Shown here: piece after piece, positions 1 to 64,000 of the stretch | How positions within the stretch are numbered: position 1 is the stretch's first letter | Layout of the letters: each line of letters begins with the position of its first letter | From: Ruegeria faecimaris | GTDB taxonomy: Bacteria > Pseudomonadota > Alphaproteobacteria > Rhodobacterales > Rhodobacteraceae | Reading direction: 5' to 3' | Assembly: GCF_900182615.1 (NCBI RefSeq) | Contig: NZ_FXTE01000001.1 | Coordinates: 1,054,001 to 1,118,000, forward strand | Length of the DNA stretch: 64,000 bases | Translations under genes and position numbers: made by a program | Notes under the pieces: generated by a model | Told to the model about the DNA's origin: nothing | Seen by the model: the letters and a program-made list of their open reading frames with translations, nothing else | Databases searched by the model: none

Positions 1-113
1 TCACCGAACACAATGCGCCCGAACAAGGCTCGATGGTCTTTCTGCAATTCAAACCCGAGCAGTCCCGCGTCTATCGCGACGGCTGGATCGCAACGCAGGA
101 GCGGGCCCAATGA
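1..113 (+). CDS. ABC transporter ATP-binding protein, C-terminal end (partial)
   Basis: The window opens inside this gene; only the last 36 codons are visible, ending in TGA. The tail looks like the terminal beta-strands of the TOBE-type domain found in sugar ABC ATPases of the MalK/UgpC class (ends GWIATQERAQ). It overlaps the next gene by ATGA, so it belongs to the same operon as the two permeases. By position it would be the second ATPase (GlpT-like) of a glycerol importer, because the operon also holds the DUF2160 protein typical of that system. Family membership is inferred from context and a short tail. Confidence 0.6.
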   Translation, partial: TEHNAPEQGSMVFLQFKPEQSRVYRDGWIATQERAQ

Positions 114-973
114 GAACAATAAACCAAAGAGCATGGTTCTTTGTCCTGCCGGTTCTGGCACTGGTTGCGTTCAACGCGCTGGTGCCAATGATGACGGTAG
201 TCAACTACTCGGTGCAGGAGACCTTCGGCAATAACCAGTTCTTCTGGGAAGGGCTGGGATGGTTCGAACAGATCCTGCGCTCCGACCGTTTTCAGGCCGC
301 TTTGGGGCGACAGTTCCTGTTTACCTTCATGATCCTGATCATCGAGGTGCCGCTGGGCATCATTGTTGCCCTGTCGATGCCGCGCAAAGGCTTTTGGGTG
401 CCGGTCTGTCTGGTCCTGATGGCTCTGCCGATGCTCATCCCCTGGAACGTAGTCGGCTCGATGTGGAACATCTTTACCCTGCCAAAAATCGGCCTGCTGG
501 GGTATTTTCTGAATGACGTGCTGGGCATCAATTATGACATGACACAGCAGCCATTGTCGGCCTGGATCACTGTCATCATCATGGATGTCTGGCACTGGAC
601 TTCGCTGGTGGTTCTACTGTGCTATGCGGGCCTGGTTTCGATCCCGGACGCCTATTATCAGGCGGCCAAGATCGACGGTGCAAGCCCGTGGTCAGTGTTC
701 CGGTATATCCAGTTACCCAAGATGAAGACGGTTCTGACAATCGCCATCCTGCTGCGGTTCATGGACAGTTTCAATATCTACACCGAACCCTTCGTTTTGA
801 CTGGCGGGGGTCCCGGAAACTCGACCACCTTACTGTCGATCGATCTTGTAAAGATCGCACTGGGACAGTTCGACCTTGGCCCTGCGGCTGCGATGAGCTT
901 GATCTATTTCGCCATCACACTGCTGGTCTCATGGGTCTTCTACACTCTGATGACAAAGGATGACGCCGAATGA
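110..973 (+). CDS. glpP: ABC sugar/glycerol permease, MalF/UgpA type (GlpP-like)
   Basis: A 287-residue inner-membrane permease of the MalF/UgpA class with about six hydrophobic segments. The cytoplasmic EAA loop that contacts the ATPase is visible near residues 184-203 (YYQAAKIDGASPWSVFRYIQ). The start overlaps the upstream ATPase stop by ATGA, and its own stop overlaps the next permease in the same way, so the three are translationally coupled. The presence of a downstream DUF2160 gene points to the glycerol importer described as GlpSTPQV in rhizobia rather than to a maltose or G3P system. The family call is firm; the substrate is inferred from context. Confidence 0.8.
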   Translation: MRTINQRAWFFVLPVLALVAFNALVPMMTVVNYSVQETFGNNQFFWEGLGWFEQILRSDRFQAALGRQFLFTFMILIIEVPLGIIVALSMPRKGFWVPVCLVLMALPMLIPWNVVGSMWNIFTLPKIGLLGYFLNDVLGINYDMTQQPLSAWITVIIMDVWHWTSLVVLLCYAGLVSIPDAYYQAAKIDGASPWSVFRYIQLPKMKTVLTIAILLRFMDSFNIYTEPFVLTGGGPGNSTTLLSIDLVKIALGQFDLGPAAAMSLIYFAITLLVSWVFYTLMTKDDAE

Positions 974-1767
974 AAAAGCGCTCCCTCATCCCGATCCTCT
1001 ATATCGCGTTCCTGATGTTGCCGATCTATTGGCTAGTGGCGATGTCCTTCAAGACCACGAACGAGATCCTGTCGGGCTTTTCTCTGTTCCCGCAGACCTT
1101 TACGCTGGAAAATTACATCACGATCTTCACAGACCCGACGTGGTATTGGGGCTACATCAACTCGATCACCTATGTGACGCTGAACACGGTACTTTCCGTC
1201 TGTGTAGCCCTGCCAGCGGCCTATGCGTTCTCACGCTATCGGTTCCTAGGGGACAAGCAGTTGTTCTTCTGGCTGCTGACCAACCGGATGGCACCGGCTG
1301 CTGTGTTCGCCTTGCCGTTCTTTCAGCTCTATTCGTCAATTCAGTTGTTTGACACCTATCTGGCGGTGGCGCTGGCGCATACGCTGTTCAACGTGCCGCT
1401 AGCGGTGTGGATTTTGGAAGGGTTCATGCGTGGCATCCCCAAAGAGTTGGACGAAACCGCTTATGTGGACGGGTATTCCTTTCCGCGCTTTTTCGTCACG
1501 ATATTCCTGCCAAATATCAAAGCGGGTGTAGGCGTCGCGGCATTCTTCTGCTTCATGTTCTCATGGGTCGAAATGCTGTTGGCCAAGACTCTGACAGCGG
1601 TCGAGGCCAAACCCATCGCTGCCGTAATGACCCGAACCGCGTCCAGCGCCGGGTACGAATTGGGCCTGCTGGCCGCCGCCGGGACGCTGACCATCATCCC
1701 CGGCGCCATCGTCATCTGGTTTGTCCGCAACTACATCGCGCGTGGTTTCGCGATGGGGCGTGTATGA
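970..1767 (+). CDS. glpQ: ABC sugar/glycerol permease, MalG/UgpE type (GlpQ-like)
   Basis: A 265-residue inner-membrane permease of the MalG class, partner of the preceding permease. The N-terminal segment reads LYIAFLMLPIYWLVAMSFKT, and the ATPase-contact loop is ELDETAYVDGYSFPRFFVTI near residues 160-180. It is coupled to its neighbours by ATGA overlaps at both ends. Together with the upstream permease it would form the membrane channel of a binding-protein-dependent glycerol importer. No substrate-binding gene follows within this window, which is unusual for the glp arrangement. Confidence 0.8.
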   Translation: MKKRSLIPILYIAFLMLPIYWLVAMSFKTTNEILSGFSLFPQTFTLENYITIFTDPTWYWGYINSITYVTLNTVLSVCVALPAAYAFSRYRFLGDKQLFFWLLTNRMAPAAVFALPFFQLYSSIQLFDTYLAVALAHTLFNVPLAVWILEGFMRGIPKELDETAYVDGYSFPRFFVTIFLPNIKAGVGVAAFFCFMFSWVEMLLAKTLTAVEAKPIAAVMTRTASSAGYELGLLAAAGTLTIIPGAIVIWFVRNYIARGFAMGRV

Positions 1768-2180
1768 GGTTCGATATGCGTAAACTGCTTTTGATCCCCT
1801 TTCTGATCCCCGGTTCGGCCTTGGCGCAAGCACAGGCCGGGTGGGGAAGTGTGGGTCAGCCCGAAGAAAAAGAGTTTTCCTGGACCGCGCCCTTGTGGCC
1901 GGATTTCTGGATGGCGTGGACACCGGCGACCCTGGCCGTATTTGTCGGCATCTTTTCAGCCATCGCGCTGATCGGTCTGCTGGAAGGGTTCAAATACCGC
2001 GACGGGATTGAACGGCGCGGCGTTCTGGGCTTGACCACCACATTGGGCGACCGGCTGTTCATCACATTGCTTGGGGCAGCTTACATTTTTCTGGCCTGGT
2101 TAGGGCTAGTCGGGCAACCGGTCTGGACACCGCTGTTCCTGTCCATCGGCTGGGGCGTTTTCGTGTTCTGGAAAGTTTAA
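1764..2180 (+). CDS. DUF2160 small integral membrane protein of the glycerol ABC operon
   Basis: A 138-residue protein that begins at the ATG overlapping the permease stop (ATGA). A second in-frame ATG twelve bases later would give RKLLLIPFLIPGSALAQAQA, a plausible signal or anchor sequence. After a short periplasmic stretch with PLWPDFWMAWTP come three hydrophobic segments. The pattern matches the DUF2160 family, which accompanies glycerol ABC transporters of alphaproteobacteria (GlpU position in Rhizobium). Its biochemical role is not established. It is the last gene of this operon; 47 bases separate it from an unrelated regulator, where a binding-protein gene would be expected. Confidence 0.75.
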   Translation: MRFDMRKLLLIPFLIPGSALAQAQAGWGSVGQPEEKEFSWTAPLWPDFWMAWTPATLAVFVGIFSAIALIGLLEGFKYRDGIERRGVLGLTTTLGDRLFITLLGAAYIFLAWLGLVGQPVWTPLFLSIGWGVFVFWKV

Positions 2181-2227
2181 GCTTTGCGAAACCATCAAAG
2201 GATGCTTGTCTGTCAGGCACAGGTAAA

Positions 2228-2641
2228 ATGACGGCACTGGGATCAATGCGAAAGAAAAAGACGACAAACCTGCTGACCGAGGTCGAACTGGAGTTCATGA
2301 ACGAACTCTGGGCTCTGGGTCAGGGCTCGGTGCGTGATGTACTGGACCGGCTGCCACCAGATCGGAACCTGGCCTATACGTCAGGGGCCACAATCCTTCG
2401 CATTCTTGACGAAAAAGGCTTTGTAGAAAGTCGCAAAAACGGCAAGACCCTGAGTTATACGCCGCTTCTGGAAAAGGATAGGTATCAGGCGCGCTCACTG
2501 CAGAACCTGTCACGAACCTTGTTCGATGACACACCAGCCACGCTGGTTGCACGGTTGGTAGATGACGCCGGTCTGAGCGAGGCAGATCTTGAGGATATTC
2601 GGGCACTGGTAGAGAGGAGACTGCAAAATGACAGCGGTTAA
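2228..2641 (+). CDS. BlaI/MecI/CopY-family transcriptional repressor
   Basis: A 137-residue protein with the winged-helix fold of penicillinase repressors. The N-terminal half has LTEVELEFMNELWALGQGSV followed by the recognition region YTSGATILRILDEKGFVESR, the arrangement seen in BlaI. Such proteins dimerise on palindromic operators and are inactivated by a membrane metallopeptidase, here encoded by the next gene, which overlaps it by 14 bases. No beta-lactamase or penicillin-binding protein gene lies nearby, so the regulon is unknown. An internal ATG at 2249 is an alternative start; the ATG at 2228 is preceded by a weak AGG-containing site. Confidence 0.85.
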   Translation: MTALGSMRKKKTTNLLTEVELEFMNELWALGQGSVRDVLDRLPPDRNLAYTSGATILRILDEKGFVESRKNGKTLSYTPLLEKDRYQARSLQNLSRTLFDDTPATLVARLVDDAGLSEADLEDIRALVERRLQNDSG

Positions 2642-3725
2642 ACCGGTTCTCGACGCATTTCTCGAACTGAATCTGGTTCTTGCCCTAGCAGCGATTGTAT
2701 GGATCGCGGCAAGATACGTGGTTTCAATGACGCAGATGCGACACGGGTTTGTTGCACAGCTGCGCGCATTGAAAATTCTGTGTCTTTGCGTACTGCTCAG
2801 CCCCCTTTTGGCAATCGGGGCTGGTTTGGTCATGGCGATGTATTCCGTTGAAGGCGGGGTCGCCATTGGGGATCTTGCCGTTGCCGCCTATCTGCGTGGC
2901 GATATCGCCATGCCCGCCACCCAGTTCGAGGCCCTGCTCAATACCCGGCAAAGGTGGATCGAACAGACCCTTGCAGGAGAAAACCCGATTATATCGGCAA
3001 TCTTGGTGGTAATGGCGCTCTATTCTGCGGTCTGCATCCTGCGCATTATCCGTGACGGTTTCGCAATCCGAGGCATTGTTCGCTCCAGCTATCTGTGGCG
3101 AAGCTCGGAAAAGGTCGATATCCGCCTGTCCGACCGGGTCACAGTCCCCTTCGCCGTTCGCGGTTTGTGGCGCAGGCATGTGGTATTGCCCAGCCATCTG
3201 CTCAACACCCCCAGCGATATGCGGTTTGCCCTTGCACACGAGCTGCAACATGTAAGGGCTGCCGATGTTGAATGGGAACTGGGGTTCGAGCTTTTGCGGC
3301 CGTTCCTGTTCTGGAACCCGGCATATCTGATTCTCAAGTTTCAATTCGATCGGCTGCGCGAGCTGGCCTGTGATCAATCCGTCGTTTCGCGCCGTGAAAT
3401 CAACGCGGTCGAATACACGTCCTGCCTGCTGAACTATTGCTCCAATTCAGTAATGCGCGGCAGCCCGCGTGTATTGAACGTAGCATTGGTTAAAGGGGGC
3501 AAGGCCAAACGCGTCTTGCGTCAACGTGTGATTGCCCTGGCAGATGCCCCTGCAATCCAACCCACAATGCCCCCTCTGTTCTTTGCCTTAAGCGTGGCTT
3601 TTGCTGTGATATTGGCGTTAGGCGCTGCGTCATTGCAGCCTGTAGACGACTGGAGCCATGACAGGTTGATGTTGTCGACAGTTGTGAACCTTGAACGGTT
3701 GGAAGCCCGCAATCAGGGCAACTGA
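2628..3725 (+). CDS. M56-family (BlaR1/MecR1-type) membrane metallopeptidase
   Basis: A 365-residue membrane protein with the zinc-protease signature HELQH near residue 204, followed by a charged stretch and CDQSVVSRREINAVEY, as in BlaR1 peptidase domains. Hydrophobic segments occur at residues 10-30, about 50-70 and 120-140, with another near the C-terminus (LFFALSVAFAVILALGAASL). There is no penicillin-sensor domain after the last segment, so it is the short sensor-less form common in proteobacteria. It overlaps the BlaI gene by 14 bases, the usual pairing in which the protease relieves repression. The inducing signal cannot be told from sequence. Confidence 0.85.
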   Translation: MTAVKPVLDAFLELNLVLALAAIVWIAARYVVSMTQMRHGFVAQLRALKILCLCVLLSPLLAIGAGLVMAMYSVEGGVAIGDLAVAAYLRGDIAMPATQFEALLNTRQRWIEQTLAGENPIISAILVVMALYSAVCILRIIRDGFAIRGIVRSSYLWRSSEKVDIRLSDRVTVPFAVRGLWRRHVVLPSHLLNTPSDMRFALAHELQHVRAADVEWELGFELLRPFLFWNPAYLILKFQFDRLRELACDQSVVSRREINAVEYTSCLLNYCSNSVMRGSPRVLNVALVKGGKAKRVLRQRVIALADAPAIQPTMPPLFFALSVAFAVILALGAASLQPVDDWSHDRLMLSTVVNLERLEARNQGN

Positions 3726-3830
3726 CCCTTATTCGTGGGAAATATTCTCGAAGGATCTGCAGCGCGACGCACATTCTTGCAGCGAAGCCAATCTGCGTTT
3801 GCAGAAGAAAGAAATCGCAGGTTGCTTGGT

Positions 3831-3880
3831 GAAACAGGCTGAGTGGCGGTGCTGTCTGGCAAATTCGAACCAGTCTCAGT
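3831..3880. repeat. 50-bp sequence shared with the left flank of the IS6 element at 19.4 kb
   Basis: This stretch, containing GAGTGGCGGTGCTG and ATTCGAACCAGTCTCAGT, is repeated with few changes at 19341-19391. In both places it lies just outside the left end of an IS6-type copy. It is absent from the left flank of the third copy at 63084. The rest of 3726-3890 shows no gene or other structure. Whether it is part of an older, longer element or a duplicated target is unresolved. Confidence 0.6.
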
Positions 3881-3889
3881 CTACCTCAG

Positions 3890-4590
3890 AAAGCTAAAAA
3901 TTAGGCGAAACTAAATTGGCTCCACGCCGAAAGGGCGGCAGTTCAACTGAGTTTGAACTTGTCGCGTGAGTAAAGCTACCGTTCATGATTGAAGTGACTA
4001 TGGACGGAAGTGTCGTCTGCGGCAAAATTTTGCAAACATCACATTTGCCGGAGGCAGAGCATCGCACGTTCTTTTCGCCGACGGAAGATGTGAATACTCA
4101 GCAAGATTGTTCTTCCTACGGCCAGTTTCTTGTCCTAACGCATTCCCTATGACTTTCATCGCCGCGTCGTAAGAGTGCAACTTGTCAGTGACGACGAAAC
4201 CCTGACTGGCCCCATCGTTTCATCGCTTTCTTCAAGTGTAAAAGGGCCGCAACACGATCCCGGCGCTTCGTGAAATAGATTTCCAGCACCTCGCCTTCAT
4301 TGTCGGCTACCCGCCACAGGTGATATTGCTTGCCGTTGATCTTCAGCAATAACCATATTTTGATGCCGCTACCAGTTCGCGAAACATCGCATCCGATTTA
4401 TGCGTTTTCGGCTAATTTCTGCGGCACAGATAGGGCCAAACCTATTCAACCAGAATCGAACGTGCACGATGACTGCTAGACGAATGATCTCAGGGTTGGT
4501 TTTGAAGCAGCAAAAAAGTGAGCGTTTTTGTCATCAAGCGAAGCTACGAAACTGCCCTGCCTGTCTCAAGCCAATTTCCCCTGCACCACC
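3890..4590 (-). pseudogene. Decayed IS6-family insertion sequence
   Basis: This gene-free stretch is a diverged, frameshifted copy of the IS6-type element seen at 19405-20177. Matching landmarks occur in the same order and orientation: the GGCTCCACGCC...AAAGGGCGGC left part, GACGGAAG...GGCAAAATTTTGCAAAC, the block around TCCAGCACCTCGCCTTCAT, GACGAATGATCTCAGGG, and a right end with CTGCCCTGCCTGTCTCAAGC. No open frame of useful length survives. Its right end lies only a few bases from the stop codon of the mutarotase-fold gene. It is the oldest of the three IS6 copies judging by divergence. Confidence 0.75.
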
Positions 4591-4593
4591 CGT

Positions 4594-5643
4594 TCAAATG
4601 TTCAGGGCTTGCGGATCGAATGGCACAAGAATCTCCTGATTTTCTGTACCTCGGATCAAAAGTTGGTTTCCCAGAGTTTCAACTGCAATCACCCTGGCTC
4701 CACTACGCCAACGAAGCGCCCCGATGACATGTGTAACCTCAACTTGGCGATCGGGGTTTAGATGAATGACGCCGTGATCGTTCGGGAAACTGTTTTTGAC
4801 ATTTCCCAGGATGGGCGAAGCGGCCCCCTCCTCAACCCCAAGGCAGGAGAAGTGGCGGCTCGACCAAGGAGCATAATATCGACCACCGTTCGAATGCCAC
4901 AACATCGTCATCGGCAAAGCCTGAGCCGATTTAAGCGACAGGAACATGTCGCCCTCCACCGGGCGAGTTACCGCGGTCCAACCCAATTTCTCTTCAGGCG
5001 AATCCAATCCAACAACAAAGTCTTCACTCTGTGGAGACCATGGGTAGTTTGACAGATTCACTTCGCGGTCTTTCCCGGGAAAAGACGCCAACGTTTGGCT
5101 TTCAGCCGGATATCTAAGCGCTGAATAGCCTAAGGCCGGATCAACTTCCTGTTCAACCTTAGGCGTTCTCCAACACTGCTTTCGAGAGGTATGAATGATC
5201 CCACCATTGGGCAAGGATACATTTGCGTGATTTGCAACCGGCATCGTGCCGTCGCCACCAATGAAAGTGTGACGCTGGTAGACGAATGGATGCTCAGGAT
5301 GCAGTGTAATCTCTTTTTGCAGCCTAGCTCCATAGACCGTTCTGTCGAGCTCAGCGCGCAAATAGCTGTCGGTCTTTTCTTCAAGTCTCCAACGAGAATT
5401 AGCTGGCCACCCATGCAGCGGTGATGTCCCCTCAGTTGACCCGAATGGGGCGCAGAAGAAATCACCGCCGAGTTTTTCCAAATGAGGTGCTATACCTTCG
5501 GGCATAACTTCGTCTGTGCCGACCCAAGGTGCGCGATGTAGTGGTGAAATCTCAGCGTCACCGTCGTACACACTGAAACTCTCGATCAACCCCAACTGCA
5601 AATCGAATGAAAGCCGGATGCCTGTTGCGGACAGCTCGATCAC
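4594..5643 (-). CDS. Galactose-mutarotase-fold protein (aldose 1-epimerase-like), function unknown
   Basis: A 349-residue soluble protein, apparently of the beta-sandwich fold of aldose 1-epimerases and related carbohydrate-binding proteins; VYQRHTFIGGDG, NHANVSLPNGG and LSNYPWSPQSED are consistent with that superfamily. No classical epimerase catalytic His/Glu pair could be assigned with confidence. The start is a GTG preceded by AGGAG at good spacing. It is the last gene of a leftward unit lacI - desaturase-fold oxygenase - Rieske - this gene, with 22 bases between it and the Rieske gene, so it should act on the same carbohydrate. It might interconvert anomers or bind the substrate or product of the oxygenase. 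Confidence 0.6.
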   Translation of the reverse strand: MIELSATGIRLSFDLQLGLIESFSVYDGDAEISPLHRAPWVGTDEVMPEGIAPHLEKLGGDFFCAPFGSTEGTSPLHGWPANSRWRLEEKTDSYLRAELDRTVYGARLQKEITLHPEHPFVYQRHTFIGGDGTMPVANHANVSLPNGGIIHTSRKQCWRTPKVEQEVDPALGYSALRYPAESQTLASFPGKDREVNLSNYPWSPQSEDFVVGLDSPEEKLGWTAVTRPVEGDMFLSLKSAQALPMTMLWHSNGGRYYAPWSSRHFSCLGVEEGAASPILGNVKNSFPNDHGVIHLNPDRQVEVTHVIGALRWRSGARVIAVETLGNQLLIRGTENQEILVPFDPQALNI

Positions 5644-5665
5644 AAACCACTCCTAGCCCAAAAAG

Positions 5666-5977
5666 TCATTCCACCAATACCATGACGCGACCATTACCTA
5701 CTCTGGTTTCGTAGGTGCGAAGATCTTCGCATACGGGCGCCCTCAAAGCTTTGCCCGTGCGATAGTCGAATAGCCCATTATGCTTGGGGCACTCTATCTC
5801 GTTGTCCATCACCAGCCCGTCCGACAAGTGCACTTGTTCGTGTGTACAGAGGCCGTCGGTGCAATAGAACTCATTGTCCAAACTGCGAACAATCAAGTAG
5901 GTTTTACCGTCGTGGTCCCAACGAATGAGATCTTCTTCCTCAACATCGTCTACGGCGCATGCGTCAACCCAAGGCAT
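5666..5977 (-). CDS. Rieske [2Fe-2S] ferredoxin (MocE-like)
   Basis: A 103-residue cytosolic ferredoxin with the two Rieske cluster motifs: CTHE near residue 43 (C-X-H) and CPKH near residue 63 (C-X2-H). The length matches stand-alone Rieske ferredoxins such as MocE, which passes electrons to a desaturase-fold oxygenase in rhizopine breakdown. The ATG follows a strong GAGGAGG site and overlaps the oxygenase stop by one base (TAATG), so the two are produced together. No dedicated ferredoxin reductase (MocF counterpart) is present in the window, so a housekeeping reductase is presumably used. Motif call is certain; the MocE assignment rests on the pairing. Confidence 0.85.
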   Translation of the reverse strand: MPWVDACAVDDVEEEDLIRWDHDGKTYLIVRSLDNEFYCTDGLCTHEQVHLSDGLVMDNEIECPKHNGLFDYRTGKALRAPVCEDLRTYETRVGNGRVMVLVE

Positions 5978-7152
5978 TACGTTCCTCCTCGATCACCGAT
6001 TTCTAACCCCGTGTTTCTCTCCGGAACTGCCAAGTGAAAATGTTCCCGATATGGGCGGGCCGTCGGTGGGAGAGACTTTCGTATGGCGTAACTCGGGTCA
6101 ACACGCTGCTTCATGACGGAACCCATCATTTCTTTGTAGCCGTCCCAAATCGAAGTATTCGGCGGCGGCAGATCATCCTTGATCAGATCATGAAGCGCTG
6201 GAAGAGAGTAATACGGAACCATCGGGAACATGTGATGCTCAATATGGTAATTCATGTTCCAGTAAACCCAACGGCTTATCGGGTTCATATAAAGTGTACG
6301 TGAATTTAAACGGTGATCAAGAACGTTCTCCGCAAGCCCTCCATGCTGAAGCAACCCCGTCATTACAAAATGCCAACACCCATAGACCCGAGGACCTCCG
6401 ATTAAGAGTATGAGGATCAGGGATTTCCATGCGGCCCCGGAGACAAGCAAAACAAATGAAATCAACAAGACGGCAACGTAGATTGCAATGTGAATCCGCG
6501 CCCAAAGGACCGCTTTGGGCCATTGGCTTTCCGGAATGTAATCCCGCTCTTCTTGCGACAAGTTCCCCATGGCATTTCGCATTAGAACTTTGAGCGAAGT
6601 CCACGTTTCAACAATCCCCACAAACGCAAGCGCTTTCAGGACGAGGCTGATCGGGTGCATCCACGCTATTTCCGGATCGCGGCCAACAATGAGTGTATCG
6701 GTGTGATGCCGAGCATGGCTCCAGCTCCAATTGACCGGGTTTCGCATAATCTGGAAGGACGCGATGTGGTACACGACGTCGTTCATCCAGCGGGTTCGAA
6801 ACGCCGTTCCGTGTCCGCATTCGTGCCAACGGCTATCGCAGGCCGAACCATACACGACACCGTATGCAAACCAGAAAGGCACGCAAAGCCAGCTACCCCA
6901 GAAGTACAGCCCGCCAGCCGCAAATACAAAGTGCAAAGCGATCCAGATCACTGTGTCACGAATGGCCGGCGCATCCCTGCGCTTCATAAGCGATTTCAGC
7001 TTCTTACGAGGAACATCGCTGTGGTACCATTCCGCGGCCGAAAGACCGTTTTCGATCGCTTGACGCGTATTTACACCAGTCAGGGAATAATCCCGAACAG
7101 TGAGTTCAGAGCCAATGGGTGTGGTCGACTTACTCATTTCCCCTGTCTCCAT
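5977..7152 (-). CDS. Membrane di-iron hydroxylase, fatty-acid-desaturase fold (MocD-like O-demethylase candidate)
   Basis: A 391-residue integral membrane protein with the three histidine boxes of the desaturase/hydroxylase family: HECGHGTAF near residue 125, HARHHTDT near residue 160, and YHIEHHMFPMVPYYS near residue 310. Hydrophobic pairs lie between them. Because it is encoded with a Rieske ferredoxin and a sugar importer rather than lipid genes, a MocD-like role is more likely than fatty-acid desaturation: hydroxylating a methoxy carbon so that the methyl group leaves as formaldehyde. ATG at 7152 has GGGAGG upstream; ATG at 7137 is an alternative. Fold certain, substrate unknown. Confidence 0.8.
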   Translation of the reverse strand: METGEMSKSTTPIGSELTVRDYSLTGVNTRQAIENGLSAAEWYHSDVPRKKLKSLMKRRDAPAIRDTVIWIALHFVFAAGGLYFWGSWLCVPFWFAYGVVYGSACDSRWHECGHGTAFRTRWMNDVVYHIASFQIMRNPVNWSWSHARHHTDTLIVGRDPEIAWMHPISLVLKALAFVGIVETWTSLKVLMRNAMGNLSQEERDYIPESQWPKAVLWARIHIAIYVAVLLISFVLLVSGAAWKSLILILLIGGPRVYGCWHFVMTGLLQHGGLAENVLDHRLNSRTLYMNPISRWVYWNMNYHIEHHMFPMVPYYSLPALHDLIKDDLPPPNTSIWDGYKEMMGSVMKQRVDPSYAIRKSLPPTARPYREHFHLAVPERNTGLEIGDRGGT

Positions 7153-7213
7153 CGCTCACAGCGCCTCCCGCTTCTTTCTAGACTATAGCAAAGGCGCTTG
7201 AATTTTGACTTCG

Positions 7214-8242
7214 CTAATTGGGCGGCGCAGAGCTCGCCCGTGTTACAAGCTCTACGGGAAGCGCTGATTTCATTGGAAGCGCTTTACCAGTGTTCGCCAA
7301 CTGGCCCAGCAAAACCTCTGCCGCACGGCGTCCCAGTTGGTGTCGGTCCTGTCGGATTGTTGTCAGAGCCGGAACATAGGATCCTGACATTTCGATATCG
7401 TCGAAACCAACAACCGAAATGTCACCGGGCACCTTCAACCCACCCGCGACCAGCCCAGAAATCAACCCAAAGGCAACCATATCCGCAGCGCAGAACACCG
7501 CCGTTGGGCGCTCATCCATCGCAAGTATTCGTCTGGCGGCCTCATGTCCGGATTCCAGCGAAAAGTCGCCTCTGATAATCCACTCGGGCCGCGCTGGAAG
7601 CCCCAAGCGTGTCCGTTCTTCGACCACGCCCTTACGCCGAGCGGTCGTCAGAACATTCCCGTCGGGACCGGTAACATGCGCGATTTTTTTGTGGCCCAAA
7701 TCATGCAGGTGCCTGATCGCCAATCGCGCACCTTCGGCGTTGTCGCTGGAAATCACCGGAAAGGCCTCGCCTTCCACCCATTCACACAAAAATACTATGC
7801 GGTTGCCGGCGCCGTATGTGACGCATTGCTGAAGTGCGGTCGAAGGAATGCCACCATCCAAAGAGATTGCGCCATCTATCCGGCCGTCTCGAAAGTACCC
7901 GGCAAGAGTTTCTTCCTGCAGCGGATTGCTTTCGGTATCGGCAATCAGAACTGCATAGTCCGAGCCCGCAAACCCCTCACTGATACCGGCAAGTATGCCC
8001 GAATAGAAAGGTTTGCCGAGGTTGGGAACAAGGATCAGTACGGCCCCCGCCCTTTTCATCCGCAGGTTTCGGGCTGCCTGATTAACGCGATATCCCGTCT
8101 CGCGAATAGCTTCCAAAACAGCAACACGTGTTGATTTTGACACCAGATCGGGATTGGACAGAACACGACTGACAGTGGCTGTCGACACCTGCGAAACACG
8201 TGCGACGTCCTGTATTGTGGCGGGTTTGGGTATCTTGCTCAT
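7214..8242 (-). CDS. LacI-family transcriptional regulator of locus A
   Basis: A 342-residue regulator with an N-terminal helix-turn-helix (TIQDVARVSQVSTATVSRVL) and hinge YRVNQAARNLRMKR, followed by a periplasmic-binding-protein-like sensor domain. It is the first gene of the leftward unit and faces the rightward SDR/Gfo/ABC unit across a 177-bp spacer that contains two LacI-type palindromes. It is therefore the likely repressor of both arms and of itself, released by a sugar or cyclitol taken up by the importer. Family assignment is secure; the effector is unknown. Confidence 0.92.
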   Translation of the reverse strand: MSKIPKPATIQDVARVSQVSTATVSRVLSNPDLVSKSTRVAVLEAIRETGYRVNQAARNLRMKRAGAVLILVPNLGKPFYSGILAGISEGFAGSDYAVLIADTESNPLQEETLAGYFRDGRIDGAISLDGGIPSTALQQCVTYGAGNRIVFLCEWVEGEAFPVISSDNAEGARLAIRHLHDLGHKKIAHVTGPDGNVLTTARRKGVVEERTRLGLPARPEWIIRGDFSLESGHEAARRILAMDERPTAVFCAADMVAFGLISGLVAGGLKVPGDISVVGFDDIEMSGSYVPALTTIRQDRHQLGRRAAEVLLGQLANTGKALPMKSALPVELVTRASSAPPN

Positions 8243-8293
8243 TGCTTGGCAGTCGATTTCTGGCTTGACTCGAATCTCATGTGATGCCGATTA

Positions 8294-8307
8294 TGTAATC
8301 GATTACA
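8294..8307. promoter_or_regulatory. Perfect 14-bp palindromic LacI-type operator (site 1)
   Basis: TGTAATCGATTACA is a perfect palindrome with the central CG typical of LacI-family operators. It lies between the divergent lacI and SDR genes and is nearly identical to site 2, whose centre is 42 bp away (about four helical turns), an arrangement that would place two repressor dimers on the same face of the helix. Confidence 0.85.
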
Positions 8308-8335
8308 CAATTTGGAAAGTAGGTTTTTCCCATAA

Positions 8336-8349
8336 TGTAATCGATTGCA
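8336..8349. promoter_or_regulatory. LacI-type operator (site 2)
   Basis: TGTAATCGATTGCA differs from the perfect palindrome of site 1 at one position. It sits between site 1 and the start of the SDR gene and probably overlaps the rightward promoter. Two sites in one spacer suggest cooperative control of both arms by the adjacent LacI protein. Confidence 0.8.
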
Positions 8350-8419
8350 GTAACGATTTCGCCAAACGAGGGAAACTGATGGCATCCGAATTCAAACGCA
8401 ACAAAAGCCAGGTTCTTTG

Positions 8420-9148
8420 ATGGTTTCGAAGGTCACATTCGACTTTGCCGGGGCAAAGGTCCTGGTGATCGGTGCCAGCCGAGCCGGCATTGGTGCCGCT
8501 ATTGCAAGAGAATTCCAGGACTCGGGTGCCACAGTGGAGATTACCGGTGTGGAACCGCAATGCGTCGAAGAGGACGCCGCCCGGTTTGACTACATTCAAC
8601 TGGATGTAACCGACACCGACGAAGTCTACAATTTCGCAAGCACACGCGACCATATTGACGTCTTGGTAAACTGTGCGGCGGTGACTCGACGCGGTGAAGA
8701 AATGGCACCTGAGTTCTTTTCCCACGTGCTGGACGTAAATCTGACCGGGTCTTTTCGCTGCGCCGAAGCGCTGCACCCTGCCCTTTCGGTCGCGAAAGGG
8801 CGCGTCATAAATGTGGCCTCCATGTATGCGCGCTTTGGTTCACCGCTCAACCCAGCCTATGGCGCGTCAAAAGCCGGCGTGGAACAACTAACAAAATCAC
8901 TGGCGATTGCGTGGGCCAAAGACGGTATTCGGGTGAATGCGATCGCGCCCGGGTTCATCGTGACCGAGCAATCGGCGAAAGCCCGAAAAGACGCCAATTT
9001 CTCAACAGCTGTAGAAGCACGCACACCCTTGGCACGCTGGGGTCACCCAGAAGATATCGCTGGAACAGCCTTGTTTCTCGCATCCGATGCGGCAGCCTTT
9101 GTGACCGGTGCCTGCGTGATCGTGGACGGAGGGTATTCGGTTGTTTGA
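8420..9148 (+). CDS. SDR-family oxidoreductase
   Basis: A 242-residue classical short-chain dehydrogenase. The nucleotide-binding region reads VIGASRAGIGAAIARE, the NAG motif is replaced by VNCAAV, and the catalytic residues are Ser in NVASMYA and Tyr/Lys in YGASKAG. The C-terminal VDGGYSVV is typical. ATG at 8420 is chosen; an in-frame TTG directly before it is a poorer start. It is the first gene of the rightward arm of locus A, 12 bases ahead of a Gfo/Idh/MocA gene, and would oxidise or reduce a hydroxyl on the imported compound or a derived sugar acid. Substrate unknown. Confidence 0.85.
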   Translation: MVSKVTFDFAGAKVLVIGASRAGIGAAIAREFQDSGATVEITGVEPQCVEEDAARFDYIQLDVTDTDEVYNFASTRDHIDVLVNCAAVTRRGEEMAPEFFSHVLDVNLTGSFRCAEALHPALSVAKGRVINVASMYARFGSPLNPAYGASKAGVEQLTKSLAIAWAKDGIRVNAIAPGFIVTEQSAKARKDANFSTAVEARTPLARWGHPEDIAGTALFLASDAAAFVTGACVIVDGGYSVV

Positions 9149-9160
9149 CAGGAGCGCACG

Positions 9161-10315
9161 ATGAGTGACTTCGCAAAAATCCGCGCTGCGGTGATCGGGA
9201 CCGGCTTCATAGGAACAGTGCACGTTCAGGCGCTTCGGCGTCTGGGCGTGGACGTAAGAGGTGTTCTTGGGTCATCGCCAGAGCGCGGACGGGAACGGGC
9301 GCGGGCAATGAGCGTGGCCCGCGCCTATGACTCTCTGGAGGATCTGTTGGCGGATAAAAGTGTCGATGTCGTACATGTAACGACCCCTAATCACGCACAT
9401 TATCCGCAGGTGAAATCGATCCTGGCTGCGGGCAAACACGTCATCTGCGAGAAACCCCTTGCCATGACATCCGCTGAAAGCGCCGAAATGGTCGACCTTG
9501 CCAAGGCTTCTGGCAAGATTGCAGCGGTTTGTTACAACATTCGCTTTTATCCGCTGAACCAACAAGCCCATGGCATGGTCATGGCCGGGGATCTGGGTGA
9601 TATCCGTTTTGTTACCGGGCACTACCATCAGGACTGGCTTGCCAAACCTAGCGACTGGAACTGGCGGCTAGAAAGCGAAATGGGCGGCGCGCTGCGATCA
9701 GTTGGTGACATCGGAACGCACTGGGTTGACCTGACCAGCTTCGTCACCGGGTTGAAGGCGACCTCTGTCTTTGCTGAGCTGACAACCTTCCTTCCGGAAC
9801 GCCAGAAACCTCTTGGCCCGGTTGAGACATTTACCAGCGGAACCGGCGAAACCGAAACTGTGCATATCGACACCGACGATGCTGCGATGATCCTTATCCG
9901 ATATGAGAATGGAGCGCGGGCCGTGATGAGCACATCCCAGGTGAACATGGGTCGAAAGAACTCGTTGCAATGGGACATCGCCGGAGCAAATGCCAGTGCG
10001 GCTTGGGACAGTGAAACTCCTGATCATCTGTTCATTGGGCATCGTGACGCGCCCAACCAAACCCTGATGCGTGACTTCACCTTGATGAACGGTCCGGGGA
10101 TCGCAGCCGCCACCTTGCCGCCCGGGCATGTCGAAGGGTTTGCAGATTCATTCTTCAACTTTTTCCGGGCGGTCTATGCCGACGTCATCGCGGGCGGGCG
10201 GCAACAAGGCAGCACATGGGCGACATTTGAGGACGGCCACTACGAGATGCAGTTCTGCGATGCAGTCGTGAAGTCGGCGAGTGAGAGCCGCTGGGTCGAT
10301 TTGAGCGAGATTTGA
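9161..10315 (+). CDS. Gfo/Idh/MocA-family oxidoreductase
   Basis: A 384-residue NAD(P)-dependent dehydrogenase. The Rossmann motif is GTGFIGTVHVQAL, the catalytic EKP motif occurs in HVICEKPLAMT near residue 107, and DIGTHWVDL near residue 185 supplies the conserved Asp and His. Members oxidise ring hydroxyls of inositols, glucosides and related sugars. A good AGGAG site precedes the ATG. The gene follows the SDR by 12 bases and precedes a TIM-barrel isomerase by 10, the same combination as IolG with IolE in inositol breakdown and in recently described 3-keto-glycoside pathways. The C-terminal domain is about 250 residues, longer than the minimal family size. Confidence 0.88.
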   Translation: MSDFAKIRAAVIGTGFIGTVHVQALRRLGVDVRGVLGSSPERGRERARAMSVARAYDSLEDLLADKSVDVVHVTTPNHAHYPQVKSILAAGKHVICEKPLAMTSAESAEMVDLAKASGKIAAVCYNIRFYPLNQQAHGMVMAGDLGDIRFVTGHYHQDWLAKPSDWNWRLESEMGGALRSVGDIGTHWVDLTSFVTGLKATSVFAELTTFLPERQKPLGPVETFTSGTGETETVHIDTDDAAMILIRYENGARAVMSTSQVNMGRKNSLQWDIAGANASAAWDSETPDHLFIGHRDAPNQTLMRDFTLMNGPGIAAATLPPGHVEGFADSFFNFFRAVYADVIAGGRQQGSTWATFEDGHYEMQFCDAVVKSASESRWVDLSEI

Positions 10316-10325
10316 GGGCGATGAC

Positions 10326-11240
10326 ATGAAACTGGGCTTACTGACTGCACCATTCGAAAACCTTCAATTGACTGAGGTGGCGGCCTGGGCCGGTTCCAAT
10401 GGGTTTTCGGCGATGGAGGTCGCCTGCTGGCCATCGTCAGGTGGCGAACAACGGCGCTATGCGGGAACCAGCCACATCAACGTAGATGGCCTTTCTGCGG
10501 ATCAGGGCACTGAAATTGTTGGGCAACTCGGCGATCAGGGGGTCGAGATTTCGGGTCTGGGGTACTATCCCAATCCGCTCCATGCCGATGAAGAGCATCG
10601 GGTTGAAGTTATTGGACATCTTAACAAAGTAATCACCGCCGCCGGTGTTATGGGCATCAAAGTTGTCAACACATTCGTCGGCGGAGATCGCACTCTGCAT
10701 CTAGACGCGAACTGGGAGCGTGCCACTGAAATTTTCGATCCGATCGTGAAGCATGCACAAGACTCTGGTGTGCGTCTGTGCTTTGAGAACTGCCCGATGA
10801 TCTTCAGCTATGACGAATGGCCCGGGGGTCACAACATTGCTTACTCGCCAAGAATCTGGCGGCGGATTTTTGAAGAATGGGGCGATGCGGTTGGCATGAA
10901 CTTCGATCCTTCACATCTGATCTGGCAGTTCATCGATCAGACACGGTTCATCAAGGAGTTCGGTTCTCATATGGCTCATGTCCATGCCAAAGACGTGATG
11001 GTTGATGAGGACGGGCTTTATGAGAACGGTGTGATGTCTACCGGCATGGGATGGCAAATCCCACGGCTTTGCGGGCTGGGCGATGTGGACTGGTCCGGTT
11101 TCTTTTCCGGCCTGTACCGCGCCGGATACGACGGTCCGATCATTATCGAACATGAAGACAGATTGTTCGAAGGGACTGACGAAAAGGTCAAGCGGGGTTT
11201 TCTGCTGGCCCGGGATGTCCTGTCACCATTCATCAAGTGA
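10326..11240 (+). CDS. Sugar phosphate isomerase/epimerase-like TIM barrel protein
   Basis: A 304-residue protein of the xylose-isomerase-like TIM barrel family (AP-endonuclease 2 fold). Conserved metal-site regions are visible as VRLCFENCPM (Glu), GMNFDPSHLIWQ (Asp, His), HMAHVHAKDVMV (His) and IIIEHEDRLFEG (Glu near the C-terminus). Members act as isomerases, epimerases, dehydratases (IolE) or lyases and hydratases on keto-sugars. It sits directly after a Gfo/Idh/MocA dehydrogenase and 45 bases before the transporter genes, so it likely acts on the keto product made by that dehydrogenase. The exact reaction cannot be read from the sequence. Confidence 0.85.
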   Translation: MKLGLLTAPFENLQLTEVAAWAGSNGFSAMEVACWPSSGGEQRRYAGTSHINVDGLSADQGTEIVGQLGDQGVEISGLGYYPNPLHADEEHRVEVIGHLNKVITAAGVMGIKVVNTFVGGDRTLHLDANWERATEIFDPIVKHAQDSGVRLCFENCPMIFSYDEWPGGHNIAYSPRIWRRIFEEWGDAVGMNFDPSHLIWQFIDQTRFIKEFGSHMAHVHAKDVMVDEDGLYENGVMSTGMGWQIPRLCGLGDVDWSGFFSGLYRAGYDGPIIIEHEDRLFEGTDEKVKRGFLLARDVLSPFIK

Positions 11241-11285
11241 AGAAATTATCAAATTTGAAATGACTAAAACTGGGAGGAAACTAAA

Positions 11286-12323
11286 ATGAAGAACCTACTT
11301 TATGGTGTTGCTGCTCTTGCAGTTTCAGCGTCTCTTTCAACTGTGGCGATGGCTGACGGGCACAAGCAATACACAATCGGAGTGTCCAACACCGTTCAAG
11401 GCAATGGCTGGCGCGAACAGATGATTTGCGCCATGCGTGCCCAAGCTCTGGTCGAAGCCGATGTGACAAACCTGATCGTTGCGCATCGCAACACTGATTC
11501 AGCCGGGCAACTGGAAGACATCAACAACCTCATCGAAGCGGGTGTAGACGCCATCGTGCTGAACCCATCCAACCCGGATGCTTTGAATTCGGCACTGGAA
11601 AAAGCAATGGCGCAAGATATCGTCATTGTTGCCGTGGATGCCGGTGTTTCGGCTGAAGGCGCCTACATTCTTTCGAACAATCAAGAAGAATACGCCTATC
11701 TTGGCGCCAAGTGGTTATTTGAACAGCTCGGTGGCAAAGGTGACGTTGTCTATATGCGAGGCATTGCTGGCGTCTCAGCCGATACTGACCGCGACAACGG
11801 CTTTAAACGCGCCTTGGCAGAACACCCCGATATCAATGTGGTGCATGAAGTTTTCACCGGCTGGCAGCAAGACCAGGGCAAGCAACAGATCTTTGATTAC
11901 CTGGCCACCGGTATCCCGTTTGACGGTGTCTGGACCAGCGGCATCGACAACGTAATCGTCGATGCGTTCACCGAATCCGGCGCTCCCCTGGTTCCAATCG
12001 TCGGCGCAGACAACGCAGGATTTGTTCAATATCTGACCGAGGTTGAGGGATTGAACGGCGCGGCCGTGACAAATCCTGGCTCAGTCGGCGGCGCAGGCAT
12101 TGCTCTTGCTGTCGACATTCTTAACGGCAAGGCACCTGAGAACAAAACCGTTCTTGTAGATCCTGTGCTTTGGGAGAATGCGACGGACGCAGGCCGTGAA
12201 ACGATCACAGCGGCTCAGAATCCTAACCTTGACCCAGAGTGGCCCGTATCAGTGACCGTTCCCGGCTGGACCGATTACACGATGGAACAAATTATCGACT
12301 GTAAGGGACCCGGCGAGGGCTGA
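11286..12323 (+). CDS. Sugar ABC transporter substrate-binding protein (RbsB/inositol class)
   Basis: A 345-residue periplasmic protein with an N-terminal signal peptide ending around VAMADG. The body has the type I periplasmic-binding fold: YTIGVSNTVQGNGWREQM at the start, LIEAGVDAIVLNPSNPDA, then VAVDAGVSAEGA at the hinge. It belongs to the ribose/galactose/inositol binding class. The ATG follows a strong GGGAGG site. A stable hairpin lies between it and the ATPase gene, the usual means of keeping binding-protein mRNA more abundant. Ligand unknown; the neighbourhood suggests a cyclitol, glycoside or methylated sugar. Confidence 0.9.
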   Translation: MKNLLYGVAALAVSASLSTVAMADGHKQYTIGVSNTVQGNGWREQMICAMRAQALVEADVTNLIVAHRNTDSAGQLEDINNLIEAGVDAIVLNPSNPDALNSALEKAMAQDIVIVAVDAGVSAEGAYILSNNQEEYAYLGAKWLFEQLGGKGDVVYMRGIAGVSADTDRDNGFKRALAEHPDINVVHEVFTGWQQDQGKQQIFDYLATGIPFDGVWTSGIDNVIVDAFTESGAPLVPIVGADNAGFVQYLTEVEGLNGAAVTNPGSVGGAGIALAVDILNGKAPENKTVLVDPVLWENATDAGRETITAAQNPNLDPEWPVSVTVPGWTDYTMEQIIDCKGPGEG

Positions 12324-12336
12324 TCCGAATTGACTG

Positions 12337-12364
12337 GCCTTCCGCCTTTAGCTGGGCGGAAGGC
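12337..12364 (+). terminator. Intercistronic hairpin after the binding-protein gene
   Basis: A perfect 10-bp stem (GCCTTCCGCC pairing with GGCGGAAGGC) around an 8-base loop lies 14 bases after the stop codon. It has no following T-run, so it more likely acts as a partial terminator or 3-prime mRNA stabiliser than as a full stop, allowing more binding protein than membrane components to be made. Confidence 0.7.
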
Positions 12365-12396
12365 AAATCCAACCCACTCGGCATTCAAGGACTTCC

Positions 12397-13881
12397 ATGA
12401 GCAGCACACCACTTCTCGACGCGTCTGACGTGGCCAAAAGTTTTGGCGCCGTACGGGCGTTGACCAATGCGCACCTCACGGTTGCCGAAGGCGAGATCGT
12501 CGCCTTGATGGGCGCAAATGGTGCTGGCAAGTCCACTTTCGTCAAGATCATTACCGGTGCCCTTAAACCCGACACTGGACAGGTATTGATCAGAGGCAAA
12601 CAAGCGTTTGTCGGAAGCCCCGCCGAGGCGCGCCGTTCCGGTTTGGTGCCGGTTTATCAAGAACCCTCACTCATTCCTGATCTCGACGTATCCGACAATC
12701 TTCGGCTGACAGACACACCTGTCGATCAGTTTCAAAACTGGGTTACAGAACTTGGTATCGAAGGTCTGAAACTATCGGCAATGATTGGCGACCTGCCACT
12801 TGCTACACTGCGCATCCTTGATCTGGCGCGCGCGCTGGCTGTTGAACCAGATGTCCTCTTGCTGGACGAAATGACCGCGGCGCTGCCGACGGATCTGGTT
12901 GAACGCGTATTGAAGACCGTAAGGCGCAAAGCAAATGACGGGATGGGTGTGATCTATGTTTCTCACCGTTTCACCGAGATTTCGGAACTGTGCGATCGGG
13001 CCACTGTGTTGCGGGATGGCATGTCTGTCGGAGATCTCGACATTGAACCCGGCGTAGAAGAACGCGTGGTCGAATTGATGCTGGGTCAGAAGATTGACAT
13101 TGGAACACGTCAGATCCTTCGAGCAAATAAACCACAGGCTAAGACACCGCGCCTGAGCATTAAGTCACTGGCTTTTGAGCCCAGTTTTTCGGATGTTTCG
13201 TTCGACTTATTCCCCGGCGAGGTCCTAGGGGTGGTCGCGCTTGAGGGTCAGGGGCAGGATGAACTGTTTGAGGTTCTGGCGGGCTTTGATCGCCCGTCTT
13301 CAGGATCGATGGAAGTTGATGGAAAGCCCGTAAACTTCGCCCACCCCGCCGACGCCATTGCCGTCGGGATAACTTTCGTTCCGGGCGATCGTTCAGACGC
13401 TCTGCTGGCGCAAAGGTCAGTTAAAGAAAACATCGCTCTGCCATTTTCTGCCCGGCTCAAGAACTGGGGACCAATAAAACTGCGGCATGAGCGCGATCGG
13501 GTCGCTTATGCGGTCGAGAAACTGCAGATCGACACACGCGCGCAGGGCGAGGTGCAAAGGCTTTCAGGTGGCAACCAACAGAAAGTCACCATTGGTCGCT
13601 GGCTCGCGACAGGTGTCGAAACCCTGCTTCTATTCGATCCGACCCGTGGCATCGATGTGCGCACAAAACGCCAGATTTACCCGCTTGTCCGTGAGTTGGC
13701 AGATCAAGGAGCGGCGGTTCTATTCTACACGTCCGAGTTGGAAGAAATCCCACTTGCCTGTGACCGCGCGGTCGTAATCTTCAACGGTCGTGTGGTTGAT
13801 GTGATTGATGCCGCTGACGCGGATGAACAAACACTGATGCGTGCGGCCTATGGCCTGACCGAGACGGAGGGCGCGGCGTGA
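12397..13881 (+). CDS. Sugar ABC transporter ATP-binding protein (RbsA type, two nucleotide-binding domains)
   Basis: A 494-residue ATPase with two fused domains. Domain 1 has an intact Walker A (GANGAGKST near residue 45), but its signature motif is degenerate (LATLRILDLARAL) and Walker B reads LLLDEMTAAL, with Met where Pro is usual. Domain 2 has a degenerate Walker A (ALEGQGQDE) but a good signature LSGGNQQKV near residue 390. One intact and one degraded site is normal in RbsA/MglA proteins, but the loss of LSGGQ in domain 1 is more extreme than usual. It overlaps the next permease by GTGA. It powers the locus A importer. Confidence 0.9.
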   Translation: MSSTPLLDASDVAKSFGAVRALTNAHLTVAEGEIVALMGANGAGKSTFVKIITGALKPDTGQVLIRGKQAFVGSPAEARRSGLVPVYQEPSLIPDLDVSDNLRLTDTPVDQFQNWVTELGIEGLKLSAMIGDLPLATLRILDLARALAVEPDVLLLDEMTAALPTDLVERVLKTVRRKANDGMGVIYVSHRFTEISELCDRATVLRDGMSVGDLDIEPGVEERVVELMLGQKIDIGTRQILRANKPQAKTPRLSIKSLAFEPSFSDVSFDLFPGEVLGVVALEGQGQDELFEVLAGFDRPSSGSMEVDGKPVNFAHPADAIAVGITFVPGDRSDALLAQRSVKENIALPFSARLKNWGPIKLRHERDRVAYAVEKLQIDTRAQGEVQRLSGGNQQKVTIGRWLATGVETLLLFDPTRGIDVRTKRQIYPLVRELADQGAAVLFYTSELEEIPLACDRAVVIFNGRVVDVIDAADADEQTLMRAAYGLTETEGAA

Positions 13882-14819
13882 GCGTGGCCATCCGAAAACA
13901 CGCATGGGTCATGGGGTTAGCGATTCTTCTCATGGTCCTTTTGACCATCACGAAATTGATACAGCCGACTTTCGGTGCGTCAGGACTGGAGAGTATTGCC
14001 CGCGCCGCCCTGCCCTTTGCTTTCGCAACCGCTGGAATGGCCATCGTCGTAATCGTCGGCGGTATCGACCTGTCTGTTGCGTCCATGATGGCGGTCTGCG
14101 CCGTGACCGCTGCCGTTCTGATGGAACGCATGGCCGGTGTACCGGCTTTGTTTATCGTGTTGGGGGTCGGGTTTTTGATGGGGTTGATCAATGGTCTTTT
14201 GATCGTTGTAACGCGCGTGCCAGACATCGTTGTGACACTCAGCATGCTGTTTGTCTGGGAAGGCGTCGCGCTGTTGATCCTTGAGACACCGGGCGGCGCG
14301 ACTGCAGATTGGCTGGAACAGGCAATACGCGGTCACTTTCTGTTCAACGGACTGCCCAAAGCACTGCTCATTATTGCCTTTGGCATCGCTGTTGTCTGGA
14401 TGCCAATCCGGCGCTCCAAACTCGGGCTCTCGATTTACGCCACCGGATCAGACGAGCTTGCCGCCTTCCGCTCTGGCGTTTCAGTGGGAAGAACAAAGAT
14501 AACGGCCTATGCGCTATGCGGGCTGTTTTGCGCCATGGGCGGGTTAAGCCTCGCTGCGCTGACCGGGATTGGAGAGCCGGTTCCGGGGCCATATCTTATG
14601 GCCTCGGTCGCGGCCGTAGTTCTGGGCGGTGTCGTGCTGGGCGGTGGTAAAGGCGGTCTGCTTGGGCCGATCATCGCGGTGTTCGTTTTGCGGATCATTC
14701 GAACGATCCTGACATTGCTTGCCGTCGATCCAAACGTGACCACGATTATCGAAGGCACAATTATGGTTCTCGTCGTTATGCTGGGCACGGCGGCTTCTTT
14801 AAAGGGGACCCGCCGATGA
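13878..14819 (+). CDS. Sugar ABC transporter permease (RbsC type)
   Basis: A 313-residue inner-membrane protein of the ribose/inositol permease family. The GGIDLSVASMMA motif near residue 56 and VLGGVVLGGGKGG near residue 255 are characteristic. Many hydrophobic segments span the length. The start is a GTG overlapping the ATPase stop (GTGA), with GGAGGG upstream, and the stop overlaps the next permease by ATGA. With the following gene it forms a heterodimeric channel, as in YtfT/YjfF-type systems that have two different permeases. Confidence 0.9.
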   Translation: MSVAIRKHAWVMGLAILLMVLLTITKLIQPTFGASGLESIARAALPFAFATAGMAIVVIVGGIDLSVASMMAVCAVTAAVLMERMAGVPALFIVLGVGFLMGLINGLLIVVTRVPDIVVTLSMLFVWEGVALLILETPGGATADWLEQAIRGHFLFNGLPKALLIIAFGIAVVWMPIRRSKLGLSIYATGSDELAAFRSGVSVGRTKITAYALCGLFCAMGGLSLAALTGIGEPVPGPYLMASVAAVVLGGVVLGGGKGGLLGPIIAVFVLRIIRTILTLLAVDPNVTTIIEGTIMVLVVMLGTAASLKGTRR

Positions 14820-15823
14820 GCATGAACACTACAGATCCGCCGATGGTCCGCTTTGGCCGTTATCTGCGAGACAACCCGATCATCCCGCTATTGGTCTTCC
14901 TTATCCTGATGATCGCAGTGCTGGAAGTATTGCGGCCGGGTATCGTCACCCCTTTCCGTGCAGGTCGGGATGGGCTGATCTCTACTTTTTGGGTTGGCAA
15001 CCTGATCAAGTTTGCAATTCCGTTGGCGATGCTTGCGGCTTGTCAGGTGCTGACAATGCTAACCGCAGGGATAGATCTCTCGGTCGGGGTAGTTGCCACC
15101 GTGTCAGCCTTCGTCTGCGCAACACTTAGTGCGATTTGGGGCGTGACACCTGCAGTATTGATCGCGCTGTCAGCTGGCCTAGTTGTGGGCGTTGTAAATG
15201 GCATCGGTGTGGGATTAGTCCGGGTCCATCCATTGATCATGACACTGGGATCGGGGTTAATCGCCACCGGATGTCTGCAGGTCTATCAACGCCTCGTTAT
15301 CAATGCTGGCACCGAAATCCCCGCCTTCCTTGCCTGGCTCGGAACCGGCCGCACCGCTGGAATGCCGAACGGCCTTTTTGTATTCATCCCGTTTGCGCTC
15401 TTTATCCTGTGGCTCATGCGCTATACAGGATTTGGTCGGCTGCTGTTCGCCCTAGGCTCCAATGAGCAGGCCGCTAAGCTGTCCGGGGTCCGAGCATGGC
15501 AGGTCTATCTGGGGCTCTACGTGCTTTCAAGTTTGATCGCTGCGCTGGCTGGCTTGCTCTATCTCGGCATGATCCGTCAAACTTCGCTGAGCCTTGCCAA
15601 CCCCTTATTGTTACCCTCTGTCGCTGCGGCGGTGATTGGCGGCACATCAATCTTCGGAGGTCGTGGCAGTTTCGCAGGTGCGATTGTGGGCGCACTTATT
15701 CTGCGTGTGCTGGATACTATGCTAACATTGATGCAAATGCCGGAAGGTGCGCGCACGGCCCTGTTTGGGCTGATCATTCTTGCAGTTACCGCACTCTACG
15801 TCAGGATCACCGGCACGCGCTAA
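14816..15823 (+). CDS. Sugar ABC transporter permease (RbsC type)
   Basis: A 335-residue permease, the second of the pair. Family motifs are TAGIDLSVGVVATVSAF near residue 80 and VIGGTSIFGGRGSFAGAIVG near residue 272. It is ATGA-coupled to the preceding permease and separated by only 12 bases, which hold a good AAGGGAG site, from a Gfo/Idh/MocA gene. This ties transport and the first oxidation steps into one transcript. Confidence 0.9.
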   Translation: MSMNTTDPPMVRFGRYLRDNPIIPLLVFLILMIAVLEVLRPGIVTPFRAGRDGLISTFWVGNLIKFAIPLAMLAACQVLTMLTAGIDLSVGVVATVSAFVCATLSAIWGVTPAVLIALSAGLVVGVVNGIGVGLVRVHPLIMTLGSGLIATGCLQVYQRLVINAGTEIPAFLAWLGTGRTAGMPNGLFVFIPFALFILWLMRYTGFGRLLFALGSNEQAAKLSGVRAWQVYLGLYVLSSLIAALAGLLYLGMIRQTSLSLANPLLLPSVAAAVIGGTSIFGGRGSFAGAIVGALILRVLDTMLTLMQMPEGARTALFGLIILAVTALYVRITGTR

Positions 15824-15835
15824 AGGGAGTTTCCA

Positions 15836-16912
15836 ATGGCCAAATTCCGGATCGTCGGCATCAGTTTCGATCACATGCATATGGGTGACCTGCTTCGGAT
15901 GGTGCACGATCACCCTGACGCTGAAATCGCCGGTATATTCGATCCTGATTGGGACAAGATGAAGGCAGCGGCAACGGCATTCAGCGTTCCCGAAGATCGG
16001 ATCTTTACCGACTTCGACACATGCATGGCTGCGGAACCCTACGACATGGCAATTCTTTGTGTGGCAACGGCTCAGCATGCGGAATATACCGAACGTCTGG
16101 CCTCTTACGACCTGCATGTTTTTGTCGAAAAGCCCTTTGCCGCATCTTCTGATGATGCGCGCCGTATGATGGCTGCAATGTATAGGACCGACAAACAGTT
16201 GATCATCAACTGGCCATTACGATGGGTCGAAAGCCACGTCACGGCCAAACGGTTGATTGATGAGGGGATGATCGGCAACCTGCGCGAAGTGCATTTCTAC
16301 GACGGAAATCGCGGCCCCCTATACCATCTGGCCGACAAGGTCGAAGTCACCCCGGACGAGGTTGAGCGTCAGAAACCGAACTCATGGTGGTATAAGCGGG
16401 CATCGGGCGGTGGGTCGCTGTTGGATTACCTTGGCTACGGTGCGACGCTTGGAACCTGGTATTTAGGGGGAAAGGAGCCGATCGAGGTGACATGCACAGT
16501 CGATGAGACACCGGGGATTGAGGTCGATCAACACGCCATTGCCGTTTGCCGTTATGAAACCGGGCTCTCAAAAATGGAAACGCGCTGGGGCACCTTCACC
16601 GACCCGTGGACAACGCAACCTCAACCAACTTGCGGATTCGTCTTTGTGGGCACAGACGGCACCATTTCATCGCCCGATTATGCCGATCACATAACGGTTC
16701 AAACCCGCACACGACCTGACCGGCACGAGATACCAGTGACTCCGCTACCGTTAGGTGAACGAAATGCGATTGAGTACGTCCTTGACTGCATATCCAGAGA
16801 AGTCCCGGTCAAAGGGCCACTGGATCCAGCACTTTGCCTGACAGCGCAACGGATCGTCGATACAGCGCTCCGCTCGGCATATGAAAAACGAACACTTCGG
16901 TTACTCGCATGA
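15836..16912 (+). CDS. Gfo/Idh/MocA-family oxidoreductase with atypical active site
   Basis: A 358-residue family member. The NAD-binding start reads IVGISFDHMHMGDLLRM rather than the usual GxGxxG, and the lysine motif EKP is kept (HVFVEKPFAAS near residue 99). The position that usually holds a catalytic His after Asp (as in DIGTHWVD) reads LLDYLGYGATLGTWY, so the His is not evident. This subtype exists among family members of unknown chemistry, including lyase-like or non-dehydrogenase forms. It is encoded just after the importer and overlaps the next Gfo/Idh/MocA gene by ATGA, so the two probably act in sequence or as a complex. Confidence 0.85.
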   Translation: MAKFRIVGISFDHMHMGDLLRMVHDHPDAEIAGIFDPDWDKMKAAATAFSVPEDRIFTDFDTCMAAEPYDMAILCVATAQHAEYTERLASYDLHVFVEKPFAASSDDARRMMAAMYRTDKQLIINWPLRWVESHVTAKRLIDEGMIGNLREVHFYDGNRGPLYHLADKVEVTPDEVERQKPNSWWYKRASGGGSLLDYLGYGATLGTWYLGGKEPIEVTCTVDETPGIEVDQHAIAVCRYETGLSKMETRWGTFTDPWTTQPQPTCGFVFVGTDGTISSPDYADHITVQTRTRPDRHEIPVTPLPLGERNAIEYVLDCISREVPVKGPLDPALCLTAQRIVDTALRSAYEKRTLRLLA

Positions 16913-18030
16913 CCTCAGACAGTGCCAATACAGACCAGTACGCACTAAAATCTGCTCATCTGCACGAAATCGATGCGCCGGATCTGCAGTATCTTCCACC
17001 AATGCCTCGACGCTATGAACCCCGGATCGGGGTTATTGGTACGGGTGGGATTTCTGCAAGCCATCTTGATGCCTACCGAACAGCAGGCTGGGACGTCGCC
17101 GCAATCTGGAACCGTACGCGCGCAAAGGCTGAAGAGAAAGCTGCTGAATACTGCCCCTCTGCACGCATCGAAGATGACTGGGAGGCGCTTCTTGCCGATA
17201 GCGAGATCGACGTTGTCGATGTCACGCTGCACCCCGAACATCGTGTGCCAATCATCAGAGCTGCCCTGCAAGCAGGCAAACACGTGCTCAGCCAGAAGCC
17301 TTTTGTTACCGACCTCGATCTGGGTAATGACCTTGTGAAGCTGGCAGATGATCAAGGCGTTAAACTAGCGGTAAACCAGAACGGTCGTTGGGCCCCGCAC
17401 CTGTCCTGGATGCGTGAGGCGGTTTCAGCCGGATTGATCGGTGATGTTCTGTCGGCCCATATCTCAATTCACTGGGATCACAGCTGGACTGCAGGTACCC
17501 CGTTTGACGAAATCGACCAGCTGATACTTTACGACTTTGGAATTCACTGGTTCGACTTTCTTGCGTCTCTTGTCGGAGATAGAGCAGAAAGCGTCTTTGC
17601 AACTGCTACATCTGCACGCGGCCAGGCCAACAAAGTGCCTCTGATGTCGCAGGCTCTGGTTCGTTTGGACCAAGGCCAAGCAAGCCTGGTTTTTGACGGG
17701 GGCGTTCCCTTTGGGCCTCGCGATACAACATACGTTGCAGGTACAACCGGTAGCCTGACATCAGTTGGACCGGATCTGACGACGCAATCTGTGACACTTG
17801 AGACAGCGCATGGCATTGCGCGGCCTGCACTCGAAGGACAATGGTTCAACGACGGGTTTCGTGGCGCCATGGGGGAGCTTCTTTGTTCAATTGAAGACGA
17901 CCGAGAGCCCTCAACATCTGCAAGAACCAACCTAAAATCATTGGCCATCGTTCTCGCCGCGGTTGCTTCGTCTAAACGCAAAAGGGAGGTCGAGATAGGA
18001 AGCATTAGGCTCAGGACACATAGCGAATAG
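16909..18030 (+). CDS. Gfo/Idh/MocA-family oxidoreductase, C-terminus altered by an IS5-type insertion
   Basis: A 373-residue family member with Rossmann motif GVIGTGGISASHLDAY. The catalytic motif is QKP (HVLSQKPFVT near residue 129) instead of EKP, while DFGIHWFDFLAS keeps the Asp and His. About 25 residues precede the Rossmann start, a longer lead than in its neighbours. The last six or seven codons (to RLRTHSE) seem to be supplied by the end of the IS5 relic that begins near 18006, so the native C-terminus was probably replaced. It is the last gene of the rightward arm; anything that followed has been lost to the insertion. Confidence 0.8.
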   Translation: MTSDSANTDQYALKSAHLHEIDAPDLQYLPPMPRRYEPRIGVIGTGGISASHLDAYRTAGWDVAAIWNRTRAKAEEKAAEYCPSARIEDDWEALLADSEIDVVDVTLHPEHRVPIIRAALQAGKHVLSQKPFVTDLDLGNDLVKLADDQGVKLAVNQNGRWAPHLSWMREAVSAGLIGDVLSAHISIHWDHSWTAGTPFDEIDQLILYDFGIHWFDFLASLVGDRAESVFATATSARGQANKVPLMSQALVRLDQGQASLVFDGGVPFGPRDTTYVAGTTGSLTSVGPDLTTQSVTLETAHGIARPALEGQWFNDGFRGAMGELLCSIEDDREPSTSARTNLKSLAIVLAAVASSKRKREVEIGSIRLRTHSE

Positions 18031-18530
18031 ATGACCAAAGCGGCGAGAGCGATTTCTGAGAGGAAGACTTTGAGACACCTGTCGAACCGCGTCGCCAGTC
18101 CTTCAATCTGCCAAACATGATCTCAATCCGATTGCGACGTTTGTAGCGGCACTTGTCGTATCGGACAGTTGTCTTGCGCTGTTTGCGGCCTGGGATGCAC
18201 GCGCGTATCCCTTTGTCTTTCAACGCTTCTCTGAACCAATCGGCATCATATCCGCGCTCACCCAGCAACCATTCGACATTTGGCGGGCTGCTGACCAATG
18301 CCCTCGCGCTAATGTAGTTGCTGACCTATACGGCAGTGACAGACAGATCCCAGGGGCTTCATTCGCCATTGTGCTTGAACCAATAGCGCAAAAGGGCTCA
18401 TCTGTCACAAACCGCATGCAACTTTGTGTTCATGCCGCCCTTGGTGCGCCCGATCAGACATGTGCACCGCTCATTTGAGCGCGATGATTCACGCAGCCAA
18501 ACGGAAATCAATGGGCCTAAATTGTTGTTG
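18006..18530 (-). pseudogene. Decayed IS5-family (IS427-like) transposase
   Basis: Three leftward fragments in different frames together spell an IS5/IS427-group transposase: IGRTKGGMNTKLHAVCDR at about 18400-18455, then after frame changes LLGERGYDADWFREALKDKG and CIPGRKQRKTTVRYDK, and YKRRNRIEIMFGRLKDWRR near 18090-18170. Conserved landmarks are intact but frameshifts and an internal deletion preclude function. One end abuts the Gfo/Idh/MocA gene; the other interrupts the start of a YHYH-like gene. Confidence 0.85.
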
Positions 18531-18701
18531 TCGCGTGATGTCTTCCACTGAAGCAGAATATACTCCAGCATAGTCCGCGCAGTCTCCAGACCGGTTGCTG
18601 AGCAAAAGATTGGTGATGTCCTCAGCCGCGTTCTGAGCATGAGCTTGAACGGCAGTAAATCCTGTAAGAAGCGCGCTGAATGTCAAAACACTCACTCGCA
18701 T
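18531..18701 (-). pseudogene. 5-prime remnant of a secreted YHYH-like protein, cut by the IS5 insertion
   Basis: A leftward reading frame starts at an ATG preceded by a textbook AAGGAG site eight bases away. It encodes a signal peptide (LTFSALLTGFTAVQAHAQ) and then LLSNRSGDCADYAGVYSAS, which resembles the mature N-terminus of YHYH-domain secreted proteins. The frame runs into the IS5 relic after about 57 residues and stops at 18489. The strong start and sudden loss of sense show a once-real gene truncated by insertion. The YHYH identity is from a short match and is tentative. Confidence 0.5.
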
Positions 18702-18779
18702 GGTTCGATCTCCTTAGGGTTTTCAGAAATCCAAAAAAATGTTGCTCGATGGGAGTTGATGTCAGTCATCCTATCCTCA

Positions 18780-18970
18780 AAACGCGACGCGGTCCCCTCC
18801 ATTCAAGTCCAGGATTTCTCTCGCTTCATCGGGAGTTGCGACCTGACTGCCTTTCTCTCACCGAAGATTCAGGCCACGATTCTCGACAGCACCCAGCCGC
18901 CCGAACTCACACTCAAGCGTCTGGTCAGCGTTACCCACGCAATTGATTGGACCGAACAGGAATGTCGTTC
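18780..18970 (+). pseudogene. Relic of a recombinase C-terminal region
   Basis: A rightward stretch reads FLSPKIQATILDSTQPPELT followed by LKRLVS and AIDWTEQE. This resembles the C-terminal part of phage-type or serine recombinases common in roseobacters, where a segment ending in ILDGRQPPGLTLERL is followed by a W-x-x-Q motif. No start, catalytic domain or intact frame is present. The rest of 18702-19404 shows only this relic, a 21-bp tandem repeat and the shared IS flank. Confidence 0.5.
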
Positions 18971-18999
18971 GACTTTTGACACCTCAAGAACCGGCCTCC

Positions 19000-19041
19000 C
19001 AGATACAGGGTTCGCCCTCCCAGATACAGGGTTCGCCCTCC
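19000..19041. repeat. 21-bp perfect tandem duplication
   Basis: The 21-base unit CAGATACAGGGTTCGCCCTC+C occurs twice in direct succession with no mismatch. Because the unit is a multiple of three it keeps frame in the surrounding relic. Probably a local duplication in non-functional DNA. Confidence 0.85.
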
Positions 19042-19340
19042 TTGATCAGTGGGAACAATTCCCTGCTCCACCTTTTTGGGAATTTGCAGCATAGACCTCT
19101 GAAAAACATACATTTCTGAGAGGAGAAACTCTGGGTTCCAGACCCATCTCACGAAAATTCCCTGTAAATTGCCGGGTATCAGGGAAATCCCTCCCAAAGC
19201 GACCCCGCCAAAATGCGCCACTGAGACTGAGGCCTGAATTGCGTTCTGAGTGTACGGTTTGCTCCGTCTCTGATTGAAAGCGCATGCGCCAACTCGCGGG
19301 AATTGCGACTCAATTCCGGGTCAGAAAACACAACTGAAGT

Positions 19341-19391
19341 GAGACAGGTATGAGTGGCGGTGCTGCCAGACTAATTCGAACCAGTCTCAGT
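19341..19391. repeat. 51-bp sequence shared with the left flank of the IS6 relic at 3.9 kb
   Basis: Nearly the same sequence as 3831-3880, again directly left of an IS6-type copy. The two differ mainly in a six-base block around GCCAGAC/GTCTGGC and by one indel. It ends about 14 bases before the element's left end. Confidence 0.6.
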
Positions 19392-19404
19392 GTGCCGCGG
19401 GATC

Positions 19405-20177
19405 CGCAATTCTTATCCGGAACAAAGTTGACGCCACTCGCTAAGAGCGGCGGCGCGGGTCAGCTTGAAGGTGTCTCGGCTGGTGAGTGATCTTTCTTGG
19501 TTGAAGTGGTTTTAGACGGAAGAATGAACGGCAGCGAATTTCTGTAAACTTCGCATGCGCCTGAACCGTTGCATCGCGCGTTCGCGTCGTCGAAACGGAA
19601 GATGCGAATTCTCGACGCGGTTGTTGAGCCACCTGCCCGTCTGTTGTTTTTCGAGCGCGCCCATTTCTCTGAGCGCAGCCTTGTAGGAAGCGAAGCGATC
19701 TGTGACGATCTCTTCGGCGCAACCGTGCCGCTTCATCAGTTTCCTGAGGAATTTCAGTGCTGCAGCTTTGTTTCGGCGCTTGGAGACAACGGCTTCCAGC
19801 ACCTCGCCTTCATGATCTACGGCCCGCCAGAGGTAGTACCTTTTGCCATTCACCTTCACAAAAACTTCGTCCACGTGCCACTTCCATTTCGAAAATGCCC
19901 GCAGTTGCTGGACTCGCTTCCGCCTTATCTCAGCAGCAAACATCGGGCCGAACCTGTTCCACCAATACCGGACAGTTTCGTGGTTCACGTCGATGCCTCG
20001 TTCATGCAGCAGATCTTCGACATTCCGAAGCGAGAGCGGAAATCGAATATACAGCATCACAGCAAGGCGGATGATATCGGGACTGGTCTTGAAGTTTTTA
20101 AAAGAGGCAGGTTTGGTCATGTGCAAAAACCACGCAACCGCCCTGCCCCGCTCAAGCAAAGTTCTTCTGACAAGACC
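19405..20177 (-). mobile_element. IS6-family insertion sequence, full length (about 773 bp)
   Basis: The ends are defined by comparison with the deleted copy at 63084-63423: shared sequence begins at CGCAATTCTTATCCGG and ends at TTCTGACAAGACC. The termini form an imperfect inverted repeat (TTCTTATCCGGAA against GTCTTGTCAGAAG). No 8-bp target duplication is visible in the flanks. It carries one transposase gene. Its orientation matches both other IS6 copies in the window. The right end lies 11 bases from the stop codon of the PhyH gene. Confidence 0.85.
19512..20120 (-). CDS. IS6-family DDE transposase, C-terminally truncated by an in-frame stop
   Basis: A 202-residue transposase. The catalytic triad is visible: Asp in KWHVDEVFVKVNG, Asp in EEIVTDRFASYK, and Glu in LNNRVENSHLPFRRRER. 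The N-terminal SPDIIRLAVMLYIRFPLSLR and WNRFGPMFAAEIRRKR are IS6 landmarks. Translation stops at a TAA after AAVHSSV, but the frame continues for 32 more codons (NHFNQERSLTSRDTFKL... to LCSG) and ends at a second TAA at 19413-19415 inside the terminal repeat, which is where IS6 transposases normally end. The TAA probably replaced a Tyr or similar codon. All catalytic residues lie before it, so activity is uncertain rather than excluded. Confidence 0.85.
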   Translation of the reverse strand: MTKPASFKNFKTSPDIIRLAVMLYIRFPLSLRNVEDLLHERGIDVNHETVRYWWNRFGPMFAAEIRRKRVQQLRAFSKWKWHVDEVFVKVNGKRYYLWRAVDHEGEVLEAVVSKRRNKAAALKFLRKLMKRHGCAEEIVTDRFASYKAALREMGALEKQQTGRWLNNRVENSHLPFRRRERAMQRFRRMRSLQKFAAVHSSV

Positions 20178-20188
20178 TGCCAGGGGTG

Positions 20189-21016
20189 TCACTTCACTCC
20201 CGCGAAGAGTATTTGTTTCTTGCGATCTGCATCCCTTTGACACAAATCGAAATCGTTCTCATGCAAAAAACCCTGAGGGGAGGGCGCAACTAAAAAATGC
20301 CCATAATCATCTCGGCCTGCGACTAGCGCAACCAAAGTCTTCACGCCGTTTTGCTGTTTCATTGAGGGCTTTATGAAACGCAACGCCGCACCAATGCGTC
20401 TATCGTCTGTGTTATTGGGCCCTGATGCGTGAAAGAGATGCCCGTGATGCATGGATGCCTGCCCCGCACGCAATTCGGCAGCGACCGCATCTTTTTCCTT
20501 CACATCGACTGCGATTTCCTGCCCTCGTGACAACAGGTTGTTTTCGCTGAAGGTGTCCACGTGAGGCACGATACGGCTTTTATGGCTGCCAGGAACAAAC
20601 CTCATACACCCGCTTTGCTCAGACGCTTCTGAAATCGCAACCCAACAGGTTACCTCTTCAGCATCATCCAAACCCCAATAGGTCAAGTCTTGGTGCCACG
20701 AGACTATCTTTGATGATCGCGCTTCTTTTACGAAAAGTGCACCGCTCCAAACCATGAGGTCCGGCCCCAACACTGTTGAAGCAGCCTCAATCAGCTTCGG
20801 ATGGCGAAGAAGTGCATCGAATGATGGTATTAGCCTGTCCGGATAAGAATATAGAAGCTTGAGTTTCTCCGGGTCGTCTCTGAGAATGCGCTCTGCTTTC
20901 TCAAAACCATCGCGCAGCGTTTGGACCTCGGAAGCTGTCAGGATATCCAGCGGCGCTACGAAACCGTCTCTTTCATAAGCCTTTGCAGTATCACGCATTC
21001 GTCTATCCATCGTCAT
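20189..21016 (-). CDS. PhyH-family Fe(II)/2-oxoglutarate dioxygenase
   Basis: A 275-residue phytanoyl-CoA-dioxygenase-like protein. The iron ligands are visible as the HxD pair in SWHQDLTYWG and the distal His in LFHASGPN, with Arg for 2-oxoglutarate in DDRRIGAALRF. It overlaps the idonate dehydrogenase gene by 14 bases and is the second gene of that leftward pair. Members hydroxylate small molecules, including methyl or phosphonate groups; here a sugar-acid-derived substrate is likely. The IS6 right end lies 11 bases beyond its stop, so a few C-terminal residues may have been altered. Confidence 0.85.
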   Translation of the reverse strand: MTMDRRMRDTAKAYERDGFVAPLDILTASEVQTLRDGFEKAERILRDDPEKLKLLYSYPDRLIPSFDALLRHPKLIEAASTVLGPDLMVWSGALFVKEARSSKIVSWHQDLTYWGLDDAEEVTCWVAISEASEQSGCMRFVPGSHKSRIVPHVDTFSENNLLSRGQEIAVDVKEKDAVAAELRAGQASMHHGHLFHASGPNNTDDRRIGAALRFIKPSMKQQNGVKTLVALVAGRDDYGHFLVAPSPQGFLHENDFDLCQRDADRKKQILFAGVK

Positions 21017-22061
21017 TTTCCGGAAACGTTAACTGTACCTTCATTGATTGGCTTCGATCAGACGCGACCTCAAAGGCAGTGACAACCTCGCCAACTTCGA
21101 AGGAATGCGTCACCAACTGGTCGACGTTTATTAGTCCGCTTCTCATCATCTCGACCGCGACTGAGAACTCGGAATGGAAACGGAAAGACCCGCGAAGCAC
21201 TATCTCTTTTGAAGTCAACGCTTGCATCGGCACTGTCATATCTCCGCCCAGACCAAGCTGAACCAATGTTCCACCCGGTCGCAAGCATGCGACTCCAGAA
21301 GCCAGAGCAGATTGAGCCCCGGAACACTCCAGTTGGACATCAATCTGGCCCTTGTCCTTTTCAAACGTCTCCAGTTTTTGCGGATCGGCGTAAGTGTTGA
21401 TGGCATCGTCTGCCCCGCATTCACGCGCCAAAGCGAGGGTCTGGTCCGAGATATCGGTTGCCACTATTCTGGCCGCCCCTGAACGACGTGCTGCCAAGAT
21501 CGTGAGGCAGCCGATCGGACCGCATCCCGTGATAAGTACCGTTTTACCTAAGAGGCTCCCAGCTTGTTTAATCGCGTGCAAACAGACCGCCAGAGGTTCG
21601 GCCATAGCGGCCTGCGCGGGGCTCAACCCATCTGCCGGAACACATTGACCTGCTTTTGCCACGAGTTTGCTTTGAAAAGCGCCTTGGATATGCGGGAACG
21701 GCATCGCGCTGCCATAGAACTTCATATCAAGACAGTGGTTTTGCTGCCTGTTCAGACAATAAATGCAGGCTTGGCAAGGGCGGGATGGAGAAACTGCAAC
21801 GAGTTGACCTGAGTGCACCCCCTGCACACTTGACCCAACTTTCACGATTTCCCCGGCGACTTCGTGTCCAAGTACCATCGGTTGACGCAACTTTATCGCA
21901 CCGAAACCACCGTGGTTGTAGTAATGCAGGTCAGATCCGCAAATCCCACCCGCGCGCATGGCAATCAAGACTTCGTCTGGCCCCACATCGTGTACGTCTC
22001 GGTTTTCCAACCTCAGATCTTTTGCGGCATGGATAACAACAGCAACACTGGCCGAAGACAT
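21003..22061 (-). CDS. idnD: Zinc-dependent L-idonate 5-dehydrogenase-like protein
   Basis: A 352-residue medium-chain dehydrogenase. Catalytic zinc ligands lie in GGICGSDLHYYNHGGFG (Cys) and LGHEVAGE (His-Glu); the structural zinc loop is CQACIYCLNRQQNHC; the NAD fold is VLITGCGPIGC. The DLHYYNHGG stretch is characteristic of L-idonate 5-dehydrogenases, which make 5-keto-D-gluconate. The divergent neighbour is a gluconate 5-dehydrogenase-like SDR, completing the idonate-to-gluconate conversion. No gluconate kinase is present nearby. Confidence 0.8.
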   Translation of the reverse strand: MSSASVAVVIHAAKDLRLENRDVHDVGPDEVLIAMRAGGICGSDLHYYNHGGFGAIKLRQPMVLGHEVAGEIVKVGSSVQGVHSGQLVAVSPSRPCQACIYCLNRQQNHCLDMKFYGSAMPFPHIQGAFQSKLVAKAGQCVPADGLSPAQAAMAEPLAVCLHAIKQAGSLLGKTVLITGCGPIGCLTILAARRSGAARIVATDISDQTLALARECGADDAINTYADPQKLETFEKDKGQIDVQLECSGAQSALASGVACLRPGGTLVQLGLGGDMTVPMQALTSKEIVLRGSFRFHSEFSVAVEMMRSGLINVDQLVTHSFEVGEVVTAFEVASDRSQSMKVQLTFPENDDG

Positions 22062-22130
22062 TGCACAGACTCCCTATACAGATTGCCAAAAGATACGGAT
22101 AGTCGGTGCTGACAACCAAGGGGTTTTTGC

Positions 22131-22898
22131 ATGACGCTTGAAATGTTCAACCTAAAGGGAACACGCGCACTAGTAACAGGCTCTAGCCAAGGCATTGGAT
22201 TTGCGTTGGCCCGTGGCTTGGCTGCCGCCGGTGCTCAGGTCGTTTTGAACGGGCGCGACACCGCGAAGCTAGCGGCAGCAGCATCCGAGTTGAGGGAAAC
22301 AGGCGCCTCGGTACGTGAACTTTCGTTCGATGTAACCGATCATGAAGGTGTCCGATCTGCCGTGGACAACTTTGAAGACAATGTCGGCCCCATAGACATC
22401 CTGATAAACAACGCCGGAATGCAACACAGGACGGAGTTACAGGATTTCCCCGCTGAAGCGTTCGAGCGCCTACTACAGACAAATGTTGCGTCCGTCTTTC
22501 ACGTCGGTCAGGCTGTGGCACGGCACATGATTGAAAGAAAGTCAGGCAAGATCATTAACATTGCTTCGGTTCAATCCGCATTAGCAAGACCGGGTATTGC
22601 GCCTTACACGGCGACAAAAGGCGCCGTGACCAACCTTACAAAGGGAATGGCAACTGATTGGGCTAAATATGGTCTAAACTGCAATGCCATTGCGCCTGGA
22701 TATTTCGATACACCTTTGAACGCCGCATTGGTTGCTGACCCAGAGTTCAGTGCATGGCTTGAGAAACGCACCCCAGCCGGTCGCTGGGGCAATGTAGAAG
22801 AACTTGTCGGCGCCGCCATATTCCTTGCCTCCCCTGCATCCAGTTTCGTCAATGGACATACTCTCTACGTTGATGGCGGAATAACGGCGTCACTTTGA
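22131..22898 (+). CDS. idnO: SDR-family gluconate 5-dehydrogenase-like protein
   Basis: A 255-residue short-chain dehydrogenase. NAD(P)-binding motif TGSSQGIGFALARGLA, NNAGMQHRTELQDFP, catalytic Ser in NIASVQSALARPG and Tyr/Lys in YTATKGAV, C-terminal VDGGITASL. The combination AGMQHR and SVQSALARPGI is typical of gluconate 5-dehydrogenases (IdnO/Gno), which interconvert 5-ketogluconate and D-gluconate. It is transcribed divergently from idnD across 69 bases that must hold both promoters. AAGGGG precedes the ATG at good spacing. Confidence 0.8.
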   Translation: MTLEMFNLKGTRALVTGSSQGIGFALARGLAAAGAQVVLNGRDTAKLAAAASELRETGASVRELSFDVTDHEGVRSAVDNFEDNVGPIDILINNAGMQHRTELQDFPAEAFERLLQTNVASVFHVGQAVARHMIERKSGKIINIASVQSALARPGIAPYTATKGAVTNLTKGMATDWAKYGLNCNAIAPGYFDTPLNAALVADPEFSAWLEKRTPAGRWGNVEELVGAAIFLASPASSFVNGHTLYVDGGITASL

Positions 22899-22945
22899 TT
22901 TGTGTCTTTCAACCGTCTGCTAGGTACGACTGACGCAGGTTTCGT

Positions 22946-23536
22946 TTAAAGCGCCGACGCCAAAGCAATCACCACAACAACCATCAATGAAGCCGCCATC
23001 GCAAAGTTGATCCTTTGATGTGAACTCTCACTTAAATCAAGGCTGCCCAGCTTTGCGCCAGCACCCAGCCAGATCATGTGAACTGGCACCCAAATCATAT
23101 TGAATACTACGATTTTTATGACGACCTCCCAAACGGGCGCATCGGGCATAAAGGCAAACCCTGAAAACAATGCAGTGCCGACCACGTAAGCCTTGGGATT
23201 AATGAACTGAAGTGTCAGCCCGTTCGCAAACCCAAGTGGCGAGACCGCGGGGGAAAACCCGACCTTTGAGCCAGCGCTTGCAATACGCCAGGCGAGAAAT
23301 CCCAAATACCCGACAGAGGCGAATAGCAGGAAAGTTCTAAGCACCGGAATAGCCAAAACTAACGCAGCGACTCCAGAGACAACCAACATCATGTTGATGA
23401 ACCCGCCCAGCATCAAACCAGCCACAAAAGCGAGTCCAGCTCGAAAACCAAATGCTGATCCAATGCCCGCAGTTGTTAAGACACCTGGGCCCGGCGTAAT
23501 CAGCAGAAAGAAAACCGCAACAGCAAACTCAAACAC
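22946..23536 (-). CDS. LysE/RhtB-family exporter
   Basis: A 196-residue inner-membrane protein with the family N-terminal signature LLITPGPGVLTTAGIGSAFG and about six hydrophobic segments. Such proteins export amino acids or small organic acids. The start is a GTG with only a weak upstream site. It lies 16 bases after the 2-hydroxyacid dehydrogenase gene at the end of a leftward operon of dehydratase, SDR and hydrolase genes, so it may relieve accumulation of an acid intermediate; that is inference from position. Confidence 0.85.
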   Translation of the reverse strand: MFEFAVAVFFLLITPGPGVLTTAGIGSAFGFRAGLAFVAGLMLGGFINMMLVVSGVAALVLAIPVLRTFLLFASVGYLGFLAWRIASAGSKVGFSPAVSPLGFANGLTLQFINPKAYVVGTALFSGFAFMPDAPVWEVVIKIVVFNMIWVPVHMIWLGAGAKLGSLDLSESSHQRINFAMAASLMVVVVIALASAL

Positions 23537-23552
23537 TTTTCAGATTGACCTT

Positions 23553-24476
23553 TTACAGATCTCTGCATTCCGGCACAGCTGTGATCACCGATCCGTCCTT
23601 AAGGTGTTGCAGGAGATTGTCGACAGTTAGGTCACCCATAGCTGCACGCGTCTCAATAGTCGCGCTACCAGCGTGAGGGAGCAGAACGACATTGGACAGC
23701 TCGCGCAATGCTTTTGGAACACGCGGTTCGTCCTCGAAAACATCAAGCCCTGCCCACCCGAGCTCACCGTTTTGCAATGCATTAATGAGGGCAGTTTCGT
23801 CGACGATCGAACCTCGACTAACGTTTATCAGAGTGCCGCCTGCCCCCAACGCGTGCAGCACCTCAGCATTGACCAACTTGTTGGTCGAAGGACCGCCGGG
23901 CGTGATGCATATGAGGACGTCCACATGTTCTGCCATTTCAACCAAATTGTCGAAATACGGGTACGGGACATCCTTTTGATTGCGGGTGTGATAAGAAATT
24001 TCGGGGGCCCACGGCTCCAACTTATCAACGATCGCCTGACCAATGCGACCAAGACCAAGAATGCCTATCTTTTGATTGTCCGCTGATCGCGTCAAAGGGG
24101 CATTACCTTCAACTTCCCACCGTCCGGACCGAACGTAATCATCGTCACGTATGAGCTCTCGATAACATGACAGAAACAGCAGAACGGCGGTGGTTGCGAC
24201 TTCTTTGTTCAAAACATTGGGTGTGTGCGTAACAACAATCCCACGCTCAACCGCAGCATTTGCGTCGACAGCGTCGTAACCGACCCCATAGACACTGATC
24301 ATCTTCAGGTTACTGAGTGATGTCATCAGGTCATGGGGAACACCATCATGTCCGTTCGTTACAATATGCGTAACACTTTCCACGTTGAAATTGTCCAATT
24401 GATGAATGTCGAACGCTGCGGACAGGCGCTCTCGCATCCGTTCAGTGATCCCTCCGATTTGCAACAAGTCAGTCAT
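23553..24476 (-). CDS. D-isomer 2-hydroxyacid dehydrogenase (glyoxylate/hydroxypyruvate reductase-like)
   Basis: A 307-residue NAD(P)-dependent dehydrogenase. The nucleotide motif is KIGILGLGRIGQAIVDKLEPW; the catalytic Arg lies in NVSRGSIVDE, Glu in DVFEDEPRVP and His in VLLPHAGSATIETR. The ATG at 24476 is chosen because it has an AAAGG site and overlaps the stop of the upstream hydrolase gene; an upstream GTG or ATG would extend it by 12 residues. In a pathway that cleaves a diketo-acid to pyruvate plus a C2 or C3 acid, it could interconvert glyoxylate and glycolate or a similar pair. Confidence 0.85.
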   Translation of the reverse strand: MTDLLQIGGITERMRERLSAAFDIHQLDNFNVESVTHIVTNGHDGVPHDLMTSLSNLKMISVYGVGYDAVDANAAVERGIVVTHTPNVLNKEVATTAVLLFLSCYRELIRDDDYVRSGRWEVEGNAPLTRSADNQKIGILGLGRIGQAIVDKLEPWAPEISYHTRNQKDVPYPYFDNLVEMAEHVDVLICITPGGPSTNKLVNAEVLHALGAGGTLINVSRGSIVDETALINALQNGELGWAGLDVFEDEPRVPKALRELSNVVLLPHAGSATIETRAAMGDLTVDNLLQHLKDGSVITAVPECRDL

Positions 24477-25317
24477 CTTGACCAACCTTTTGCCGCTGAA
24501 CACCAAGCCCATCGATGCGAAGCTCCATGACGTCGCCTTTTTTCAGATAAATTGGCTCCGGTTTGATCCCCATTCCAACACCGGGCGGTGTTCCAGTTGA
24601 AATGACGTCACCGGGGTGCAATGTGAAAAGTTGACTTAGATGCTCAATGATCTCGGCAACCGAAAAAATCATCGTAGCAGTATTCCCGGTTTGCATGCGC
24701 TGACCGTTTACATCCAGTGACATACCAAGACTTTGAGGATCAGGCACTTCATCCCGGGTCACTAGCCACGGGCCGGTAGGGCCAAATGTGTCGCACGATT
24801 TTCCTTTGGTCCATTGACCGGTCAGTTGAGTTTGAAAATGCCTTTCCGACACGTCATTTACGATGCAATAGCCCGCAACATATTCGAGTGCGTCGGCCTT
24901 GGAAACGTATTTGGCTGTTTTGCCTATGACGACGCCCAGTTCGCATTCCCAGTCGGTGTGTGTAGATCCCCGCGGCATGACAACCTCGTCATATGCCCCA
25001 ATGACCGCAGAGTTAGCCTTGAAAAAAAGGATCGGATGCTCGGGAATATCTGCGCCGGTTTCTGCAGCATGGTCCGAGTAGTTCAAACCGATGCAAAGAA
25101 ATTTACCGATGTCGCCGACACACGGTGCGATACGAGGATCACCCTCCACAATTGGCAGGTTACTCGGATCTAATGAGCGCAGACTATCAAGAGTTCCGTC
25201 ATCTAAAATCTCGCCGGTGATATCATTGATGTGAGCGGACAGATCCCGCAAATGCCCCTCCGAGTCGACCAGGGCAGGCTTTTCCGAGCCCTCGGCTCCG
25301 TAACGAACTAGTTTCAT
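24469..25317 (-). CDS. Fumarylacetoacetate hydrolase-family protein (diketo-acid hydrolase candidate)
   Basis: A 282-residue protein of the FAH family. Metal ligands are recognisable in DWECELGVVIGK and the surrounding CIGLNYSDHAAE, GYCIVNDVSERHFQ and GDVISTGTPPGVGMG motifs. The start at MKLVRYGAEG is the first that fits the family; longer frames upstream have no support. Family members include the 2,4-diketo-3-deoxy-sugar-acid hydrolases of non-phosphorylative L-rhamnose, L-fucose and pentose pathways, which release pyruvate. The order SDR - dehydratase - FAH - hydroxyacid dehydrogenase here fits such a route. Ureidoglycolate lyase is a common but less likely automatic label. Confidence 0.85.
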   Translation of the reverse strand: MKLVRYGAEGSEKPALVDSEGHLRDLSAHINDITGEILDDGTLDSLRSLDPSNLPIVEGDPRIAPCVGDIGKFLCIGLNYSDHAAETGADIPEHPILFFKANSAVIGAYDEVVMPRGSTHTDWECELGVVIGKTAKYVSKADALEYVAGYCIVNDVSERHFQTQLTGQWTKGKSCDTFGPTGPWLVTRDEVPDPQSLGMSLDVNGQRMQTGNTATMIFSVAEIIEHLSQLFTLHPGDVISTGTPPGVGMGIKPEPIYLKKGDVMELRIDGLGVQRQKVGQDD

Positions 25318-25328
25318 TTCTTTTCCTT

Positions 25329-27125
25329 TTAGTGATTGTCGCGTGGCATGAAGCCTCGCGCAATATCGCGGTAGTTTTCTGCACCTTTGAGCGTCATACC
25401 GCGATCCAACCGATCCACTTTTTCGCGAAATATTTCCTGCCACGGGGATTGGTTGGGCGGCATTGAATACCCACCTTTTGCCTCCAGATCGCGGGCGCGT
25501 TCATGCAGTTCTTCAAGCGAAACCAGCATATCTGCTGTGCCTTTACCTAGATCGATGCGCAGTCGGTCGCCAGTTCGCACTAAGGCCAACCCACCACCCT
25601 CTGCAGCTTCGGGTGAGGCATTCAGGATAGACGGACTTCCTGATGTACCGGATTGCCGTCCATCACCGATGCAAGGAAGAGCTTCGATGCCCTGTTTCAA
25701 CAAATATGCGGGCGGCCGCATGTTCACGACCTCTGCAGCACCCGGGTATCCTTTTGGTCCCGCTCCGCGCATAATCAGAATACAGTTTGCGTCGATGTTT
25801 TCTGCGGGATCATCGATCCGATGGTGAAAATCCTCGGGCCCATCAAACACAACCGCCCTGCCCTCGAATGCATTAGGATCATCCGGGTTCGACAGGTAGG
25901 TCTCTCGAAATGCCTGTGAGATCACAGATGTCTTCATAATCGCACTCTCGAACAAGTTGCCCGAGAGATTGATGAACCCCGCCTGTTGCTTAACCGGGCT
26001 ACTGACAGGCTTGATTACGTCGCTATTCTGAGACCGGCGCGTCGAGCAGTTATTGCCCATCGTCTTACCGTTCACCGTTATCGCATCGGGATGCGGCAGC
26101 AATCCAGCATCAAGAAGCTCTCCGACAACGGCGGGAACACCCCCGGCCTGCTGGTAATCTTCGCCCAGATATTTGCCCGCAGGCTGCATGTTAACCAACA
26201 GAGGAACTTCGTGGCCAAGTTTCTGCCAGTCATCGTTGTTCAATGGAATACCAAGATGCCGGGCGATTGCATTCAGGTGAATCGGCGCGTTCGTCGATCC
26301 GCCAATCGCCGAGTTTATGACAATCGCATTCTCAAAAGCCTGACGTGTCATCACATCGCTGGGGCGTAGATCCTCCCAGACCATGTCCACAATGCGTTTA
26401 CCCGTTTCATAACTGATTTGACCGCGCTCTCGATACGGGGCAGGTATGGCTGCTGATCCCGGCAATTGCATTCCCAAGGCTTCAGCAAGCGAATTCATGG
26501 TCGTTGCTGTTCCCATCGTATTGCAATAACCAACCGAAGGTGCCGCGGCGGCTGCGATCTCCATGAACTCATCGGTGTCGATTTCGTCAGCCGCAAGGTC
26601 TTCGCGCGCTTTCCATATAACCGTGCCCGATCCAGCGCGTTCACCTTTCCACCAACCGTTGAGCATGGGGCCGACCGACAGGGCGATCGCCGGGATGTTG
26701 ACAGTCGCAGCGGCCATAAGAAGTGCGGGCGTGGTCTTGTCGCAACCAATGTTGAGAACAACGCCATCAATCGGATACCCAAATAGACTCTCAACCAAGG
26801 ACAGATAAGCCAGGTTGCGGTCGAGTGAGGCCGTTGGCCGTTTACCGGTCTCTTGTATCGGATGGACCGGTATTTCGATGCACGTTCCCCCGGCGGCGAT
26901 GATTCCATCGCGAACACGTTTGGACAATTCGATATGATGCCGGTTGCAGGGGCTCAAATCACTGCCGGTCTGGGCAATGCCAATGATCGGTTTGCCTGAT
27001 TGCAGTTCCTCACGGGTCAAACCGTAATTCAGGTATCTTTCCAGATACAATGCAGTCATCTCAAGGTTCTCAGAATTCATGAACCACTTGCGAGATCGCA
27101 AATCGTTTTTTGATACTTTTGTCAT
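25329..27125 (-). CDS. IlvD/Edd-family sugar-acid dehydratase
   Basis: A 598-residue Fe-S dehydratase. Cluster cysteines are in [20 protein letters not shown] and [20 protein letters not shown]; the C-terminal half has [20 protein letters not shown] and [18 protein letters not shown], as in pentonate dehydratases (xylonate, arabonate) rather than dihydroxyacid dehydratase. The ATG overlaps the SDR stop (ATGA). It would convert a pentonate or hexonate to the 2-keto-3-deoxy acid, which the SDR would oxidise and the FAH protein hydrolyse. The exact sugar acid cannot be told from sequence. Confidence 0.88.
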
Positions 27126-27880
27126 TGGCCTGACCAACCCCCGTCAATTATGTGCGTGTGTCCTGTGGTGAATGCACTTTCATCGCTCGCCAGATAGACG
27201 ACCAATGCGGCAATCTCTTCTGCCTTCGCCACACGCCCCATAGGCTGACGCGCAACAAATTGTGCAAGGGCTTCTTCTCTGCTGCCCAGTTGCTCTCCCA
27301 ACGCATCTACGCGGTCACGCCAGCTGGGACTGTCGACTGTTCCCGGACAAATGCAATTGCACCGAATTCCTTGTGTTATGAAGTCCACGGCTACTGATTT
27401 AGTCAGCCCAACAACAGCAGCCTTTGTCGTTCCATATACACAACGATTTGGCGCACCGATTATGGAACCCAGTGCGGAAGACATATTGATTATCGAGCCT
27501 CCTCCGCGCTCTAGCATCCCCGGCAATACAGCCTTTGTCGTGCGCACCATTGAGCGCACATTAAGGTCCATGGCGAAGTCCCATTCTTCATCGGTCGCAT
27601 CCAGAATCGTTCCGTGATGCACGAACCCGGCGCAGTTGAACAAAACGTCCGGCTTCGCTCGCGCGACCCCATGATGAATACTGTCATTATTCGTCACATC
27701 CATCTCGAAAATTTCGAGATTTTCGTGATTCTGATCGCGAATCAAATTTAAATTTCCAGGGTTAATATCCGTCGCATAGACTTTCGCACCCTCTCTTGCC
27801 ATCGCAATTACGCTTGCAAGTCCGATCCCTTGCGCGGCGGCTGTGACCAGGACGTTTTTTCCCTTAAGTCTCTCTGACAT
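27122..27880 (-). CDS. SDR, 2-keto-3-deoxy-sugar-acid 4-dehydrogenase-like
   Basis: A 252-residue short-chain dehydrogenase resembling 2-keto-3-deoxy-L-fuconate dehydrogenases (relatives of BDH2): [45 protein letters not shown], catalytic SSALGSIIG and [10 protein letters not shown], and the conserved [17 protein letters not shown]. It is the first gene of the leftward operon and is ATGA-coupled to the dehydratase. Its proposed role is oxidation of the 4-hydroxyl of the dehydratase product, giving the diketo-acid cleaved by the FAH protein. Family resemblance is strong; substrate length (C5 or C6) is open. Confidence 0.82.
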
Positions 27881-28070
27881 ATATATTTTCCGACCCTAAA
27901 AGTGGCGACTGGACAAGTGTTACTTCGTCCCACAGATCAAGCGAGAAGCAGAGAAACCTTGGCGGATTTGCAACGACTTCTGGCATGTGGGCCCAGAGCC
28001 GTTAGCGTATGACAGAGATTTTGGTTTGGCCATAACCATGCGTGGCGCACCTTCGGAAGGACAGAGGATT

Positions 28071-28955
28071 ATGAGCAAGCAGTTCAAAGTAGCTCTATTG
28101 GGAACCGGCCTGATGGGCGCTCCTATGGCGAGGAATATTTTGCGCGCCGAATTTCCGCTAACCGTATGGAACCGCAGCTTGAAAAAGGCAAAACCGTTGA
28201 CGGCAGAAGGCGCGACATTGGCGGAAACTGCCCCGCTGGCGGTTTCGGGTGCAGACGTAATAGTAACCATGCTGTCGGATGGGTACGCGACCGGCGCGCT
28301 ACTTTCTGACGAGGCTTTCCGCGAACAACTCAAACCGGGGATGATCTGGATTGATATGTCCAGCGCTAAACCCGAACACGCCAGAGAGCAATCCGCGCAA
28401 TTATCCTCGATGGGGGTGCAGCATCTGGACGCCCCGGTTTCCGGTGGCACCAAAGGTGCCGAAGCTGGCACCCTTGCGATCATGGTCGGTGGTGATAAGG
28501 ACGTTATGGAGCGCGTGCGACCGGTTCTGACAGCAATAGGCCGGCCTGTGCATGTTGGCCCAAGTGGTTCCGGTCAATTGTGCAAATTGGCCAATCAAAC
28601 AATTGTCGCTGTGACAATATCTGCTGTCGCCGAAGCGACACTACTGGCTCAGCAAGGCGGTGCAGACCCAACCGCGTTGAGGGCCGCGCTGAAGGGGGGC
28701 TTTGCGGATAGCATTATTTTGCAACAACATGGCGAACGCATGTCTGACGGAAATTTTGTACCCGGAGGTTTGTCTAAGTTTCAAATAAAGGATTTGGACA
28801 ACACACTAGAGGAAGCGCGCAGCCTTCGCGTTGAGCTACCCAGCACCCAATCTGTGCGCGACCGTTTCGAATATTTGATAAACGAAATGGATGGGGCTGA
28901 GCTGGATCATTCGGCCTTGTATTTGGAACTTAAAAAACGGAACGGGATGCTGTGA
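28071..28955 (+). CDS. Beta-hydroxyacid dehydrogenase (3-hydroxyisobutyrate/GarR/LtnD family)
   Basis: A 294-residue NAD(P)-dependent dehydrogenase. Rossmann motif LLGTGLMGAPMARNIL, substrate-binding DAPVSGGTKGAEAGTLAIMV, catalytic Lys in CKLANQTIV. The ATG at 28071 is preceded by AGAGG. It overlaps the following DenD-like gene by GTGA, so the pair probably oxidises and reduces related C3 or C4 acids; LtnD (L-threonate dehydrogenase) is one family member that commonly occurs near DenD. Tartronate semialdehyde reductase is the alternative. Confidence 0.85.
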   Translation: MSKQFKVALLGTGLMGAPMARNILRAEFPLTVWNRSLKKAKPLTAEGATLAETAPLAVSGADVIVTMLSDGYATGALLSDEAFREQLKPGMIWIDMSSAKPEHAREQSAQLSSMGVQHLDAPVSGGTKGAEAGTLAIMVGGDKDVMERVRPVLTAIGRPVHVGPSGSGQLCKLANQTIVAVTISAVAEATLLAQQGGADPTALRAALKGGFADSIILQQHGERMSDGNFVPGGLSKFQIKDLDNTLEEARSLRVELPSTQSVRDRFEYLINEMDGAELDHSALYLELKKRNGML

Positions 28956-29920
28956 CGAGGATCCTTGTGTTAGGCGGTGGAGGAATGCTGGGCCAGAAAC
29001 TGGCTCATAGAATTTCGACCCAAGAAACTTTTGGACCAGAAGCCCAAATCTCACTGTTCGATCTCTCGTTCCCGCTCGACAGTGCGCCAGGTAAGCAAAT
29101 TGTGGGGAACTTGACTGCGCCAGGCATCGCCAAGTCTGTTGCAGCTCAGCGCCCGGTCGTCATATTCCACCTTGCAGCTATCGTTTCAGGCCAAGCTGAG
29201 AAAGACTTTGCGTTGGGCTGGGATGTCAACCTTATGGCGACCTGGGCACTGCTGAATGCACTCAGAGATGAACACGCGGCATCAGGAGGCGAGTACACGC
29301 CTCGTCTGGTTTTTGCCTCGTCCATAGCAGTTTTCGGAGCACCGTTCCCTGAAAAGATTGGCGATGAGTTCCTCTCGGCACCTTTGACCAGTTACGGAGC
29401 GCAGAAAGCAGCGTCTGAGTTGATGATCACGGATTTCAGCAGGAAAGGATACATCGACGGTATTTCCTTGCGCTTGCCCACTTTGTGTGTACGCCCGGGC
29501 AAGGCCAACGCTGCCGCTTCTTCCTTCTTTTCAGGTATAATCCGAGAGCCACTGAATGGGGATGAGGCTGTCTTACCAGTTGCCGTAACTGTTCGCCACT
29601 GGCACGCCAGCCCCCGCGCCGCTGCGACTTTTTTGACCCAAGCAGCAACACTGGACACGCAGCTTTTGAATGACAGACGCGCATTAAACATGCCGGGCGT
29701 AAGTTGCACCGTCGCCGAACAAATCGAAGCGCTGCGCGATGTGGCCGGTCAAGATGCAGTTGGCCTCATCAGGCGAGAACCCGACGAGGCAATCGAACGA
29801 ATAGTCAAGAATTGGCCGCGCGACTTTCAAACAGATCGCGCTCGGGAGTTGGGGTTCAAGGCGGAATCAAGCTTCGACGAAATCATTCAGGTGTATTTGG
29901 AAGACGATTTTCGGCTTTAG
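28952..29920 (+). CDS. denD: DenD-like NAD-dependent dehydrogenase (D-erythronate dehydrogenase family)
   Basis: A 322-residue extended-SDR protein. VLGGGGMLGQKLAHR is the NAD-binding start, FASSIAVFG and YGAQKAASELMI hold the catalytic Ser and Tyr-Lys, and RLPTLCVRPGKANAAASSF is characteristic of D-erythronate dehydrogenases rather than of nucleotide-sugar epimerases. The start is a GTG overlapping the upstream stop. The other enzymes of the C4 acid route (OtnK kinase, OtnC aldolase-type decarboxylase) are not visible nearby, so the enzyme may act in another route or the rest may be elsewhere. Confidence 0.7.
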   Translation: MTRILVLGGGGMLGQKLAHRISTQETFGPEAQISLFDLSFPLDSAPGKQIVGNLTAPGIAKSVAAQRPVVIFHLAAIVSGQAEKDFALGWDVNLMATWALLNALRDEHAASGGEYTPRLVFASSIAVFGAPFPEKIGDEFLSAPLTSYGAQKAASELMITDFSRKGYIDGISLRLPTLCVRPGKANAAASSFFSGIIREPLNGDEAVLPVAVTVRHWHASPRAAATFLTQAATLDTQLLNDRRALNMPGVSCTVAEQIEALRDVAGQDAVGLIRREPDEAIERIVKNWPRDFQTDRARELGFKAESSFDEIIQVYLEDDFRL

Positions 29921-30567
29921 TCGCCCATCGTCTTTCCAGTTAGGTGGCGTTTCAGATGATCGTGAATCTTTTCTCGTGTTAACTGCTCATCCCCTGACAA
30001 TGCTGCTTCAAGTATATCGGCATGGTGTCTTATGTTTTGAGAAATGAACTCAAAGTTCCGATCTGCCACCATCAATTGCTGTCTGAATTGCGCGTAAACT
30101 CGGCTATGCATTTGTTTTAAGGTTTCCGAGCCACAGGCAGAAATAAGCGTTTGGTGAAACTCCTTCTCCGAGGCAAACCATATCTCGATAAGGCCGCTCG
30201 GGTCGTCTGTGGAGTGTATGCGTTTTTCGATATGGCTAAGTTTGTGATGAGCGGCCGTCAATCTTGCTTCCCAATCCACTCCGCCATTGCGGATCGACAT
30301 CGCAGTGCCTTCGGCCTCCAACAAAACACGGACGTGTGTCAATTCGATAAGCTTCTGCGGCGAACGCATCGGCACGCGGAAACCTTTTTGTTCCTGAAAG
30401 TCCACCAATCCAACAGCGGCCAAACGAAAAAGGACTTCCCGAACCGCACTCGCAGAACAGCCATACTCATTACGAAGTTCTTCGGCTCTCACCTTGGCTC
30501 CATGCTCAAATCCATTAGAGATTAGGCGCATTTTAAGGTCTTGATAAATATCGATTTCTTCTTTCAT
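29917..30567 (-). CDS. GntR-family (FadR/FCD subgroup) transcriptional regulator
   Basis: A 216-residue regulator with an N-terminal winged helix (GAKVRAEELRNEYGCSASAV followed by REVLFRLAAVG) and a C-terminal FCD effector domain with metal-binding histidines (EKEFHQTLI and NIRHHADILEAA). The ATG at 30567 is chosen; an upstream in-frame ATG adds 30 residues of low-complexity sequence and seems unlikely. It converges with denD, overlapping by four bases, and diverges from the TRAP operon, which it probably controls. FCD regulators of this type respond to sugar acids. Confidence 0.88.
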   Translation of the reverse strand: MKEEIDIYQDLKMRLISNGFEHGAKVRAEELRNEYGCSASAVREVLFRLAAVGLVDFQEQKGFRVPMRSPQKLIELTHVRVLLEAEGTAMSIRNGGVDWEARLTAAHHKLSHIEKRIHSTDDPSGLIEIWFASEKEFHQTLISACGSETLKQMHSRVYAQFRQQLMVADRNFEFISQNIRHHADILEAALSGDEQLTREKIHDHLKRHLTGKTMGD

Positions 30568-30765
30568 CCAGGTATGCGCCTTCAATTTTTGTCCAAGTAG
30601 CGTCGTAAGCAATTTTTCGAATTTATGCAATAATCTCGAAATTTTTAGAAATTTCAAATTTTTCTTGTTGCATTCGATTCGTCGGCTTAACGTCTATCTG
30701 CGTGACAGCAGCGGAGGCGACAAGATCTCCCACTAAGCGCAATGCTCAACGTCTGGGAGGACACC
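30568..30765. promoter_or_regulatory. AT-rich divergent promoter region between the GntR gene and the TRAP operon
   Basis: The middle of this spacer, about 30605-30675, is strikingly AT-rich compared with its surroundings and contains overlapping symmetrical motifs (GAAATTTTTAGAAATTTC) that could serve as the regulator's operator. No standard GntR half-site could be assigned with confidence. The rest holds the strong GGGAGG ribosome-binding site of the dctP gene. Confidence 0.5.
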
Positions 30766-31779
30766 ATGAAAATAGTCAAGACAGCGGCCGTGGCGGCCGT
30801 AGCCACGACAATGGCAGCCGGTTTCGCGATGGCTGAAACAACGAAACTTAGAATTCAAACCCATTTTTCGCCCGAAACTCTTTCTGGTCAGATGGCTGCA
30901 AAATTTGTTGAAGACATTCAGGAGATGTCGAACGGCGAAATCGAAGTTGAAATGTTCTATTCCTCTTCGGTGGTCAAATCAGTTGAAACCTTCGATGCCG
31001 CTGCTACGGGAATTTTGGACTGCGACATGACGGGCGGCGGCTATCAGACCGGTAAAAATCCGGCCTTCCAGTTTGCGGGCGACCTGCTCGGCGGGTATCA
31101 GAACCCATATCAGCAAATGGCTTGGCTTCTTCATGGCGGCGGAAGAGAAGCTGTGAATGATCTATACAACGGCTACGACATGGAGTTCATCGGATGGTGG
31201 ATTCCCGGGCCGGAGTCGCTTTCTTCGACCAAGCCGATTGCAAAAGTGGACGACTTCAAAGATTGGAAATTCCGCTCCCCTCCAGGCCTTGCGACCAAAG
31301 TGTTCGCGGAACTTGGTGCTTCTCCGATCGTTATGGACTTCAACGAAATCTTTACGGCTTTGGAAACCGGTATCATTGATGGCGCGGATGCCGCGAACCT
31401 GACTAACAACGTGGGACTGGGTCTGTACGAGATCGCAGGTCACACAAACTATCCCGGTTTTCACTCGATGCCGGCAGATCACCTAGCCTGTCGCAAAGAA
31501 GTTTGGGAAGCTATGCCTGCGCACCACAAGAAGATCATGGAAGTCGCAATGGATAGCTTGGCATTGCACAATGCCACAATCAATGAAGTGCAGAACGCTC
31601 AGACTGCAAAAGACCTGAAAGCAAAAGGTGTTCAGTTGTACGAATGGTCGCCTGAAGACCTGGCAGCGTATCGCGCGGCCGTTCAGGTCGGTTGGACTGA
31701 ATTTGCGACGACCCCTGAGGCACAGGCGCTTTTGGAAAGCCACATCAACTTCCTGCGTGACCTGGGAGCAATGCAGTAG
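30766..31779 (+). CDS. dctP: TRAP transporter substrate-binding protein (DctP family)
   Basis: A 337-residue periplasmic protein with signal peptide ending at GFAMAET. The DctP family pattern is present: FVEDIQEMSNGEIEVEMF, the DFKDWKFRSP signature with the carboxylate-binding Arg near residue 170, then ELGASPIVMDFNEIFTALET and IIDGADAANLTNN. TRAP systems of this type import organic acids, often uronates or aldonates. The ATG follows GGGAGG. A hairpin follows the gene, then the enolase-superfamily enzyme and the membrane subunits, suggesting a hexuronate or hexarate ligand. Confidence 0.9.
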   Translation: MKIVKTAAVAAVATTMAAGFAMAETTKLRIQTHFSPETLSGQMAAKFVEDIQEMSNGEIEVEMFYSSSVVKSVETFDAAATGILDCDMTGGGYQTGKNPAFQFAGDLLGGYQNPYQQMAWLLHGGGREAVNDLYNGYDMEFIGWWIPGPESLSSTKPIAKVDDFKDWKFRSPPGLATKVFAELGASPIVMDFNEIFTALETGIIDGADAANLTNNVGLGLYEIAGHTNYPGFHSMPADHLACRKEVWEAMPAHHKKIMEVAMDSLALHNATINEVQNAQTAKDLKAKGVQLYEWSPEDLAAYRAAVQVGWTEFATTPEAQALLESHINFLRDLGAMQ

Positions 31780-31805
31780 TCAGGCTTCGACCGAATTACG
31801 ACGCA

Positions 31806-31833
31806 CGGAGGGGCCGCACTAGCGGCCCCTCCG
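31806..31833 (+). terminator. Strong GC-rich hairpin after dctP
   Basis: An 11-bp perfect stem (GGAGGGGCCGC with GCGGCCCCTCC) closed by a four-base loop ACTA, 27 bases after the dctP stop. No T-run follows. It probably limits read-through into the downstream genes or stabilises dctP mRNA, keeping the binding protein in excess. Confidence 0.75.
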
Positions 31834-31858
31834 GATTGGCGCCGGGATCCAGAACTTC

Positions 31859-33028
31859 ATGAAAATCAACAGAATAATAAGTCACATACTGCAGTACGAC
31901 ATGCCGGAAGTTCTGGGCTACTCGCAACAGTATTATGACAAGCGTACAACCCATCTGGTCGAGATTCAGACAGATGAAGGGGTAACCGGTTGGGGGGAGT
32001 GTTTTGGTCCCGGAAACGTAGCCATTGCCAACAAGTCTATCGTAGAAAAGGTAATCCAACCATTGGTCCTTGGCATGGACCCTTTGGACAAAGACGTGAT
32101 CTGGCACAAGGTGTACAACCTTCTGCGAGACCATGGCCAAAGCGGAATGCCAATACAGGCTTTGTCCGGGGTGGACATCGCACTTTGGGATATCACCGGC
32201 AAAATCTCTGGCCTCCCCCTCCATAAGCTTGTCGGCGGCGCGCATCGCACAAGCGTTCCTTGCTACGGCTACGGCATGATGCTTCGGGATGAACCGATTT
32301 CTAGTCTGGCCAGCCGTTTTGAGGAGGAAGCCGCAAAGATCAAAGAAATGGGATTTACCGCCACCAAAATGAAAACGGGCTTTGGCCCGAAGCCTGATGT
32401 GAAGCTGTGCGAAGCAGTTCGACGCGGAGTTGGTGACGACTTTCCTTATATGGTCGATGCAAACCATGCTTATACGACTTCGGACGCATTTTTTGTCGGT
32501 CGGGCGTTGGAAGAACTGGACGTATATTGGTTCGAAGAACCTGTCGCGCCAGAAGACATTGACGGGTACCGCGAATTGCGCACTTCGCTGAAAGTCAACA
32601 TCTCGGGCGGGGAGGCAGTTTTCAATCGCTGGGCTTGGCGCAATCTTCTTGAAAATCGCGGCATCGATATAGCGCAGCCAGAAGTATGCGCTTTGGGCGG
32701 TGTTTCAGAGTATCTCAGGATTCTAGCACTATGCCACGCACATTTCACTCCGGTCGTAAATCACGTCTGGGGTAGCGCCATCGCTGTCGCAACTAATCTG
32801 CATTTACTGGCGGCCATGCCCCCAATTCCAGGCGGCTTGCATCCTTGGGAGCCGATGCTGGAGTTCGACACGACGGACAACAAGTTTCGGGACGATCTGC
32901 TGACCGTACCGCTGGAAATTCAAAATCAGGTCAAGGCCAACAACGGCCGTGTCATGATCCCGACTGGCCCCGGACTGGGGGTCGAGCCGGATCGAGACTT
33001 TATCGATCACTACAGGATCGAAGGATAG
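31859..33028 (+). CDS. Enolase-superfamily enzyme resembling D-galactarolactone cycloisomerase
   Basis: A 389-residue mandelate-racemase/muconate-lactonizing family protein. Catalytic bases: the K-x-K motif in ATKMKTGFG; metal ligands Asp in MVDANHAYT, Glu in YWFEEPV and Glu in NISGGEAVF; His in VVNHVWGSAIAV. Many stretches ([52 protein letters not shown]) match the D-galactarolactone cycloisomerase Gci of Agrobacterium as I know it. That enzyme opens galactaro-1,4-lactone to a 2-keto-3-deoxy hexarate. It lies inside the TRAP operon, between binding protein and membrane subunits. A sugar-acid dehydratase of the same family is the alternative. Confidence 0.78.
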   Translation: MKINRIISHILQYDMPEVLGYSQQYYDKRTTHLVEIQTDEGVTGWGECFGPGNVAIANKSIVEKVIQPLVLGMDPLDKDVIWHKVYNLLRDHGQSGMPIQALSGVDIALWDITGKISGLPLHKLVGGAHRTSVPCYGYGMMLRDEPISSLASRFEEEAAKIKEMGFTATKMKTGFGPKPDVKLCEAVRRGVGDDFPYMVDANHAYTTSDAFFVGRALEELDVYWFEEPVAPEDIDGYRELRTSLKVNISGGEAVFNRWAWRNLLENRGIDIAQPEVCALGGVSEYLRILALCHAHFTPVVNHVWGSAIAVATNLHLLAAMPPIPGGLHPWEPMLEFDTTDNKFRDDLLTVPLEIQNQVKANNGRVMIPTGPGLGVEPDRDFIDHYRIEG

Positions 33029-33044
33029 GGACGAGGGTTACGCG

Positions 33045-33887
33045 ATGCACAAGAATTCAGGCGGACCAATTGAATGGCTCATACCGTTGGCCTTCGTCGC
33101 GACTGCCAGTTGGCTTGTTTGGCATCTCCCGGCATTCCTATTGGATTGGCTGCCTTACACCTCTGAATCCCTCAAAAGCCAGGTAACGGAAATATATCTG
33201 CGCAGCGACGTCACGCCCGAATTACCTGGCGTGTTCGGGGGGTATGTCGACATCATCGACGTGGCCGCGCTCGTCCTTCTACCGTTTCTTGCAGTGTTTG
33301 GCACCAAGACCGTGCGCCCAGCGACAATGGAGTTCGAAGGCTCGACGGTTATGGATCGTTTCGCCCTGTTCATAGGCCGAGTTACCATGATGATGATCGC
33401 AATCATGACTGTCGTCATGCTCTACGAAGTCTTCATGCGTTATATCCTGGAAAAGCCGACCGAGTGGGCCAACGAAATGACACTCTGGTTCGCCAGCTTT
33501 GTGTTTTTGATGTCTGGCTACTACGCCATGCAACAACGCAGTCACATTCGAATATTCCTGCTGTACGACGCAGTTCCACGTTGGCTTCAGCGTGTTTTTG
33601 ATACGGTTTCGACAATCCTGATCGTACTGTTTGCCTTCTTTCTGGTCTACGGCAGCTACAAACAGGTGTTCGTCAACAAGCTCTATAAATGGGAGCTTTA
33701 TGGCTCCGCCTTCAATCCTCCGATCCCGGCGACGTTGCAGCCGATGGTGCTGATCGTGATTACGCTCGTCGCAATGCAAGCAATTTTGAACTTGATCGCG
33801 GATTGGAACAAAGAACCGGAAATCCACACAGATGAACCGGACGAAGACGAAATTGAAATGATCAAACGAGCGGTGGGACAAGACTGA
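33045..33887 (+). CDS. dctQ: TRAP transporter small permease (DctQ family), long form
   Basis: A 280-residue inner-membrane protein. The DctQ core occupies roughly residues 100-255 (VMLYEVFMRYILEKPTEWAN, ALT- and MSGYYAMQQRSHIRIF-type motif). About 95 extra residues precede it, with two more hydrophobic stretches (LVWHLPAFLLDWL and DIIDVAALVLLPFLAVFG). A charged tail rich in Asp and Glu follows. Usual DctQ proteins have about 160-200 residues, so this is an extended variant. The stop overlaps the DctM start by one base. Confidence 0.85.
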   Translation: MHKNSGGPIEWLIPLAFVATASWLVWHLPAFLLDWLPYTSESLKSQVTEIYLRSDVTPELPGVFGGYVDIIDVAALVLLPFLAVFGTKTVRPATMEFEGSTVMDRFALFIGRVTMMMIAIMTVVMLYEVFMRYILEKPTEWANEMTLWFASFVFLMSGYYAMQQRSHIRIFLLYDAVPRWLQRVFDTVSTILIVLFAFFLVYGSYKQVFVNKLYKWELYGSAFNPPIPATLQPMVLIVITLVAMQAILNLIADWNKEPEIHTDEPDEDEIEMIKRAVGQD

Positions 33888-35509
33888 TGGATATTGGAAC
33901 AATCTCACTCATCCTGATGGTCGCCCTGATCGTGCTTCTGGCGATCGGAATGCCCTTGGGTCTGGCCTCGGCTTCTCTTGCTGTTCTGGTTCTGGTCCTG
34001 AAGTTTGAACCGACACTGCTTTTGAACCCGTTTTCGTTCGGCGACGGGGTTCTCACCGGTCGGCCAGGCACTGGGCCGCTCTATATTCTGGCGCAGAAGA
34101 TATACGGGCTCTTAACGGACTACGTGCTCATATCAGTTCCATTGTTTATCTTCATGGCGTCGCTGCTAGAGCGGTCCGGGATCGCGCGGGACATGTATTC
34201 GTCGTTGAATGTCTGGCTGTCCAGAACACGCGGCGGCATCGCAATCGTGACCTCGATCATGGCGGTGATCATGGCGGCCATGTCCGGCATCATCGGCGGT
34301 GAGGTTGTCCTGCTGGGCCTTATCGCCCTGCCCCAGATGCTGCGCCTCGGCTACGATCAGAATCTCGCGATCGGCGTCATCTGCGCCTCGGGGTCGCTTG
34401 GCACTATGATCCCTCCCTCGATCGTTCTGATCATCTATGGGCTGATCACCGAAACCTCGATCAAGTCGCTGTTCACCGCGTCTTTCATTCCCGGCTTCAT
34501 GTTGGCCTCGATGATCATCCTGTACATCATCATCCGCACGCAGTTGAATCCTCATCACGCTCCGCTGCCGGAGCCGGACCCGAACGACCCCGAACCGGCT
34601 GAAAAACGCAAACTGTTTGGGGCTTTCATGAGCATCGTCGTCGCCGGATTTTCCACCGTTCTGTTTATCCGGGCTGCGTTCTTCGAGCTTTCCGGATCAA
34701 ACGCTGCCAGCCAGGGTGAACCAGCGCGGCTGGGGACAGCTGACTACCTGCCCTGGTTTGCCGGCATCACGATCGTCGCCCTACTGCTGATCTTCTTCGT
34801 CTTTGGCAGAGAGCGCGCCAAAATAGGGTGGGAAATGGGCAAAGGCCTCGTTGCACCGCTGGTCGTCATCGGCGTCGTTCTCGGCTCGATCTATGGCGGG
34901 ATCACAGGCATCACCGAGGCAGCAGGCATGGGCGCCTTCGCCGTCCTGATCATCGCTATCCTGCGGGGCGAGGGATCGTTTGAGCTGGTTTGGGACAGCT
35001 TGATGCGGACGTTAAAATCCACAGGTACCATTATCTGGGTTACGATCGGGGCCGCCGCGCTGGCGGGTGCCTACACCATTGCTGGCGGGCCCCAATACGT
35101 GGCCGACCTGATCGTCGGCCAGGAGCTGCCGACCATGCTGGTCATTCTGGTGATGATGCTGATCTTGCTGTTCATGGGCGCATTCATGGATTGGGTCGGC
35201 ATCGTTCTGTTGATCATTCCGGTCTTTTTACCGATCGTCCTGCGCCTTCCCATTGAGGAAATCGGGGTCTTTGGCCAGCTAGAGCCGAGTCATGTCGCCA
35301 TCTGGTTCGGCGTCGTGTTCTGTATGAACATGCAGGTCAGCTTCCTCTCGCCACCTTTCGGACCGGCCGCGTTCTACCTGAAGTCGGTAGCCCCGCCGCA
35401 TATCAGCCTGACGGATATCTTCCGCGGCTTCCTGCCATTCATCGGGATCCAGTTGCTGGCGCTTTCCGTTCTTCTGATCTGGCCGGGCATCATCGCGCTG
35501 CTGTTGTGA
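33887..35509 (+). CDS. dctM: TRAP transporter large permease (DctM family), long form
   Basis: A 540-residue inner-membrane transporter with family landmarks LLAIGMPLGLASASLAVLVL, SVPLFIFMASLLERSGIARD and VICASGSLGTMIPPSIVLII. Compared with the usual ~430 residues it has an insertion in the middle (about residues 222-305) that contains a Pro/Asp/Glu-rich stretch and extra hydrophobic segments. It forms the channel with DctQ and takes ligand from DctP. Its 3-prime two thirds are visibly more GC-rich than the genes to the left. Confidence 0.88.
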   Translation: MDIGTISLILMVALIVLLAIGMPLGLASASLAVLVLVLKFEPTLLLNPFSFGDGVLTGRPGTGPLYILAQKIYGLLTDYVLISVPLFIFMASLLERSGIARDMYSSLNVWLSRTRGGIAIVTSIMAVIMAAMSGIIGGEVVLLGLIALPQMLRLGYDQNLAIGVICASGSLGTMIPPSIVLIIYGLITETSIKSLFTASFIPGFMLASMIILYIIIRTQLNPHHAPLPEPDPNDPEPAEKRKLFGAFMSIVVAGFSTVLFIRAAFFELSGSNAASQGEPARLGTADYLPWFAGITIVALLLIFFVFGRERAKIGWEMGKGLVAPLVVIGVVLGSIYGGITGITEAAGMGAFAVLIIAILRGEGSFELVWDSLMRTLKSTGTIIWVTIGAAALAGAYTIAGGPQYVADLIVGQELPTMLVILVMMLILLFMGAFMDWVGIVLLIIPVFLPIVLRLPIEEIGVFGQLEPSHVAIWFGVVFCMNMQVSFLSPPFGPAAFYLKSVAPPHISLTDIFRGFLPFIGIQLLALSVLLIWPGIIALLL

Positions 35510-35519
35510 GGTTGCACCC

Positions 35520-36470
35520 ATGCTGACACAAGATCAGATTGGCAAGTTCCGGACGGACGGATACCTCGTGGTCGAGGATGTAATTCCCGGCGATGTCCTG
35601 GATCGGGTACAGGCCGAATACTCGGATGTCCTGAACCGGCTCTATGACGGTTGGTACAACAAAGGGCTGGTCAAGAACGAGCCGTCGAGAATGACCTTCT
35701 GGGACAAACTTCTGTCCGCCTATCAGGCCGGTTGCGACTATTTCCAGCCGCTGGACATCTCGCTGCCCGGTGATCGGATCATGGCGGACACACCGTTACA
35801 TATTGGGCCCGCAGTGTTCGACTTGCTGACGGCCCAGCCCATGCTTGACGTTGTCGAGCAGTTGATCGGGCCAGAGTTGGTCAGCAATCCGATCCAGCAC
35901 GTTCGGCTGAAGCCCCCTGCCCTTAAGCTGTGCAAGGACGAGGTGCGCGCGCATATCACCGCAACGGACTGGCATCAGGACCGGGCGGTTGCGTTGGAGG
36001 ATGCGGACCAGACCGACATGGTCACGGTTTGGATTGCCGTCAACGATGCAACGGTTGAAAACGGCTGCTTGCAAGTGCTTCCAAAGGCACAAGACCAATC
36101 CATCCTGCCGCATTGCGCGCGGACACAGACAGGCATTGCCGACGGGTTCATTGACGAAGACCGAGCCGTGCCCCTTCCTGTCAAGGCAGGCGGGATCATC
36201 CTGTTTCACCCTCTGACGCCACATGCTTCGCTGGTCAATGAAACGGACCGGTTCCGCTGGTCGTTCGACATCCGCTTCAGTGCGACAGGCCAACCCACCG
36301 GTCGAGATCATTTCCCCAGCTTCATCGCGAGGTCCAGATCGCACCCCGAAACCGAGCTGCGAGATTGGCGCGTCTGTAAGTCCAATTGGGAAGCGGCACG
36401 AGCAAGGCTGTCCGGACAGCCGCATATAGATATTCACCGGTGGACATCGGACTCGCCGTTCTGCGCCTAG
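35520..36470 (+). CDS. PhyH-family Fe(II)/2-oxoglutarate dioxygenase (second copy)
   Basis: A 316-residue phytanoyl-CoA-dioxygenase-like protein. The iron site is HxD in TDWHQDRAVAL and the distal His in LTPHASLVNE, with Arg in RWSFDIRFSATG for 2-oxoglutarate. It is distant from the PhyH protein at 20.2 kb. It sits directly after the TRAP genes (10 bases) and before uxaA (24 bases), so it is cotranscribed with hexuronate uptake. A dioxygenase has no place in the standard uronate pathway; it may prepare a modified uronate, for example by removing an O-methyl group. That role is inference. Confidence 0.85.
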   Translation: MLTQDQIGKFRTDGYLVVEDVIPGDVLDRVQAEYSDVLNRLYDGWYNKGLVKNEPSRMTFWDKLLSAYQAGCDYFQPLDISLPGDRIMADTPLHIGPAVFDLLTAQPMLDVVEQLIGPELVSNPIQHVRLKPPALKLCKDEVRAHITATDWHQDRAVALEDADQTDMVTVWIAVNDATVENGCLQVLPKAQDQSILPHCARTQTGIADGFIDEDRAVPLPVKAGGIILFHPLTPHASLVNETDRFRWSFDIRFSATGQPTGRDHFPSFIARSRSHPETELRDWRVCKSNWEAARARLSGQPHIDIHRWTSDSPFCA

Positions 36471-36494
36471 CTGCTGCCGCCAAGAAAGCTGATT

Positions 36495-37997
36495 ATGACT
36501 TTTGTACGTTTAGATCGAACGGATAGCGTGGTGGTTGCAACTCGGCCGCTGGAGGCCGGTAGTATGGTCGAAGATGTCTCGACCAATGCGCGCATCCCTT
36601 CGGGACACAAGGTCGCCACGCGTATGCTTGCACCCGGTGATCCGGTCAGAAAATACGCCCAGATTATCGGTTACGCCACCCAACGGATCGAACCTGGCGA
36701 CCATGTGCACACCCACAATATCGAGTTCCGTAATACCAGCGTGGACTACGAGTTTGCGACGGACCACCGGCCCATGAAACCCGCCACCTCGGTCGATACG
36801 TTCATGGGCTACCACCGGGACAACGGTCGGTTCGGTACGCGCAATTACATCGCGGTTCTGACCACCGTGAACTGTTCGGCGACTGCGGCCCGCATGATTG
36901 CCAACCACTTCACACCGGACAAGCTGGCAGAGTTTCCGAACGTCGACGGCGTGGTTGCCTTTGTCCACGGAACGGGCTGCGGAATGGCCGACTCTGGCGA
37001 CGGTTTCGAAGCTCTTCAACGGGTCATGTGGGGGTTTGCGAAACATCCCAACCACGCTGCTGTTCTGATGGTCGGTCTGGGCTGCGAGATGAACCAGATC
37101 GACTGGCTGTTGGACGCGTATGGGCTGAAGCAGAGCCCCACCTTCCATACGATGAACATCCAGAACGTCGCCGGATTGCGCCGGACCGTGGAAATGGGCA
37201 TCAGCAAGATCAACCAGATGCTGCCCCTTGCCAATGAGGCGCGGCGCAGCGAAGCCCCGGCGTCCGAACTGATGGTTGCGCTGCAATGCGGTGGATCGGA
37301 CGCTTGGTCAGGTGTGACCGCGAACCCTGCGCTCGGACATGCCTGCGACCTGTTGATTGCCCAAGGCGGCACAGGTGTCCTTGCGGAAACGCCCGAAATC
37401 TATGGAGCCGAACACCTTTTAACCCGCCGCGCCCTTGGTCGTGCAACTGGGGACAAACTGATCGGACTGATCGATTGGTGGCAGGACTATACCGCTCGCA
37501 ATCACGGTTCGATGGACAACAACCCAAGCCCCGGCAACAAGCAAGGCGGTCTGACGACCATCCTTGAGAAATCGCTGGGGGCAGCGGCGAAGGGCGGAAC
37601 CACCCCTTTGACCGGTGTATTCAAATACGCCGAACCCATCACCGCCAAAGGCTTCACCTTCATGGACAGCCCCGGATATGACCCGGCCTCGGTGACCGGG
37701 CAGATCGCGGCCGGGTGCAACCTTGTGTGCTTTACCACGGGACGCGGCTCTGCATTTGGGTCCAAACCGGCACCCACGCTGAAAATCGCTACTAACTCTG
37801 AGTTGGCAGCGCGCATGCCCGAAGACATGGACGTGGATGCGGGCGACATTCTGACCAAAGGTACCAGCGTCGAAGAAAAAGGACGGGAAATATACCAACG
37901 GCTGCTCCAAGTCGCCTCGGGCGCGCGGACCAAGTCCGAGGCGCAGGGCTTGGGTGACTACGAATTCGTTCCCTGGCAAATCGGAGCGGTGATGTGA
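36495..37997 (+). CDS. uxaA: UxaA-family altronate dehydratase (GarD/UxaA superfamily)
   Basis: A 500-residue dehydratase combining an N-terminal SAF-type domain (about residues 1-80, ending PGDHVHTHNIEF) with the large C-terminal domain (GRFGTRNYIAVLTTVNCSAT, GLGCEMNQIDW, LQCGGSDAWSGVTANPALG, NPSPGNKQGGLTTILEKS). The length matches E. coli UxaA. It converts D-altronate to 2-keto-3-deoxygluconate; galactarate dehydratase is a relative, and the neighbouring Gci-like enzyme makes a hexarate substrate possible. Coupled to the next gene by GTGA. Confidence 0.85.
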   Translation: MTFVRLDRTDSVVVATRPLEAGSMVEDVSTNARIPSGHKVATRMLAPGDPVRKYAQIIGYATQRIEPGDHVHTHNIEFRNTSVDYEFATDHRPMKPATSVDTFMGYHRDNGRFGTRNYIAVLTTVNCSATAARMIANHFTPDKLAEFPNVDGVVAFVHGTGCGMADSGDGFEALQRVMWGFAKHPNHAAVLMVGLGCEMNQIDWLLDAYGLKQSPTFHTMNIQNVAGLRRTVEMGISKINQMLPLANEARRSEAPASELMVALQCGGSDAWSGVTANPALGHACDLLIAQGGTGVLAETPEIYGAEHLLTRRALGRATGDKLIGLIDWWQDYTARNHGSMDNNPSPGNKQGGLTTILEKSLGAAAKGGTTPLTGVFKYAEPITAKGFTFMDSPGYDPASVTGQIAAGCNLVCFTTGRGSAFGSKPAPTLKIATNSELAARMPEDMDVDAGDILTKGTSVEEKGREIYQRLLQVASGARTKSEAQGLGDYEFVPWQIGAVM

Positions 37998-38998
37998 AAA
38001 GGATCCTTGTAGCCGGCGGTGGATTGATCGGTATCCGCCACGTCCGCGCCGTGATTGAGCATCCCGGCTGTATGTTGGTCGGGTTGGCCGATCCAGATGG
38101 CTCGATCAAGATAGACGTGCCGCGTTTTGCTAGTGTGGACGAGGTGCAGGACCCGGTGGATGGCGTCATCATTGCGACGCCGACCCGCCTGCATGCAGAA
38201 CATGGCATTCTGGCCGCATCCCGCGGTTGGCACATGCTAATCGAAAAGCCGGTTGCCGCATCAGTCGATGATGCCCTGCGCCTGAGGACGGCCGTTCGCC
38301 AGGCTAATGTCCGCAGCCTTGTAGGCCACCATCGGCGTTATCACACAACCTTGCAGCAACTGAAAGAAGTGATCGCGCAAGGTACGATCGGACAAGTTAT
38401 CAACGTCTCGTTGCTGTGGGCCATGCGCAAACCCGAGAGTTATTTTGAACAGAACTGGCGGACTTTCGATGGCAGCCCAGTCATGATCAACCTGGTGCAT
38501 GATATCGATGTCATGCGCTTTGTGATCGGAGAAATCTCAGATGTCGTCGCCCTGCCTGGCGCGTCGATCCGCGGATCAGATCGGATAGAAAGCGGGGCTA
38601 TCGCGATCGCGTTCGAAAACGGCGCAACGGGCACTATCAGCTTTGCCGACACCGCACCCAGCCCTTGGGGGTTTGAGGCCGGAACCGGCGAAAACCCGAA
38701 TATCGGCACAACCCGACAGGACATGATGTGGATCACTGGAACCAAGGGCGCTGTAAGTTTTCCTTCCATGACCCTGTGGCGTGGAAAGGATTGGGGCACT
38801 GCGGCCCAAAAAGACCAACTTCTACGACCGAAACAGAAACGCGAGCCGCTGGAGGCCCAGTTGGATCACTTCCTTGACGTGATCGACGGCGCCTCACCGT
38901 TGATCGACGTCGAGGATGCGGCCCGGACGCTCGAGGTCACATCACGGATAGAACAGGGGCTAAAAGCGCGGTCAGCTCGAGCGCGGGCACCGACCTGA
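37994..38998 (+). CDS. Gfo/Idh/MocA-family oxidoreductase
   Basis: A 334-residue NAD(P)-dependent dehydrogenase. Rossmann start VAGGGLIGIRHVRAV, catalytic EKP in HMLIEKPVAAS near residue 83, and the MINLVHDIDVMRF motif near residue 162 that supplies the His and Asp. The start is a GTG overlapping the uxaA stop. It belongs to the TRAP/uxaA transcript and may oxidise or reduce a uronate or a related keto-acid. Substrate not identifiable from sequence. Confidence 0.85.
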   Translation: MKRILVAGGGLIGIRHVRAVIEHPGCMLVGLADPDGSIKIDVPRFASVDEVQDPVDGVIIATPTRLHAEHGILAASRGWHMLIEKPVAASVDDALRLRTAVRQANVRSLVGHHRRYHTTLQQLKEVIAQGTIGQVINVSLLWAMRKPESYFEQNWRTFDGSPVMINLVHDIDVMRFVIGEISDVVALPGASIRGSDRIESGAIAIAFENGATGTISFADTAPSPWGFEAGTGENPNIGTTRQDMMWITGTKGAVSFPSMTLWRGKDWGTAAQKDQLLRPKQKREPLEAQLDHFLDVIDGASPLIDVEDAARTLEVTSRIEQGLKARSARARAPT

Positions 38999-39138
38999 AG
39001 GAAATCCGGCCACGGCGAAGAACCGGGCCACCCAAAAACCTATGATTACACGCCGGGCAATATGAGCATCCGAACTTCAAAACCGCCCGCGCCAGACACA
39101 AGAATGAAAACCAGAGACATTTACGGAAAGGGAAACCA

Positions 39139-40026
39139 ATGAGCAAACCATCAATCGGGTTTATCGGCTTGGGACTAATGGGCGGAGCCATGGTGAACCG
39201 ACTGTTGGACCAAGGATACTCGGTCACGGTATTGGGAAACCGCGACCGCACATACCTGGACGCCGCGATTGACCGAGGAGCCCGCGAGATGGAAAACGCC
39301 CACGAGCTGGCTCAGGCCAGTGACATCGTGATGCTGTGCATGGGTACCTCCGAACAGGTCGAGGGCCGTATGCGCGGTGCAGATGGAGTGATTTCGGGAT
39401 TGAAACCCGGGGCGATCGTCATCGACTTTGGCACTTCGCTTCCAGGCAGCACACGCGCCTTGGCCGAGGAGGTTGCCGCAGCCGGCGGAAGCTATCTTGA
39501 TGCGCCGCTTGGCCGTACGCCTTCGCACGCGCTAGCGGGCAAGCTCAACATTATGACTTCCGGCGACAAGGCTGCCTTTGACAAGGCCGAGCCGACACTG
39601 AAAGACTTGGGCGAAAACGTTTTTTACCTTGGCCCCGTTGGGTCCGGACACACGATCAAGCTGATCAACAACTTCTTCGGAATGACCGTCGCGAACGCAA
39701 TGGCCGAAGCCTTTGCCATGGCAGATATTACCGGTGTTGACCGCAAGCAGGTGTATGACGTTATGGCCGCAGGGCCGCTGCATTCCGGAATGATGGATTT
39801 CGTCAAAGCCTACGGCGTCGAGGATGACCCAAATCAGCTGGCCTTTGCCATCAAGAACGCGGCAAAAGACCTTGGGTATTATGACCGCATGGCACACGAG
39901 GCAGGCGTTACCAGCGTGATGTCGCAGGGCGCGCTTTCGGCGCTGATTGACGCGCGCGACCACGGTCAGGCGGACGACATGGTCAGCCAGATGGTTGACT
40001 ACTACGTCAAGCGTTTCAACACCTGA
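39139..40026 (+). CDS. Beta-hydroxyacid dehydrogenase (GarR/GlxR-like)
   Basis: A 295-residue NAD(P)-dependent enzyme. FIGLGLMGGAMVNRLL is the Rossmann start; DAPLGRTPSHALAGKLNIM is the substrate loop (with LGRTPSHA in place of the usual VSGGxxGA); catalytic Lys lies in TIKLINNFFG. It is 140 bases downstream of the Gfo/Idh/MocA gene and three bases before the EamA transporter gene. The changed substrate loop argues for a substrate other than tartronate semialdehyde. The 140-base spacer holds nothing recognisable besides a ribosome-binding site. Confidence 0.82.
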   Translation: MSKPSIGFIGLGLMGGAMVNRLLDQGYSVTVLGNRDRTYLDAAIDRGAREMENAHELAQASDIVMLCMGTSEQVEGRMRGADGVISGLKPGAIVIDFGTSLPGSTRALAEEVAAAGGSYLDAPLGRTPSHALAGKLNIMTSGDKAAFDKAEPTLKDLGENVFYLGPVGSGHTIKLINNFFGMTVANAMAEAFAMADITGVDRKQVYDVMAAGPLHSGMMDFVKAYGVEDDPNQLAFAIKNAAKDLGYYDRMAHEAGVTSVMSQGALSALIDARDHGQADDMVSQMVDYYVKRFNT

Positions 40027-40029
40027 TCG

Positions 40030-40911
40030 ATGGCCGTCACCGCCAGCCCCACTGCGGACCTGCCGCGCCTTGGCATCGTGCTGATGTTGACGGCGTGGCT
40101 ATTCTTTTCGCTGGTGGATCTTGGGGCCAAGTGGTTGGCGTTGGCGGGCGTGCCGGCATTTCAGTTGGCATTCATGCGCTATGCGGGGCACTTTGTGATC
40201 TCTGTGGGCGTGATCGCCAAGGGCGGGATTGAGGCCAGCAGGTTCAAGACCGACCATCCATGGCAGGTCATTAGCCGGGCCTTGCTGCTGATCTCGGCGA
40301 CCGTTTTCAATTTTTATGCCCTGCGGTTTTTGCCTCTGACCGTCGTGTCAGCAATCATGTTCTCAAGCCCGGTCATCGTGTGTTTTCTGTCCGTCTTCGT
40401 TTTGAAAGAACGCGTGGGTCCATGGCGTTGGGCGGCTATTACCCTGGGCTTTCTGGGGGTGTTGGTTGTCGTGCGGCCGTTTGGTTCAGCCTTTCATCCG
40501 ACCATGCTGTTGATCGTCTACAATGCCACCGCTTTGGCCTTGTACTCGATCATGACGCGCAAGCTGTCCGGGGTTGTTGCCGTGGACACCATGCAATTCT
40601 ACCTTGGGCTTACCGGGACGGTGGTTCTGCTGCCGTTCGCCATATGGTTTTGGGTCCAGCCAGAAAACACGTGGAGCCTGATTGTACTGATCGGCCTTGG
40701 CGTCTTTGGCTGGTGCGGGCATCAACTATTGACGAACGCGCATCGGTTCGGAACGGCGAACCAGTTGATGCCATTCACCTATTCGTTCCTGATCTACGTT
40801 GCGATTTGGGGCTATTTGTTCTTTGACACGGTACCGGGCGCATTCACTTTGGCAGGGGCTGTTCTAATCATGACTGCCGGTCTCATCATCTGGAAGAGAG
40901 AAAAGAAATGA
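40030..40911 (+). CDS. EamA/DMT-family transporter
   Basis: A 293-residue inner-membrane protein with about ten hydrophobic segments and two EamA repeats (first with LKERVGPWRWAAITLGFLGV, second ending TVPGAFTLAGAVLIMTAGLI). Members export or import small metabolites such as sugars, amino acids or nucleotides. It starts three bases after the GarR-like gene and overlaps kdgK by ATGA, so it is part of the sugar-acid transcript. Substrate unknown. Confidence 0.85.
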   Translation: MAVTASPTADLPRLGIVLMLTAWLFFSLVDLGAKWLALAGVPAFQLAFMRYAGHFVISVGVIAKGGIEASRFKTDHPWQVISRALLLISATVFNFYALRFLPLTVVSAIMFSSPVIVCFLSVFVLKERVGPWRWAAITLGFLGVLVVVRPFGSAFHPTMLLIVYNATALALYSIMTRKLSGVVAVDTMQFYLGLTGTVVLLPFAIWFWVQPENTWSLIVLIGLGVFGWCGHQLLTNAHRFGTANQLMPFTYSFLIYVAIWGYLFFDTVPGAFTLAGAVLIMTAGLIIWKREKK

Positions 40912-41771
40912 CGCGAATTGCCTGCATCGGCGAAGCAATGATCGAATTGTCCATGCTGGAAACCGGTGCAAAGGTGGGCGTCGCGGGGGATACGCTGAAC
41001 ACGGCCATCTACATGCACCGCGCCGCTCCTGATCTGCAGGTGGAGTATATGACATGTCTGGGCGACGACCCGTTCTCAGGGCGCATCGCCGGCTTTATCG
41101 CCAGTCATGGAATCGGGACATCCGGCATCCGCATCATTCCCAACGCTTCTCCGGGACTATACGCGATCACGACCTCTGCGGACGGTGAACGCAGCTTTAC
41201 CTATTGGCGCAGCGAGGCGGCCGCCCGCCAGCTTTTTGCCGATCATGACTTCAGCTCGCTGAAAGGTTACGACGTGCTGTACTTGTCAGGGATTTCCGTG
41301 GCCATTCTTCCGCATTCGGTGAGGCTTGCGCTTCTGGACTGGCTAGAAGGCTCTTCAGTTCGGTTGGTCTATGACAGCAATTTTCGTCCGCGTCTCTGGG
41401 ACAGCGTCGAACACGCCCGGCAGATCAACCAACGGCTTTGGCAGCGTGCAGATATTGCCCTACCATCCATCGACGATGAGATGGCACTGTTCGGGGAAAG
41501 CGCGGATCAAGTGGCGGCACGCTTTGCCGATCATCACGGTGTCGGTGCATTGAAACGCGGAGAGGATGGCCCTCTGCCCATTGGTCAGAACATTGACCAA
41601 ACCTATGAGCCTGCCAAAAACGTGCTGGATACCACAGCGGCGGGCGACAGTTTCAACGGTGGCTACCTCGCTGCCTTGCTGACAGGAAAATCGCAGGCCA
41701 AGGCCCTGATGGCCGGACACAATCTGGCGTCCACCGTTGTTCAGTTCCGCGGCGCGATCATTCCCGGATAA
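40908..41771 (+). CDS. kdgK: 2-keto-3-deoxygluconate kinase (PfkB family)
   Basis: A 287-residue sugar kinase. The N-terminal RIACIGEAMIELSM, the YWRSEAAARQLF substrate stretch and the C-terminal catalytic motif DTTAAGDSFNGGYLAAL with its Asp base are typical of KdgK. It phosphorylates 2-keto-3-deoxy-D-gluconate, the shared product of the UxuA and UxaA routes, before aldol cleavage. It is slightly shorter than the usual ~305 residues. The 3-prime end overlaps the convergent uxuB gene by 14 bases. No KDPG aldolase gene is visible in the window. Confidence 0.88.
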   Translation: MTRIACIGEAMIELSMLETGAKVGVAGDTLNTAIYMHRAAPDLQVEYMTCLGDDPFSGRIAGFIASHGIGTSGIRIIPNASPGLYAITTSADGERSFTYWRSEAAARQLFADHDFSSLKGYDVLYLSGISVAILPHSVRLALLDWLEGSSVRLVYDSNFRPRLWDSVEHARQINQRLWQRADIALPSIDDEMALFGESADQVAARFADHHGVGALKRGEDGPLPIGQNIDQTYEPAKNVLDTTAAGDSFNGGYLAALLTGKSQAKALMAGHNLASTVVQFRGAIIPG

Positions 41772-42954
41772 GTGACGCGAGATCCTCAGCGCCAACAAGG
41801 TCCAAAAGTGGCACTACCGGATCTGGCTGTTTGACAGCCGAGGCGATTTCCAACGCGCAAGGATCGTTCAGCGTCCTGCCCTTGGCGGCCTCGGACATGC
41901 AAAAGGAGATCCAGGACCGCATCCCTGCAATCACCGCCTGAGAGCCGGTCTCACGGAGTGTGGGAACAAACCGATACGGCAGCTTTTGGCTGCCATCCAT
42001 CGCGATTTGGTCCAGACGGTGCGCCAGCTCGAGGTTTTCAAAGCGGCGCAACAAAGCCTCGGCATAGTCCGGAACCTGTACTTGCAGTGCTGCGGGCAGC
42101 GTTGCGCCCGCATCCTTCATCAACTCGGAAACCAGCGGGCGCAAAACCGGGTCTCGAACCGCTTCGTGGACGTAGGTCAGGCCTCGCTCCAAGCCGCCAT
42201 AAGCCAACAGGGAATGGGCACCGTTCAACATGCGCAGCTTTCGCATCTCGTGCGGGGCTACGTCATCGACCAGTTGCACGCCCGGCCAATCCGGGTGCGG
42301 ACCGGCGAAACTGTCTTCGATAACCCACTCCGAAAACGCCTCGGTCGGAACAGCCATAGGATCGCCGCTGATTGCGCGAACGGCGTCCGTGGTAGCCGGG
42401 GTGATCCGGTCGACCATCGCGTTTGGAAAGCGAACGGCATTCCAATTCACGTCCAGGCCGGCTGCATTCGCAAAATCGGCAACTGCCATTTCGAGCGTTT
42501 TGCCGTTTTCCATGCGATTGTCACAGCTTAGCACCGTTACTGGCTTGCACCGTTCCGCAAGGCCATAAGCTAAAAAACCGATCAGCGTCACAGGCCATTG
42601 CCCTGCCAGATCGGCGGCAATCGCTGGGTCCTGAAGGTTCAGATTGCCCGCGGCGTCCAAATGGTAACCTTTCTCGGTGACGGTCGCCGAGATGATCTCG
42701 GCATCCGCCATCACATCAAAAATCTCTGCGCAATCCTTGGGCGCGACCAGAACATCCCGCAGAGCTTTGATGCGCTGGACGCCCTGCCCCTGTACGCACA
42801 AATCGTACTCGAAACCTTGTCGCGCCAATCCATCCCGAACCGAGGATGAACGCAGGCTGACGCCGACAACGCCCCATCCGCCCGCATGATCGGTGTAGTC
42901 CAGTAAATGCGCCCGGGCGAAGTTTCCAAGGCCGAAGTGAAGAATTGTACCCAT
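41758..42954 (-). CDS. uxuB: Mannitol dehydrogenase-family fructuronate reductase (UxuB-like), short form
   Basis: A 398-residue NAD-dependent long-chain dehydrogenase. HFGLGNFARAHLLDY, TVTEKGYHLDAAGNL, SCDNRMENGKTLEMAV, FPNAMVDRITP and the catalytic KLRMLNGAHSLLAYGG all align with fructuronate reductase. Compared with E. coli UxuB (about 486 residues) it lacks the N-terminal lead of ~24 residues and part of the C-terminal domain, but the active-site core is complete. Its ATG directly follows the uxaC stop, so the two form one leftward transcript for D-glucuronate to D-mannonate. Confidence 0.85.
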   Translation of the reverse strand: MGTILHFGLGNFARAHLLDYTDHAGGWGVVGVSLRSSSVRDGLARQGFEYDLCVQGQGVQRIKALRDVLVAPKDCAEIFDVMADAEIISATVTEKGYHLDAAGNLNLQDPAIAADLAGQWPVTLIGFLAYGLAERCKPVTVLSCDNRMENGKTLEMAVADFANAAGLDVNWNAVRFPNAMVDRITPATTDAVRAISGDPMAVPTEAFSEWVIEDSFAGPHPDWPGVQLVDDVAPHEMRKLRMLNGAHSLLAYGGLERGLTYVHEAVRDPVLRPLVSELMKDAGATLPAALQVQVPDYAEALLRRFENLELAHRLDQIAMDGSQKLPYRFVPTLRETGSQAVIAGMRSWISFCMSEAAKGRTLNDPCALEIASAVKQPDPVVPLLDLVGAEDLASLIRE

Positions 42955-44319
42955 CTAGCTTTGCAATCCGTAAACCTGTTTCGCCAGATCGACCGCTAAC
43001 AACCGCGCCAGATGCTCGGCACTGTCCCGACCGAAATAGCCGCGCGCAACCTGCTGGGCCAGATGAATCGCCACTCCCCGTCGCCACAGGTCGTGCCGTG
43101 CAGGAATGGACAGAAAAGCTCGCGTGTCGTCATTGAATCCGGCCAGATTGTAATATCCGGACGTTTCAACAATCTGATCGAAATACCGCGCTATACCGGC
43201 TGGGCTGTCGTGGAACCACCAAGGCGGCCCGATCCTAAGGCACGGCCAATGTCCCGCCATGGGCGCCAGTTCACGGGCATAGGTGCTTTCGTCCAATGTG
43301 AAGAGTATGATGCGCAGTTCCGCCGAGTTTCCGACCCGGTTCAAAAGCGCCTCAAGGCCCGTGACCCAATTCATAGCGATTGGAATGTCGGCCCCCTTGT
43401 CCCGTCCGAAGTCCCGCATTACCACGTCGTTCGTGTTGCGCTTGCTGCCAGCATGTATCTGCATGGTCAGACCATCATCGATAGACATCTGCGCCATTTC
43501 GATCAGCATATGTCCATAGAACCGGCGCGCGCCCTGTTCTGTACCTTCCCGCCGTCTCAGCCGTTGGTACAGCGCATCCGGGTCGTCCAGCCACTCGGTC
43601 TGCACACGTTCGATACCGTGGTCGGTGGCAGTACATCCCAGCTGGATGAAATAAGCCCGCCGCATTCGCAGCGCGTTGAGGTAGCCATCATAGCTGCCCA
43701 GATCGCAGCCTGTCAGCTCGGCCAACTTGTTCAGGTTCTGTACGAACTCCGGGTCCGCCCCATCCAAAACCCCGTCTGGGCGGAAAGTCGGAACAACGCG
43801 CCCGCCCCAACCACTTGTACGAATCTCCCGATGCTCCACGAGTGCGTCGAGAGCGGAATCCGTGGTGGCCAGAACCTCGATCCCAAACCTGTCGAACAAA
43901 GCCCTCGGACGAAATTCGGGTCGCGCCAGCTTTTCGGCGATCTTGTCGTAGATCAGATCTGCTGTGCGCGAAGACAACTCCTCAGACACGCCCAGCGTTT
44001 CATGCAGCACGTAGTTCATCCATATCCGGGAAGGCGTTCCCAGAAACAGATGCCAGTGCTCGGCAAAGGTGCGGAACACGGCGCGAGGATCCTTCTTTCG
44101 CCCCTCTTCTCCAACGCCGAGTTCTGACAAGGGAAAGCCCTGCGAATAGAGCATACGAAACACGTAATGGTCGGGAACCACCAGCAGCTCGGCCGGGTTG
44201 GGAAACGGCTCATCGGCTGCAAACCACCCCGGATCGCAGTGACCATGCGGAGACACGATCGGCAGGTTCTTGATGCCCAAGTACAGGTCTTCCGCCATGC
44301 CATTCAAATTATCGGTCAA
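42955..44319 (-). CDS. uxaC: Glucuronate (uronate) isomerase
   Basis: A metal-dependent TIM-barrel isomerase of about 454 residues. The HxH metal motif is in LPIVSPHGHCDPGWF, with PDHYVFRMLYSQG, WMNYVLHETLG, QIHAGSKRNTNDVV and GYYNLAGFNDDTRAFLSIPA as further family landmarks. It isomerises D-glucuronate to D-fructuronate (and galacturonate to tagaturonate). I choose the TTG at 44319 because a GGAGG site lies five bases upstream; the first ATG (44298) has no such site and would leave a short N-terminus. Confidence 0.88.
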   Translation of the reverse strand: MTDNLNGMAEDLYLGIKNLPIVSPHGHCDPGWFAADEPFPNPAELLVVPDHYVFRMLYSQGFPLSELGVGEEGRKKDPRAVFRTFAEHWHLFLGTPSRIWMNYVLHETLGVSEELSSRTADLIYDKIAEKLARPEFRPRALFDRFGIEVLATTDSALDALVEHREIRTSGWGGRVVPTFRPDGVLDGADPEFVQNLNKLAELTGCDLGSYDGYLNALRMRRAYFIQLGCTATDHGIERVQTEWLDDPDALYQRLRRREGTEQGARRFYGHMLIEMAQMSIDDGLTMQIHAGSKRNTNDVVMRDFGRDKGADIPIAMNWVTGLEALLNRVGNSAELRIILFTLDESTYARELAPMAGHWPCLRIGPPWWFHDSPAGIARYFDQIVETSGYYNLAGFNDDTRAFLSIPARHDLWRRGVAIHLAQQVARGYFGRDSAEHLARLLAVDLAKQVYGLQS

Positions 44320-44421
44320 TTCTTCCTCCGATACTGCTGCCCGCAATTGTTAACACAGTTTTTAATGGTTGCATCTTTCCCGTTCGAACCCGCAGACTGA
44401 CCGGGTGATCCGGGGGAATGA
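44320..44421. promoter_or_regulatory. Divergent promoter region between uxaC and the Gfo/uxuA operon
   Basis: This 102-base spacer must contain promoters for both directions. An eight-base palindrome TGTTAACA at 44348-44355, within TTGTTAACACA, resembles a GntR-type half-site arrangement and could bind the FCD regulator encoded at 29.9 kb. A GGAGG site serves the TTG start of uxaC. The operator call is tentative. Confidence 0.4.
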
Positions 44422-45438
44422 ATGAATATTGCGCTGATTGGTTTGGGGATGGTTTCGGGCACGCATGTGGCTGCCATTCGGGCATCGGACCAAGGCCTCA
44501 ATCTTGCCGGCGTCCTCGGGCGCAATCCTGAAAAAGCAGCTGAGTTCGCGCAGCGAAACGACACCCGCACATTCAGCTCGGTCGAGGAAATCGCAAACGA
44601 ACCAGACGTCGACTTTGCGATCATCGCAACCCCGCCTGATCAGCGCACAGAGTTGGTGCGGGTTCTTTCGACCGCTTCGAAACCGATCCTGATGGAAAAG
44701 CCCATCGAAAGAACGCTGGACGCCGCGACGGCCATTGTCGAGCAGTGCGAGGTGTCTGGTGTTCCGCTGGGCATAGTCTTTCAGCACCGCGCCCGCGCCG
44801 CTTCGCAGGCGCTGAAATCAGCCATTGAACAGGGTGAGCTGGGCGCGATCGCCACGGTGGAGATCCGTGTCCCCTGGTGGCGTGATCAGAGCTACTATGA
44901 CGAGCCGGGTCGCGGCACTTACGCACGCGACGGAGGCGGTGTCATGATCTCGCAGGCAATCCACACGCTTGACCTTGCGATGTGGCTGCTGGGGCCGATC
45001 TCGGGCATTCAAGCCATGATGAGAAAAACTCCGTTACACGATCTCGAGGCCGAGGATTGGGCAGGTGCAATCCTTGAAATGGATAACGGCGCGGTGGGAA
45101 CGTTGATGGCAACTACTGCCGAATATCCTGGGGCCGCTGAATCTATCACGATCCAGGGCACGCGCGCCAAAGCGCATCTGGATTCAGGTGTCCTGACCTT
45201 GACCACTTTCGATGGTCGGAAATCCACGGTTGGCGAAACGTCCGCCACAGGCGGAGGGGCCGATCCCATGGCGTTCACCCATGAATGGCACCAGACGGTT
45301 ATCGAGGATTTCGCCAAGGCCGTCGCCGGTGGAACGAGGCCGCTGGCCAGCGGACGCAGTGCCCTTTTGACTCACGCCGTCATAGACGCGATGCAGATCG
45401 CCAATCGAACCTGCCAGAAAACACGAGTCGCCTCATGA
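44422..45438 (+). CDS. Gfo/Idh/MocA-family oxidoreductase (first of three in tandem)
   Basis: A 338-residue dehydrogenase. IALIGLGMVSGTHVAAI is the Rossmann start, EKP occurs in PILMEKPIERTLD near residue 92, and MISQAIHTLDLAMWLLG provides the His and Asp. It opens the rightward operon that ends in uxuA and its neighbours, divergent from uxaC. Its stop overlaps the next gene by ATGA. Members of this subtype act on sugar acids or glycosides; no specific substrate can be assigned. Confidence 0.88.
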   Translation: MNIALIGLGMVSGTHVAAIRASDQGLNLAGVLGRNPEKAAEFAQRNDTRTFSSVEEIANEPDVDFAIIATPPDQRTELVRVLSTASKPILMEKPIERTLDAATAIVEQCEVSGVPLGIVFQHRARAASQALKSAIEQGELGAIATVEIRVPWWRDQSYYDEPGRGTYARDGGGVMISQAIHTLDLAMWLLGPISGIQAMMRKTPLHDLEAEDWAGAILEMDNGAVGTLMATTAEYPGAAESITIQGTRAKAHLDSGVLTLTTFDGRKSTVGETSATGGGADPMAFTHEWHQTVIEDFAKAVAGGTRPLASGRSALLTHAVIDAMQIANRTCQKTRVAS

Positions 45439-46436
45439 GCCTGACCTGCGTCGCCCTTGGTCTGGACCACCGCCATATCTATGGCATGACGGAAAACATG
45501 CGTAAAATCGGCGTGGACTGTGTCGGCTACTGGACACAAGGCGATCCAGAAACGCTACCGGGCTACGTCAAAAGGTTTCCCAATATTCCGCGGCTGGCCC
45601 GATTGGAAGACGCCCTAACCTGCGGGGCGGATCTAGCGCTGATTTCCGCAATTCCGGCAGATAGGGCCGCGTTGACGATTCGCGCTATGCAGAACGGCAT
45701 GGATGTCATGAGCGACAAGCCGGGCTGCACGACGTTCGAGCAACTCGACCAGATCAAGCGAACGGTCGCGGACACCGGTCGAATCTGGTCGGTAAATTTT
45801 TCCGAACGATTTGAAACGCCGGTCAGCACCATGGCGACCGAGTTGGTCGAGGCCGGTGCCATAGGGCGCGTGATCCAAACGGTCGGACTTGGCCCGCACC
45901 GATTGAACCGGGCAACCCGGCCGGAGTGGTTTTTTAGGCGTGACCGCTATGGCGGAATTCTGACCGACATTGCCTCGCATCAGATCGATCAGTTCTTGCA
46001 TTACACAGGTTCGGAAACCGCGGAAATCACAAACGCTTACGTGGCGAACTACGCAAACCCCAAGGATCCCGGGTTGCAGGATTTCGGAGAGCTCAATCTG
46101 CGCAGCGAGAATGGTACCGGGTATATCCGGGTTGACTGGTTTACGCCGGATGCCCTGCCAAACTGGGGGGATGGTCGCCTAACGATCCTTGGCACCGATG
46201 GATATATCGAGATACGGAAATACGTCGATGTGGGTGGAGCCTCGGGGACAGACCATCTGATCATCGTCAACGGCGAAACCTGCCAAAAGATCGACGCATC
46301 CGACGCCGGCCTTACCTACTTTTCGCGCCTCACCGATGACATCCGTAACCGGACCGAAACCGCGATGACGCAGACCCACTGCTATACGGTCATGGGGCTG
46401 GCACTGCACGCGCAGGAAATGGCGGAACGCAGATGA
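45435..46436 (+). CDS. Gfo/Idh/MocA-family oxidoreductase (second of three in tandem)
   Basis: A 333-residue family member starting at the ATG that overlaps the previous stop. The N-terminus lacks a classical GxGxxG (VALGLDHRHIYGMTENM), and the catalytic motif is DKP (DVMSDKPGCTT) instead of EKP, while GGILTDIASHQIDQFLHYTG keeps the Asp-His pattern. This divergent subtype resembles the locus A protein at 15836 in having a DH..H N-terminal turn. It may be a partner or act on a different face of the substrate than its neighbours. Confidence 0.85.
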   Translation: MSLTCVALGLDHRHIYGMTENMRKIGVDCVGYWTQGDPETLPGYVKRFPNIPRLARLEDALTCGADLALISAIPADRAALTIRAMQNGMDVMSDKPGCTTFEQLDQIKRTVADTGRIWSVNFSERFETPVSTMATELVEAGAIGRVIQTVGLGPHRLNRATRPEWFFRRDRYGGILTDIASHQIDQFLHYTGSETAEITNAYVANYANPKDPGLQDFGELNLRSENGTGYIRVDWFTPDALPNWGDGRLTILGTDGYIEIRKYVDVGGASGTDHLIIVNGETCQKIDASDAGLTYFSRLTDDIRNRTETAMTQTHCYTVMGLALHAQEMAERR

Positions 46437-47485
46437 TCAACGTTGCGATCCTTGGCGCTGGTATCGGTGCGCAACATCTGAGCGCACTGGAACGGCTCGA
46501 CCACACCTTCCGCGTAGCCGCTGTGGTCGACCAGAATACGGACCGGATCGAACAGATTCGACAGAACTCGGATTTTCGCTCTCTGACCAATATTCAGGAC
46601 GCGCTGGATGATCCGGCGATTGATGTCATCGACATCTGCCTACCGCCCCATCTGCATGTACCGACCACCCTTTCGGCACTGGCCGCAGGAAAACACGTTG
46701 TCTGCGAAAAGCCTCTTGCGACCTCGCTGCAGGATGTGGATCGGATCACGGCAGCCGCAAGCAGCGCTGGCAAGCATGTGTTTCCAGTTTTTCAATACCG
46801 GTGGGGGCCGTCTCTGGCCCAATTGCGCCACCTGCAACGCGCAGGCCTGACCGGAGCGGTTCAAACTGCCGCGCTTGAAACCCATTGGTCCCGAGGTGCA
46901 GACTATTACGCAGTTCCGTGGCGGGGAACATGGGCCGGTGAACGCGGCGGCGCAGTACTTGGCCATGCCATCCACAATCATGATCTGCTGACTCATATTG
47001 CGGGTGATATCGCTTGGGTGTCCGCAATGGCTACAACGCGGGTCAACCCGATCGAGACCGAAGATTGCGCAGCGATCTGCTTTGGCATGACTTCCGGAGC
47101 ATTGTGCACAAGCAATATCACACTAGGCGCCGCCACGGACGAAACCCGCCTGCGGTTCGTCTTTGAAAAGGTGACCGCCACCTCTGGCACGGAACCCTAT
47201 GCCCCGGGCCAAACGCCTTGGACATTCGCCGCGCGGGACCCGGCGGATCAAGCCGCTATCGACGCGGCTCTTGCCGCCGCCGCTGCCGAGCCAACGGGGT
47301 TCGAAGGTTTTTTTACCGAAGTCGGCAAAGCGCTGCGGTCCGAGGCAAATTCGGCCGTTACGCTGAAGGATGGCGCTGCGTCCATCGGCCTTGTTACGGC
47401 GATTTATCACGCGGCGCGCACCGGGCAGCGCGTTGCCCTTCCCATCAGGCCCGATCACCCACTGTATGAAGGATGGCTGCCATGA
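46433..47485 (+). CDS. Gfo/Idh/MocA-family oxidoreductase (third of three in tandem)
   Basis: A 350-residue dehydrogenase with ILGAGIGAQHLSAL as Rossmann start, EKP in HVVCEKPLATSLQD near residue 95 and GHAIHNHDLLTHIAG supplying His and Asp. It is ATGA-coupled on both sides, to the second Gfo gene and to uxuA, so all four proteins are made from one coupled message. That coupling places it in glucuronate or glucuronide metabolism. Confidence 0.88.
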   Translation: MINVAILGAGIGAQHLSALERLDHTFRVAAVVDQNTDRIEQIRQNSDFRSLTNIQDALDDPAIDVIDICLPPHLHVPTTLSALAAGKHVVCEKPLATSLQDVDRITAAASSAGKHVFPVFQYRWGPSLAQLRHLQRAGLTGAVQTAALETHWSRGADYYAVPWRGTWAGERGGAVLGHAIHNHDLLTHIAGDIAWVSAMATTRVNPIETEDCAAICFGMTSGALCTSNITLGAATDETRLRFVFEKVTATSGTEPYAPGQTPWTFAARDPADQAAIDAALAAAAAEPTGFEGFFTEVGKALRSEANSAVTLKDGAASIGLVTAIYHAARTGQRVALPIRPDHPLYEGWLP

Positions 47486-48663
47486 AACAATGCTGGCGTT
47501 GGTTCGGACCCGAGGATCCGATCGCCCTGGCCGATCTCCATCAAGTCGGGGTTCAGGGAATCGTCACCGCGCTGCATCACACCCCGCCCGGACAGCCTTG
47601 GGATGAACAGAGCATCGCCGAACGGCAGGCCGTTCTTGCCGCGGCCGGGTACAGTTGGGACGTTGTCGAAAGCCTGCCCGTATCGGAGGCTATCAAGACG
47701 CAGTCGGCAGACATGGCCGAGCATCTGCAGGCGTACAAGTCCAGCCTCAGGGCCCTGTCCGTCCGTGGCGTCAAAGTTGTTTGCTACAACTTCATGCCGA
47801 TCCTGGATTGGACGCGCACCGCCCTTCGTGCCCCACAGCCGCATGGCGGAACGGCCATGCTGTTCGACCTGACCGATTTTGCAGTTTTTGACATACATAT
47901 TCTCGAACGTCCGGGCGCGTCCGAAGACTATTCCGGCGACGTCCGCCAAGCGGCCAAGGATCGCTTCATGCGCATGTCGGATGAATCCAAGGCCCAGTTG
48001 CAGCACAATGTCACTGCGGGGCTGCCCGGCGCCAACGATCAGTGGAGCGTGCAGGATGTGCGCGCTTTGTTGCAGAACTATGCTCATATAGACCGTGACC
48101 GGCTTCGCGCAAACCTGATCGACTTCTTGTCTGAGGTCGCCCCAGTGGCCCAAGAACTGGAATTGCGCTTGTGCTGTCATCCAGATGATCCGCCATTCTC
48201 GCTGCTCGGTCTGCCGCGGATCATGTCCAACACCAATGACTACGGCATCGTTCTGGATGCGGTTGATATGCCCGCGAACGGCGCAACCTTGTGTACCGGA
48301 TCGATGGGTGTTTCCTCCGAATTCGATGGGCCGGACTTCGTACGCAGGCATGGCGGCCGGATTCACTTTGTTCACTTGCGAAATACCCGACGCATCGCGG
48401 GGTCGGACAGACAGAAGCCGGATTTCTATGAGGCTCCGCATCTGGAGGGCGACACCGACATGGTCGGCACCATTCGCGAGCTGATGAACGAACAACGCCG
48501 CCGCAAATCCCGAGGGCGGGGCGACTGGCAAATTCCGATGCGACCCGACCACGGACAAGAGCTGCTGAGCGATCTGGGCGGACACAGCACTCCTGGCTAT
48601 CCGCTGATCGGACGAATGCGCGGGCTGGCGGAACTGCGCGGCATAATGGCGGCGTTTTCCTGA
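47482..48663 (+). CDS. uxuA: Mannonate dehydratase
   Basis: A 393-residue dehydratase of normal UxuA length. WRWFGPEDPIALADLHQVGV at the N-terminus, CYNFMPILDWTRT, the metal-binding LCCHPDDPPFSLLGLPRI and SNTNDYG, then HFVHLRNTRR and MRPDHGQ are the family landmarks. It converts D-mannonate to 2-keto-3-deoxygluconate. ATG overlaps the preceding Gfo/Idh/MocA stop. Together with uxaC and uxuB on the other strand it completes the three-step glucuronate route. Confidence 0.93.
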   Translation: MKQCWRWFGPEDPIALADLHQVGVQGIVTALHHTPPGQPWDEQSIAERQAVLAAAGYSWDVVESLPVSEAIKTQSADMAEHLQAYKSSLRALSVRGVKVVCYNFMPILDWTRTALRAPQPHGGTAMLFDLTDFAVFDIHILERPGASEDYSGDVRQAAKDRFMRMSDESKAQLQHNVTAGLPGANDQWSVQDVRALLQNYAHIDRDRLRANLIDFLSEVAPVAQELELRLCCHPDDPPFSLLGLPRIMSNTNDYGIVLDAVDMPANGATLCTGSMGVSSEFDGPDFVRRHGGRIHFVHLRNTRRIAGSDRQKPDFYEAPHLEGDTDMVGTIRELMNEQRRRKSRGRGDWQIPMRPDHGQELLSDLGGHSTPGYPLIGRMRGLAELRGIMAAFS

Positions 48664-48729
48664 CACGTCGGATCAGGCTGTTTCTTTCCGTCCGTAACAC
48701 TTCTTTGCTTGCCTGTGCGCGGTATTCCT

Positions 48730-48752
48730 CGTTTACTTACGGCACGTAAACG
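48730..48752. promoter_or_regulatory. Inverted repeat upstream of the beta-HAD gene
   Basis: CGTTTAC and GTAAACG form a perfect 7-bp inverted repeat separated by nine bases in the 224-base spacer between uxuA and the next gene. It may be an operator for a separate promoter of the downstream genes. The rest of the spacer shows only a GGGAGG ribosome-binding site before the ATG at 48888. Confidence 0.5.
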
Positions 48753-48887
48753 GGCAGCGGGGTGTCTTCCGGACTCGCCCGACGTCTGTTCAAGACGCGT
48801 GAAACTCCCGCGAAAACCGATGCCTGGAGGCATCAATTTTCGAAACGTCTGCCATACCGAAATGGCGGAAAAACGGGAGGATTCCAA

Positions 48888-49778
48888 ATGAAAACAGCAG
48901 GCGTAATCGGTCTTGGCGACATGGGCAGCGGCCTTGCCAAAAACCTGATCAAGAATGGCTTTGAAACATCCGGTTTCGACCTGAGCGAGACACGCATGAC
49001 GGCATTTGCCGACATGGGCGGCCGGCCCAAGGACAGCGTGGGGCAAGTCGGTCGTCACGCCGCCACTGTGTTTGTCATGGTGATGAACGGAGATCAGGCC
49101 CGCGATGTCATCTTGGGTGAAAACGGGCTGGTTCCGAACATGGCGAAAGGCGGAACGGTCATCCTGTCGGCGACCATTACCCCGGCCGAAGCCCGCGCCA
49201 TCGGGCAGGATATGGAGGGCTCGGGCATCCACCTAATAGACACCCCTGTCTCGGGAGGGTTCCCCGGCGCGCAGAACGGCACATTGACGATGATGGCTGC
49301 CGGTGCTGCGGATGTGCTGGACAGAAATGCAGAAGTCATGCAGGCAGTGTCGGCAACCATTCATCGGGTCGGAGAAAACGCCGGCGACGGGCAAACCGTG
49401 AAAGCCTGCCTGCAATCTCTGATCGGATCGATCTTTTCCGCCACATTCGAGGCTGCGGCCCTGGCGGCCAAAGCCGGTGTCAGTGGTCAGGCAATACTTG
49501 ATGTGTTCTCCTCATCCAGCGCGGGGTGCGGCGTCGTGAATACCGCCCTTGAAAACATCATTGATCGCAAGTTCGAGGCCACCGGTAGCCATATCGCAAC
49601 CATGCACAAGGACCTGACTATCTCGCTGGCACTGGCCGGTTCGTTGGGCGTTCCAATGCACACAGCGTCATCCGCAATGCAGATCTTTCACGCAGGAAAA
49701 ACCAAATACCCGAATGGCGACAACTGGGTGTGTACTCAGGTCATCGAAGAGATCGTTGGCGCAGAATTGCATCGCTGA
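48888..49778 (+). CDS. Beta-hydroxyacid dehydrogenase (LtnD/GarR-like)
   Basis: A 296-residue NAD(P)-dependent enzyme. GVIGLGDMGSGLAKNLI, DTPVSGGFPGAQNGTLTMMA and the catalytic Lys in QTVKACLQSLIG are visible. Pairing with a TIM-barrel isomerase 12 bases downstream recalls the LtnD-OtnI association of C4 acid catabolism, although the kinase and decarboxylase are missing. The ATG follows GGGAGG at good spacing. Confidence 0.84.
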   Translation: MKTAGVIGLGDMGSGLAKNLIKNGFETSGFDLSETRMTAFADMGGRPKDSVGQVGRHAATVFVMVMNGDQARDVILGENGLVPNMAKGGTVILSATITPAEARAIGQDMEGSGIHLIDTPVSGGFPGAQNGTLTMMAAGAADVLDRNAEVMQAVSATIHRVGENAGDGQTVKACLQSLIGSIFSATFEAAALAAKAGVSGQAILDVFSSSSAGCGVVNTALENIIDRKFEATGSHIATMHKDLTISLALAGSLGVPMHTASSAMQIFHAGKTKYPNGDNWVCTQVIEEIVGAELHR

Positions 49779-49790
49779 GGGGGGACGAAC

Positions 49791-50654
49791 ATGAAACTTG
49801 GTGTGATTTGCGACGGCATTTCCCGCGAACTGCGGCATGCCGTGGACGTAATGGACGAATTCGGTCTGGACTATGCAGAGCTTCAGTTCGTTGGAGATAC
49901 GGAGGTCGGGGACCATTCCCCGCAGGAAATTGCCGAGATCGACGCGCTTTTGCGCGACCGGGGCAAGCCTGTGTCATGTCTGTCTCGCCATATCTTTGCG
50001 GGGATGACAGCTGCCAACAGGCCCGGCGACAACCTGCACACTCGGCACATGGACGCCTTGAAACGCGTGATCGACATGGCGCATGTTGTTGGGGCGCCGC
50101 TGGTTCGGATCATGACGCCACGAAAAGAGCAGATACTCTGGGGAAAAAACGGCGCCGAGAAGTGGAACGTGGCGCATGGGGTATGGGACACGATGCCGCC
50201 TCTGATCGCGCCGGCGGTTGAACTAGCAAGAGCTGAGAGGGTGACGCTTGTCGTGGAAACTGGAAACGGCACGCTGGTCAATTCCAACTATACAGCCCGA
50301 AAGCTGATTGACGAGTTGGACGCAAAAGACACTTTGAAAGTGCTGTGGGACCCCGGAAACAACTGCTGGTGCCATGAACTGGCATACCCGATCGGTTATG
50401 AAGAACTGCGTGGCGGCTACTTGGGTCACATTCACATCAAGGACGTAAAGGTCGACACGCCGCGGGCAACGCTGGAAGTGCGCCGCATGGGGGAAGGTCA
50501 GCTTGCGCCTCTGTTCCAACCCATCGCGGACGCGCTCAGATCCGACGGCTATGATGGCGTCATTTCTTTCGAGAGCGTTTATCATCCCGGCAACGGAAAC
50601 TTCGAAGATGGGTTTCGTCTGTGTGTGGACAGGTTCAAAAGCCTGTTCGCATGA
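49791..50654 (+). CDS. Sugar phosphate isomerase/epimerase-like TIM barrel protein
   Basis: A 287-residue xylose-isomerase-like barrel. Metal-site regions appear as VTLVVETGNGTLV (Glu), KVLWDPGNNCWCHE (Asp, His), LGHIHIKDVKVD (His) and GVISFESVYHPG (Glu). It follows the beta-HAD gene by 12 bases. Members isomerise or epimerise keto-sugars and sugar acids, or act as lyases on keto-glycosides. With the three Gfo/Idh/MocA genes just upstream it repeats the dehydrogenase-plus-barrel combination of locus A. Confidence 0.82.
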   Translation: MKLGVICDGISRELRHAVDVMDEFGLDYAELQFVGDTEVGDHSPQEIAEIDALLRDRGKPVSCLSRHIFAGMTAANRPGDNLHTRHMDALKRVIDMAHVVGAPLVRIMTPRKEQILWGKNGAEKWNVAHGVWDTMPPLIAPAVELARAERVTLVVETGNGTLVNSNYTARKLIDELDAKDTLKVLWDPGNNCWCHELAYPIGYEELRGGYLGHIHIKDVKVDTPRATLEVRRMGEGQLAPLFQPIADALRSDGYDGVISFESVYHPGNGNFEDGFRLCVDRFKSLFA

Positions 50655-50766
50655 ATGAAGCGCCATTGTACTTTACAAATCATATACTTAACCCTCAAAG
50701 TTGAATGCCGAATGGGGTGCGGAAAGCTGGGCGCATTCGCGCAAAATCAAGGAAAGGATCTGATGG

Positions 50767-51186
50767 ATGAAGCAAGAGTTTTTTGAGCTGTCCATTGAAA
50801 CGCCCGGCAAATCCCTCACCGACATCAGCGGGGTGGTTCAGGGTGCGGTGTCTGACCATGAACTTGGCTCGGGCCTGCTGACCCTTTGGTGCGTCCACAC
50901 CGGTGCCGCGCTGTTGGTTCAGGCCAATGCCGATCCCGAGGTGGTCAAGGATATCGAGACGTTCTTCGAAGAACTGGTCCCCAAATCATCAGGCAAATAT
51001 CACCATCGCCCGAGCGAAGACGACAACGCGCCATCGCATTTGCGGGCGCCGTTGACGCAAACGCAGGTGTCCATCCCGGTCGAACAGGGGCAGCTTCCGC
51101 TGGGCCGCGTACAAAGCCTGTATCTCTTCGAACATCGCGAGGCACCCAAGACACGACGATTGAAGGTGCACTACATCGGGACGTGA
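50767..51186 (+). CDS. YjbQ-family (UPF0047) protein
   Basis: A 139-residue single-domain protein of the YjbQ family. The usual HTSAA motif is HTGAALLVQANAD here, followed by YHHRPSEDDNAPSHLRAPLT and the GQWQ-type tail, replaced by PLGRVQSLYLFEHREAPKTR. Members are small trimeric beta-barrels, some with weak thiamine-phosphate synthase activity; the real function is unsettled. It is 112 bases downstream of the barrel protein and the last gene of the rightward group. Confidence 0.85.
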   Translation: MKQEFFELSIETPGKSLTDISGVVQGAVSDHELGSGLLTLWCVHTGAALLVQANADPEVVKDIETFFEELVPKSSGKYHHRPSEDDNAPSHLRAPLTQTQVSIPVEQGQLPLGRVQSLYLFEHREAPKTRRLKVHYIGT

Positions 51187-51216
51187 TGCCTTGGGTCACA
51201 TGGAGAGTTGACGGTG

Positions 51217-51987
51217 TTACCGCCCCATCCAGCCCCCGTCGACAACAAGGATTTCACCGTTGACGTAATCCGACGCTGCAGAAGCCAAAAAGACTACAGG
51301 TCCGGCAAAATCACCAGGCGTACCCCAACGGCCTTGGGGTGTTCGTTCCAGAATCGACTTTGATCGGACCGGATCGTCCTGCAGGGCTTGGGTATTGTCG
51401 GTCGCGATGTAGCCGGGGGCGATTGCATTCACGTTCACACCCTGCCCGGCCCACTCATTGGCCAGGGCCTTCGTCAGCTGTCCAATCCCACCTTTCGAGG
51501 CCGCATATCCGGGAACGGTGATGCCGCCCTGAAACGTCAGCAGCGAGGCGGTGAAGATGATCTTGCCCGAGCCGCGCGCCAGCATGTCCTTGCCGATCTC
51601 GCGAGACAGAACGAACTGCGAGGACAGGTTCACCTCGATCACTTCGTCCCACCAGTCGTCCGGGTGTTCAGTGGCGGGTTTTCGTTTGATCGTGCCGGCA
51701 TTGTTGACAAGGATATCAGGAGTTTGTCCGTCGGCCCTCAACTGATCAATGAACGCATGCAGCGCAGCGCGATCCGAGAAGTCGCATTGGTAAGCCCGGA
51801 AACTGCGTCCCATCGCTGTCACGGCTTTTTCGACATCCGCCCCGGACAGCTCAAGCGAGGCGGACACTCCGATTATATCGGCTCCAGCCGATGCCAATGC
51901 CTCGGCCATTCCGCGCCCGATACCGCGTTTGCACCCAGTCACAAGGGCCGTCGTTCCCGTCAGGTCGAAACTTTTCAAAACACTCAT
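51217..51987 (-). CDS. kduD: 2-keto-3-deoxy-D-gluconate 5-dehydrogenase (KduD-like SDR)
   Basis: A 256-residue short-chain dehydrogenase closely matching KduD: ALVTGCKRGIGRGMAEALAS, NNAGTIKRKPATEHPDDWW, catalytic FTASLLTFQGGITVPGYAAS, GYIATDNTQALQDDP, and VDGGWMGR at the end. KduD interconverts 2,5-diketo-3-deoxygluconate and 2-keto-3-deoxygluconate, linking unsaturated uronates to the KDG pool. It is the last gene of a leftward ABC-transporter operon and is ATGA-coupled to the zinc dehydrogenase. 2-Deoxygluconate dehydrogenase is the usual alternative label. Confidence 0.85.
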   Translation of the reverse strand: MSVLKSFDLTGTTALVTGCKRGIGRGMAEALASAGADIIGVSASLELSGADVEKAVTAMGRSFRAYQCDFSDRAALHAFIDQLRADGQTPDILVNNAGTIKRKPATEHPDDWWDEVIEVNLSSQFVLSREIGKDMLARGSGKIIFTASLLTFQGGITVPGYAASKGGIGQLTKALANEWAGQGVNVNAIAPGYIATDNTQALQDDPVRSKSILERTPQGRWGTPGDFAGPVVFLASAASDYVNGEILVVDGGWMGR

Positions 51988-53024
51988 GAACGCGGTCCTA
52001 CTTCGATCAGGCTTTTCATTGCGGTTGGGCTGCGATCCAGTGCTTCGAACGCGGCCTGGATGTCTGCCAGAGGGCTGACGTCAGTAATCACAACATCCGC
52101 GTCCACTCCGCCCGAGGCGACAACTGCAATGGCTTTCTCGTAATCCTCTGGCTCATAGACCCGAGCACCGATCAGTTGCAGCTCTCGCCAGAAGAACTGG
52201 AACAGGTCTATCTGGGGCTTTTGTGCATGGATCGCGACCATCACGATCCGGGCCCGAGTCGCGGCAACGGCGGTCATCGCATCAACTCCGGGCTGCGTTC
52301 CCGACACCTCGAAAACCACATCTGCGCCTTTGTCGCCCGTGCGCGCGTTGATTGTGGACACCAGGTCGGTTTCGATTGGGTTTATCGTGTCAAAACCAAG
52401 TTTTTCAGCAATCGCAAGACGGTTCGGATTCACTTCGGAAATCACGACATTTCCACCCGCATCCCGCGCAACCATGGCAACCAGGATGCCGATCGGGCCG
52501 CCGCCGATAACGACAACGTCCTCGCCAGGTTGCAGGCCAGACAGCCGCACATCGTGGCAGGCAACGGCGACCGGCTCGATCAGCGCCGCGTGATCCATGC
52601 GCAAGTCGTCTGGCAGAATGTGCAACGTATGGGCCGGAACGGTCCAGATCTCTTGCATGGCGCCATCGGTGTCGAGGCCGAGAAATTTGAGGTTCTGACA
52701 AATATGCTGATGCCCCCGTTTGCAAGCTGGGCATTCTCCGCAGTGATCAAGCGGTCGGACAACAACCTTCTGGCCGGGTTCGACCGTGTCGACGCCCTCG
52801 CCCACCGCTTCGACGACACCTGACATCTCATGTCCAATCACCCGATTCAGGCCGACACGGGCATCCATGTTGCCGTGGTAGACGTGCATATCCGTCCCGC
52901 AAATCCCACAATAGGCAACGCGAACGGCAGCCTCGCCGGGGCCCGGATCCGTCGCTCGGGCTTGCTGTACAGCAAAGCTCTTGTTGCCCCTGTAGTATGC
53001 CGCACAGATCGTCTCGGTTGTCAT
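51984..53024 (-). CDS. Zinc-binding medium-chain alcohol dehydrogenase
   Basis: A 346-residue dehydrogenase. Catalytic zinc ligands are in [14 protein letters not shown] and VIGHEMSG; the structural zinc loop is [15 protein letters not shown]; the NAD motif is [13 protein letters not shown]. It resembles sorbitol/threonine-type dehydrogenases and likely oxidises a sugar acid or polyol. It is ATGA-coupled both to kduD and to the upstream enolase-superfamily gene, so the three act in one route with the ABC importer. Substrate candidates such as L-galactonate cannot be separated from sequence alone. Confidence 0.85.
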
Positions 53025-54121
53025 GTATGCATCTCCATGTGTTCCGCATTCAGTTTGTCCCAGTCGAATTCCACTCCGGTTCCCGGTGTATCCGGGGCCA
53101 CGGCCATACAGTCTTCCACAACCAGCGGACGGGTCGTGTACTGATCTATCGGGAATGAGTGTACTTCTAGCCACCCTGCGTTGGGTTGCGCGGCAACAAG
53201 GCTGACGTGCAGCTCCTGAATCCCATGACTGCAAACCGGAATGTCGTGCTGTGCGCTCAGCGCGGCCACGCGCAACCAGCCGGTGATCCCGCCGCAATTT
53301 GAAGCATCGGGCTGGATGAAACTCAGCTTCGCGTCATCAAAGGCGTACTCGAATTCGTGAATCGTGTGCAGGTTTTCACCCATAGCAAGGGGCACGCCCG
53401 TGGCTTCGGCAATTCGGCCATAGCCTTTGTAATCGTCTGGAATTGTCGGTTCCTCGAACCACAGGATATCGCAGTCGGCGAACCCTCGGGCTGCCACGAT
53501 GGCCTGCTCGACGCTCATGGAGTAATTCGCGTCAACCATGAAGAACCGGTCCGGCCCCAACATTTCGCGCACCGCCCGGGTCCGCGCCAGATCATCGGCC
53601 AGATCCGGTTGACCGACCTTGATCTTGACCGCGTTGAACCCACGCGCAAGGTAGCCTTCGGTCTGCAACAGCAGTTTCTCCAACGAGAAATTCAGGTCGA
53701 TCCCGCCGGCGTAGGCCTTGCACCGTTTGGACGCTCCACCAGCCATTTGCCATAGTGGTGCATTCTGCGTTCGGCCGCGAATGTCCCAAAGGGCAATATC
53801 CACGGCCGAAATGGCGAACGAGGCGATCCCACCCCGTGCCACATAGTGCACATGCCATTGCATGGCATCGTACAGGCTTTCGATCTGTTCGGCGCCTTGT
53901 CCAACCAGGAACGGCGCTAGATCATGCTGGATCATCGCCAAGATGGCATGACCGCCCTTGCCGCCCGTATAGGTATACCCAACCCCCTCAACCCCATCCG
54001 ACGTTTGAATGGTAACGGTGATCAATTGAAAGAACGTGTGATCGCCATGTTTGGCATCGACCAGGACTTCGGCGAGCGGGACGTTGAACAGCCGCGCTGA
54101 AACACTTTCTATGCGATTCAC
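53021..54121 (-). CDS. Enolase-superfamily sugar-acid dehydratase (mandelate racemase/MLE family)
   Basis: A 366-residue protein starting at a GTG that overlaps the permease stop (GTGA). K-x-K in AVKIKVGQ, metal ligands Asp in MVDANYSMS, Glu in WFEEPTIPD and Glu in AMGENLHTI, and the catalytic His in [11 protein letters not shown]. The N-terminal [15 protein letters not shown] and [15 protein letters not shown] fit acid-sugar dehydratases such as talarate/galactarate-type enzymes. It is distinct from the Gci-like enzyme at 31.9 kb. Encoded directly after the importer, it should dehydrate the imported or oxidised sugar acid to a 2-keto-3-deoxy acid. Confidence 0.83.
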
Positions 54122-55116
54122 GAACCCAAGACCTTCTGCTGCCTGGCAATAACCCGAGACTGTAAGAGGATGACCACAAAAAGAAAGCCTCCACGTATGA
54201 CCATCTGCCAATAGGCGCTGAAACTGATGGTCCCCTGACCGTTTTCAAAGTTCAGAACGTTGAACACCAGACCCAGCAAAAGCGCTCCGGCCACGGTCGC
54301 AGGGATCGAACCCATCCCACCTGTCAACAAGGTGCCGCCCACAACAACGGACGCGATGGCCGACAATTCCCATCCGATGCCCTCAAGGGGTTGTCCGGCT
54401 CCAAAACCCGAGGCCAGAAAGACGCCAGCCAGCCCTGCGCAGCCGCCCGAAAGCAGGTAGACGAAAGCCTTGGCGCGATTCACCTTCAGACCCATGAGGT
54501 TCGAGGCATCCTCGCTGCCACCGATCGCCAAGACGGTCCGCCCGATGGTTGTTCTTTCCAGCACCAGCCACAGTACCAGCGTCAGTCCGGCCACTATGAC
54601 TATTGCCCATGGAAACAGACCAAACGCCTGCCCCATGCCAAGCTTGGTGAAGTTCGACCCCCAATCAACCGAAATTGTCTGGGCGCCCGAAATCACCAAT
54701 GCGCCGCCTTTTGCGGCAAGCATGGTCGCCAGTGTGGCGATGAAGGGCGGAATCCGAAGGATGATGATGCAAAAGGCGTTGATCGCTCCGAAGCCCACCC
54801 CGGCAAGCACGGCCCCCGGCAGCGCAACCTGAATCCCGTATGGGCTGAGATAGGCCGCAACAACCGACGTAAAGGCCGCAACGGATCCAACCGACAGATC
54901 AATCCCGCCGGTCATGATCACAAAACACATACCCAGCGCAATCGCGATGAACATCGCGTTGTAGTTCAGGAAAGACGAGAAATTGTAGGCGCTGCCAAAG
55001 TTGTCATAGCGCATCAGCCCAAACAGGATCAAAGCCAGCAGTGCGATCCACACCGTCACCGAAGCCGAATTGCGCCGAAGGTACTTTCGCAGGTCAAAAG
55101 CCGTTTCATCCAACAT
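54118..55116 (-). CDS. Sugar ABC transporter permease (RbsC/YjfF type)
   Basis: A 332-residue inner-membrane permease. The [20 protein letters not shown] motif near residue 70 and [20 protein letters not shown] near residue 265 are diagnostic. It is the second of two permeases in a YtfQRT-YjfF-like system and lies three bases after the other. The stop is coupled to the enolase-family gene. Confidence 0.9.
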
Positions 55117-55119
55117 CGA

Positions 55120-56097
55120 TCAAGCCCTCCGGAACTGCTGGACCCAGACGGCCAGGATAATAATGACCGCTTTGGCGATCAGTGCAACTTCGTCCTCTAC
55201 CCCGTTGGCCAGCAATGTATATTTGACCAATTGGATGATGACGGCTCCCAGTATGGCACCAAAGATCGGCGCCCGTCCGCCTTGTAAAAGAGCCCCGCCA
55301 ACGACAGCGGCCGCGATGGCGTCAAGCTCCATCAGATTGCCGTTGCGCGCGGCGTCCGAGGCCGAGTTGATCGCAACCACGATCAGACCAGCCAAGCCCG
55401 CAAGCACCGCGCAGATGACATAGGCCCCGATCTTGACCCGCCGGACGGGACCACCGGCCAGATAGGCCGCGCGTTCATTGCCGCCGATCGCCAGCAGGTA
55501 ACGACCCCAAGTGGTTCTGGTGATCACCCAGAACAGCACACAGGCAATGGCCAGCGCCAGCCAACCCTGGAACGGCAAGCCAAGCACCTTGCCGGTTCCA
55601 AGATAACTGAATGAAGGGTTTGAAAATGTCTGCAGGTTGCCATTCGTCAAAACCTGGGCAATACCGCGACCCGAGATGAAAAGAATGAGCGTCGCAATAA
55701 TGGGCTGCACGTTCAACACGGCAACCATCACGCCGTTGAATACCCCACATAAACCCGCGACGAACAGTGGCAGGACAATGGCCAAAATGACGCCAAGCAT
55801 CGGATTGGCGGCGCCCAGATCCGACAGAAAGATCAGCGGGGCCAACGCCCCCGCCAGAGCCATGACAGCGCCAACCGACAGATCAATTCCACCCGTGGCG
55901 ATGACCAGCGTCATACCCATGGCCACGATGGCGATCGTGGCAACCTGGCTGATATTCACGAACAGGGTCTGCATCTGCAGGAAATTGGGGGTGAAAAACG
56001 CGTTGAACACCAGCAGGGCGACCAACGCGGCGATGCCGCCATGAAAGCGGAAGGGTATCGATGCGACCCGTTGCGGCAACTTCATTGCGCGGTCCAT
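55120..56097 (-). CDS. Sugar ABC transporter permease (RbsC/YtfT type)
   Basis: A 325-residue permease with the family motifs [19 protein letters not shown] and VVGGALLQGGRAPIFGAILG. The ATG at 56097 has an AAGGA site seven bases upstream; the ATG at 56085 would give an ATGA overlap with the ATPase stop and is the alternative. It forms the channel with the following permease. Confidence 0.9.
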   Translation of the reverse strand: MDRAMKLPQRVASIPFRFHGGIAALVALLVFNAFFTPNFLQMQTLFVNISQVATIAIVAMGMTLVIATGGIDLSVGAVMALAGALAPLIFLSDLGAANPMLGVILAIVLPLFVAGLCGVFNGVMVAVLNVQPIIATLILFISGRGIAQVLTNGNLQTFSNPSFSYLGTGKVLGLPFQGWLALAIACVLFWVITRTTWGRYLLAIGGNERAAYLAGGPVRRVKIGAYVICAVLAGLAGLIVVAINSASDAARNGNLMELDAIAAAVVGGALLQGGRAPIFGAILGAVIIQLVKYTLLANGVEDEVALIAKAVIIILAVWVQQFRRA

Positions 56098-57617
56098 GAA
56101 CCAGTTCCTTCTTCATGATGCGCAAGCGCGCGCACCAGTATGTTCTCCGTAATCCCGGGGTTGGTCAGTTCCTTGACCGAGCGCCCCTCGTGCATGACCA
56201 CGATGCGGTCGGCGCCTTCCACCAGCTCTTCGAATTCCGAACTGATAAGAACGACGCCGAACCCCTTTTCGACATAAGACCGAATGAACGATTGGATCTC
56301 TCGCTTGGCGCCGACATCTACGCCTCGGGTCGGTTCGTCCAGTATCAGGATGTCTGGCTGCGTCGCCAGCCAACGGGCGAGCAGTACCTTCTGCTGGTTG
56401 CCGCCGGACAACTCGCGAATGGGTTGGTCCATATGCGCCGCCTTGATGCCCAGATCGTCGATGAAGGCTTGAACGATCTCGCGCTCGCGGGCAAAATCGA
56501 TCTGACCACGACTGGCCAGTTTCGGCAGTAGGGCCAGCGTCATATTCTCGCGCACGGACATGTCTGGGATGATCCCTTCGGCCTTGCGATCTTCGGTCAG
56601 AAAGCCGACGCCGTTTGCGATTGCGTCACCCGGTCCGGATGGTTGTCCAACCGCGCCGTGCAACTCGATCGCACCGCTGCGGGCTCCGTCCACGCCGAAC
56701 AAAGCGCGCGCCGCCTCAGTCCGGCCAGAGCCCAGCAACCCGCCCAACCCAACGATTTCCCCGCGGTGGAGTGTAAGGTCGAAATGCGTCAATCGCGGGC
56801 CTGTCGAAACAGAGTCGGCCCGCAAAACGATATCTCCTTTCTTAGCCTTCGCACCTGCAAAGTCCGTGAGTCCGTCTGCCGCGATCTCATCTTTGTTGCG
56901 GCCCAGCATGTCCGCGATCATTTCTAATTTGGTCGTGTCCTGGACGTTGCGCGTGCTGGCGGTGCGCCCGTCTCGCATCGTTGTGACTCGATCGCATATC
57001 TGGAACAGCTCATCGAGGAAATGCGAGACATACAGAACAGACACGCCCTGTTTCTTTAACTCGCGCACCACACCGAACAGAACCTCGACCTCGCTGGCAT
57101 CCAGAGACGACGTGGGTTCGTCCATGATGACAAGTTTCGCATCCAGCGAAACAGCCCGCGCAATCGCAACCAACTGCTGGATCGCAGTCGAGAAATTTCC
57201 TAGCGGCTCCGTCACGTCGATATCTATGCCAAAGCGCGCAAGAACCTCGCGTGCGCGCCTGTTGCCCTCGCGCCAGTCGACCAGAAAGCCGAAGCGTTTG
57301 GGCTCGTACCCCATGATGATGTTCTCGGTCACTGACCGCAGCGGCACCAGGTTGAGCTCTTGATAAATCGTGGCAATTCCGGATTCCTGCGCTTCGCGCG
57401 GGGTGGAAATGCGGCTTGGCGCATCCGCCAGATGGACGTCGCCGGCATCCCGGTCGTAAACTCCGGTCAGAACTTTGATCATCGTCGATTTACCGGCACC
57501 GTTCTGGCCGATCAGCGCATGAACCTCGCCGGGAGCGATCTTCAGACTGGCCTGGCTCAGTGCCGGTACGCCTGCAAAGGACTTATCAATTCCCGACATC
57601 GAGACGAGCGCATTCAT
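56082..57617 (-). CDS. Sugar ABC transporter ATP-binding protein (YtfR/RbsA type)
   Basis: A 511-residue two-domain ATPase. Domain 1 has Walker A GQNGAGKST near residue 37 and Walker B VIMDEPTSSLD; its signature region reads NFSTAIQQLVAIARAV. Domain 2 has a degenerate Walker A (LGGLLGSGRTEAARALFG) and a good signature LSGGNQQKVLLARWLA with LILDEPTRGVDVGAK. The ATG is preceded by GGAGG. It energises the second ribose/galactofuranose-type importer of the window. Confidence 0.9.
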   Translation of the reverse strand: MNALVSMSGIDKSFAGVPALSQASLKIAPGEVHALIGQNGAGKSTMIKVLTGVYDRDAGDVHLADAPSRISTPREAQESGIATIYQELNLVPLRSVTENIIMGYEPKRFGFLVDWREGNRRAREVLARFGIDIDVTEPLGNFSTAIQQLVAIARAVSLDAKLVIMDEPTSSLDASEVEVLFGVVRELKKQGVSVLYVSHFLDELFQICDRVTTMRDGRTASTRNVQDTTKLEMIADMLGRNKDEIAADGLTDFAGAKAKKGDIVLRADSVSTGPRLTHFDLTLHRGEIVGLGGLLGSGRTEAARALFGVDGARSGAIELHGAVGQPSGPGDAIANGVGFLTEDRKAEGIIPDMSVRENMTLALLPKLASRGQIDFAREREIVQAFIDDLGIKAAHMDQPIRELSGGNQQKVLLARWLATQPDILILDEPTRGVDVGAKREIQSFIRSYVEKGFGVVLISSEFEELVEGADRIVVMHEGRSVKELTNPGITENILVRALAHHEEGTGSWTAQ

Positions 57618-57684
57618 AAGATGTCTTCCTCCGATTGCTTGCAGGCGGCACCGACCACAGGCCAGCACCACCCACCAGGGAGAA

Positions 57685-58659
57685 TCAATAGGCTTCGTCG
57701 ATGTGATCAGCCGCATTGTCTTTGGTAAAGATGCGATCTTCGACTTTCACCCATTCCGGGATCGTCTCGCCAGCCGCGTATTTCTTCATGACTTCACAAG
57801 CCAGAGGACCGAAGAAGGGCGAGCTTTCCACCGTGACCCCCATCTTGCCATCGATGATGGCCTGAAGCGCATCACGTGTCCCGTCGATCGAAACGATGGT
57901 CACATCCTCGCCAGGCTTGCGACCGGCCAGTTCCAGAGCCTGGATCGCGCCAATCGCCATCTCGTCATTGTGGGCGTAGACCACGTTCACGTCGGGATGC
58001 GCCTGCAGCAGGGTCTCCATCACCTGACGACCCAGGTCGCGCGCAAAGTCACCGGTCTGAGAAGCCACAATCGCAAAGCGGTCATCCGCTGCAATCGCGT
58101 CGTCGAAACCCTTTTTACGGTCATTTGCAGGTGAAGAACCAGTTGTGCCTTCCAACTGGACGATGACGCCCTTGTCGCCGTCGAAATTTTCCATCAGCCA
58201 TTGCGCGGCGCGGTTGCCCTGATCAATGAAGTCCGATCCCAGGAATGCTACGAAATGCTCGCCTGGCTTGGCGACGGCCGGATCAACCGAGCGGTCCACG
58301 AGAAAAGTCGGAATGCCGGCGGCGCGTGCTTTCATAACCGCCGGAATCAGTGGCTTTTCTTCCCTTGGAGGCAGAAACAGAACGTCGATGCCTTGTGCGA
58401 TCATGCTGTCCACATCCGCAACCTGCTTGGCCGCAGATCCAGCTGCATCCGTCGCGATCAGGTCCCAGCCGCAGGCCTCGGCCGTGTCATGGAACGATTT
58501 GGTCTCGGCAATGCGCCACGGATTGTTCGACTCCATCTGCGCAAAGCCAACTTTGTAGCGCTCCTTCTGCTCAAGCTGTGGCAGATCCTGCGCAATCGCA
58601 GTCGTGCCCAACAGCGCACCCGCGACAACCGTCGAGATCAAAAGAGTTCTGCGTTTCAT
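57685..58659 (-). CDS. Sugar ABC transporter substrate-binding protein (YtfQ-like)
   Basis: A 324-residue periplasmic protein with signal peptide ending at TTAIAQ. Stretches such as NNPWRIAETKSFHDTAEACG, VDVLFLPPREEKPLIPAV-like, FLVDRSVDPAVAKPG, QLEGTTGSSPANDRKKGFDD and VVYAHNDEMAIGAIQALELA resemble the galactofuranose-binding protein YtfQ. The aromatic and Arg/Asp positions around WR, DR and ND are those that contact furanose sugars in that family. A very strong GGAGGAGGAA site precedes the ATG. Ligand may be a furanose sugar or a sugar acid, given the enzymes in the operon. Confidence 0.88.
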   Translation of the reverse strand: MKRRTLLISTVVAGALLGTTAIAQDLPQLEQKERYKVGFAQMESNNPWRIAETKSFHDTAEACGWDLIATDAAGSAAKQVADVDSMIAQGIDVLFLPPREEKPLIPAVMKARAAGIPTFLVDRSVDPAVAKPGEHFVAFLGSDFIDQGNRAAQWLMENFDGDKGVIVQLEGTTGSSPANDRKKGFDDAIAADDRFAIVASQTGDFARDLGRQVMETLLQAHPDVNVVYAHNDEMAIGAIQALELAGRKPGEDVTIVSIDGTRDALQAIIDGKMGVTVESSPFFGPLACEVMKKYAAGETIPEWVKVEDRIFTKDNAADHIDEAY

Positions 58660-58713
58660 GGTTATTCCTCCTCCATTGGTGCGGTCGCCAACGTTTTGAC
58701 CGCGAGTTTTAGG

Positions 58714-60207
58714 TCATGCCCAATTCATGTAAGTCGTCTGTTTCCTCAGATAGCCATCGAAGCCATATGCGCCGTCTTCACCCCCAACCCCGGACATACC
58801 CCAACCGGTATGAAATCCCTGCACGGCCTCGCCATTGGAGCGGTTCAGATACAGTTCGCCGAACTTCAAACGGCTCGGGGCCTCCATCAATCGCCGGTGC
58901 GATGCCGTAAAGAGATAGGCCGACAGCCCGAATGATGTGTCATTCGCTACGTCTATCGCCTGATCAAAATCATCTACTCGCATGGCTGTTGCCACGGGGC
59001 CAAAGACCTCCTCTTGCATCGCGGCATTGCTGTTGTCTGAGACCTCAAGAACCGTCGGGGACATCCAGTGCCCCTTATGGTGCGCCCCGTCCGTCAGGGG
59101 CCCACCTGCAAGATGAACCGTGGCGCCTTCGGCGATGCTGCGCTGGATGATCTCGGCGACCTTGGTCACTTCGGCCTTGCTGACTTTGGGACCCAAATCG
59201 CAGTCGTCCATCGGTTCCCCGATCGACAAAGCGCGGACCGCGGACACGAATTTTTCCAAGAACTGATCCGCAATGCCGCGATGCAGATACATACGCTCGT
59301 TGCAGGTGCAAATCTGGCCGCAATTGGCAAACCGGGCGGCAATGGCGGCCGAAACGGCGGCGTCAATATCCGCATCCTCCATCACGATGAACGGAGCCTT
59401 ACCGCCAAGCTCGAGCCGGACAACCTTGATCCGGTTGGCCGCGGCGCGAAAAATCTCTTTCCCGGCGCGTGTGCTGCCGGTCATCGTGATCAGTGACGTA
59501 TCGGGGTGTTCGACCAACCGCTGCCCTACCACCGGCCCCTTGCCTGTCAGAACATTAAGAACACCGGGCGGAAACCCGACCTTGTTGGCAAGCTCGGCGA
59601 CCGCAAGACCGGATAGCGGCGTGATTTCGTGCCCCAACAGAACTACGGTGTTGCCCGCGACTAGCGCGGGTCCGACCTTCCTGGCGGCCAATGCCAACGG
59701 ATAGTTCCAGGCCGTCAACGCAACAACAACGCCATAAGGATGACGCCGGATCTGGATTTCCTCGGACTCGTTGTCCGACGCAACTATGTCACCCGAAATC
59801 CTCCGGGCCTCTTCAGCCGCATGGCAAAGAAAGGTGACGGCAGCATCCACTTCACCTCGGGCTTGCGAGATCGGCTTGCCCTGCTCGGCGGTGATCAGAG
59901 CAGCCAAACGACCGGCGTCGATCCGGACGGCCTCAGCGAGCCTCAGGACCAGTCGAGCCCGCTCGATCGCCGGGCGCGAGGACCACGAGCCAAAAGCCCG
60001 ATGGGCCGCTTCGACCGCCGCATCCGCGTGAGCGGCGGCGCCATCTGGAACTAGCGCAACGATCTCTTCATTCGCAGGGTTTTCGACAACAACCGTGTCC
60101 GCGTCAAGGTCGACAAAGCGGCCATCGATGAACATCGAATGCCGAACGACTTGACCCAACTCCCCCACTACAGACCGCAATTTCGCCTCCCGCGCTTGCT
60201 CGGTCAA
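58714..60207 (-). CDS. AldA-like aldehyde dehydrogenase with altered cofactor motif
   Basis: A 497-residue aldehyde dehydrogenase most like AldA (lactaldehyde/glycolaldehyde dehydrogenase): catalytic Cys in NCGQICTCNERMY, Glu in RLELGGKAPFIVMED, and the C-terminal LKFGELYLNRSNGEAVQGFH. The usual KPSE-type segment that follows the NTVV strand reads LLGHEITP, so the conserved cofactor-contacting Lys is missing. The frame begins at TTG; an ATG 24 codons in is possible, but the longer form fits better. It is divergent from a lacI gene, with three operator-like repeats between them. Confidence 0.85.
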   Translation of the reverse strand: MTEQAREAKLRSVVGELGQVVRHSMFIDGRFVDLDADTVVVENPANEEIVALVPDGAAAHADAAVEAAHRAFGSWSSRPAIERARLVLRLAEAVRIDAGRLAALITAEQGKPISQARGEVDAAVTFLCHAAEEARRISGDIVASDNESEEIQIRRHPYGVVVALTAWNYPLALAARKVGPALVAGNTVVLLGHEITPLSGLAVAELANKVGFPPGVLNVLTGKGPVVGQRLVEHPDTSLITMTGSTRAGKEIFRAAANRIKVVRLELGGKAPFIVMEDADIDAAVSAAIAARFANCGQICTCNERMYLHRGIADQFLEKFVSAVRALSIGEPMDDCDLGPKVSKAEVTKVAEIIQRSIAEGATVHLAGGPLTDGAHHKGHWMSPTVLEVSDNSNAAMQEEVFGPVATAMRVDDFDQAIDVANDTSFGLSAYLFTASHRRLMEAPSRLKFGELYLNRSNGEAVQGFHTGWGMSGVGGEDGAYGFDGYLRKQTTYMNWA

Positions 60208-60240
60208 ACCACAATGGAGACCGCACCACCGATCAAAACA

Positions 60241-60293
60241 CTAATATTATTATTTAGTCAACACTAATATTAATTACTATCCGCTAATATTAG
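60241..60293. promoter_or_regulatory. Three copies of a CTAATATTA motif between aldA-like and lacI genes
   Basis: CTAATATTAT (60241), CTAATATTAA (60264) and the perfect palindrome CTAATATTAG (60284) lie 23 and 20 bases apart in an otherwise AT-rich divergent spacer. Equal-helix spacing and the neighbouring LacI gene suggest operators for that regulator. They lack the central CG step typical of LacI sites, which makes them unusual. Confidence 0.6.
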
Positions 60294-60346
60294 TTGCACG
60301 TCCTCCGCATAATCGGTAAAAAGGATACGAACAAAAAGGTTGAGCG

Positions 60347-61447
60347 ATGAACGATCAAGCGAACAAGGCCGGACAACACAGGGGTGTAGGACGAGTCGCG
60401 GGCCGACAGCGCATAACGATGCACGACATTGCACGCGTCGCTGGATGCTCACAAACGACAGTATCGCTGGTTCTGAACAAGAACGATTCCGTCAAAATCT
60501 CCGAGGACACAAAGCAACGAGTCCTGGATGCCGCCAATACGCTTGGATACGCCATGCCCTCTCAACTCAGGAAACCCCAAGACAGCGCGCGCCGACCCTC
60601 GGCACTAGACGACACCATCGCTTTTGTCGTGGACGATCTGGCGTCGAGCCCCGAAATGGTAAACGCGTTTAGCGGCGTGAAACAGGCCGTTCGGGACACC
60701 GGAAATCTTGTATTGCTGGCAGAAACCCAAAACGACCCAGAGGTCGAACCCAGAACGCTTAAGTATTTCCTCGACCAACAGGTTGCGGGCATCGTTTACG
60801 CAACTGTTTTCACCCGGCGGGTGGTCGTTCCGGAAATCCTCACGCAGGCCGCAACCCCGGTTCTGCTGCTAAACTGCTTTTGCGACGACCTCTCGTTTCC
60901 TGCGGTGATCCCCGGCGAAGTCGCTGCTGGACATACGGCGACCAACGCCCTGATCAAGGCCGGGCACAAACGAATCGCCACTATCACTGGCGAGCCGTTC
61001 ATGGAATGCGCCGCGGGACGAACGACCGGGTATAGAAACGCCTTGGCTTCCGCCGACATTCCATTCGACGAGGACTTGGTTGTCGAAGGCAATTGGTTGC
61101 CCAGCGCCGGATATGCCGCCACGCGCGAATTGATGGACCTGCCCTCTCCGCCAACCGCCATTTTCTGTCAGAATGACCGCATGGCAATCGGTTGCTATGA
61201 GGCACTCAAGGAACTTGGCCTGTCCATCCCCGAGGACATCTCGGTCATCGGATTTGACGATGACGAAACCGCGCGACACCTTTCGCCGCCCCTGACCTCG
61301 ATGATTCTTCCCACCCGGGCGATGGGACGCTGGGTCGTCGAACAGCTATTCCACGGGCCGACGGATGGTCAGAGGCACCCACTCGTGAAGCTTGAATGCG
61401 AACTGGTCGAGCGCGACTCGATCAGAGAACCCAAACGCCGGACCTGA
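60347..61447 (+). CDS. LacI-family transcriptional regulator
   Basis: A 366-residue regulator. The helix-turn-helix MHDIARVAGCSQTTVSLVLN is preceded by about 24 extra basic residues, longer than usual; the hinge and sensor domain follow (LGYAMPSQLRKP, then FVVDDLASSPEMVNAFSGVK). C-terminal AIFCQNDRMAIGCYEALKEL is typical. ATG with AAAGG upstream. It probably represses the divergent aldehyde dehydrogenase, itself and the GMC oxidoreductase that follows 10 bases later. Confidence 0.9.
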   Translation: MNDQANKAGQHRGVGRVAGRQRITMHDIARVAGCSQTTVSLVLNKNDSVKISEDTKQRVLDAANTLGYAMPSQLRKPQDSARRPSALDDTIAFVVDDLASSPEMVNAFSGVKQAVRDTGNLVLLAETQNDPEVEPRTLKYFLDQQVAGIVYATVFTRRVVVPEILTQAATPVLLLNCFCDDLSFPAVIPGEVAAGHTATNALIKAGHKRIATITGEPFMECAAGRTTGYRNALASADIPFDEDLVVEGNWLPSAGYAATRELMDLPSPPTAIFCQNDRMAIGCYEALKELGLSIPEDISVIGFDDDETARHLSPPLTSMILPTRAMGRWVVEQLFHGPTDGQRHPLVKLECELVERDSIREPKRRT

Positions 61448-61457
61448 AGGCGACATC

Positions 61458-63110
61458 ATGACGGAAACCTTCGATCACATCGTCATCGGCGGCGGCTCAG
61501 CCGGTGCCGCAGCCGCCGCCCGACTGGTCAACCAGGGCAAGTGCAGGGTTCTGGTGCTGGAGGCCGGGCATTCGCACCACCATCCATTGCTGGACATGCC
61601 GCCGGGTATTTTCAAGATGATCAACGGGTCCAAGTTCATGACCTACCACCAGACCGAACCGCAGGACCACCTGGACGGCCGCGTGCATGAGATTCCGCAG
61701 GCCAACGTACTGGGCGGCGGGTCGTCAGTGAATGCGCAGGTCTATATGCGCGGCCGCCCTTCTGACTATGACGCGTGGAACGACCTGCTACGACAGACCA
61801 ACGACGGGGTCAGCTGGGGATGGGATGATGTGCTGCCCTATTTCCGCAGGATTGAAGGCAACAACAGGCTTCATAATTACCTGCATGGCAGCGATGGTCC
61901 GGTGCAGGTCTCTGATCCGGGGTATATCGACGACATGTCCCGTTGGTTCGTTCAGTCGGTGCAGGCCCTTGGTGAACCATTCAACACGGACTTCAACGGC
62001 GCAACACAGCGCGGTGTCGGGTTCTATCAGTTCACCAATCGCGCTGGAAAGCGCAGCTCGTCAGCCTATGCTTTCCTCGCCCCTCTCGAGACGAACCCGG
62101 ACTTGACCATACGGCTTGGCGCAACGGTCAGAAAAGTCATCATCGAAAGCGACAAGGCCGTCGGGGTGCAGTATCGCGACAAAGGCGGGTTCCACACCGT
62201 CCGGTGTGATGGTGAGGTTATCCTTGCGGCGGGCGCTCTGGTCACGCCGAAAATCCTCATGCTTTCGGGTATCGGACCGGATGCACATCTTGCCGAACAC
62301 GGTATTCCTGTGTTCTGCCCACTGCCTGGGGTCGGTCAGAACCTGATCGACCACCCCGAAGTTCCCATCACCGCCTTTGCCAACGGTCCATACGGATATT
62401 TTAAACAAGGTGATGGCTGGCGGATGCTTCGCAACGGCATACAGTTCAAACTGTTCGGCAGCGGCCCAGTGACTTCGGCCGGGGTCGAAGCTGGTGCCTT
62501 CGTCAATCCGTCGGTTCCTAATGGAGAACCGACCATTCAAGCCTTTTGCGTGCCCATCGTCTATCTGGATCGCGACGCGCTGGACGAAGTGCAGGATGAC
62601 TTTGGCGTGACCGTTACGACCGTCGTGGTCAAACCGAAATCACGCGGAGAGGTTCGGCTTCGCTCGGCCGATCCTCAAGCTATGCCGGTGGTTTCGCCCA
62701 ACCTTCTGAAGCATGAAGACGACATGCAAGAGATGATCCGGGGGCAGCGGTTCTTTCGTCGGGCATTCACGTCGGGCCCGCTTGCACAAAGGATCCGCGA
62801 AATCGTCATTCCGATAGCGGACGACGACCAGACGCTGCGAGCACATTGCAAGAGATTCGTAAAAACCAACTATCACCCGGCGGGCACTGCCAAAATGGGC
62901 CGGGACGGCGACGGAATGGCAGTGCTGGACGCCAGAATGCGCGTTCGCGGGATCGAGAGCTTACGGGTGTGCGACATGTCCGCAGTGCCCGACATCAACG
63001 CCGGCAACACAAACGCACCTGCCATGATGCTTGGCGAACGATGCGCCGACCTTATCCTTGGCATCGGATCAGTAGGCGAGGGACGCAATTCTTATCCGGA
63101 ACAAAGTTGA
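61458..63110 (+). CDS. GMC-family FAD-dependent oxidoreductase (choline dehydrogenase-like)
   Basis: A 550-residue flavoprotein. FAD-binding HIVIGGGSAGAAAAARLVN, GMC signatures NVLGGGSSVNAQVYMRGRP and AGALVTPKILMLSGIGP, catalytic His in NYHPAGTAKMGRDGDG and Asn in INAGNTNAPAMMLGER are all present. It oxidises a primary alcohol to an aldehyde, which the divergent aldehyde dehydrogenase could take further. The final codons (about NSYPEQS) are encoded by the left end of the IS6 derivative, so the original C-terminus has been slightly altered, but all catalytic parts are intact. Confidence 0.9.
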   Translation: MTETFDHIVIGGGSAGAAAAARLVNQGKCRVLVLEAGHSHHHPLLDMPPGIFKMINGSKFMTYHQTEPQDHLDGRVHEIPQANVLGGGSSVNAQVYMRGRPSDYDAWNDLLRQTNDGVSWGWDDVLPYFRRIEGNNRLHNYLHGSDGPVQVSDPGYIDDMSRWFVQSVQALGEPFNTDFNGATQRGVGFYQFTNRAGKRSSSAYAFLAPLETNPDLTIRLGATVRKVIIESDKAVGVQYRDKGGFHTVRCDGEVILAAGALVTPKILMLSGIGPDAHLAEHGIPVFCPLPGVGQNLIDHPEVPITAFANGPYGYFKQGDGWRMLRNGIQFKLFGSGPVTSAGVEAGAFVNPSVPNGEPTIQAFCVPIVYLDRDALDEVQDDFGVTVTTVVVKPKSRGEVRLRSADPQAMPVVSPNLLKHEDDMQEMIRGQRFFRRAFTSGPLAQRIREIVIPIADDDQTLRAHCKRFVKTNYHPAGTAKMGRDGDGMAVLDARMRVRGIESLRVCDMSAVPDINAGNTNAPAMMLGERCADLILGIGSVGEGRNSYPEQS

Positions 63111-63423
63111 CGCCACTCGCTAAGAGCGGCAGCGCGGGTCAGCTTGAAGGTGTCTCGGCTGGTGAGCGATCATTCTTGGTTGAAGTGGTTTTAGACGGAA
63201 GAATGAACGGCAGCGAATTTCTGTAAACTTCGCATGCGCCTGAACCGTTGCGTCGCGCGTTCGCGTCGTCGAAACGGAAGAGCGGAAATCGAATATACAG
63301 CATCACAGCAAGGCGGATGATCTCGGGACTGGTCTTGAAGTTTTTAAAAGAGGCAGGTTTGGTCATGTGCAAAAACTACGCAACCGCCCTGCCCCGCTCA
63401 AGCTATGTTCTTCTGACAAGACC
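63084..63423 (-). mobile_element. Internally deleted IS6 derivative (340 bp)
   Basis: Both ends match the full element at 19405-20177, but 433 bases corresponding to 19602-20034 are absent; the junction is at 63280/63281 with about three bases of microhomology. Roughly eight single-base differences separate the remaining 340 bases from the full copy. It keeps both terminal repeats and the same in-frame TAA of the transposase tail, codes for nothing and could be mobilised in trans. No target duplication flanks it. Apart from this element the stretch between the two neighbouring genes is empty. Confidence 0.85.
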
Positions 63424-63473
63424 GTGGGCTACTGCTCCGGTGAATACCAAATTGGCGAAATCCATGCTCGTTC

Positions 63474-64000
63474 TTATATCCACACCGCGACATCCTCAAG
63501 GAGCGGCAAGCCGTGGCGGACGGCGTCATACGTCGTCCAGCGTGGAGTTGGTATTTCGATGACGCGCATGTAGTACAGAGCATGTTGGCCAGGATCAAAA
63601 TCGTCGTCTGTCCAATGACCAAACAACTCCGCAGCTCCGTTTGCGTTACTGTAAGTCGAAGTTTCAGGATCAACCGTATTGCCAATGGGCGGCAGCTTGC
63701 CATTCACGTCCGGCACGCGATCTCTTGACCACACTACATCAATGATACGTTCTTGCGGCGATCCGCCCACATCGACCCAACCCTTGATGATTTGTACACG
63801 ATCGAGGTTGGCTCCGATCGGATCTTTTAATGCGTGCACCGCGAAATTTGGTGGGCCGTTCAAAGCTGTCAGAGAACCGCCCATCGGCACGCCGTTGGCA
63901 TAACCGTCCATTACAAGCTTCACGGGATCGTTGTTGCTTTGGAGTATTGCACCGCCAAAGAAACGCGGCTGTATCCTAGGGCCTGATGTGGCGAAGGTTT
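63474..64000 (-). CDS. DUF3604-family protein, C-terminal part (partial; premature stop)
   Basis: The frame enters from beyond the window edge. TFATSGPRIQPRFFGGAIL, then PVKLVMDGYANGVPMGGSL and YYMRVIEIPTPRWTTYDAVR are the conserved C-terminal landmarks of DUF3604 proteins, large periplasmic or secreted proteins of unknown enzymology. Translation stops at a TAA (63474-63476) in VWI*ERAWISPIWYSPEQ; the family normally has Gln there (VQERAWxSPIW), so a CAA-to-TAA change removed the last 15 residues. The original stop is the TAG at 63429-63431, five bases from the IS6 derivative. Confidence 0.8.
   Translation of the reverse strand, partial: TFATSGPRIQPRFFGGAILQSNNDPVKLVMDGYANGVPMGGSLTALNGPPNFAVHALKDPIGANLDRVQIIKGWVDVGGSPQERIIDVVWSRDRVPDVNGKLPPIGNTVDPETSTYSNANGAAELFGHWTDDDFDPGQHALYYMRVIEIPTPRWTTYDAVRHGLPLLEDVAVWI

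Follow-up and report, generated by a model that had tools for sequence, protein, structure and literature searches.

A PhyH-family oxygenase gene in a TRAP transporter–dehydratase operon of Ruegeria faecimaris: a candidate optional enzyme for modified sugar acids

Gene organization of the locus

The window, that is, the whole stretch of 64,000 nucleotides of the Ruegeria faecimaris genome that was analysed, holds a gene for a PhyH-family protein, PhyH-A, within a run of plus-strand genes that would serve the import and breakdown of a sugar acid. The genes of this run and those diverging from it are the following:

23553..27880, minus strand: divergent group of a 2-hydroxyacid dehydrogenase, a FAH hydrolase, an IlvD/EDD dehydratase and an SDR
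29917..30657, minus strand: divergent FCD-type GntR regulator (PF07729)
30742..31779, plus strand: TRAP solute-binding protein DctP (PF03480; nearest solved relatives 4pe3 and lactate/2-oxoacid receptors)
31859..33028, plus strand: enolase-superfamily sugar-acid dehydratase/cycloisomerase-like protein (PF13378; best PDB matches 4ggb/4hpn and 5olc)
33045..33887, plus strand: TRAP small permease DctQ (PF04290)
33887..35509, plus strand: TRAP large permease DctM (PF06808)
35520..36470, plus strand: PhyH-A, predicted PhyH-family Fe(II)/2-oxoglutarate oxygenase of 316 aa (PF05721, AF2 model, fold matches)
36495..37997, plus strand: UxaA/GarD-family sugar-acid dehydratase (PF20629, PF04295 and SAF)
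37994..38998, plus strand: Gfo/Idh/MocA oxidoreductase (PF01408)
39139..40026, plus strand: beta-hydroxyacid dehydrogenase, tartronate-semialdehyde-reductase-like (PF03446/PF14833; 31% identity to E. coli GarR)
40030..40911, plus strand: EamA permease (PF00892)
40908..41771, plus strand: 2-keto-3-deoxygluconokinase-like (KdgK-like) PfkB kinase (NF052444, 271.8 bits of a 400 cut-off)

The order on the plus strand is dctP, the enolase-superfamily gene, dctQ, dctM, phyH, the UxaA/GarD dehydratase gene and the Gfo/Idh/MocA gene, followed after a gap of 140 nt by the genes for the beta-hydroxyacid dehydrogenase, the EamA permease and the KdgK-like kinase. The initial annotation had placed phyH between dctM and a uxaA-type gene with short spacers, and this is borne out by the 10 nt from the dctM stop (35509) to the phyH start and the 24 nt from the end of phyH to the UxaA/GarD-family ORF (36495). 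Genes of the isomerase hexuronate route are found nearby: UxaC and UxuB (41758-44346) are encoded on the strand opposite to phyH and UxuA (47473) in a separate plus-strand run, and these three genes and that of the KdgK-like kinase all start within 12 kb of phyH. Three Gfo/Idh/MocA dehydrogenase genes stand in tandem ahead of UxuA (44422-47485), with matches in several relatives.

Predicted active site and fold of PhyH-A

The phyH-A reading frame is intact (316 codons), and PF05721 matches its product over the whole domain with 97.2 bits against a gathering cut-off of 22 (E 2.1e-27). Genome-wide, PF05721 detects four members of the family, and the window contains two of these genes. In an alignment of 30 of the 37 family copies found, which are 56-73% identical to the window protein, residues H152, D154, H235, R246 and K131 are invariant. 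The first three are presumably the iron ligands of the HxD...H triad and the last two the residues expected to hold 2-oxoglutarate (2OG), as in the rest of the family, and judged by these residues the active site is intact.

The AlphaFold (AF2) model (pLDDT 92.2) aligns with 2a1x (Z 20.1, rmsd 2.9, 215 residues aligned) and with 6zyl (Z 20.0, rmsd 3.7, 245 aligned); because many structures tie within 1 Z, the fold names no substrate. The solved relatives include several hydroxylases (proline hydroxylase H11, GriE, and EctD, with Z 17-20), and PHYHD1 is matched by sequence (E 4.2e-11). None of the NCBIfam models reaches its cut-off on PhyH-A, with the methylphosphonate hydroxylase model giving 37.9 of 500 bits. 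PhyH-type halogenases such as SyrB2 hold Ala or Gly in place of the triad Asp; a halogenase is ruled out by the invariant D154 in the 30 aligned copies and by the score of the chlorinating-enzyme model TIGR01762, 42.1 bits against a cut-off of 226.3. PhyH-A shares the fold and the expected Fe/2OG site with other members of PF05721 (human PHYH, PHYHD1, EvdO2, and ThoJ), from which it differs by its low identity to these solved proteins (about 20-25%) and by its genomic context.

Conservation of the operon slot

PhyH relatives were found at 527 places of a collection of species-level genomes, and the best 80 were kept, a set that is hence biased to close kin. The closest named relatives of PhyH-A, with 95-96% identity, come from R. 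arenilitoris, R. atlantica, and R. lacuscaerulensis. The best 80 of the 527 loci include records named Ruegeria, Roseobacter, Sulfitobacter, and Rhizobiaceae, and the context of phyH is similar in those named Rhodobacteraceae and Rhizobiaceae. In 67 of 74 of these loci (six more are located at a contig edge), the closest match on the upstream side of phyH is DctM, no more than 250 nt away, and a homologue of the UxaA-type dehydratase is encoded within 250 nt downstream in 68 of the 80. From these counts, the dctM-phyH-dehydratase arrangement is judged not to be due to chance.

The flanks of the same best 80 of 527 loci hold matches to UxaA in 71 cases, to EamA in 67, to the beta-hydroxyacid dehydrogenase in 65, to Gfo/Idh in 52 (with identities as low as 32%), to SDR2 in 51, to KdgK in 38, to UxaC and UxuB in 29 each, and to FAH in 20. 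These matches were labelled by the top-scoring window gene, some being only 30-50% identical, and SDR2, EDD, and FAH are undercounted because flanks of 9 kb end before the upstream group is covered. Within the family, 37 of 198 genomes hold PhyH-A at E <= 1e-20, 36 of them with 54-100% identity and one with 40%. The 54% copy (locus L046) and the 40% copy (L047) have neither the transporter nor the dehydratase beside PhyH. A phylum-wide search with the PhyH profile at E <= 1e-40 reaches 6 of 398 genomes, including that of the window, and gives no informative distant context because all six belong to the same family.

A second PhyH family in the same neighbourhoods

Seven PhyH queries run on the same neighbourhoods brought up PhyH-B (reference L044:845-1732), a distinct second family with 25% identity to PhyH-A. 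It is present in 10 of the 28 loci that hold both PhyH-A and the dehydratase, and, at 61% identity or more, in 30 of the 80 named loci (among L068-L147, the best 80 of 527). PhyH-B directly follows PhyH-A in L041 (L041:10262-11308) and L044, and weaker relatives are encoded farther off and on the other strand in L059, L182, and L184. The window genome's three remaining PhyH proteins do not look orthologous to PhyH-B, giving 28-29% identity or no match; for two of the three, only a domain stretch was compared.

Relatives of PhyH-B are also found in other settings. On a Pantoea dispersa plasmid (L031:11062-16598), relatives of PhyH-B (38%) and PhyH-A (41%) stand side by side, followed by genes for a B12-binding radical SAM protein and a TylF-type O-methyltransferase, with a tyrosine-tRNA ligase on the other strand, a locus that looks biosynthetic. 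A Skermanella plasmid carries a PhyH-B relative (48%) adjoining TRAP genes, an SDR, a FAH, and enolase-superfamily genes; this FAH is 57% identical to the window FAH, and the SDR only 30% to the window SDR. An MFS transporter gene and one for a sugar phosphate isomerase adjoin a copy on a Bradyrhizobium plasmid (46%). On a Cupriavidus plasmid (L191:6007-11488), a PhyH-B-like gene directly precedes phosphonate ABC transporter genes and a phosphonate dehydrogenase, a layout that presumably resembles the hypophosphite dioxygenase arrangement. The wider family is not tied to sugars, because more distant relatives adjoin phosphonate-type transport genes.

PhyH-A as an optional component of the operon

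Orthologues of the dehydratase, defined by an identity of at least 66%, occur in 57 of the 198 family genomes, 31 with PhyH-A (E <= 1e-20) and 26 without, and the 26 PhyH-less neighbourhoods were compared with the window and 36 PhyH loci. The dehydratase orthologue is encoded in the stretch around PhyH in 28 of the 37 PhyH loci; of the nine genomes whose PhyH locus lacks it, three have it elsewhere and six reach 66% nowhere. DctP, DctQ, and DctM are all kept upstream in 13 of the 26 PhyH-less loci, where DctM and the dehydratase are separated by 46-229 nt in ten cases and by an enolase-type gene in three. This comparison favours the idea of the initial annotation that a 2OG oxygenase belongs with an operon for uptake and degradation of the sugar-acid type. 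PhyH-A is probably an add-on ahead of the core pathway, given that the operon persists in relatives that lack it.

On a tree of DctM, which includes the PhyH-less row L162 with DctM 6.5 kb from the dehydratase, the presence of PhyH needs 10 changes, 8 of which are forced by starred branches (36 of 54 loci); as few changes are reached in 192 of 500 shuffles, so that its clustering does not exceed that of random labels. The dehydratase tree, with 54 rows and only two starred branches, needs 16 changes, two of them forced. For distances between copies, the correlation of PhyH with four operon partners (DctP, DctM, UxaA, and the beta-hydroxyacid dehydrogenase) has r between 0.36 and 0.53, compared with 0.37-0.73 among the four themselves, so that PhyH seems to travel with the operon. 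Such parallel divergence is better explained by multiple losses of the gene than by multiple gains. Remnants of the gene are found in the slot of two relatives. In L184, PhyH residues 1-54 and 263-313 are left at 50-53% identity between the transporter and the dehydratase (about 8085-8420 in search orientation), the catalytic core being gone, while in L181 a match to residues 254-309 (38%, E 3e-8) falls in the gap between DctM and the dehydratase. Short opposite-strand matches in L179, L183, and L184 (E 0.002 to 0.05) were treated as chance. The simplest account of these patterns would be an ancestral phyH that was lost many times while the pathway was retained.

When the 26 loci without PhyH-A were screened for a substitute oxygenase, with PhyH-type queries only, 22 gave no match at E <= 1e-6. 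In the remaining four, PhyH-B is encoded near the dehydratase (L167 and L185) or farther off on the other strand (L182 and L184). Not all 13 complete PhyH-A-less operons do without a PhyH enzyme, therefore, because L167 and L185 carry PhyH-B and L184 a relative.

Among the loci with DctM (26 with PhyH and 16 without), the only gene correlated with PhyH is Gfo/Idh (p 0.047), which is not significant after correction for 24 tests. When all 28 PhyH-positive and 26 PhyH-negative loci are compared, DctP (23 of 28 versus 13 of 26, p 0.02), DctQ and DctM (p 0.008), Gfo/Idh (p 0.011), EamA (p 0.045), and GntR (p 0.020) are commoner with PhyH, and the 2-hydroxyacid dehydrogenase is rarer (p 0.037).

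Ligand class of the transporter and type of pathway

The DctP model (pLDDT 80.6) aligns with the lactate receptor 2zzx (Z 35.5, rmsd 2.6, 314 aligned), with 4pe3 (Z 35.2, rmsd 3.3, 312 aligned), and with the 2-oxoacid receptor 2hzk (Z 33.0, rmsd 2.5, 312 aligned). Lower scores are obtained for 4x8r (Z 29.6, rmsd 3.3, 301 aligned), 4ovq (Z 29.5, rmsd 3.0, 299 aligned), 4ovr (Z 28.8, rmsd 3.2, 296 aligned), and 4n15 (Z 28.6, rmsd 3.3, 300 aligned), which are presumably uronate-bound structures. With a sequence profile, too, the high-ranking matches (E 1e-67 to 5e-41) include 4pe3, 2zzv (a lactate receptor), and 7ug8 (a keto-acid receptor), and 4n15 is matched at E 1e-21. A uronate-binding DctP, though still conceivable, is not supported by this ranking, in which receptors of lactate and 2-oxoacids stand above the structures taken as uronate-bound. 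An aldonate is a possible ligand, because lactate, like the aldonates, is a 2-hydroxy acid.

Identities of the window UxaA homologue are 37% with E. coli UxaA over 491 columns, 33% with GarD over the 406 GarD residues compared, and 54% with a paralogue of this genome. With the galactarate dehydratase model TIGR03248 the homologue scores 361.5 bits, below the cut-off of 730.85. According to the available text of PMC6336799, the dehydratases of D-arabinonate and D-idonate belong to the UxaA/GarD superfamily, as do, judged by gene context, those of L-fuconate and L-galactonate. The 54% paralogue (L155:9056-15428, contig C3) is encoded with a sugar ABC transporter, an aldo-keto reductase, an amidohydrolase, an SDR, and a FAH; with these neighbours named by eye from their translations, the locus resembles an L-fucose route.

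The best solved relatives of the window SDR (27122-27880) are 8y11, 8xwk, and 8y4j (E near 3e-84; 2.7e-84 for 8y11 and 8xwk), and human DHRS6 (2ag5), presumably BDH2, ties with them at E 4.6e-84. The former three are structures of L-2-keto-3-deoxyfuconate (L-KDF) 4-dehydrogenase, and human BDH2 is a homologue of this enzyme that also uses L-KDF, as stated in the available text of PMC11199699. For the window FAH (24469-25443), the best model is that of 2,4-didehydro-3-deoxy-L-rhamnonate hydrolase, with 425.4 bits, below its cut-off of 500. The presence of SDR2 or FAH alone says little, because both are widespread in the family (homologues in 110 and 172 of the 198 genomes, respectively, at the limits used). 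The enolase-type gene product is closest, among PDB matches, to 4ggb/4hpn, a galactarolactone cycloisomerase, and to 5olc, a 3,6-anhydro-D-galactonate cycloisomerase (available text of PMC5698469).

The UxaA/GarD dehydratase, the L-KDF-dehydrogenase-like SDR, and the FAH hydrolase share the window neighbourhood, with the SDR and FAH in the divergent group 7-12 kb off, and together they look more like a non-phosphorylative aldonate route than like the hexuronate route. These three components are, at the family level, common to the window and to the non-phosphorylative Route III and the L-fucose route of Herbaspirillum, as far as the latter are described in the available text of PMC6336799 and PMC11199699. 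Unlike these routes, the window system has TRAP import and an extra PhyH oxygenase; it also differs in that no sugar 1-dehydrogenase or lactonase was recognised among the operon genes scanned. The gene mixture points to a sugar acid, and not to a hexuronate in particular, while the galactarolactone likeness of the enolase-type gene would leave an oxidative uronate route open.

Proposed role of PhyH-A and alternative explanations

PhyH-A is, on balance, probably an Fe(II)/2OG oxygenase working as an optional entry enzyme that makes a modified imported sugar acid acceptable to the dehydratase. The TRAP system would import a sugar acid bearing a modification, PhyH-A would oxidise it to a substrate of the UxaA-type (or enolase-type) dehydratase, and the 2-keto-3-deoxy product would enter the kinase or the SDR/FAH route; the catalysis, the order of the steps, and the modified sugar acid as substrate are all predicted. 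An entry enzyme that widens the range of substrates is suggested because the pathway is kept with or without PhyH, whose slot beside the importer is fixed.

O-demethylation with release of formaldehyde, a reaction chemically natural for a 2OG oxygenase, is put forward tentatively. Hydroxylation of a deoxy sugar acid is given slightly less weight as the reaction, and would fit the fucose/rhamnose-like neighbouring genes equally well as O-demethylation. It is conceivable, if doubtful, that PhyH-A, often together with PhyH-B, is a non-P450, 2OG-dependent oxidative demethylase or deoxy-position hydroxylase of sugar acids that channels methylated or deoxygenated sugar acids into a TRAP/dehydratase pathway and works as a removable plug-in in a constant operon. 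Its logical role would then match that of the demethylase of 6-O-methyl-D-galactose in marine Flavobacteriia, which converts a methoxy sugar into a sugar of the core pathway, according to the available text of PMC10033563. That enzyme is, however, a cytochrome P450 with ferredoxin partners that acts on a neutral sugar, and its class is unrelated to PhyH-A, for which demethylation is a proposal.

Several findings count against an entry enzyme, including the nine PhyH loci without a nearby dehydratase, the lone copies of L046 and L047, the PhyH-B genes of some PhyH-A-less operons, and the relative (41%) in the biosynthetic-looking locus of Pantoea. The optionality of PhyH-A would equally agree with action on an intermediate or a by-product. 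Hydroxylation of an unmethylated sugar acid or of a later intermediate, as a true step of the pathway rather than at its entry, would agree with the hydroxylases among the solved relatives and with the SDR/FAH module of fucose/rhamnose type. An obligate step, however, is not expected to be missing from 13 operons with transporter and dehydratase, even if two of the 13 carry PhyH-B, and this explanation is regarded as unlikely. That PhyH makes a secondary metabolite or a signal as a mere passenger of the operon is considerably less probable: the Pantoea relative with its second PhyH, B12 radical SAM protein, and TylF-type methyltransferase would speak for it, as would L046 and L047, which lack a sugar-acid context, but the slot and orientation are fixed in 67 of 74 loci (from the best 80 of 527), alike in records named Rhodobacteraceae and Rhizobiaceae. 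The repeated losses and the remnants in relatives could also suggest a decaying, inactive gene; with phyH intact here and the metal and 2OG residues unchanged in 30 aligned copies with identities down to 56%, this is hardly credible.

The initial annotation had proposed that PhyH demethylates 4-O-methyl-D-glucuronate so that UxaC, UxuB, and UxaA can act, within what it called a hexuronate operon. Extended to UxuA, this would be a special case of the entry enzyme, and is very improbable as such. It is favoured by the closeness to phyH of the genes for UxaC, UxuB, UxuA, and the KdgK-like kinase and by the matches to UxaC and UxuB in the best 80 of 527 loci; furthermore, oxygenase demethylation of a methoxy sugar is known from porphyran, through a P450 (available text of PMC10033563). 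Nevertheless, the isomerase hexuronate route (UxaC-UxuB-UxuA / UxaA), whose members adjoin the operon in the window, is not conserved with PhyH. UxaC is encoded in 15 of the 37 PhyH genomes and absent from 22, some genomes being incomplete, compared with 64 of 198 in the family overall, and a dependence of PhyH on UxaC was rejected on these numbers. It is found within 8 kb of the dehydratase in just 3 of 28 PhyH-positive and 1 of 26 PhyH-negative loci. The glucuronate branch, moreover, runs via UxuA and not via UxaA, and DctP ranks closer to lactate and 2-oxoacid receptors than to those of uronates. 4-O-methyl-glucuronate is liberated from xylan by alpha-glucuronidases of families GH67 and GH115, each found in 0 of 198 relatives (control genomes were positive in 4 of 14 and 2 of 14, respectively), so that the xylan-derived acid was dropped as a lead, uptake of the free acid being still compatible. 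The combinations searched in the literature gave no paper joining PhyH with 4-O-methyl or glucuronate demethylation, with TRAP, or with altronate dehydratase.

With UxaC and UxuB on the opposite strand, UxuA in another run, and UxaC and UxuB each matched in 29 of the 80 loci, the hexuronate label is not supported, and neither is the named substrate, 4-O-methyl-glucuronate, which is among the less likely ones for PhyH-A. The idea of an accessory oxygenase is strengthened. Should PhyH-A turn out to admit modified sugar acids to a common pathway, it would identify a flow of carbon in marine bacteria that present annotation misses. Close relatives that naturally differ in whether the operon includes PhyH make its substrate directly testable through their growth.

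Other oxygenases of the window

The three different oxygenases that the initial annotation counted in the window are present at the family level (5977-7152, 20189-21016, and 35520-36470). The first is a fatty-acid-desaturase-fold protein (PF00487), for which none of the NCBIfam models reaches its cut-off, encoded near a LacI regulator, sugar-type ABC transporter genes, and Gfo/Idh dehydrogenases. The second is the other PhyH of the window (20189-21016), which adjoins, within 20189-22898, genes for an L-idonate-5-dehydrogenase-like Zn-ADH and a gluconate-5-dehydrogenase-like SDR, and whose end is overlapped by a transposase ORF (19512-20243).
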